Shown in pieces: positions 1 to 34,559 of a DNA stretch of 34,559 nt. The stretch's first letter is position 1. Each line of letters begins with the position of its first letter. This stretch comes from Magnetococcales bacterium (GTDB lineage: Bacteria; Pseudomonadota; Magnetococcia; Magnetococcales; Magnetaquicoccaceae), in NCBI GenBank assembly GCA_015231775.1, contig JADGAY010000022.1:1-34559 (forward strand), given 5' to 3'. Position numbers and translations under genes: made by a program. Below the pieces are notes generated by a model. It saw only the letters and a program-made list of their open reading frames with translations, was not told where the DNA came from and did no database searches.

Positions 1-1
1 C

Positions 2-2281
2 AAGAGCGATTTTCTGGCCAACATGAGCCATGAGATCCGCACGCCGATGAACGCCATCATCGGCATGTCGCACCTGGTCTTGAAAACCGATCTGACCACC
101 CGGCAGCGCGATCAGATTCAAAAGATCTGGCAGTCCGGACAGCATCTGTTGGGGATCATCAACGATATTCTGGATTTCTCCAAGATCGAGGCCGGCAAGC
201 TCGCCATCGAGCAGACCCCCTTCGAGCTGACCAGGGTGCTCGATAACGTCACCAATCTGATCAGCGACAAGAGCAGCTCCAAGGGTTTGGAGTTGATTTT
301 CGACGTGGCCAAGGATGTCCCGGATGCCCTGATCGGCGATCCGCTGCGTCTGGGACAGATTCTGATCAACTACTGCAACAACGCGGTCAAATTCACCGAA
401 CAAGGCGAAATCACCATCGTGGTGCGCAAGCTGGAGGAGCGTCCCAGGGATGTTCTGATCCGCTTCGGGGTGCGCGACACCGGCATCGGTCTCACCCAGG
501 AGCAGATGGGACGGCTGTTTCAGAGTTTCAGTCAGGCGGATGCCTCGACCACGCGCAAATTCGGCGGCACCGGTCTGGGACTGGCCATCTCCCGGAATCT
601 GGCCGCGCTGATGGGGGGTGAAGTGGGCGTGGAGTCCCAGGTGGGGGTTGGATCGACCTTCTGGTTCACGGCCCGCCTCGGCAAGGGACAAAAAACCGAA
701 GGTCTGTTGGTCCCGCGTCCGGATCTGCGCGGACGACGGGTGCTGGTGGTGGATGACAACGACAACGCCCGGGTGGTGTTGATGGAGATGTTGGGCGGCA
801 TGGGCTTCGAGGTCGAGGGGGTGGAGGGCGGCTATCAGGCGATCGACGCCACACGGGTCGCGGATGGGCGCGGCACGCCGTTCGAGATCGTGTTCCTGGA
901 TTGGCGCATGCCGGTTCTAAACGGAGCCGAAACGGCGGAACGCCTCCAGGAGTTGCCCTTGCGGCGCATGCCGCGCCTCTCCCTGGTCACCGCCTACGGA
1001 CGCGAAGAGGTGTTGAAGGATGCCGAGGATGCCGGCATCGGCGAGGTGTTGATCAAGCCGGTCAACGCCTCGATGCTGTTCGATTGCGTGATGCGACTGC
1101 TGGGCGCGGATCAAAGCGCCTCCGAGGGAGCGGATCTCCAGGCCGGCGCGGCATCCGAGGCGTCCATGGATTTGGCCGCGATCGCCGGAGCGCGGATTCT
1201 GGTGGTGGAGGACAACGATCTCAACCAGGAGGTGGCCAAGGGCATTCTGGAGGATGCCGGTTTTGTCGTGGAACTGGCGGAGAATGGCCGGATCGCGGTG
1301 GAGATGGTGCAAAAACACCCCTACGATATCGTGCTGATGGACATGCAGATGCCGGTGATGGATGGGGTGACCGCGACCATCGAAATCCGCAAACTTCCGG
1401 ATTTCGCCCGTCTGCCGATCCTGGCCATGACCGCCAACGCCATGCAACAGGATCGGGAACGGTGCATGGCCGCGGGCATGAACGATCACGTCGCCAAGCC
1501 GATCGACCCGGATGCCTTGTGGCGCGCGCTGCGCACGTGGATCCCGCCACGGCAGCAGGTCGTGGCGCCGGAGCCACCCCCCCAACCGACCCTCGCCCCG
1601 GTCACGACCGTAGCGGCCACCCCCCCTGCCCCACCGACCCTGCCTCCCGCCCCAACCGTCCCGGAGGACGGCATTCCGCGGGAGATCCCCGGACTGGATG
1701 TGAACCTTGGACTCAAGCGGGTGGTGGGCAAGAAGCCGCTCTATCTCTCCATGTTGCGCAAATACCTGGCCGGACAGGCCGAGGTGCTCGCCCGGATTCG
1801 CGCCGCGCTGGATGCCGACGACTGGACCACCGCCGAACGGGAGGCGCACACCCTCAAGGGCTCCTCGGGGAATATCGGCGCGACCGGCTTGCAGGAGCAG
1901 TCCGCCGGGGTCGAAGCGGCCATTCGCACCCATGCGGAGCGGGAGGCCATCGAAGCGCTCCTCGTCGCGATCGAACCACCCTTGAAGGCGTTGCTCTCGG
2001 GTCTGAAAAAGGCCCTTCCCGACGAGCCGTCCGTCTCTTCCCCGCTGGTCGTCGAACCGGTCGATCGGGCGCGATTGGCGAGCGCGGCCAGGAAGCTGGC
2101 CGGGGTGCTGGCCGACTTCGGCAGCGAGGCCGAGGAGATCTGGACCGGAGATTCGGTGTTGTTCAAGTCCGCCTGCGGCGCCAACTGGAGTCGCATCGAC
2201 ACGGCCTTGCGAGCCTACGAATTCGAGGATGCCCTGGCCGCGCTCAAGGAGTCTCTCGCCACCTTCGGTGTGGAGGTCTAG
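2..2281 (+). CDS. Hybrid sensor histidine kinase / response regulator (HisKA-HATPase-REC-REC-Hpt), 5' end truncated by the window edge
   Basis: Frame is open from base 2 ([17 protein letters not shown] HisKA H-box). HATPase motifs ([12 protein letters not shown]), two receiver domains (RVLVVDDND...FLDWRMP and ILVVEDND...LMDMQMP...KPI), a Pro-rich linker and an Hpt motif ([12 protein letters not shown]). Confidence 0.95.
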
Positions 2282-2284
2282 GCC

Positions 2285-4165
2285 ATGCGCACCCTCACCC
2301 AATGGTTGCTCAACCACGGACGAATCGCCCTCCTGATAATCCTTCTGATCGCCGTGGGGGGTGGCATGGGGGCTGGCGATCTGTTTCGTTCGATGATGGA
2401 GCGGGACTTCCGACATCTGCTCGAGGGCAAGGCGCAGCGCGAGGCGATTGGTTTGGAACTTGAAACCATGCGCGGTCAGGCCATGGGCGTGACCTCCCTG
2501 TTGGGGCTCAACGAACCGATTCTCAAGGAGTTGGTGACCGGCAAACGCCCGCAAAACGATCCGGAGGGGCTGGCGCGCATGAAGGTGGCGCGGCAGATGC
2601 TCGGAGCCGACGGCGTGTACGTGATGAACAACGAGGGCAAGATCGTGGTCCACGAAAGCGATCACGAATCGAGCGTGGGCAAGAACATCAAGTTCCGCCC
2701 CTATTGGCAGCAAGCCATCGCCGGCAAGGAGAACGTCTATGCCGCGGTGGGTTCCAAAACCATGGAGCGCGGTCTCTACGTCGCGGATGCCATTTATAAC
2801 GGCACAACCCAGCAAGGATCGATCATCGGCGTGGTGGTGATCAAGCTGTTGGGGGATTATCTGGATCAAAAGATAGCCGTGCCGGGCACGCGGGGGTTGT
2901 TGCTCTCGCCGCAAGGGGTGGTGTTCGCCACCACCGAGAAGGATTGGCTCTTCCGGCTCAACGGCGATCCCACCCCAAGAGTTCTCGAGGAGATCGCCAA
3001 ACTCAACCAGTTCGGCAAGAGCTACGAAAAGGGCAATGTCCCCCACTCTCTGCCGTTCGATCTCTATCGGGAGGAAGTGGTCATCGCCTTGAGGCGTCAT
3101 GCCCGCGCGATGGCCCCGGTGCATTGGAACGATCCCGCCGGTGATTGGTCGTTGGTGCTGCTCGGCGATCTGGAGAGCGCCACGCCGTTGGAAGAGATGC
3201 TGCTGGTGATGATCCTGGTCGGCATGGGGGTGTTTTCCCTGCTGTTCATGGGATTGCGCGCCATGCGCGAGTCACGCGCCAAGCAGGAGGCGATGGCCAA
3301 GACCCACGAAGCCGCGGAAAAACTGGTGGTCGAGGCGCGTACCAAGAGCCGCCATGCCGAATTCGCCGTCACCTTGCAGCAGGCGCGGGATCTGGAGGGC
3401 CTGAGCCGCAGTTGGTTTGGCCAACTGAGTCAATTCTTTCCCGTGCATCAGGCCACCCTGTATGTCCTGGAGGGGGAAGGCGCGGAAGCTGTGTTGAGTC
3501 GGGTGGGTCAGTTTGGCGACGATCACGCCCCCGAGTCGATTCGTGCTGGCGAGGGGTGGTTGGGGCAGTGTGCCATCGATCATCAACCGATGGTCTTCAA
3601 TCTCCCCGAAGAGGGGTTCTGGCGGATCCACGCCGGGCTTGGTTCGGTGTTGCCGCGTTCGTTGTTGATTCTGCCGGTGCTGCGCGGCGAACGACCTTTG
3701 GGTGTGTTGGAACTCTCCTCCCTAAATGCCGCGTTCGGGGCCCATCTGCGTGAGATCCTGGAGATGACCCAGCAGTTGGCGGTCAATCTGGAGATCCTGT
3801 TGATCGCCCGGCGCACCGAAGAGACCCTGACGGGCGCACGGCGTTCCAAATCCTGGCTGTTGGAGCTTTTGGACAGCATTCCCGACGCGGTGGTGGTGAT
3901 CGACGACCAGGAGCGGGTGATGATGGCCAATCGACCGGCCCACCTCCATTTAGGGACGACTCAACCGGATGGCACGCCCGTCTTGTTGACGGATCTCATT
4001 CCGGAGGGGTGGGTGGGGGAGATGCACGGCCCCCAACCGGTGAAATTGCGTTCCGGCGAGGTGGTTCTGGCGCAGATCGAGCCTTTTTTTGTTCCCGAGC
4101 ATCCCGATTGGGGGCGGTGCATGGGGATGCTGGTCCGCGGCCTTTGGGATAACGACAACAAATGA
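2285..4165 (+). CDS. Membrane sensor protein with periplasmic Cache-like region, TM, GAF-like and C-terminal PAS-like region; no kinase/GGDEF/EAL output seen
   Basis: 626 aa ORF starting 3 nt after the kinase stop. N-terminal TM, Cache-like 'ADGVYVMNNEGKIVVHESDHESSVGKNIKFRPYWQQAIAGKENVYAAVG', second TM near residue 310, coiled linker, GAF-like then PAS-like 'LLDSIPDAVVVIDDQERVMMANRPAHLHLG'. Confidence 0.8.
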   Translation: MRTLTQWLLNHGRIALLIILLIAVGGGMGAGDLFRSMMERDFRHLLEGKAQREAIGLELETMRGQAMGVTSLLGLNEPILKELVTGKRPQNDPEGLARMKVARQMLGADGVYVMNNEGKIVVHESDHESSVGKNIKFRPYWQQAIAGKENVYAAVGSKTMERGLYVADAIYNGTTQQGSIIGVVVIKLLGDYLDQKIAVPGTRGLLLSPQGVVFATTEKDWLFRLNGDPTPRVLEEIAKLNQFGKSYEKGNVPHSLPFDLYREEVVIALRRHARAMAPVHWNDPAGDWSLVLLGDLESATPLEEMLLVMILVGMGVFSLLFMGLRAMRESRAKQEAMAKTHEAAEKLVVEARTKSRHAEFAVTLQQARDLEGLSRSWFGQLSQFFPVHQATLYVLEGEGAEAVLSRVGQFGDDHAPESIRAGEGWLGQCAIDHQPMVFNLPEEGFWRIHAGLGSVLPRSLLILPVLRGERPLGVLELSSLNAAFGAHLREILEMTQQLAVNLEILLIARRTEETLTGARRSKSWLLELLDSIPDAVVVIDDQERVMMANRPAHLHLGTTQPDGTPVLLTDLIPEGWVGEMHGPQPVKLRSGEVVLAQIEPFFVPEHPDWGRCMGMLVRGLWDNDNK

Positions 4166-5427
4166 AACGATTTCCAATAACATGGTGCGCGTTGTCGCTG
4201 CTGATCGGATCGATGGGATCCGGTTGGGCGGGTGAGATGGCACCGGTTGGGGCCTCGGTCGGCGAGTTGTTGGAGCTGGCCCGACGCATGAATCCGGAGT
4301 TGGCCGCCGCAGCCCTGGATCGGGATGCCGCCAAGGCACGGGTCGAGGGCTCGGACGGCTGGCCGGATCCGAAGTTGCAGATCACCTTTGACGAGATCTC
4401 CAAAAACGACGCCGGCTGGCCGAGTCGCACCGCCACCTACAAATACACCTTGATCCAGGAGATCCCCGGCTGGGGCAAACGCCAGGCAAAACGGGAGATC
4501 GCCGAGGCTGGTCAACGGGAGGCCGAGGGGCAGTTGCAAGAGCGGGTGGCCGAGGTGGTGATGCGCGTCAAGAGCGCCTATGCCGATTACCACCGGGTTC
4601 ATCTCTCCATGGATGCCACCTCCGAATGGATCCAGGTGATGCGCGCGTTGGTGGAGTTGGCGCGGGTGCGCTATGCCCAGGGGATGGGCGGACAGTCCGA
4701 GGCCACATCCGCCGAGGCGGAGCGTGGCGGGATGAGCGCGGAGCTTTTGCGCATGGAAAAGGAGCGCCATCGGATTCGCGCCCGGTTGAATGCGTTGGTG
4801 AACCGCTCGCCGGACGCTCCCCTGGTGGAACATCCCCAGTTGCGTCCCATCCCTTCGGATGAGGCGTTGCGGTTTGCCCCGCTGTTGGAACGGGCGATGG
4901 GTTCCAATCCGGGTTTGATGATGAGCCAGGCCCGTCTGGAGGGTGCCGAGGGGGAGGAGCGTCTGACCGGCAAGAGCTGGATTCCGGATCTGGAGTTGGG
5001 TTTCGGATTGGTGGACCGCAAGGACGAGGGGATGAAGGACGGATTCGAGGCCATGGTGAACCTCAATCTGCCGGTGGTGACCGGTTGGCGCCGCGCCGGT
5101 GAGCGGGAGGCCGAGGCGAAAAGGGGGGCGGCGCGGGCGCGTTGGAATGCCGCACGGTTGCAGCTCGAGTCCGCCTTGCGCGAGGCGCTGTTGAGTCTCG
5201 AAGAGGCCAGACTGGTCGAAAAGAGCGCCGACGAGGTGTTGTTGCCCCAGGCGCGTGTGGCGGTACGCTCCTCCTTGAAGGGGTATGAGACCGGCATCAA
5301 CGAGGCGAGCATGGTGTTGGATGCGGTGCAGCGGTTGAAAAAATTCCAGATCGAGCGGCTCAAGGCGCAATTCGATCAGCAGGTCCGTTTGGCCGAGATC
5401 GAACGGCTGGTGGGAGGAGAATTATAA
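4162..5427 (+). CDS. TolC-family outer membrane efflux protein (CusC/CzcC-like)
   Basis: ATGA overlap with the upstream ORF. Signal peptide and TolC-like coiled-coil repeats (LARRMNPELAAAALDRDAAKARVEG... YKYTLIQEIPGWGKR...). Followed directly by a membrane fusion protein. Confidence 0.88.
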   Translation: MKRFPITWCALSLLIGSMGSGWAGEMAPVGASVGELLELARRMNPELAAAALDRDAAKARVEGSDGWPDPKLQITFDEISKNDAGWPSRTATYKYTLIQEIPGWGKRQAKREIAEAGQREAEGQLQERVAEVVMRVKSAYADYHRVHLSMDATSEWIQVMRALVELARVRYAQGMGGQSEATSAEAERGGMSAELLRMEKERHRIRARLNALVNRSPDAPLVEHPQLRPIPSDEALRFAPLLERAMGSNPGLMMSQARLEGAEGEERLTGKSWIPDLELGFGLVDRKDEGMKDGFEAMVNLNLPVVTGWRRAGEREAEAKRGAARARWNAARLQLESALREALLSLEEARLVEKSADEVLLPQARVAVRSSLKGYETGINEASMVLDAVQRLKKFQIERLKAQFDQQVRLAEIERLVGGEL

Positions 5428-5430
5428 TTC

Positions 5431-6663
5431 ATGGCCAGATCTGGACGTGCGCGGTGCTTGGGGATGGCCTGGTGGCTGGTTCTGGTCGCCTTGCTGGCCC
5501 CGATCTGTCTGGTTGAAGCCGGGGAGACGGAGCGCAAAATCCTCTATTATCGCAATCCAATGGGGCAGCCGGACATCTCGCCCACCCCGAAAAAAGATTC
5601 GATGGGCATGGATTACATCCCGGTCTACGAGGATGAGATGGCCGGGGATGCCGGATCGGGGGCGGTGCGCATCAATCTGGACAAGGTGCAGAAGCTCGGG
5701 GTCAAGACCGAGATTGCCATGAAGCGTTCGTTGAGCCGGGAGATTCGCGCCGTGGGCGCGGTGAGCCTGGACGAGCGGCGTTTGCGGGTGGTCTCCTTGA
5801 AATACGAGGGGTGGATCGAAAAGCTCCATGCCGATGTCTCCGGCCAGAAGGTCAAGCGCGGTCAACCGCTCATGGAGGTCTATGCGCCGGTGTTGTTGCA
5901 GGCCCAACAGGAGTATCTGGCGGCGTTGCGTGCCAGCGAAGCCTTGAAGCAGGCGGATGCCGAGACCCGTCGCACCGCCGACGATCTGGCCGAGGGCGCC
6001 CTGACCCGGTTGGGCAACTGGGACATGCCGGCGGGGCGGATTCGGCAACTGGTGGAGCAGCGGGTTGCCAGCCGAACCGTGACCATCCCTTCCCCGGCCT
6101 CCGGGGTGGTGTTGGAGAAAACCGCGCTCCAGGGGATGCGTTTCATGCCCGGCGAGATGTTGTACCGCATCGCCGATCTGTCGGTGGTGTGGGTGTTGGC
6201 GGACGTGTTCGAGCAGGATCTCCCGTTCGTGCGTGAGGGGCAAGAAGCGGAGGTGGTGTTGAACGCCCTGCCAGGCAAGAGTTTTACCGGCAAGATCGCC
6301 TTCATTCAACCAATGCTCTCTCCGGAGACCCGCACCGCCAAGGTACGGGTGGAGTTGGCCAATCCGGACGGTCAGTTGCGTCCGGCGTTGCAGGCCACGG
6401 TGCGGTTGCAGGCCACGTTCGGGGAGGCGACGATTTCGGTGCCGGATTCGGCGTTGTTGGACAGTGGTGCGCGTCAGGTGGTGCTTGTTGAGCGTGGCGA
6501 GGGATTGTATGAGCCGCGTGCGGTGCGTGCCGGGGTCAAGGGTGGCGGGTATGTGGAGATTCTCGAGGGGTTGTTGGAGGCGGAGAAAGTGGTGGTGCGC
6601 GCCAACTTTCTCATCGATGCCGAGGCCAATCTGAGGGCGGCGTTGGGTCATTTTTCGCACTAA
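5431..6663 (+). CDS. RND efflux periplasmic adaptor subunit (CusB/CzcB-like) with an N-terminal heavy-metal-binding segment
   Basis: YYRNPMGQPDISPTPKKDSMGMDYIPVYEDE resembles the heavy-metal-binding domain of CusB-like proteins. Followed by MFP barrel/lipoyl regions (TVTIPSPASGVVLEKTALQGMRFMPGEMLYRIADLSVVWVLADVFEQDL). Confidence 0.9.
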   Translation: MARSGRARCLGMAWWLVLVALLAPICLVEAGETERKILYYRNPMGQPDISPTPKKDSMGMDYIPVYEDEMAGDAGSGAVRINLDKVQKLGVKTEIAMKRSLSREIRAVGAVSLDERRLRVVSLKYEGWIEKLHADVSGQKVKRGQPLMEVYAPVLLQAQQEYLAALRASEALKQADAETRRTADDLAEGALTRLGNWDMPAGRIRQLVEQRVASRTVTIPSPASGVVLEKTALQGMRFMPGEMLYRIADLSVVWVLADVFEQDLPFVREGQEAEVVLNALPGKSFTGKIAFIQPMLSPETRTAKVRVELANPDGQLRPALQATVRLQATFGEATISVPDSALLDSGARQVVLVERGEGLYEPRAVRAGVKGGGYVEILEGLLEAEKVVVRANFLIDAEANLRAALGHFSH

Positions 6664-6727
6664 GGGTGGAAAAGAATGGGCGAAACGGTTATCTCCAATA
6701 AGCCACCAGAAGAAAGGAATTGACAAT

Positions 6728-6883
6728 ATGTTAAATCATGTTGAAATTGGAAATGAAAATGATTCAAACAATCAACAGACAATAATATCACGCTGGGATG
6801 TTATTGAAAAGTCTACTGCCGTTATTGCGCAAGGGCAACTTCTGCAAACAGCCAAAGAATGGTTTGGCATTTTAATTTCATGA
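6728..6883 (+). CDS. Small 51-aa ORF (MLNHVEIGNENDSNNQQTIISRWDVIEKSTAVIAQGQLLQTAKEWFGILIS), unknown
   Basis: Continuous ORF with an AAAGGA-like SD and an ATGA overlap with the next ORF. AT-rich against the surroundings. Not in the supplied ORF list (short). Confidence 0.4.
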   Translation: MLNHVEIGNENDSNNQQTIISRWDVIEKSTAVIAQGQLLQTAKEWFGILIS

Positions 6884-7212
6884 CCCTCACCGATTCCGAC
6901 TTGACCGCCATGGTCTGCGGCATTGTTGCCGAAGTGCAGCCGGAGCTGGTCATTCTGTTCGGCTCCCATGCCCGAGGTGACGCCGGGTCCAATGCCGACG
7001 TGGATCTGCTGGTCATCGAGGCCGAACCCTTTACAACGTCCCGTTCGCGTTTCCAGGAGATCGCCCGTCTGGAACGGGCCATGGGGAGCATTCCCGTCGC
7101 GACCGATATTCTGGTCTACTCTCTGGACGAGGTGCAACTTTTGAAATCCTCGCGCAACCACGTCGTTGCCCGCGCCTTACGGGAAGGGAAGGTGCTCCAT
7201 GCCCGATCTTGA
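6880..7212 (+). CDS. MNT-type minimal nucleotidyltransferase domain protein
   Basis: LFGSHARGDAGSNADVDLLVIE matches the GSxxxGxxxxxxDxDLLV nucleotidyltransferase motif. The start at 6880 (internal ATG of ORF 6859..7212) overlaps the preceding stop. Confidence 0.8.
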   Translation: MTLTDSDLTAMVCGIVAEVQPELVILFGSHARGDAGSNADVDLLVIEAEPFTTSRSRFQEIARLERAMGSIPVATDILVYSLDEVQLLKSSRNHVVARALREGKVLHARS

Positions 7213-7237
7213 AACCGTCAGGCGCATGCTGGAATAG
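7199..7237 (+). pseudogene. Truncated reading frame starting inside the MNT gene end (MPDLETVRRMLE*), possible remnant of a HEPN-type partner
   Basis: ATG at 7199 overlaps the MNT stop (7210-7212). It terminates at TAG 7235-7237 after 12 codons, where MNT partners usually encode about 110-140 aa. Confidence 0.3.
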
Positions 7238-7329
7238 GATCAAGCAAACGGATACGCGATGCTCGACAAATTTTCGTTTGTGCGGGCATCATGTCCAAAT
7301 CGCTCAAGAAAAATGTCAGCGTCACATAA

Positions 7330-7400
7330 GAACAGTCGTAGGGCGCCGCCCCACTCCCCTCCGGGGACCTTCGGCCCCCCGTCCCACGTAAACGTTATCA
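7330..7400 (-). repeat. REP-like palindromic element, copy 1 (minus orientation)
   Basis: Reverse complement reads GATAACGTTTACGTGGGACGGGGGGCCGAAGGTCCCCGGAGGGG..., sharing the AACGTTTAC core and CCGAAGGTCCCCGG hairpin with 10824-10862. Confidence 0.6.
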
Positions 7401-7423
7401 CCCTTGCCACCCCCGAGGCACGC

Positions 7424-10400
7424 ATGATCGCCGCACTCATCCGCTGGTCTGGCCGCAACCTCCTCCTGGTCCTGCTCGCCACCCTGTTCGTGACCACCGC
7501 CGGTATCGTCGCCCTCTCCCGCACCCCGCTCGACGCCATCCCCGACCTCTCGGACGTGCAGGTGATCCTTTATACCGACTACCCCGGCCAGGCCCCGCAG
7601 GTGGTCGAAGATCAGGTCACCTACCCCCTGACCACCGCCATGCTCTCGGTGCCACGCTCCAAACTGGTGCGCGGTTTTTCGTTTTTTGGCACCTCGTTTG
7701 TCTACGTCATCTTCGAAGACGGCACGGATATCTACTGGGCCCGCAGCCGGGTGCTGGAATATCTCAACTTCGCGGCACGCCGCCTGCCCGCCGGTATCAC
7801 CCCCACCCTGGGACCGGACGCCACCGGCGTGGGCTGGGTCTATCAGTACGTGGTGCTGGCCAAGGAGAAATCCCTGGCCGAACTGCGTACCCTGCAAGAT
7901 TGGTATCTGCGCTACCACCTGGCCAAGGCCGAGGGGGTCGCCGAGGTGGCCAGCGTCGGCGGCTACGTGCAACAGTACCAGGTGATCGTGGACCCGCAAC
8001 TGCTGCAAGGGTTCAAGATCCCCCTCTCGACCGTCACCCGCGCCATCGCCATGAGCAACCGCGACGTGGGCGGACGGGTGGTGGAGATGGCGGAAACCGA
8101 ATACATCGTGCGCGGCAAGGGGTATCTGCGCGGCATCGAGGATATCGAGAAGATCGTGTTGAAGGAGGAGCGGGGCACGCCGATCCGCCTGCGTGACGTG
8201 GCACGGGTGGAACTCGGACCCGACGAACGACGGGGACTGGCGGAACTCAACGGCGAGGGCGAGGCGGTGAGCGGCATCGTCATGCAACGGTTTGGACAAA
8301 ATGCTCTGGCGGTAATCCGCAACGCCAAGGCCAAAATCGCCGAAATGGCCGGCAGTCTCGGCGAGGATGTACGCATCGAGGCGGTCTACGACCGTTCGGA
8401 GTTGATTCTAAGGGCGGTGGAGACCCTCAAAACCACCCTGATCGAAGAGAGCCTGATCGTGGCGGCGGTGTGCGTGATCTTTCTGTTGCACATTCCGAGC
8501 GCGCTGGTGGCGATTCTCATGCTGCCGGTGGGGGTGCTGATCGCCGTTCTGCTCATGAACGCATTGGGCATGACCTCCAACATCATGAGCCTGGGAGGGA
8601 TCGCCATCGCCGTGGGGGCCATGGTGGATGCCGCCATCGTGATGATCGAAAATGCCCACAAACACCTGGAACGGGCCCCACCCGATACCCCGCGCGCCGA
8701 GGTGCTGATGAACGCCGCGGTCGAAGTCGGACCCGCGCTCTTCTTCAGCCTGCTGGTGATCACGGTGTCGTTTCTGCCGGTCTTCACCTTGGAGGATCAG
8801 GAGGGACGGCTGTTCAAGCCCCTCGCCTACACCAAAACCTTTGCCATGGCCGGCGCGGCGTTTCTCTCCGTGACCCTGGTGCCGGTGCTGATGCTGCTGT
8901 TCGTGCGCGGCAAAATCATGCCGGAGCGGCAAAACCCCTTGAACCGCCTGATGATCTGGCTCTACCGCCCGATCATCCGCCTGGTGCTCCGTTTCAAGCT
9001 CACCTTCATCCTCATGGCCGTGGTCACCCTGGTCGCCACCGTGGAGCCGGCCAAACGGATCGGCGCGGAGTTCATGCCGGCCTTGAACGAAGGGTCGATC
9101 CTCTACATGCCCACCACCCTGCCCGGCCTGTCGATGACCAAGGCCGAAGAGCTGATCCAGACCCAGGACAAGATCATCAAGGGGTTCCCGGAGGTCGCCA
9201 CGGTGCTCGGCAAGGCGGGACGCGCCGCCACGGCCACGGATCCGGCCCCCACCGAGATGTTCGAAACCGTGATCACCTTGAAACCGGAGTCCGAGTGGCG
9301 ACCGGGCATGACCATGGACAAGCTGATCACCGAAATGGACGAAGCGTTGCGCATGCCCGGCATCAGCAACGCCTGGACCCAACCGTTGAAGGCACGCATC
9401 GACATGCTCTCCACCGGCATCCGCACCCCGATCGGCATCAAGGTGTTCGGCAAGAGCCTGGAGGAGCTTGAACCCCTCGCCCTGCAGATCGAAGCGGTGG
9501 TGCGGGAGGTTCCGGGCACCACCAGCGCCTATGCCGAACGGGTGATGGGCGGGTATTATCTCACCATCGATCCGGATCGTGACGCCATCTCCCGTTATGG
9601 GCTGACCATCGGCGATCTGCAAGAGACCATCCTTACCGCCTTGGGCGGCGAGGCGGTCACCACCACGGTGGAGGGACGGGAGCGGTTCACGGTCAACGTG
9701 CGCTATCCGCGGGATTTCCGTTCCGATCCCGAGTCCATCGCCCAGCGGGTGTTGTTGCGGGCGGAAAACGGCGCCTATGTGCCGTTGGGACAGTTGGCCG
9801 CCGTGCGTCTGGAGAAGGGACCGGCCACCATCCGCACCGAAAACGCCTTGCCCGCGGTCTACATCTACATCGACATCCGCGATCGGGATATTGGCGGCTT
9901 TGTGGCCGATGCCCAGAAGGCGGTACGGGAGGCGGTGCAGCTCCCGTCGGGCACCTTCTTGCAGTGGAGCGGCCAGTTCGAGTACATGGAGCGGGCCAAG
10001 GAGCGGTTGCGCCTCGTGGTCCCCTTGACCATCTTCATCATTTTCATTTTGTTGTTCATCAACTTCGGCAAGATCGCCGAGACGTTGATCGTGATGCTGT
10101 CGTTGCCGTTTTCGCTGGTGGGCGGGATCTGGCTGATGGATGGGTTGGGATTCAACTGGAGTGTCGCCGTGGCGGTGGGGTTCATTGCCCTGGCCGGGGT
10201 GGCGGCGGAGACCGGGGTGGTGATGTTGATCTATCTGGAGCACGCCTGGGAGGCCATCCGCGCCGAGCGCGCCCAGGAGGGGGTGCCGGTGACCCGGGCG
10301 GATCTTCATGCCGCGATCATGGAGGGCGCGGTGGAACGGGTGCGTCCGAAGATGATGACCGTGGTGGCGATCATGGCCGGTCTGTTGCCGATCTTGTGGA

Positions 10401-10543
10401 GCACCGGAACCGGTTCCGAGGTGATGCGCCGCATTGCCGCGCCGATGGTGGGCGGCATGGTCTCCTCCACCATTCTGACGTTGGTGGTGATTCCGGCGAT
10501 CTATGCCTTGGTCAAAGGTATTCGCCTGGCCGGGAAAAAATGA
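7424..10543 (+). CDS. CusA/CzcA-family heavy-metal efflux RND permease
   Basis: Classic HME-RND sequence ([46 protein letters not shown]...; [23 protein letters not shown]). Start set to the internal ATG at 7424 ([16 protein letters not shown]); the longer ORF N-terminus reads through the repeat region. Confidence 0.95.
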   Translation: [1039 protein letters not shown]

Positions 10544-10790
10544 AATCCATCACCACCTCATAGGCATCCTCGGTGGCGGTGGTGGTACACTGGGAGCAAT
10601 CCTTGATGCCCGACTCCAGCCAGATGGGGGTGCCGGGGCAGTTCTCGAAGGTGTAGAGCGGGCAGAAGCAGAACAGGCAGTTGAGATGCTTGCCTTCGGG
10701 CAGGTCGTGGCAGGGGAAGTACTCGCAGGAGCGGTTTTCGAAATAGCGGTGGCTGTTGGGGATGGGATTGGGGGTGGTGGGCGTGGTCAT
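10512..10790 (-). CDS. Small cysteine-rich metal-binding-type protein (cysteine-rich small domain family)
   Basis: HRYFENRSCEYFPCHDLPEGKHLNCLFCFCPLYTFENCPG...GIKDCSQCT: Cys arrangement as in the conserved cysteine-rich small domain. Convergent with cusA, 32-bp 3' overlap. Confidence 0.8.
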   Translation of the reverse strand: MTTPTTPNPIPNSHRYFENRSCEYFPCHDLPEGKHLNCLFCFCPLYTFENCPGTPIWLESGIKDCSQCTTTATEDAYEVVMDFIFSRPGEYL

Positions 10791-10819
10791 GGGCGGTCAT
10801 CCCTGGCGGTTGGTGATCA

Positions 10820-10895
10820 TACCGTAAACGTTTACAGGGGACCGGGGACCGAAGGTCCCCGGCAGAGGTTTGGAGACAGAGCCTCCAAGGTTCTT
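10820..10895 (+). repeat. REP-like palindromic element, copy 2
   Basis: Perfect 12-bp palindrome GTAAACGTTTAC (10824-10835), hairpin CCGGGGACC-GAA-GGTCCCCGG (10842-10862), then GGAG-ACAGAG-CCTCC-type hairpin. Confidence 0.65.
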
Positions 10896-10950
10896 CCTTT
10901 GATTTTGCCTTTGATTTTATCCTTTGCCTTTGGCGCGCTCTACACAAAAA

Positions 10951-10979
10951 GCGATTTTCACGTTTTTTGTGAAAATCGC
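10951..10979. repeat. Inverted repeat GCGATTTTCAC-N7-GTGAAAATCGC
   Basis: Perfect 11-bp arms at 10951-10961 and 10969-10979. Confidence 0.8.
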
Positions 10980-10993
10980 GCGCGCGCCGCCTT

Positions 10994-11039
10994 GGTCACG
11001 TGAGTCGTTTTGATCCTTTGCAAAACGACTCACATGACC
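10994..11039. repeat. Long inverted repeat GGTCACGTGAGTCGTTTTG-N8-CAAAACGACTCACATGACC
   Basis: 19-nt arms with one mismatch (G/A), 8-nt loop. Confidence 0.8.
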
Positions 11040-11170
11040 CTTGCCAGTTTTACCGGCCATCCTCCCCGGCCAGCCGCTCCAGCAGCACCTCCACGGCATC
11101 CGTATAAAACAACCCCGGCGTATGCACAAAGGAGGAGCGTTGTTGCCATCCAGAATGGCCAGCAGAACGA

Positions 11171-11217
11171 AAACCAAAAAAACGGGGGCCGAAGCACTTA
11201 CGCTCCGCCCCCCGTTT
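11171..11217 (-). terminator. Rho-independent terminator candidate for the minus-strand pilin operon
   Basis: Minus strand reads AAACGGGGGGCGGAGCGTAAGTGCTTCGGCCCCCGTTTTTTTGGTTTT: 9-bp GC-rich stem followed by a T-run. Confidence 0.65.
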
Positions 11218-11228
11218 GGGATGACACA

Positions 11229-11356
11229 TCATACCAACGCGCATTCATAGGAGTAACTGCGTTGGCTGCGTCGCTCGCTCCTCGCCGTACTGGTGTGTAC
11301 TGTCTCGTCGCTCGCTCCTTGCCGCCTTGTTCCTCCGTCGACTGCGAATTGGTATC
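11229..11356. repeat. MITE/REP-like element with imperfect terminal inverted repeats
   Basis: ATACCAACGCGCA at the left; ATACCAATTCGCA as reverse complement at the right. Internal 19-bp near-identical direct repeats CGTCGCTCGCTCCTCGCCG (11269-11287) and CGTCGCTCGCTCCTTGCCG (11306-11324). Confidence 0.55.
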
Positions 11357-11421
11357 AAACCTTCCTGGTAAAAAACCTCCCTGAAACGGTTGGGTAAGCG
11401 CTCCAGGGAAAAACCAGGCTG

Positions 11422-12777
11422 TTACATATTCTCCACCCACTTGCCGACTTTCAGTTCCGGCTTCGCGGTCGCCTCGGTGCCACCATCCGCAACACCCAGA
11501 TAGGCATTCACCAGTTTGAACCGCTTGCCGTTGACCAGCACCCCATAAACTTCGCTGGTATCGAACGTCCCCAGATTGAAGTGCAGCTTGCCTTCCGACA
11601 GTTTGCAATCCGGGTCCACGGTTCCGTTGCACTGGATGGACGTGGAGGTGTATGTCCAGTTACCGTTGTAATAGTGTCGGCAGTAGATGGTTTTGTTCGT
11701 CGAATTCAACTCGATCTGGCTCGTGCCATCGCTGTTGTCCCCGCAGTAGATTTGACGGGTTCGATGGTAGCCTTCGTCCACGCCGACCACCAGATTGAAC
11801 TTGCTGTCCGAATAGACCGGCAGGTTGAAGGTGGCATGGAACCACACCGGCTGCCCGTTGGTGCTCGGCAAGGTCAAATTCTTGTTGTTCTTCGTCTGGA
11901 TCGCCATGTTGGCGCTCCCACCGCTGGAGGTGGAGCCAAAGGTCACCATCCCGTTGGCTTGGGAGTCGATCATGTATTTCCGATCCCAGTCGTTGTAGTT
12001 CTCTCCATTGAACAAGTTGCCGGTGTTCTCTGGACCCGACTCGCAGGTCACCACCTGGGTCAGGGTGCGCGGTTTTTCACTGGTGGTGGTGTCCACAGCG
12101 GTCACCATCCAGTAGTTGGTCGAATCCTCCTCCGCGCTGTTCTCCCCACCCGTCTGACACTTGGCATCCCAGTTGTTGTGATGGCGATGCAAAGGGCCGT
12201 GACACTGCTTGCGATGCCACTGCACCCTGCGCCAGTGTTCCCGTTTGTCCGCGTGCAGCCAGTGGTGATGACGGTATTTCGGACCCAAGTGCTTGTCCTC
12301 ATTATTCCCCCTCAGGAACCAATACTTGAGGAAGTATTTCCCCTTGTATTTGTGCCAGTAGGGGTGATGCGTCCCTTCCGGATCGTCTTTCTCGTTCTCG
12401 GCCTGGGTCACATCCTCGTCCGTGGGCATCATGTCATTGTCGAAGCAGGTGCCATCCATGGGACAGAAGGTCAACTTGAAACTTCTGCCGTCCCCCAGGG
12501 ATTGCGACACCTCGGTGGAGCCATCCTCTTTTTCTGGCACGGCCCCGGTCACCTGACTGGGGTCGCACTCCGCATCCTTGAACTGCTTGAGACCGATCTG
12601 CAAGGCAGACTCGGCCACGTTGAACGACTTGTTGCCACTGGTGTACTCCGTGGCGACGTTGGTACCGCTCACCTGCATCTTGGACAGGGAAGCGCCAACG
12701 GCGGCCACGCCCGCCAACATCACCATGGCAATGACAACAAGCGCACCCCGTTGTCCCGCGTGCGCGTTCATAATCAA
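11422..12777 (-). CDS. PilX/MshP-like pilus assembly protein with a large C-terminal domain and a His/Trp/Lys-rich insert
   Basis: N-terminus QRGALVVIAMVMLAGVAAVGASLSKMQVSGTNVATEYTSGNKSFNVAESALQIGL is typical of PilX/MshP proteins. Last gene of the pilin cluster. TTG start at 12777 (ATG at 12771 is possible). Confidence 0.75.
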   Translation of the reverse strand: MIMNAHAGQRGALVVIAMVMLAGVAAVGASLSKMQVSGTNVATEYTSGNKSFNVAESALQIGLKQFKDAECDPSQVTGAVPEKEDGSTEVSQSLGDGRSFKLTFCPMDGTCFDNDMMPTDEDVTQAENEKDDPEGTHHPYWHKYKGKYFLKYWFLRGNNEDKHLGPKYRHHHWLHADKREHWRRVQWHRKQCHGPLHRHHNNWDAKCQTGGENSAEEDSTNYWMVTAVDTTTSEKPRTLTQVVTCESGPENTGNLFNGENYNDWDRKYMIDSQANGMVTFGSTSSGGSANMAIQTKNNKNLTLPSTNGQPVWFHATFNLPVYSDSKFNLVVGVDEGYHRTRQIYCGDNSDGTSQIELNSTNKTIYCRHYYNGNWTYTSTSIQCNGTVDPDCKLSEGKLHFNLGTFDTSEVYGVLVNGKRFKLVNAYLGVADGGTEATAKPELKVGKWVENM

Positions 12778-13328
12778 GTACTCCTTACATAGACAGAGGT
12801 TCTGAAAGGTAAGGTGATCGATGTGCCATCCGGCATGGAGGCACGCATCGTGAACGAAACTGTCACGAGGCCAGGCTTGAGCGGAGGGGTCGGATCCCCT
12901 GCACCGTCACACTGGGTCCACGTGAAACGCAGACTGTCTGCCTGAACGTTCGAGGCAAGCAGCCAATTGACGTTATCGTTGTTGAAAGTCATGTAGATGG
13001 CATTGGTGGTCGTTCCAGCCTGATGGAACAGGACAATGCGTCCATTGGTGTCGGTCAATTGCAGCGTGCGATCGCCGTTTGGACGACTGATTGTGGAACA
13101 CATGGTGTTGCGCAACTCCTTGCGGATGCGCTCCATCACGAGTCGTCCGCTGCCGGACAGGGGCGCGATCACTTGCGCGGTCATGTAGGCCTTGAAGCTG
13201 TTGCCCATGGCAACCGCGCTCGTGCCCGCCACGATGCCGACGATCAGAATCGTGATGACCATTTCGATCAGCGAGAAACCCGAGGCGTTCCTGACTGACC
13301 CACTTAACCCGCCGTGATGGTTCGACAT
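12774..13328 (-). CDS. PilW/MshO-like minor pilin (prepilin N-methylation motif)
   Basis: NASG|FSLIEMVITILIVGIVAGTSAVAM prepilin peptidase motif. SD AGGAG upstream of ATG 13328. Confidence 0.82.
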   Translation of the reverse strand: MSNHHGGLSGSVRNASGFSLIEMVITILIVGIVAGTSAVAMGNSFKAYMTAQVIAPLSGSGRLVMERIRKELRNTMCSTISRPNGDRTLQLTDTNGRIVLFHQAGTTTNAIYMTFNNDNVNWLLASNVQADSLRFTWTQCDGAGDPTPPLKPGLVTVSFTMRASMPDGTSITLPFRTSVYVRST

Positions 13329-13409
13329 CCCTGGAACTCCTGTCAACAAGGAACGCCCACGCGGGCCGTTCCCAGGGTCGGGGTGAGGTTGGAACCCTCA
13401 CCATGTCAA

Positions 13410-13883
13410 TCAGTTCAGCAGATCCGAATTGATCAATTGCTCCCGGAACAGAACCTCGGAACTCCCGCTTCGCAACACCTTCACGGTAATGCACTTGAAG
13501 GGTTCGTTGTTGTAACTCTGCCCGGTGCATGGACCCGGCACCAATCCTGGAATCATCCCCTCGATCACCACGACCCGATCGAATTGTAACCTTCCACCGA
13601 TATCAATACCATACTGGGATGGAAAGTTGGCATCCACGATATTGCCAAAGCCGAGCCCCTTGTTGTAGACCGACTTCAGGGTTTCGACCATCTCCAATCC
13701 CAGGTACTCCGCCTGCATGCCCTCATCCATGACGTGCAGGTTGGAGAGCACGTTGTTGTAGAGCGGGATGATCCCGGCCATGGAGATGCCGATGACCACG
13801 ATGAAGAAGATCATCTCGATCAAGGTGAACCCGGCTGCTCCACGTTGGCCACGCATGTCGTGTCCACGCCCTCCCGTCATCAT
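13410..13883 (-). CDS. MshD-like minor pilin (prepilin N-methylation motif)
   Basis: RGAAG|FTLIEMIFFIVVIGISMAGIIPLYNNVL. ATG 13883 overlaps the upstream stop (ATGA). Confidence 0.8.
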   Translation of the reverse strand: MMTGGRGHDMRGQRGAAGFTLIEMIFFIVVIGISMAGIIPLYNNVLSNLHVMDEGMQAEYLGLEMVETLKSVYNKGLGFGNIVDANFPSQYGIDIGGRLQFDRVVVIEGMIPGLVPGPCTGQSYNNEPFKCITVKVLRSGSSEVLFREQLINSDLLN

Positions 13884-14413
13884 AACCGTTGCGCCAAACC
13901 GGTATAACCGATGATGCGAATGGTCAGCGCTTCCGTTCCCGAGGTGAGTTGCAACTCCTGATTGGTCGTCATCTCCGCATTGCCGTTCACCGGCGCGCCC
14001 CTGCCATTGAACGTGAACGCAAACGTCGGGAAGGTCACACGTTCCAATTGCGTGGGCTGGGGATCCACCGCCACGCCCGAGGCATCCACGATCCGGTAGG
14101 AGTCCGATCCTACATTTTCGATCCTGTAGTTTCCATCCTTGCTCATGGCCAGGGCCTGAGCGCGGCGGATATCGTTCACCAATTGATCGACCTTGACAGG
14201 AAAGCTCAAATCCCCCTGCCACCTCGCCCCGACATAGACCGCCAGAATCCCCATGATGACCATCACCATGATCAACTCGATCAGGGTGACCCCGCTCTGC
14301 CGATCCATGCCGTGGAACACCGGTTTGGTGCGCCACGGCATGGCGGGAATTTCCCCATCCGGCAAACCGCCGACGGGCGTGAATCCAGACGTTTGAGAAC
14401 GGTTCCCGGACAT
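13880..14413 (-). CDS. MshC/GspH-like minor pilin with an unusually long leader
   Basis: DRQSG|VTLIELIMVMVIMGILAVYVGARW. ATG 14413 preceded by AAGGGAG; an alternative short-leader start lies at 14308. Confidence 0.78.
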   Translation of the reverse strand: MSGNRSQTSGFTPVGGLPDGEIPAMPWRTKPVFHGMDRQSGVTLIELIMVMVIMGILAVYVGARWQGDLSFPVKVDQLVNDIRRAQALAMSKDGNYRIENVGSDSYRIVDASGVAVDPQPTQLERVTFPTFAFTFNGRGAPVNGNAEMTTNQELQLTSGTEALTIRIIGYTGLAQRL

Positions 14414-14472
14414 CTGTGCATCTCCCTTCGAACCGAGCTTGCGCCAACCCTTCACGCCCGTCGATCAGACCG

Positions 14473-14919
14473 TTATTGGATGGCCAAAACTGCTGTTGCC
14501 CGTCCGGTGGCGGTCTCGGGAGAGACGGTGATGGTGTAGGTTTTGCCATCCTTGCCGGTGTGGGTGAGTTTCATGCTGGCCAGGGTCCAACCCGTCGGAA
14601 TGCCGCCATCGAGGGACGTGGTCAGCGTGGCATCGGTGGTGATGGCCGTGGAACCCGACTTGCCGGCCTTGACCGCCGCGAAGTTGGTGGCGGTCGCGGA
14701 GTTGACCGCCGCCAGCACGCCATTGGCCGCCGCCGCCTCGGCTTCGGAACTCAAGTCGGTGAACTTGGGCACGGCCACCGCCGCCAGAATGCCCAGAATG
14801 ACGATCACCATGATCAACTCGATCAGGGTGAAACCCGCCTGACGGATCCGATGTTGACGGACCTCCTGGGCCTGTTGTTGCTCTTGATGTTCGTCGATGT
14901 GGTGTTGGATGGTGTTCAT
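14473..14919 (-). CDS. MshA-like type IV pilin (paralogue 2)
   Basis: RQAG|FTLIELIMVIVILGILAAVAVPKFTDLSSEAEAAAANGVLAAVNSATATNFAAVKAG. SD AAAGGAGC upstream of ATG 14919. Confidence 0.85.
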   Translation of the reverse strand: MNTIQHHIDEHQEQQQAQEVRQHRIRQAGFTLIELIMVIVILGILAAVAVPKFTDLSSEAEAAAANGVLAAVNSATATNFAAVKAGKSGSTAITTDATLTTSLDGGIPTGWTLASMKLTHTGKDGKTYTITVSPETATGRATAVLAIQ

Positions 14920-15074
14920 GGTGCGTGCTCCTTTTTTGTGCTGAGGTTCGGCCTGGGTCGCAACCCGAGAGCCCAATGAGGTTTCCCGCCTGAAATCCAC
15001 TCCGCCGCAGCGGAATCGTTGGGTTTTTCATGCAAGAAACCGGATAAGAACAGGATACACCTCTTGCGAGATTT

Positions 15075-15479
15075 TCACCAGTTTTTTGAGAGCATTGCCT
15101 TGCTGGTTTCAGATTCTGTCCGTGCCACGGATATGGCATAGAGAACGCCTGATTTCCCCAAGAAACTCATGGCGTTGCCAGAATCGTTCCAACCCAGTGG
15201 ACGGCTCTCCATGGCCTGGATCAGGGTGGCCCCATCGACAATCGGCGCGGCACCCATCCGACCCGCGCGCATCGCCGCAAAATTGATGCCCGTGGCCGAT
15301 TGCGCCGCGGCATACACCCCATCCGCGGAGGCCTTCTCGGCCTCCTGGTGTAGATCGACCCATTCCGGCGCGATGATGGCCGCGAGGATGGCGATAACAA
15401 CCAGAACAATGATCATCTCGATCAGGGTAAAGCCGCCGTGATGACGATCCGACCCCTGGAGATTCGAGACCTTGTGCAT
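15075..15479 (-). CDS. MshA-like type IV pilin (paralogue 1)
   Basis: HHGG|FTLIEMIIVLVVIAILAAIIAPEWVDLHQEAEKASADGVYAAAQSATGINFAAMRAG; collinear with the neighbouring pilin. Confidence 0.83.
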   Translation of the reverse strand: MHKVSNLQGSDRHHGGFTLIEMIIVLVVIAILAAIIAPEWVDLHQEAEKASADGVYAAAQSATGINFAAMRAGRMGAAPIVDGATLIQAMESRPLGWNDSGNAMSFLGKSGVLYAISVARTESETSKAMLSKNW

Positions 15480-15664
15480 TGGAACACCCCACCATCATGA
15501 ATCAAAATAAAAAAACGTTCGTTCATAGTATAGCGCCTCTTTCCGTTCCATTCATCCATTTATTTGTCGAATGTATACTACGTGTGGGGATGCATGAAGC
15601 AGGACGGAACAAGGGACTGGAAATCATGGCAGAGGTCTGATAAATTGTCAGTACGGCAACCAGA

Positions 15665-16222
15665 ATGCAGGAGACGTTCATGTCCAACGCGCACGCCATC
15701 CCCTTCGATGCCCTGGAGTTCATCGAGCAGCTCAAAACCTGCGGTGTTCCCGATGAGCAGGCCAAGGGGCATGTCCGTTTGTTGACCACGGTGATCAGTC
15801 GCCTGGACCAACAGGTCGATGCCCGCATCGACGAACTCTCCGCCAGACGTGATCGTCAGACCGAAGCCCGGCTGGAAACCATCGCGGATCACAACGAACA
15901 ACAGATCAAGGGACGGTTCGACGGCCTGGCCACGCGGCAGGAGCTGGAGTATAGAACCAAGGAGCTGGAAATGCGCATCGTCAATACCGAGGCGACGTTG
16001 CGCAAGGATATCGTCAACCTTGAAGCCTCGCTGCGCCAGGATATCGTCAACCTGGACGCCTCGCTGCGCCAGGAGATGAAACAGCAGGAGCTGCGCATGG
16101 TGATCAAGCTGGGCGCGATGTTTCTGGCCGCGCTGGGTATCCTGCGTCTCTATCCGCTGCCGGTGCAGTACGTTCCCCCGGCTCCGGCGGTGCAGATGGT
16201 GGTCCCGACCCCGGCCAAATAG
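15665..16222 (+). CDS. Coiled-coil protein with C-terminal TM segment (DUF1640/CCDC90-like)
   Basis: IPFDALEFIEQLKTCGVPDEQAKGHVRLL start, long charged coiled coil, TM 'IKLGAMFLAALGILRLY' and a Pro-rich tail. Confidence 0.7.
   Translation: MQETFMSNAHAIPFDALEFIEQLKTCGVPDEQAKGHVRLLTTVISRLDQQVDARIDELSARRDRQTEARLETIADHNEQQIKGRFDGLATRQELEYRTKELEMRIVNTEATLRKDIVNLEASLRQDIVNLDASLRQEMKQQELRMVIKLGAMFLAALGILRLYPLPVQYVPPAPAVQMVVPTPAK
15974..16072 (+). repeat. In-frame 33-bp tandem repeat (3 copies; last two nearly identical)
   Basis: Units RIVNTEATLRK / DIVNLEASLRQ / DIVNLDASLRQ, each 11 codons. Confidence 0.85.
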
Positions 16223-16231
16223 TCCCGGCGC

Positions 16232-16819
16232 TCACCCCCCCGTCGTGCGCCACCAGAAACGCAGCAGCAACCCCAACGAAATCGCCCCGCCCAGGGCCAA
16301 CGCGCCGGCCATGAGCCGGGGTCTGGCCCGCATGAGATTCAGGAAGACCCGGCGCCAGCGGGCACGCCACAAGGCCAGATCCACCGGCTGGTTGGCCCAG
16401 GCCTCGAACCCTTTCAGTCCGCTCGGACGGATCAGGATCAACATCCCCGCCACCAGGGTGAAGAAATTCCCCAACCCCACGAACAGCAACAGACTCTCCC
16501 ACAACCACGCCTGAAAACCGTTCACGTCCTGGATGGCTCCGGCGAGCAACGCCACCCGGCGTCCGTAGGCCCCCATGGCCACCAGGGTGGCCAACGAGCC
16601 CAGCACGATCGCCCCCCCGAACCAGCGGTGGTTGCGATAGACGAACCGCTCGATCCGCACCGGGCGCGACAGTTTCCGCAAGGCATCCGCCGCCGGGCGC
16701 TCCAGGGTGGTGTTGGCGTCCGGATTCAGAAACAGCCACCCTCCCAGCACCAGCCCGGCCAGGGAGCCGATCCCGGCCAGCAGGAGCAACAGCGCCAACA
16801 AAAGGGAGGTGCCTCCCAT
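16232..16819 (-). CDS. Uncharacterised multi-pass membrane protein of the pilus locus
   Basis: 195 aa with several hydrophobic helices. Starts 4 nt after the MshG-like gene on the same strand, so apparently co-transcribed. Confidence 0.65.
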   Translation of the reverse strand: MGGTSLLLALLLLLAGIGSLAGLVLGGWLFLNPDANTTLERPAADALRKLSRPVRIERFVYRNHRWFGGAIVLGSLATLVAMGAYGRRVALLAGAIQDVNGFQAWLWESLLLFVGLGNFFTLVAGMLILIRPSGLKGFEAWANQPVDLALWRARWRRVFLNLMRARPRLMAGALALGGAISLGLLLRFWWRTTGG

Positions 16820-16823
16820 CGGA

Positions 16824-18047
16824 TCAGTGTCGCGCCTTGTTCATGGCCGCGGAACTCATGTCCCACATCGGCATGAAGATGCCCAATGCCAACACCAGCA
16901 CCATGGCGCCGATCACGGTCAACAGAATCGGCTCGATGGCGGAACTCAACCCCTTCACCTCGTACTCCACCTCGCGTTCGTAAAAATCGGCCACTTCGGT
17001 CATCATCTCCCCCACCCCGCCGGTCTCCTCGCCCACGGAGACCATCTGCAACACCAGGGGCGTGAACAGACCGCTGTTGTAGGAGGCCTGGGTCAGGCTC
17101 TCGCCCCGTTCGATTCCATCGCGCATGCCGGCGATTCGTTGCGCCATGAAGGCATTGTCCACCGCGTCCTCGACCGCGGCCAGGATCTGGATCACCGGCA
17201 ATCCGGCGCGGGAGCCCATCGAAAACGCCCGTGCGTAACGGGCCAGGGTGGCGCGGTTGATGATCGAGCCGACGATCGGGAGTTTCATCCGCTGCCCATC
17301 CCACCACAATCGTCCGGCATTGGTTTTGATGTAGGTCAGAAACCCATAGACCGTGGAAGCGAGTCCCACGAAGATCCACAGGGCATACTGTTGCACGAAT
17401 GCCGAGGTGGCGAGCAGGATCCGGGTGGCCAACGGCAGATCCGCGCCCATCTTGGAGAACATGCTGGCGAAATTGGGAATCACGTAATAGTTGACCGCGA
17501 ACATGGCCAGAATGATCGCCGAGACCACGAAGGTAGGATAACGCAACGCGGACTTGATCATGCGCCGGGTGTTCTTGTCCACCTCCATGTATTGATAAAG
17601 CTGGAGAAAGGACTCCTCCATGCGTCCGGTCTCCTCGCCCATGCGGATGATGCGGGTGAAGAGCTTGTCGAAGATCTTCGGGTGATCGCTCATGGCCACG
17701 GATAGCTCCTTGCCGGATTGCAACTCCTCGATGATCTTGACCATGGCCTGTTTGAGTTTTTTGTTGTGGGTGCTCTCCACCAATCCCTGAAAGGAGCGCA
17801 CCAGCGACACTCCGGATTTGGCCAGGGTGTACATCTGCCGGGCAAAGAGGATCTTGTCATCCTCGGTGGGCCACTCCACCATGATTTCAAAGTCAAGCGA
17901 CGCGCTCGAGGTTTGGACCTCATGAATCTCCAACGGTTCGATGCGGCGGTTGAACAACTGCTCGATCACCGCTTCGTGGTTGGCGGCGTTGATCACCCCA
18001 TCCACGGATTTGCCTTCGATGCGACCGACGAAGCGAAACTCGGGCAT
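16824..18047 (-). CDS. mshG: Type II secretion / type IV pilus platform protein (GspF/PilC/MshG-like)
   Basis: MPEFRFVGRIEGKSVDGVINAANHEAVIEQL..., GspF repeats (FARQMYTLAKSGVSLVRSFQGL; SMGSRAGLPVIQIL; VGEETGGVGEMMTEVADFYEREVEYEV). Confidence 0.92.
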   Translation of the reverse strand: MPEFRFVGRIEGKSVDGVINAANHEAVIEQLFNRRIEPLEIHEVQTSSASLDFEIMVEWPTEDDKILFARQMYTLAKSGVSLVRSFQGLVESTHNKKLKQAMVKIIEELQSGKELSVAMSDHPKIFDKLFTRIIRMGEETGRMEESFLQLYQYMEVDKNTRRMIKSALRYPTFVVSAIILAMFAVNYYVIPNFASMFSKMGADLPLATRILLATSAFVQQYALWIFVGLASTVYGFLTYIKTNAGRLWWDGQRMKLPIVGSIINRATLARYARAFSMGSRAGLPVIQILAAVEDAVDNAFMAQRIAGMRDGIERGESLTQASYNSGLFTPLVLQMVSVGEETGGVGEMMTEVADFYEREVEYEVKGLSSAIEPILLTVIGAMVLVLALGIFMPMWDMSSAAMNKARH

Positions 18048-18051
18048 GTGG

Positions 18052-20010
18052 TCACTGCTCCTTGTCGGCAATCGCCGGGATGCCGTCCACACCCGTCACT
18101 CCGACCGACTCCGGCAGGTAGGTCTCCTCCTCCTCCTCGACATCGCTGACCAGTCGCATCACCTCCTCCAGGGTGGTGATGCCGCGCAACACGTACTCCA
18201 GGGCCACCTGGTGCAGGGGTTTAAAACCGGATTGGAGGTCGGCCAGACGCATGAAAGCGGTGGTATCGTTGGCGCGCAACGCCTCGGCCAGATTGCCGCG
18301 CATCTCCAGCAACTCCACCACCGCGATCCGGCCCCGATACCCGCTATGATTGCACTGGGGACATCCCCGCCCGCGACTCAACCGCACCCCTCCGGCCCGT
18401 TCGCCCATCAATCCGCGCAGCAGGATCTGCTCCCCGACATCCGGTTCCACGCTCTCCAAGCAGTCCTGGCAGATGCGTCGCACCAGCCGTTGCGCCACGA
18501 TGCATTTCAACGCCGAGGCAACGGCATACCCCTCCACGCCCATCTCGACCAGGCGAATCGCGGTGGCGACCGCGCTGTTGGTGTGCAAGGTGGAGAGAAC
18601 CAGGTGACCGGTCAAGGCGGCGCGAATGGCGATTTCGGCGGTCTCCTGATCGCGCATTTCGCCCACGAGCACGATATCCGGATCCTGACGCAGCACGGTG
18701 CGCAGCACCTTGGCGAAGGTCAGGCCGATGCGGGTGCGCACCTGCACCTGATTGATGCGCGGCAAACGGTATTCAACCGGATCCTCGACGGTGATGATCT
18801 TTTTGCCAGGGGAGTTCAAGGCGTTCAAGGCGCCGTACAGGGTGGTGGTCTTGCCGCTTCCGGTGGGGCCGGTGACCAGGATCAGGCCGTGGGGTCGATT
18901 CAGGAGAAAACGGAACCGATCGAGCATTTTCGGTTCCATGCCGACCATTTCCAGATTGAGATTGTCCGCGGATTGATCCAGAAGACGCATCACCACCGAC
19001 TCACCATCCTGGATCGGCAGGGTGGAGAGACGCACATCGACGCTCTTGCCCTTGACCGAGATGTTGAAGCGTCCATCCTGGGGCAGGCGCTTTTCGGCGA
19101 TCTCCAGACCGGCCATCAGCTTGAGCTTGGAGACCAGGGCCGGGGCGATGCGCTTTTCGTTGACGATCTGCTCGTGCAACACCCCGTCGATGCGCTGGCG
19201 AATGCGCAACACCTCGGAGTCCGGCTCGATGTGGATGTCCGAGGCGTTCATGCGCATCGCATCCTCGAAGAGCGATTGCAGAATCTTGACCACCGGGGCA
19301 TCGACCGCCATCTCGGCCTGGACGATCCCCTCGAGATCGAACTCGCTCCGTCCGACCTCCTCCTCCAGGGCGGCGGCCTGCTCGTGGATTTTCCCCTCGC
19401 CGCGATAGAGCAGGTCCAGGGCACGCAGCAGTTGGCTTTCGCTCACCAGGGCCAGATGGGGGGATTGCCCCAACAGACGGGTCAATTCGTCGAAGACGAA
19501 GATGTCGGTCGGGTCGGCCATGCCCACCCGGATCCCCTGGCCATCCCGAGCCAGCACCACGGCGCGGAAACGACGCGCGGTGGCCTCCGGAAGCAGTTGG
19601 ACCACCTCGGGCACAAAGGGGAATTTTTTCAGATCTATGAACGGGATGTGGAGCTGGGTGGCCAGGAACTCGGTGAACTGGGTTTCACTCAGGATTCCCA
19701 GTTGGGCGAGGCTCTGGCCGAGTTTTTTTCCGGACCGCTTCTGTTCGGCCAGGGCGGCCTGGAGCTGCTCGGCGCTGATGACCTTGGCCTCGACGAGCTT
19801 GTCGCCGATGCGCAGCTTCTGGCGTTGCCGATTCAAGAAATTCTGCAACGCCTGCTCGGTCACGAAGCCGAGATGGACCAACGCCTCGCCCAACTTGGCC
19901 CCGGTCTTCTCCTGATGGGCCAGGGAGAGCCGCAACTGCTCGGCGGAGATCAGTCCGGATTCGACCAGAACATCGCCGAGGCGGGGTTTGTTGGGCGGAG
20001 GCAAGGCCAT
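18052..20010 (-). CDS. mshE: Type II secretion/T4P ATPase (GspE/PilB/MshE-like) with tandem MshEN domains
   Basis: Walker A GPTGSGKTTTLYGAL, VEDPVEYRLPRINQVQV, GEMRDQETAEIAIRAALTGHLVLSTLHTN, Cys motif CQDC...CPQC. N-terminus carries repeated RLGxxLxxxG... motifs. Confidence 0.95.
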   Translation of the reverse strand: MALPPPNKPRLGDVLVESGLISAEQLRLSLAHQEKTGAKLGEALVHLGFVTEQALQNFLNRQRQKLRIGDKLVEAKVISAEQLQAALAEQKRSGKKLGQSLAQLGILSETQFTEFLATQLHIPFIDLKKFPFVPEVVQLLPEATARRFRAVVLARDGQGIRVGMADPTDIFVFDELTRLLGQSPHLALVSESQLLRALDLLYRGEGKIHEQAAALEEEVGRSEFDLEGIVQAEMAVDAPVVKILQSLFEDAMRMNASDIHIEPDSEVLRIRQRIDGVLHEQIVNEKRIAPALVSKLKLMAGLEIAEKRLPQDGRFNISVKGKSVDVRLSTLPIQDGESVVMRLLDQSADNLNLEMVGMEPKMLDRFRFLLNRPHGLILVTGPTGSGKTTTLYGALNALNSPGKKIITVEDPVEYRLPRINQVQVRTRIGLTFAKVLRTVLRQDPDIVLVGEMRDQETAEIAIRAALTGHLVLSTLHTNSAVATAIRLVEMGVEGYAVASALKCIVAQRLVRRICQDCLESVEPDVGEQILLRGLMGERAGGVRLSRGRGCPQCNHSGYRGRIAVVELLEMRGNLAEALRANDTTAFMRLADLQSGFKPLHQVALEYVLRGITTLEEVMRLVSDVEEEEETYLPESVGVTGVDGIPAIADKEQ

Positions 20011-20013
20011 TTG

Positions 20014-22440
20014 TTACAGTTTTTCAATCCTCTTGCGCACGAAGTTCTGCAATTTGAGATTCAGGTCCCCGCTGGCCAAGGCTTTCTTGTAGGCCCGCAT
20101 CGCCTCGGCGTTCTCATCCACCTTCTCGAGGGAGATGCCCATGCCCATCTGCCACAGACCCTTGTTAGGATACTTCTTTAACAGCGCCTCGTACAGGTCT
20201 ATCGCCTGCCAATGCTCTTCGCGGCGTTGATAGAGGGCGGCCAGGAAGGCGGCCAGATTGGGATCCTCGTCCGCCAGCGACGTATCGCCACGACCGCCCG
20301 CCGCCTGACGCAACATATCCAGCGCCTTGTCGGCCCGATTGCTCTCCACCATGATGCGCGCCATGCGTCGCACCGCCGCCTTGTGTCCGGAGTCGGCCTT
20401 GATCACCTGCATCAACAACCCCTCCTCGCCCTCCCGATCCCCGGCCTCCTTCTTGACCACCGACTGCTGATAGGTGCGCTCAACCCAGGCGGACTGATCG
20501 GCGGCGATCTTGGCCCCCTCGTTTTTCGTCACCCCCTCGCCCTTGCGTTTCTCGGACGCTTTGCGCGCCTCGGGCGGACGCGCCGCGCCGGAACGGGAGG
20601 CTTCAGCAACCACATCCTTGGCCGTTCCGTTCATGACCGGTCCCGATGGTTGCAAGGCCACCTCCTTGCGGGCGTTCAACAGATGATCCTTGTCCGGTTC
20701 GCTCCCACCCGCCATCGAGGCGACCACCTCCTTGGTGGCCGGGTCGGGTTGTCCGGTCGGCGCCATGCCTGGATCCACCCCGGCGATGGCGCCCCGCACG
20801 GATTTGGCCTCCGGCTTGGATTCCCTGGCGACCGGTTTGTCAGCACGCCCCTTGACCGGGCTTTCGGTTCTCTTTTTCTCGGTCTGGGCCACCTCGACCG
20901 GCTTGACATCCTCTGGCTTGGATCCGCCCGATGCCGAATCCGCCGGTTTGGGGCGTGCCGCATCGACACCCGGTTCCGACTTGCGCGGGGTGGGCGGCAC
21001 GGCGGGAAGCGGCGTTGGCGCGACGTTCGTGGTCTCCACCGGGGCTTCGGGCCAGGTTGATGGGTGCCCCTTGGTGATCGATCCCACATCGTTGGCCGCT
21101 AAAGAGGTCGGCGTGGCCTGTTTGGTTTCGTCCTTGATGTCGCCGGAACCCTCCGGGGATCTCTTGTCCACGGCGTTATTCGACGCGATCGCGCTCGAAC
21201 TCTCGACGCCCTTGGAAGGGGGCGGGGTCGCCTTGGCGCTCCGCGACGTGGACGCCACCTCGGGACCGGTGAAGGCATCGGAGCGGGCTACATAGAACTC
21301 CTTGACCTTCTCCTGATCCTTTTCATACCGCTTCAACGCCTCCAGAGCCTGCCGTGCCTGGGGAAGATCGGTGAAACGACCCACGCGCACGCTCTGCCAC
21401 ATCTTGGTCGGATCCTTGATCCCCCACAACTCCAGCACATAGGCATCGTAGCCGCGTTTGCGCCACAAGGCGGCGTTGCGGATGGCGCTGTCCCGATCCA
21501 CGAAGGCGGCCAGTTGAATCGCATACGCGAAGTTCAGATTGTCCGAGGCCGAGGCATCGGGCTTGCGCAACAAGGCCGCCAACTCCGGATCCTTGGAGAT
21601 CTCGCGCACATCCTGGGCCGTGATCCCGGCCATGTCGGCCTCGGTGGGTATCTCGGGTTTGCGCGTGCGCGAACTCTTGCCCGGCTTGGACCTCTCCTCC
21701 TTGGACTTCTCCGCGCCGGATTTCTCCGTGAGGGGCTTTTCCACCGCGGACTTCTCCCCGGACGCCTTCTCCGCGCCGGATTTCTCCACCCCCTTCTCAG
21801 ACGGCTTGGAACTCCCGTTGCTCTTGACTTCTGGCGGATGGGTAATCACGTTGGCCAAACGCAAGCTCCCATCCCCGCCACCCGGTCGCCCACTCCGCGC
21901 GGTCGCGCCGGTCGCCTCCGATCCCAACGAAGCGTTGTCCCGCTTGACGCCGGCCACCGTCAGGGTTTCGGGTTGCAGCGAGACGCGAAAATCCACCTCC
22001 TTGGCCATCGCCACCTCGAGGGGGGCGTTGAGATCCTGGAAGCCGTTCTTCTTCAACGTCAGGGTGACCGGACCCGCGCCCCACTGAAAGCGCAACGGAG
22101 TCACCCCCACGAACCGTCCATCCAGCAGCACCCCGGCTCCCGCCGGTTCGCTCACCGCGTGGATGGTTCCCAGATTCCCGGATGAAATCGGCCTGACCGA
22201 CGAATCCCCAGTCATCGATACCGGGGTCGCGACCCCCTTGACATCGATCCGATCGAGGATCAACGGTCCGGCGGTCACCACCACCACCGCGGCGATCCCC
22301 CAACCGACCCAGGCGCGCCAGGAACCCGGACGCTCTCTTCCAGGGGTGATGGGTGGTTCCAAGGGGCGAAATCGCACCTCGCCGCCCTCCATGGACGGTT
22401 CCAGGGGGTATTTCGTCGCTTTCCCAAACATCTTCGTCAT
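20014..22440 (-). CDS. PEGA + SPOR + TPR composite protein (MshN-like C-terminus)
   Basis: TM GWGIAAVVVVTAGPLIL; PEGA-like 'SEPAGAGVLLDGRFVGVTPLRFQWGAGPVTLTLKKNGFQ'; SPOR-like 'YAIQLAAFVDRDSAIRNAALWRKRGYDAYV...WQSVRVGRFTDLPQARQALEAL'; C-terminal TPRs. Start MTKMFGKATKYPLEP at 22440. Confidence 0.8.
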   Translation of the reverse strand: MTKMFGKATKYPLEPSMEGGEVRFRPLEPPITPGRERPGSWRAWVGWGIAAVVVVTAGPLILDRIDVKGVATPVSMTGDSSVRPISSGNLGTIHAVSEPAGAGVLLDGRFVGVTPLRFQWGAGPVTLTLKKNGFQDLNAPLEVAMAKEVDFRVSLQPETLTVAGVKRDNASLGSEATGATARSGRPGGGDGSLRLANVITHPPEVKSNGSSKPSEKGVEKSGAEKASGEKSAVEKPLTEKSGAEKSKEERSKPGKSSRTRKPEIPTEADMAGITAQDVREISKDPELAALLRKPDASASDNLNFAYAIQLAAFVDRDSAIRNAALWRKRGYDAYVLELWGIKDPTKMWQSVRVGRFTDLPQARQALEALKRYEKDQEKVKEFYVARSDAFTGPEVASTSRSAKATPPPSKGVESSSAIASNNAVDKRSPEGSGDIKDETKQATPTSLAANDVGSITKGHPSTWPEAPVETTNVAPTPLPAVPPTPRKSEPGVDAARPKPADSASGGSKPEDVKPVEVAQTEKKRTESPVKGRADKPVARESKPEAKSVRGAIAGVDPGMAPTGQPDPATKEVVASMAGGSEPDKDHLLNARKEVALQPSGPVMNGTAKDVVAEASRSGAARPPEARKASEKRKGEGVTKNEGAKIAADQSAWVERTYQQSVVKKEAGDREGEEGLLMQVIKADSGHKAAVRRMARIMVESNRADKALDMLRQAAGGRGDTSLADEDPNLAAFLAALYQRREEHWQAIDLYEALLKKYPNKGLWQMGMGISLEKVDENAEAMRAYKKALASGDLNLKLQNFVRKRIEKL

Positions 22441-22445
22441 CAGGC

Positions 22446-24518
22446 TCACGGTTCCAGACTCCTCATCCGCTGCGAAGACCCATTCATCTCCCAAGGCTGC
22501 CAACTGCGTGCATCGCGGTGCATGACCCCGATTCGCTCCACCGCGCGGTTGCGCTCCTTTTGCCAGTCATGCCGCGCATCCACCACGAGCGGACGGATCA
22601 GAATCACCATCTCGCTCTTGTACCAACTCTCGCGCGCCTTCTGGAACAAAGGTCCAACTCCCGGCAAATCCCCAAGCAGCGGCAGTTTATCCACATCGTA
22701 ACGCTGCTCTTTTTTCAACAACCCGCCAATCACCGCCAATTCGCCATTCTCCACCCGGATCACGCTGTCCGTCTCACGGGTGCTGCTCCAGGCCATGGGG
22801 ATCGAATGGTATTTGTCCTTGATCTTGAAATTCTTCTCTTTGTCCTGCACGCTGCGCACCATGGGGTGCACATGCAGGGTCACCATGTCGTTCTCGCCGA
22901 CCTGGGGGGTCACATCCAGGGCAATGCCGTTGAACATCGACGTAAAGACCGGCGTCGGATCCACATAGGAGGCCGATTCGCCGATTCCAGACGGGGACTC
23001 CATGCCGGTGATGAAATAGCCATCCTCGCCCACCTTGATCACCGCCTTCTGGTTGTTGATCGTGGCGATGCGCGGGCTCGACAACACCTGCACCTTGCCC
23101 TGTTTTTCCAGGAGTCCCAGGAAGGTGGTGAAGTCATGCATCCGGAAGGCCAGACTGAACGGCGTCCCGGCCCCGGCCTGGGAACCGACGAACCCCTTGG
23201 TGAAGAGCGGATTGAGATCCAACACCTTCGGATCGTCGCTCGTGCCGGAGATCACCTGCTGGTTCATGCTGCTGACAAAGGTACGGGCATTGTTCGGTTC
23301 CGAGGCCAAAGGGGCGAAACGGTCACTGCCCAACCCCTTGTTGATCGCCAGCCAGTCGATGCCGAACTGAAAGCCGTCGTTCAACTCCACCTCGATGATC
23401 TTGGCCTCCAGAATCACCTGCCTTTGGCTGCGGGTGCGCAGATCTTCCAAAAAGAGTTCAATCTCGGCCAACTCCTTGGGAAAGGCCCGAACCGTCACCA
23501 GACCGGCCTGACGGTTGAGGATCACGCTCTTGAGATCCTGACCGGCATTGATCGGCATGGAACTGGTCTGCGGCGCCCGCTTCTCCCCCTTGTCCGCCCC
23601 CTCCTGGCTGGCCGCCGGGGTCGTCACCGTGACCGAGTCCCGCTTGCGCATGATCGTCTGAGAGACCTCCCCCTTGTTGTTGATGGTCTCGTTGATCGAG
23701 TCGATCGCCAGATCCATCTTCAAGATCGCATGGATGGTGCTCTCCAGATCCTGCCAGAAATCCGACCGGTAATCGGTCTCCACCGAAGTCCCGGTATTCT
23801 GGGTTTCACTGGATTGGTTGGTGATCTTGCGATTTTCGCTGTCACGATTCGTTTGCGTCGCCGTGGACTCCTTGCCTGTCCCAGAACTGACTTGCGTATC
23901 CGTCCGACCGCCGCGCTTGACCGACAGAAAATCGACCCGATAGGTCTTGGTCACCAGTCGCCACGGAAAGATCTTGAAGCCGCGAATCGTTCCAGAGCGA
24001 TCCTCGGAAAACGAATGACAGTCGTACTGATAGATCTCGCAGGCCACCTCGACCACCTCGTCCACCGTGACCCGTTTCAATTCCAGGCTGATCGTTCCCT
24101 TGACATCCGGGTGGACCACCATGTTCAAACCTGGCGAGTTCTGCACCAGACTCATGAAAAAATCCCGCGCCTCCACCCCGCTCACGTTGACATCCAGGCG
24201 CGGCATGGGCAGTTCGGTGGGCGTGGCGGCGGATTTGGCGTGCGCGGAGCCATCCTCCTCCAGGAGTTCCTTGAACACCATGAAGGGAACCTCCTCCCGT
24301 CCGCCCCGTTCCGTGCCGCCGCCATCCTTGCGCGCCGCCCCATCCACCTCTTCGAGCATGCTGTCGATGGCGCTCTGGAACTCCTTTTTCGCCGCCTCCT
24401 CGTGTCCCGGAGCGGCGTCATCGATCGCGGTTGTCTGGGGGGTACAGGCCACGCACAACCATCCCAGGCACCCCAGGATCAAGCCAACCATGGGCGAACG
24501 CCAACCGGTCACCGGCAT
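22446..24518 (-). CDS. mshL: Pilus/type II secretion secretin (MshL/GspD-like lipoprotein)
   Basis: Lipobox-like LGWLCVAC. Secretin core ([25 protein letters not shown]..., [29 protein letters not shown]..., [17 protein letters not shown]...[29 protein letters not shown]). Start uncertain (24518 or 24491). Confidence 0.92.
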
Positions 24519-24929
24519 CCCCCTCGCGGGGCATGGGCCCGCGACGCGCTGGATATCGCGACCTCTCGCCAATTAATTGACGACACGGCACGCTGTTTAA
24601 GCCACCGATATGACCTCTTAAAGTCGAATCTCACGGGCTCGAGTCATCCGGGTTGTAATCTTGATAACCAACACACCCATTCATACCCAGGTTATGGATA
24701 AAGAACGCAATCCGGTTTATTGCAAGAATGATTCCAACTGACGACACATGGAAACCTAACGTCCGTCGATCATGACAGAGCAGGAATGGTGACCGGACTG
24801 GATTGATATTGATTGGAATTTCGGAAGGAAATGAAGCGGAGAGCGGATCCCACAGGTGCGTGGGGTTGGGAAACGCACGGGATGAAGCAAGCCTGAAGAG
24901 CGCTCCGTCCGACCGTCAACTTCGGACTG

Positions 24930-24990
24930 ATACCGTGACGAACCATGATCCCAGATCCGGCGGATGCGGGTCATACCATGACGCAACATG
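24930..24990. repeat. Imperfect 18-bp direct repeats (ATACCGTGACGAACCATG / ATACCATGACGCAACATG)
   Basis: 15/18 identity at 24930-24947 and 24973-24990, 43 bp apart, in a non-coding gap. Confidence 0.5.
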
Positions 24991-25031
24991 TTGATAAATC
25001 ATGAGAATCTCAAGAACGTCTCATGACCCGC
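24966..25031. repeat. Inverted repeat GCGGGTCAT...ATGACCCGC with a nested CATGAGA/TCTCATG pair
   Basis: Perfect 9-bp arms at 24966-24974 and 25023-25031. Nested 7-bp arms at 25000-25006 and 25019-25025. Confidence 0.5.
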
Positions 25032-25112
25032 GAGGCAACTCGGCTTCTTGCAATTCACCATGCGAACCCATAGGTTGGCTCTTGCAATCACCCGCAATGG
25101 CCGGCTCTGGGA

Positions 25113-26195
25113 TTATTCGATCAAGGCCACCGACTTGACCTGCACCCAGACCGGCTTGCCGGGGGTCAGTTCCAGATGGGCCGCTGAACGGCGGGTGATG
25201 CGCGCCACCAGGGGGGTCTCCCCCACCAGGACGCGGGCCAAGGTGTTGGCCGGGTGTTGATCCTCGGCCAGGGCGTTCACCACGCCGGGCAGGATGTTCT
25301 GGATGCTGGTGTGGGGGTGATGTTCGAGGGCCAGGCTCACATCCCGCGCCAGAACGCGCACCCGTGCCCGCTGGCCGAGCGCCAAGCCGTGATCCCGAAT
25401 CCAGAGCGTTCCCCCTGGAAAATCGGCCCGACAGAGTTGCCAGGCTTCGTCACGGGCGCCGATCACGGTTTCGAGCACCACGCCGCTCTCCTCGCCCAGG
25501 CGCACCGGCGGATCCAGTCGCGCCAAGGTGGCCCCCAACGGCCCCTCGGCCACCACGCGACCCGCCTCCAGCACCACCAGATGGTCGGCCAGACGGGCCA
25601 CCTCGTCGGGTGCGTGGCTGACATAGACCACCGGCATGGTCAACTCCCGGTGCAACCGCTCCAGAAACGGCAGGATCTCCTGTTTGCGCGCCACATCCAG
25701 AGCGGCCAGGGGCTCATCGAGCAGCAACAGCTCCGGCGAGACCGCCAGGGCACGGGCAATGGCCACCCGCTGCCGTTCCCCCCCGGATAAGTTGGTGACG
25801 CGCCGTTCCAACAAGCCACCGATGCCCAACAGCTCGATGGCTCGATCCAACGGCACGCGTCTTGAAGCCTCTGGCACCCGTTTCAGGCCATAGATCAGAT
25901 TGTCCTGGACATTCAAGTGGGAAAACAGGGCGGGATCCTGAAACACCAAGCCGATCGGACGGCGATGGGTTGGCCAGAAGATCCCCTGAGCGTCATCCTG
26001 CCAGATGTTTCCGCGCACCGCGACGCGACCAGCCGGCGGACGCTCCAGACCGGCGAGAATGCGCAACAGGGTGCTCTTCCCTGATCCGGATGGGCCAAAG
26101 AGGGCGGTCACCCCCTGATCGGGCCAGGTCAGATCGACCTCGAGGGTGAAATCGCGTCGCGCCAGGCGACAGACAACCCGGATCGTGTCGTTCAT
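25113..26195 (-). CDS. modC: Molybdate ABC transporter ATP-binding protein
   Basis: [56 protein letters not shown]-terminal TOBE/Mop-like region. Start MNDTIRV at 26195, ATGA overlap with modB. Confidence 0.92.
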
Positions 26196-26884
26196 CCGCG
26201 TTGCCCCGGACGCCGCACACGGTTCATGATCAACAAGATCGCAAAGGAGAAGCACACCAGTCCGCCGGCCAGACCATGGGCCTGGGTGTACTCCAAGGCC
26301 TCGACGTGGGCGTAGATCTGCACCGAAACCACCTGGGTGGCGTTCGGAATGTTGCCGCCGATCATCAGCACCACGCCGAACTCGCCGACGGTGTGGGCAA
26401 AGCCGAGCACGGCGGCGGTGATGAAACCGGAACGGGCCTGGGGGATCGCCACGGTCAGGAAGGCATCGAGGGGGGATGCGCGCAGGGTGGCCGCGGCTTC
26501 GAGCGGGACGGATCCGACCACCTCGAAGGCGTTCTGGATCGGTTGGACCACGAACGGCAGGGAGTAGATCACCGAGGCGACCACCAATCCCCCAAAGGTG
26601 AAGGGGAGATATCCCCAACCCAAGGCATGGGTGAACCGGCCCAGCCACCCTTCCGGCCCCATGAACAGCAACAGGTAAAAACCCAACACCGTGGGGGGGA
26701 GAATGAGCGGCATGGCCACCAGCGCCGAAATCGGCCCCTTCCACGCCGAGCGGGTGCGCGCCAGCCACCAGGCCAGGGGCGTGCCGAGGACGAGCAACAC
26801 CAGGGTGGTGACCGTGGCCAGTTTGGCGGTCAGCCAGAGCGCCTGCCAATCCGCGGGATCGAGCGGCATCACGTTCCGGCTCAC
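26192..26884 (-). CDS. modB: Molybdate ABC transporter permease
   Basis: ModB-typical '[40 protein letters not shown]' and '[31 protein letters not shown]'. Confidence 0.95.
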
Positions 26885-27621
26885 AGATACCCGAAAGCGC
26901 GCATCACGGATCGGGCCATCTCGCCGCGCAGATGGTCAAGCCAGTCACGGGCAGCGGGATTGTTCCGTCCCTTGGTCAAAAGAATCGCCTCCTGATGGAT
27001 GGGACGATGCAAGCCGGCAGGCACGATCCAGGCGGACCCCTCGGTGATTTTTCCCTCCCTCATCACCTGGGAGAGGGCCAGAAAACCCAATTCGGCATTG
27101 CCGGAGACCACGAACGGGTGGACCTGGGCGATGTTCTCCCCCTGGACGAATCTGGGACGCAACGTTTCGAGCAACCCCCGCTTTTCCAGTACCTCGATGG
27201 CCGCGGCACCGTATGGAGCCAGTTTGGGGTCGGCGATGGCCAGATGTTCGAACGCCCCCTTGGCCAGAACCTCCCCCTGGTCATCCACCCATCCCGCGCG
27301 CTTGGACCAGAGAATCAACCGACCGGTCGCATAGACGAATCGACTGCCCGCCACCCCGACCCCCTCGGTTTCGAGTTTGGCCGGGGTCTCCGCGTCGGCG
27401 GCGAGGAGTGCATCGAATGGAGCGCCATTCTTGATCTGGGCATACAGCTTGCCGGTGGATCCCGCGGAGAGGGTGACCTTGTGACCGGTTGCCGCGGTGA
27501 AGGCCGCGGCGATCTGTTGCGCCGGCGTGCTGAAATTGGCCGCCACCGCCACGCGCACCTCGGCGGCATGGGCCACGTCGCCCATCAGCAGCAACGCGAC
27601 AAAGATCCGCAAAAAAGCCAT
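26881..27621 (-). CDS. modA: Molybdate ABC transporter substrate-binding protein
   Basis: Signal peptide [76 protein letters not shown]. Confidence 0.94.
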
Positions 27622-27689
27622 CACGCCCACTCCCGGATTGCCAAACCCGTTCCACTCAAGGATTAAAATCTTCACGAGACCAAGCCTGT

Positions 27690-27983
27690 TCAGGAGCGCC
27701 ACGCCTTTTTTAAACGTCTTGCCGCATGGATGATCCGGAGTACCGCGATTCCCTCTGATATCGATTGATATAAAATGAGATACGCACCACAGGGTAATCC
27801 ACGAATCCCTGATCCGAGCATCGGATAGGCTCTGCCCATGCCCGGCTGGGTGACAATAAGATTGAGACGTTTTTCGATCTGATCGATCCAGGCGTCCGCT
27901 CGGGATAGATGATCCAGGGCAATATATCGCCAGATCTCCTCCAAGTCCTGTTTGGCACGCGGATCAAACAGGATTCGACTCAT
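27690..27983 (-). CDS. RelE/ParE-family toxin
   Basis: MSRILFDPRAKQDLEEIWRYIALDHLSRADAWIDQIEKRLNLIVTQPGMGRAYPMLGSGIRGLPCGAYLILYQ. ATGA overlap with the upstream antitoxin-like ORF. Confidence 0.87.
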   Translation of the reverse strand: MSRILFDPRAKQDLEEIWRYIALDHLSRADAWIDQIEKRLNLIVTQPGMGRAYPMLGSGIRGLPCGAYLILYQSISEGIAVLRIIHAARRLKKAWRS

Positions 27984-28261
27984 GTCAAGCCGATCCGCTC
28001 CACGTCCATTTCGCGGCGCAACGCCTGTTTGAGGGATGGCAGATCCAACGGGATCAAGGGTTCGCGACCACACTCGGCCAAAGACTGTCGCAACGTTTCG
28101 ATCCAGACCGGATCGTCGTTCTCTTCCAGCGCGGTTTGCAACGTGCGATCCACCATTTCACGAATGGCCTCCTCCACGAAGGCCTCTGGAGAGTCGAATG
28201 ACGGCAGGAACGAACGAACGATCGAGGCGGCCTGCTCCGACAATGTGATGGTCATGGTCAT
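27980..28261 (-). CDS. ParD-like antitoxin
   Basis: MTMTITLSEQAASIVRSFLPSFDSPEAFVEEAIREMVDRTLQ, short RHH-like N-terminus, directly upstream of the ParE-type ORF. Confidence 0.7.
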   Translation of the reverse strand: MTMTITLSEQAASIVRSFLPSFDSPEAFVEEAIREMVDRTLQTALEENDDPVWIETLRQSLAECGREPLIPLDLPSLKQALRREMDVERIGLT

Positions 28262-28346
28262 TTGACACCCTCAACGGTTGTATCTTCAGTGGCTGTATGC
28301 TTGGCCATGATATCCACATCCCAGCCCGACACCAAGCAATTTCCCC

Positions 28347-29072
28347 TCATCGCGCATCTTCCACCAACCGTCCATCCTCCAAAAACAGCACCCGATCCGC
28401 CTGGGCGGCGAATTCGAGGCTGTGGGTCACCATGATCAGCGTGGTCCCCTCTTCGCGCACCATGGCGGTCATCAGGGCCATGATGTCGCGGGCGGTCTTG
28501 TGATCGAGATTGCCGGTGGGTTCGTCCGCGCACACCAGCATCGGACGGTGCACCAGCGCCCGGGCGATGGCTGCCCGTTGTCGCTCCCCGCCGGAGAGGC
28601 GGTCTGGAAAGGCCATCGCCCGCCGCCCCAAACCCACCCGATCCAGAAGATCCATGGCGCGGGCCAGACCCTGTGCATCATCGGCCCGGTTCAACGCCAA
28701 CGGAAAGCGGACATTCTCCAGCACCGTCAATGACGGAACCAGATTGAAGAATTGAAACACGAATCCGATGTGCTGGCGCCGGAAGCGGGTGCTGGCTTCG
28801 TCATCCAGGGCGGTGGCGTCCGTGCCGTCGATCCAGATCCGCCCGCGATCCGGGCGATCCAGCCCGGCGATGAGATTCAACAGCGTGGTCTTGCCCGAGC
28901 CGCTGCGTCCGACCAGCGCGGTGAGCGTGCCGCGCTTGAAATCGACGGTCAAATCAGTCAAGATCGGCACCAGCCCGGAATCCTCCTCGGGATAGCTTTT
29001 TTCGATTCCTGACAGGCGTACCAGGGAATCGTCGGCAGCGCTCCCTGGCACCTGGGGGGTATCCCTTTCCAT
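28347..29072 (-). CDS. ABC transporter ATP-binding protein (LolD/MacB-like)
   Basis: Walker [20 protein letters not shown]-loop [18 protein letters not shown], signature [25 protein letters not shown]. Confidence 0.88.
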
Positions 29073-29292
29073 GTTCGAATCCGTCCGATCACCCGTGTCA
29101 TGGGTCGCGGAAACTCCGCGCCTCTCGTTTTCCAAGGATCGTACCATGCGGCAAGGGAATCGCCAAGCTTCCCGCCCCTCTGGATACCCCGAACACCGGT
29201 CACGCCGACAACTCCCTTGCGCTCCAGAATCGGTGGAGTATGGTAGATGCGATGTGACACCGGTGGGGAACAATCTTCAAGAGTGATTCATC

Positions 29293-30981
29293 ATGTTGCG
29301 GCAACTGATCATCGAGAACATCGCGCTCATCGAACGGCTGGAGATCGAATTCGATTCCGGTCTGACCATTCTGACCGGTGAGACCGGCGCCGGCAAGTCG
29401 ATCGTCATCGACGCCCTGGCCTTGACGTTGGGCGCGCGCGCGGACAACACCCTGATCCGCGCCGACGCGGAGCGCGCCATGGTCACGGCCCATTTCATCC
29501 TGCCGCAAGCCCATCCGGCCCGTGACTGGCTCAAGGAGCAGGCACTCGTCGAGGACGAAGATGGGGGTGAGCTGTTTCTGCGGCGCACCTTGTCGGCCAA
29601 CGGACGTGGCAAAGCGTTCATCAACGAAATCCCGGTCCCGGTGGCGGTCCTGGCGCAACTGGGCGATGGACTCGTGGACATCCACGGGCAGCATGATCAT
29701 CAATCCCTGCTCCATGCCGCCACCCATCTGGCGATTCTCGATGGTTTCGCCCGTCACGACGGACTGGTCGAGGGGGTGGTCGAACTGGCGCGCCTGTGGC
29801 GCCAACGGCGCGAGGCCCTGGAAGAGGTGCGGCGGCGCGCCCGAGATGCCGAACAACGCCGCGCCTTTCTGGTTCATCAACTCGACGAACTGGAATCGGC
29901 GGGACCCGGCGCGGGTGAATGGAACCGGCTCGAACAGCGTCGTTCCCGTCTGGCCCATGTGGTGAAACTGGGGGAGGCGGCCTCGGCGGCCCTGGAGATG
30001 CTCACCGGCGATGCCCAAGGCGAGGGCGAGGGGGCAACCCGACTGATCTCGTTTGCCGCCGGCGAGATCGAGGGCGCCGCGCGCCTCGATCCGGCCTTGG
30101 AGGCCCTTTCCGAACCGTTGCGGTCGTTGCAATACGAGTTGGAGGATCTGGCAGACCGGATCCGGCACTACGCCGATGCCCTGGAGAGCGATCCAGGCGA
30201 GCTGATCGAAATCGAGGAGCGTCTCTCCCTGCTGCGCAACCTGGCGCGCAAGCATCGCCGTACCCCGGACGAACTGCCGGAGTTGGTCGAGACTCTGCGG
30301 GTGGAACTCGACGGGCTCGACCGACTCGACCACGACGAACAACGGCTGGTGGGAGCGCTCGAGGAGACCCGGCGGGCGTATGACCAGGCCGCTCGGGATT
30401 TAAGCGCCTCGCGGGCGAAAGCCGCGCAACAATTGACCAAAGAGACCGAGGCCCATTTGCGGCCCTTGGGCATGCAGGCCCGATTCGCCGTTGATTGGCG
30501 TCCCGTCACCGGCGATCCCCGTTCCACGGGTGCCGAGGAGGCGGAGTTCCAGATCAGCGCCAATCCCGGCGAGCCGCTGAAACCGTTGCGCCAGGTGGCC
30601 TCGGGCGGCGAGATCGCCCGCATCATGCTGGCGCTCAAAACCGCCTTGGCCGAGGCGGTGACCATACCCACCCTGATCTTCGACGAGGTGGATGTGGGGG
30701 TCGGCGGTCGCACCGCGGCGGCGATCGGGGCCAAGCTGGCCGAGGTGGCCAGCCGACGCCAGACCCTGGCGGTGACCCACTCCCCCCAGGTGGCCGCCTG
30801 GGGCGCGCGTCACTTCAAGGTGATCAAAACCACCCGTCAGGGACGGGCGCGGGTCGAGGTTCGCCCCCTGGATGATGCGGCGCGGGTCGAGGAGTTGGCC
30901 CGCATGCTGGCCGGGGAGGAGATCACCCCGGCGGCGCGAGAGAACGCCCTGACCCTGTTGCGCGGGGCCGGCAACGGTTGA
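29293..30981 (+). CDS. recN: DNA repair protein RecN
   Basis: MLRQLIIENIALIERLEIEFDSGLTILTGETGAGKSIVIDALALTLGARA...; DIHGQHDHQSLL; IMLALK...IFDEVDVGVGGRTAAAIG; VTHSPQVAAWG. Confidence 0.96.
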   Translation: MLRQLIIENIALIERLEIEFDSGLTILTGETGAGKSIVIDALALTLGARADNTLIRADAERAMVTAHFILPQAHPARDWLKEQALVEDEDGGELFLRRTLSANGRGKAFINEIPVPVAVLAQLGDGLVDIHGQHDHQSLLHAATHLAILDGFARHDGLVEGVVELARLWRQRREALEEVRRRARDAEQRRAFLVHQLDELESAGPGAGEWNRLEQRRSRLAHVVKLGEAASAALEMLTGDAQGEGEGATRLISFAAGEIEGAARLDPALEALSEPLRSLQYELEDLADRIRHYADALESDPGELIEIEERLSLLRNLARKHRRTPDELPELVETLRVELDGLDRLDHDEQRLVGALEETRRAYDQAARDLSASRAKAAQQLTKETEAHLRPLGMQARFAVDWRPVTGDPRSTGAEEAEFQISANPGEPLKPLRQVASGGEIARIMLALKTALAEAVTIPTLIFDEVDVGVGGRTAAAIGAKLAEVASRRQTLAVTHSPQVAAWGARHFKVIKTTRQGRARVEVRPLDDAARVEELARMLAGEEITPAARENALTLLRGAGNG

Positions 30982-31184
30982 GACGCCACCCAAGCCCATG
31001 AGCACGGGCGACAGGATTGATCGCGCTGATTATTCCTTATCTTACGCGATCCCCCTTTTTTCGTTGGCCGCACACGAACGAATCCGCTAAACTGCAAGAT
31101 GATTAAACCGATCTTCAAAGCCGAGAAGCCTGGTTCCCCTCGGTGGTTTACGCGCATCTGATCGATACCTGGAGCATGAGACTC

Positions 31185-31499
31185 ATGAGTGAGTCCGAAT
31201 TCAACGCCGATACCCTGCTGCACACCCGCGACAGTCAAGGGCTGGAGGAGCCGCCGCTGTTCAAGGTGATCCTCCTCAACGACGACTTCACCCCCATGGA
31301 GTTCGTGGTCGATACCCTGATGCGCTTTTTCGACAAGAATATCGACGAGGCCACGGAGGTGATGCTCAACGTGCATCACAAAGGTTTCGGGGTGTGCGGT
31401 CTGTTCACACGCGACATCGCCGAAACCAAGGTCATGCAGGTCAACCGTCATGCCCGCATGAACCAGTACCCCCTGAAATGCCGGATGGAAGAAAATTAA
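31185..31499 (+). CDS. clpS: ATP-dependent Clp protease adaptor ClpS
   Basis: [61 protein letters not shown]. Immediately upstream of clpA. Confidence 0.96.
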
Positions 31500-31525
31500 C
31501 CCACGTTTGATCACACGGGATCGTT

Positions 31526-33811
31526 ATGATCAGCAAGCATCTGGAACTCTCCTTGAATCGCGCCATTCGCGCCGCCAAGCAGCGTCGGCATCAATACGCC
31601 ACGGTGGAGCATCTGCTGCTCGCCCTGACGGAAAATCCCGAGGTGACCGAAATCCTGTTGCAGGTCGGGTGTAATCTGCGTCAGCTCTCCCACGACCTGG
31701 AGAGCCACCTGCAAGTGCATGTGCCCACCATTCCGGACGAAGCCGACCCCCTGGAGATCACCCCGACGGTGGGTTTTCAGCGGGTGATCCAGCGCGCGGT
31801 CTATCAGGTGCAATCCTCGGGACGCGATCTGGTAACCGGCGCCTATGTGCTGGTGGCTATTTTCAGCGAACAGCAGTCCCACGCGGTCCATTTTCTCAAC
31901 CGTCAGAACATCAGCCGGCTCGACGTGCAGGCCGCCATTGCCCACGGCATGGAGGGCAAGGGGGCCGACGACGGCGAGGATGACGACGCCGAGGCCCGCA
32001 CCCAGGAGAAGAGCGCCGATCCCGGCCCGGTCAAGGATGACCCGTTGGCGCTCTATGCCACCAATCTGACCCAACTGGCCCGTGACGGGAAAATCGATCC
32101 CTTGATCGGACGCGAGCCGGAGGTGACCCGGACGTTTCAGATCTTGAGCCGGCGGCGCAAGAACAATCCGCTCTATGTCGGCGATGCCGGGGTGGGCAAG
32201 ACCCATCTGGCCGAGGGTCTGGCGTTGCGCATCGCCCGTGGCGAGGCCCCGGAGTTGCTTGCCAACAGCGTCATCTTTTCGTTGGACATGGGTTCGCTGG
32301 TGGCCGGCACCAAATTCCGCGGCGACTTCGAGGCACGCTTGAAGGCGGTGTTGAAAAAACTGACCGAAACCGAGGGCGCGATCCTGTTCATCGACGAAAT
32401 CCACACCGTGATCGGGGCCGGCGCCACGAGCGGCAGCACCATGGATGCCTCCAACCTGTTGAAACCCCTGCTGGCCAATGGTGAATTGCGCTGCATCGGC
32501 TCCACCACCCACGAGGAGTTCCGGGGGGTGTTCGAGAAGGACAAGGCCCTGGCGCGCCGCTTCCAGAAGATCGATCTGGCCGAACCCTCCCTGGAAGAGA
32601 CCATTCTGATCCTCAAAGGTCTGAAATCCCGTTACGAGGCCCACCACGGCATTCGTTATTCCGCAGCGGCGATCCGGGTGGCCGCCGAGCTTTCCCACCG
32701 CCATATCCACGATCGCAAGCATCCGGATTCGGCCATCGATGTGCTCGACGAGGCCGGCGCCGCCGCGCGCATCGCCTCCACCTCCAGGCGCAAGAAGGTG
32801 ATCGGCGTGCGCGAGATCGAGGATGTGGTCGCCCGCATCGCCCGCATCCCGCCGCGCACCGTCTCCCACGACGATCGGGAGCTCTTGAAAAGTCTGGAGA
32901 CCAACATTCTGTTGAGTTTGTTCGGCCAGGACAAGGCCGTCGCCCAGGTGTGTCAGGCCATCAAACTCTCCCGCGCCGGGTTGGGCAACCCGTTGAAACC
33001 GATCGGTGCGTTCCTGCTGGCGGGTCCGACTGGCGTGGGCAAGACCGAGTTGGCCCGGTTGCTGGCCCGCGAGTTGGCGGTGGAGCTGATCCGCTTCGAC
33101 ATGAGCGAGTACATGGAGCGGCACACGGTATCGCGTTTGATCGGCGCCCCGCCCGGCTATGTGGGGTTTGAACAGTCGGGACTGCTCACCGAGGCGGTCA
33201 CCAAGAATCCCCATGCGGTGTTGCTGTTGGACGAGGTGGAAAAGGCTCATCCGGATGTCTTCAACCTGCTGTTGCAGGTGATGGATCACGGCAGTCTGAC
33301 CGACAACAACGGTCGGCGCGCCGATTTCCGCAACGTCATTTTGATCATGACCACCAACGCCGGCACCCACGATCTGGAGCGCGCCTCCATCGGTTTCGTC
33401 AAACAGGACCATCATGGCGACGAGATGAAGGAGATCAAGCGGCTCTTCTCGCCCGAATTCCGCAACCGCCTGGACGCCATCGTCCCCTTTGCCCACCTGG
33501 AACAGCCGGTGATCTTGCAGGTGACCGAAAAGTTCCTGACCGCCCTGGATCGGGATCTCTCCGGACAGCAGGTCACCCTGTCCGTGGACGAGGATGGCCG
33601 CCATTGGCTCGCCGAGCACGGCTACGACCGCAAGAACGGCGCGCGTCCCATGGAGCGGTTGATCAAGGAGAAGATCCGTCAGCCCTTGGCCGACGAACTG
33701 TTGTTCGGTCGTCTGCGTCAGGGCGGCAAGGTGGTGGTGCGGGTGGTGGATGGCAAACTGGATCTGGAGATCGAAGCCCACCCGGCAGCTCAATCCGGCG
33801 CGGCGGCCTGA
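31526..33811 (+). CDS. clpA: ATP-dependent Clp protease ATP-binding subunit ClpA
   Basis: Clp N-domain, two AAA+ modules (GDAGVGKTHLAEGLA; GPTGVGKTELARLLA), C-terminal D2-small domain. Confidence 0.97.
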   Translation: MISKHLELSLNRAIRAAKQRRHQYATVEHLLLALTENPEVTEILLQVGCNLRQLSHDLESHLQVHVPTIPDEADPLEITPTVGFQRVIQRAVYQVQSSGRDLVTGAYVLVAIFSEQQSHAVHFLNRQNISRLDVQAAIAHGMEGKGADDGEDDDAEARTQEKSADPGPVKDDPLALYATNLTQLARDGKIDPLIGREPEVTRTFQILSRRRKNNPLYVGDAGVGKTHLAEGLALRIARGEAPELLANSVIFSLDMGSLVAGTKFRGDFEARLKAVLKKLTETEGAILFIDEIHTVIGAGATSGSTMDASNLLKPLLANGELRCIGSTTHEEFRGVFEKDKALARRFQKIDLAEPSLEETILILKGLKSRYEAHHGIRYSAAAIRVAAELSHRHIHDRKHPDSAIDVLDEAGAAARIASTSRRKKVIGVREIEDVVARIARIPPRTVSHDDRELLKSLETNILLSLFGQDKAVAQVCQAIKLSRAGLGNPLKPIGAFLLAGPTGVGKTELARLLARELAVELIRFDMSEYMERHTVSRLIGAPPGYVGFEQSGLLTEAVTKNPHAVLLLDEVEKAHPDVFNLLLQVMDHGSLTDNNGRRADFRNVILIMTTNAGTHDLERASIGFVKQDHHGDEMKEIKRLFSPEFRNRLDAIVPFAHLEQPVILQVTEKFLTALDRDLSGQQVTLSVDEDGRHWLAEHGYDRKNGARPMERLIKEKIRQPLADELLFGRLRQGGKVVVRVVDGKLDLEIEAHPAAQSGAAA

Positions 33812-33923
33812 TCCAGCCATCAAGGCCGAAGCGGCTTGGCTTGGCCCGGCGGCCTCTCCAACCATCCCATCTCCCCGCTCTGGCCGATTCCGGGATTTTT
33901 TGTCGGCATCGTCACCGAAGCGC

Positions 33924-33951
33924 TTGACTTTCCAGGCGGATGGTCTATGAT
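33924..33951 (+). promoter_or_regulatory. Sigma-70-like promoter upstream of tRNA-His (TTGACT-N16-TATGAT)
   Basis: -35-like at 33924-33929 and -10-like at 33946-33951, about 80 bp upstream of the tRNA. Confidence 0.5.
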
Positions 33952-34030
33952 GGTCAGCTTCTGGAAGCGGAAAATTCTTTCCATGCGGAAAAGGTCGTCC
34001 CGGATCAAGCGGTTTGGGACAGGTCAGCAC

Positions 34031-34107
34031 GGCGGATGTAGCTCAGTTGGTAGAGCCCCGGATTGTGATTCCGGTTGTCGTGGGTTCGAGTCCCATCGTT
34101 CGCCCCA
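34031..34107 (+). tRNA. tRNA-His (anticodon GTG), CCA encoded
   Basis: Cloverleaf readable by eye: acceptor GCGGATG/CGTTCGC with an extra 5' G (G-1) opposite C73, anticodon loop TTGTGAT, T-loop GGTTCGAGTCCC, 3' CCA. Confidence 0.95.
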
Positions 34108-34342
34108 CTCCCTCAAGTCATCTCCCCAAACGCCTGGCCTAGATCGCAATCGTCCGGTTCGATCGAAATACCCAAGCGTCACTCCGCAAAGCCCGGCTTG
34201 GTCGGAGCTTTTCCCAACATGGAAGTTCCGTCCGGTGTTCCACGGCTGACCGATCAAATCGCTTCCCGCGCCACATCTGGGAGATCGGATCCACACCCGC
34301 GTCAAGCCCGTTCCCGGCCAAGCCAGATAACCACGCTTCCCT

Positions 34343-34426
34343 GCCCGATTGGTGAAATGGTAGACACGCGGGATTTAGGTTCCCGTGCCTAGCGGCGTGA
34401 GGGTTCGAGTCCCTTGTCGGGCACCA
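34343..34426 (+). tRNA. tRNA-Leu (anticodon TAG), CCA encoded
   Basis: GCCCGAT/GTCGGGC acceptor, CGGGA-TTTAGGT-TCCCG anticodon arm, long variable arm, GGTTCGAGTCCC, ACCA end. Confidence 0.95.
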
Positions 34427-34462
34427 CATTGGGTTCCAAAGAGAACCAGGAAGTTCCAAGAA

Positions 34463-34495
34463 GCCAGCAAAATTAAACAGTTGCTGGCTTTTTTG
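34463..34495 (+). terminator. Rho-independent terminator after tRNA-Leu
   Basis: GCCAGCAA-N10-TTGCTGGC followed by TTTTTTG. Confidence 0.8.
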
Positions 34496-34559
34496 TTTCC
34501 AAGGGGTTCCAGGGATGTGTATAGACATCCAGGTTTGGCGTGTGTAGAATCGGGTGTAG

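Follow-up and report, generated by a model that had tools for sequence, protein, structure and literature searches.

A histidine- and tryptophan-rich insert in a predicted tip pilin of an MSHA-type pilus locus in Magnetococcales

The pilus locus and its surroundings

The window examined here, 34,559 nucleotides of a Magnetococcales genome (3.8 Mb, 89% complete), carries an MSHA-type gene set in one operon on the minus strand, with an MshEN-type ATPase, a platform protein, a secretin and prepilins. The assembly genes encode an MshL-type secretin (22449–24572; PF00263 and PF07655), an MshE-type assembly ATPase (18055–20010; PF00437 and the MshEN domain PF05157) and an MshG-type platform protein (16827–18092; PF00482), and a gene for a PEGA/SPOR/TPR protein also belongs to the operon, upstream and on the same strand. 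The prepilin genes that follow all match PF07963. They comprise a second MshA/MshB-like pilin (15081–15479), an MshA-like pilin that is also GspG-like (14476–14925), the MshC- and MshD-position prepilins (13883–14455 and 13413–13880), which are placed by synteny as well, and an MshO-like prepilin (12777–13349). The tandem of MshA-like pilins (14476–15479, minus strand) is doubled in relatives too. The MshO-like gene lies directly upstream, in a position kept in relatives, of the gene that concerns us here, an MshP-position gene at 11422–12771 (minus strand, stop codon included). This is the last gene of the operon, after the MshC-, MshD- and MshO-position prepilins, in an order that is conserved in relatives, and no mshQ is found downstream of it in the window.

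A Cus-type operon (4162–10540) adjoins the pilus operon region, and a preliminary description of this DNA had thought its presence suggestive. The operon is indeed nearby, yet it adjoins the prepilin gene in none of the five relatives checked, where its position is taken by ClpA- and RecN-type genes, by a histidine kinase gene or by nothing recognised, and we no longer draw the link. Between the Cus-type and pilus operons there is a gene for a small Cys-rich PF04071 ‘zf-like’ protein (10515–10790, minus strand). Elsewhere in the window, at 25116–28073 (minus strand), ModA/ModC-like transport genes adjoin a ParE-type toxin gene; the true ModC start is probably an internal ATG. High-GC antisense frames look His-rich in this window. 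Long His-rich or Val/Gly-rich open reading frames run antisense to the RecN-type, ClpA-type and MshP genes (30840–31514 and 31514–34030, both minus strand, and 11581–12792, plus strand), and the His-rich frames outside the prepilin gene (30840–31514, the upstream part of 25116–26849 and parts of 31514–34030) are dismissed as antisense or wrongly started.

Architecture of the MshP-position prepilin

The coding part of the prepilin gene (11425–12771) starts with an ATG at 12771, with a Shine-Dalgarno-like AAGGAG nine bases upstream of it (12781–12786, minus strand), and the reading frame ends at 11422. All residue numbers given here count from this ATG, which yields 449 residues; the listed TTG start gives 451. 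The protein begins with MNAHAGQRG followed by ALVVIAMVMLAGVAAV, that is, a short leader with a terminal Gly and then a hydrophobic helix, an arrangement conserved in 10/10 orthologues. From the conserved QRG/A[LF][VI] (slash, cleavage site) we infer that the nine-residue leader (12745–12771, minus strand) is removed to leave a mature N-terminus ALVVIAMV. Mature position 5 is Ile here; among the ten orthologues it is always Ile, Leu or Met, and Glu is found in none of them. The orthologues from the nine other genomes of the genus are 50–74% identical to the window copy. The assignment to the K type (PilX/MshP/GspK) is made on position and architecture, with profile scores that fall below curated cut-offs: the GspK profile (NF037980) gives 12.9 bits where its cut-off demands 130, and the PilX_N profile (PF14341) matches one of six orthologues, sub-threshold, with an E-value of 0.037.

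In Vibrio cholerae the structural operon of the MSHA pilus extends from mshB to mshQ (PMC4624765). The window protein resembles MshP in being the last prepilin after MshA-, MshC-, MshD- and MshO-type prepilins, with MshE-, MshG- and MshL-type assembly genes upstream. It differs from MshP, a small pilin, in its length of 449 residues, which include an insert and a C-terminal module, and in that mshQ does not follow. Gene order suggests that MshP is the equivalent of PilX and GspK, which hold the K position of the H-I-J-K minor pilin scheme (PMC7248040) and are tip subunits without Glu5 (PMC7541494, PMC9934059).

AlphaFold2 models of the pilin head place its strands at residues 86–93, 96–104, 218–227 and 236–245, with strand pLDDT mostly 52–84 in the head-only model; strands 1 and 2 (residues 86–104) correspond to 12460–12516 and strands 3 and 4 (residues 218–244) to 12040–12120, both on the minus strand. 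These positions imply that an acidic linker and the His/Trp-rich insert fall between head strands 2 and 3. Homologues from other Magnetococcales families align around the insert, which is largely or wholly gapped both in a 344-residue protein that has the same C-terminal module (E 2e-14) and in one of 288 residues (E 3.5e-9). It is also missing from four homologues of 164–181 residues and, in the sister genus, from a 161-residue protein whose gene follows that of MshO. Alignments and models alike thus indicate that the His-rich segment is an insertion into the pilin β-sheet, and the preliminary description was right to consider it unusual for relatives of this protein, since homologues outside the genus are without it. 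Each of the four short homologues that are free of the insert has four Cys and no more, matching C69, C103, C109 and C243, so that the insert adds exactly one pair, C190 and C205. As an extra Cys pair in an extracellular protein, these two residues probably form a disulphide closing the His-rich loop CHGPxHxHHNNxDxxC.

What had been described as an Asn/Thr/Gly-rich domain following the insert can be refined to a predicted β-sandwich module with four invariant Cys (residues 246–449; 11425–12036, minus strand), modelled by AlphaFold2 with pLDDT mostly 60–77 for residues 301–430. Galectins and glucanases are among its best Foldseek matches, none with E <0.001, and Foldseek searches with both AlphaFold2 models gave no significant match; we describe the module as a predicted lectin-like β-sandwich. 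A homologous module is present in the Magnetococcales homologue L027.

Domains inserted in the pilin sheet have been described for few subunits only, such as GspK and ComZ. GspK has an α-helical domain inserted between strands 3 and 4 of the sheet and is placed at the tip (PMC6561018). Like GspK, the window protein holds the K position, lacks Glu5 and has a domain set into its sheet, but there is no significant sequence match, the insert sequence is different and a further module is present at the C-terminus. In ComZ of Thermus thermophilus, the proposed tip receptor of a DNA-uptake pilus, a β-solenoid of ∼380 residues separates the last two strands of the sheet (PMC6561018); the likeness lies in the domain inserted in the sheet, the difference in the large β-solenoid and the DNA-uptake pilus. 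PilC of Streptococcus sanguinis is a modular pilin with a grafted ConA-like lectin module (PMC9934059) and resembles the window protein as a pilin followed by a β-sandwich module and a likely tip adhesin. PilC, however, differs in having Glu5 and an Ig-like module, and no insert in its head has been reported, whereas the lectin-like fold of the window protein is a non-significant model match. What is new is a genus-specific inserted module in a known type of protein, the modular or insert-bearing tip pilin. Such a module also suggests that the MshP position is a hotspot for grafting different modules among Magnetococcales lineages.

Taken together, the gene position, the absence of Glu5, the insert and the grafted module point to a tip subunit, and we regard placement at the pilus tip and a modular build as well-supported inferences. 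The PilX/MshP-like identity given in the preliminary description agrees with the operon position and the missing Glu5, and its suggestion of a tip or minor component gains further from the bulk of both the insert and the C-terminal module.

Composition, conservation and distribution of the insert

The insert (residues 134–206; 12154–12372, minus strand) contains 14 His, 6 Trp, 16 Lys/Arg and 5 Asp/Glu in 73 residues. Its nucleotide coordinates and His/Trp/Lys-rich composition had been reported exactly; the residue range 136–208 denotes the same segment counted from the upstream TTG. When the protein's own residues were shuffled 20,000 times, no 73-residue stretch reached 14 His, the maximum being 12. 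In the pilus, Cus and kinase proteins nearby the count does not exceed 4 His per 73 residues, with His at ∼2% of residues, and the few higher values in that comparison come from antisense or wrongly started frames. Orthologues in the genus have 11–18 His per 73 residues, against 0–3 in correctly started positional homologues elsewhere; in the PilX_N background some starts are mis-trimmed, and the two top values (7 and 6 His) probably reflect upstream sequence read out of frame. The net charge of the insert, leaving His uncounted, is +6 to +13 among the orthologues. The acidic stretch noted earlier is present as described, at residues 110–133 (12373–12444, minus strand), directly after FCPMDGTC and with 10 Asp/Glu and one Lys, and an acidic stretch immediately precedes the basic insert in 10/10 orthologues.

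The earlier description of the insert can be refined. Strong conservation is confined to a core at residues 165–206 (12154–12279, minus strand), YRxHHxxHxDKxEHWRxxxxHxKxCHGPxHxHHNNxDxxC, in which 15 of 42 columns are invariant in the ten orthologues, including six His, two Cys and one Asp. The insert has invariant Trp, Tyr and Arg residues, and Arg167 and Lys188 are its only invariant basic residues other than His. The N-terminal half (134–164) varies in length and keeps few His, W139 and W151 being its sole invariant residues, and across the genus the insert has ∼66–73 residues. For close pairs, pN/pS is 0.12–0.27 in the core, compared with 0.17–0.49 in the C-terminal module, and by this measure the insert is under purifying selection in the genus.

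Counting the window's own, 10 of the 11 genomes in the genus encode the prepilin with its insert; the eleventh (77% complete) has only distant MshO matches and seems to be without the locus. The insert motif has no match at E <0.01 in other genera, either among 48 Magnetococcales genomes or in a 399-genome sample of the phylum, and one marginal match of 20 residues (E 0.096) occurs in another family of Magnetococcales. Comparison with Pfam and PDB sequences brought no convincing family and no known metal-binding family, the best PDB match being a catalase (E 0.09), and we reject a known domain for the insert. Our literature search, made in one collection of papers, found no histidine-rich minor pilin, nothing relevant on metal-binding pilins and nothing specific to the pili of Magnetococcales.

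The genus is probably magnetotactic, as judged from relatives of the magnetosome actin MamK in all ten of its other genomes; for the window's own genome, in whose assembly (89% complete) no MamK relative was found, magnetotaxis is no more than possible. Full-length matches are 47–54% identical to the query, a Magnetospirillum-type MamK sequence. Genomes G001, G002, G003, G006 and G010 have three such full-length relatives each.

Possible roles of the insert at the pilus tip

Could the insert be an artefact, arising from a frameshift, an assembly error or a gene called on the wrong strand? Its odd composition, the low structural confidence and the long open antisense frame at 11581–12792 (plus strand) might invite this view, but we consider it scarcely credible. 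The preliminary description had itself raised a frameshift or artefact, and absence from close homologues, against its own reading; both the frame and the insert are present in 10 genomes. In every one of these the frame stays open and the sequence is similar, with low pN/pS in the core, which argues against a frameshift; motif, frame and synteny are common to independent genomes at 50–74% identity, which argues against an artefact. The antisense frame is interrupted in 6/10 orthologues and is rejected as a gene.

The reading that we tentatively prefer, while giving it somewhat less than an even chance, is that the protein is a K-type minor pilin of an MSHA-type pilus whose tip insert coordinates a transition metal and aids contact with a surface or polyanion. 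On this reading a basic, His/Trp-rich and mainly helical segment, with the acidic linker preceding it, was inserted between pilin strands 2 and 3. The CHGPxHxHHNNxDxxC loop and His169, His170, His179 and His186 would together supply ligands for at least one transition-metal ion (Zn, Cu, Ni or Fe), and the bound metal would keep the insert in shape. A metal-dependent patch at the tip could then contact a surface or polyanion beside the C-terminal lectin-like module. Metal coordination is favoured because the invariant residues of the insert are mostly potential ligands (His, Cys, Asp), with only two Lys/Arg, and the predicted metal binding, which the preliminary description had proposed alongside mineral and polyanion binding, is plausible. 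The AlphaFold2 model, which has helices in the insert (e.g. 176–191) at pLDDT mostly <55 from an alignment of six sequences, speaks neither for nor against a metal site. Against the reading count the lack of a match to any known metal-binding family and the sub-threshold PilX and GspK profile scores. In Shewanella, MSHA disruptions reduce rare-earth biosorption under some conditions, with MshP not involved (PMC10520059), which is no more than a hint, from another organism, that MSHA pili can play a part in metal binding. A more specific proposal, for a genus whose other sequenced members carry mamK, is a new kind of metal-dependent tip receptor: the metal-loaded domain would hold on to iron minerals or to surfaces coated with metal, linking attachment with the acquisition of iron. 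This seems to us quite unlikely.

His-rich basic segments can also bind polyanions or surfaces without metal. The strong positive charge leads us to rank such direct binding second, ahead of a purely structural role: the basic, aromatic, His-rich insert would bind DNA, anionic polysaccharide or mineral by charge and stacking, a possibility that we hold to be on the unlikely side. ComZ, likewise a pilin with a domain set into its sheet, binds DNA (PMC6561018). The invariant Trp, Tyr and Arg, the net positive charge and the sharp local contrast with the acidic linker are in keeping with such binding, but the invariant basic residues number only two, compared with six His and two Cys. MSHA pili are, moreover, not known as DNA-uptake pili. 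Somewhat more doubtful is that the insert simply fills a cavity at the tip and blocks the addition of further subunits, its composition having no ligand role; on this view the acidic linker and the basic core would also bind to each other, or else to MshO. The insert of GspK has been proposed to confine it to the tip and shield a cavity (PMC7248040), and the constant placing of the acidic stretch directly before the basic insert would suit such pairing. A mere cap, however, has no need of six invariant His, and homologues without the insert, encoded at the corresponding place in the operon, can be presumed to cap their pili nonetheless. Very improbable is a heme or electron-transfer module: CHGP resembles the end of CXXCHG, paired His are available, and the C-terminal module has a match to PF07550, a Shr-like hemoglobin-interacting domain, but this is sub-threshold and confined to one of six orthologues, and there is no CXXCH, position 187 being Arg, Met or Leu in 10/10 orthologues. 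We reject heme c for these reasons.

Tip pilins determine what a pilus sticks to. Set into the pilin sheet and restricted to one genus, the conserved His/Trp/Cys module is a compact candidate, open to experiment, for an adhesive or sensing tip that depends on metal.

Finally, three MshP-like proteins of other Magnetococcales families (L017, L021 and L024) contain Cys/His modules of the form CHxPG...HLGHGDxxGxC, twice per protein. Those of L017 and L021, the two that were scanned, match no Pfam family. Their outline, CH.P...H..H..D..C, recalls that of the insert core, the likeness being one of outline only.
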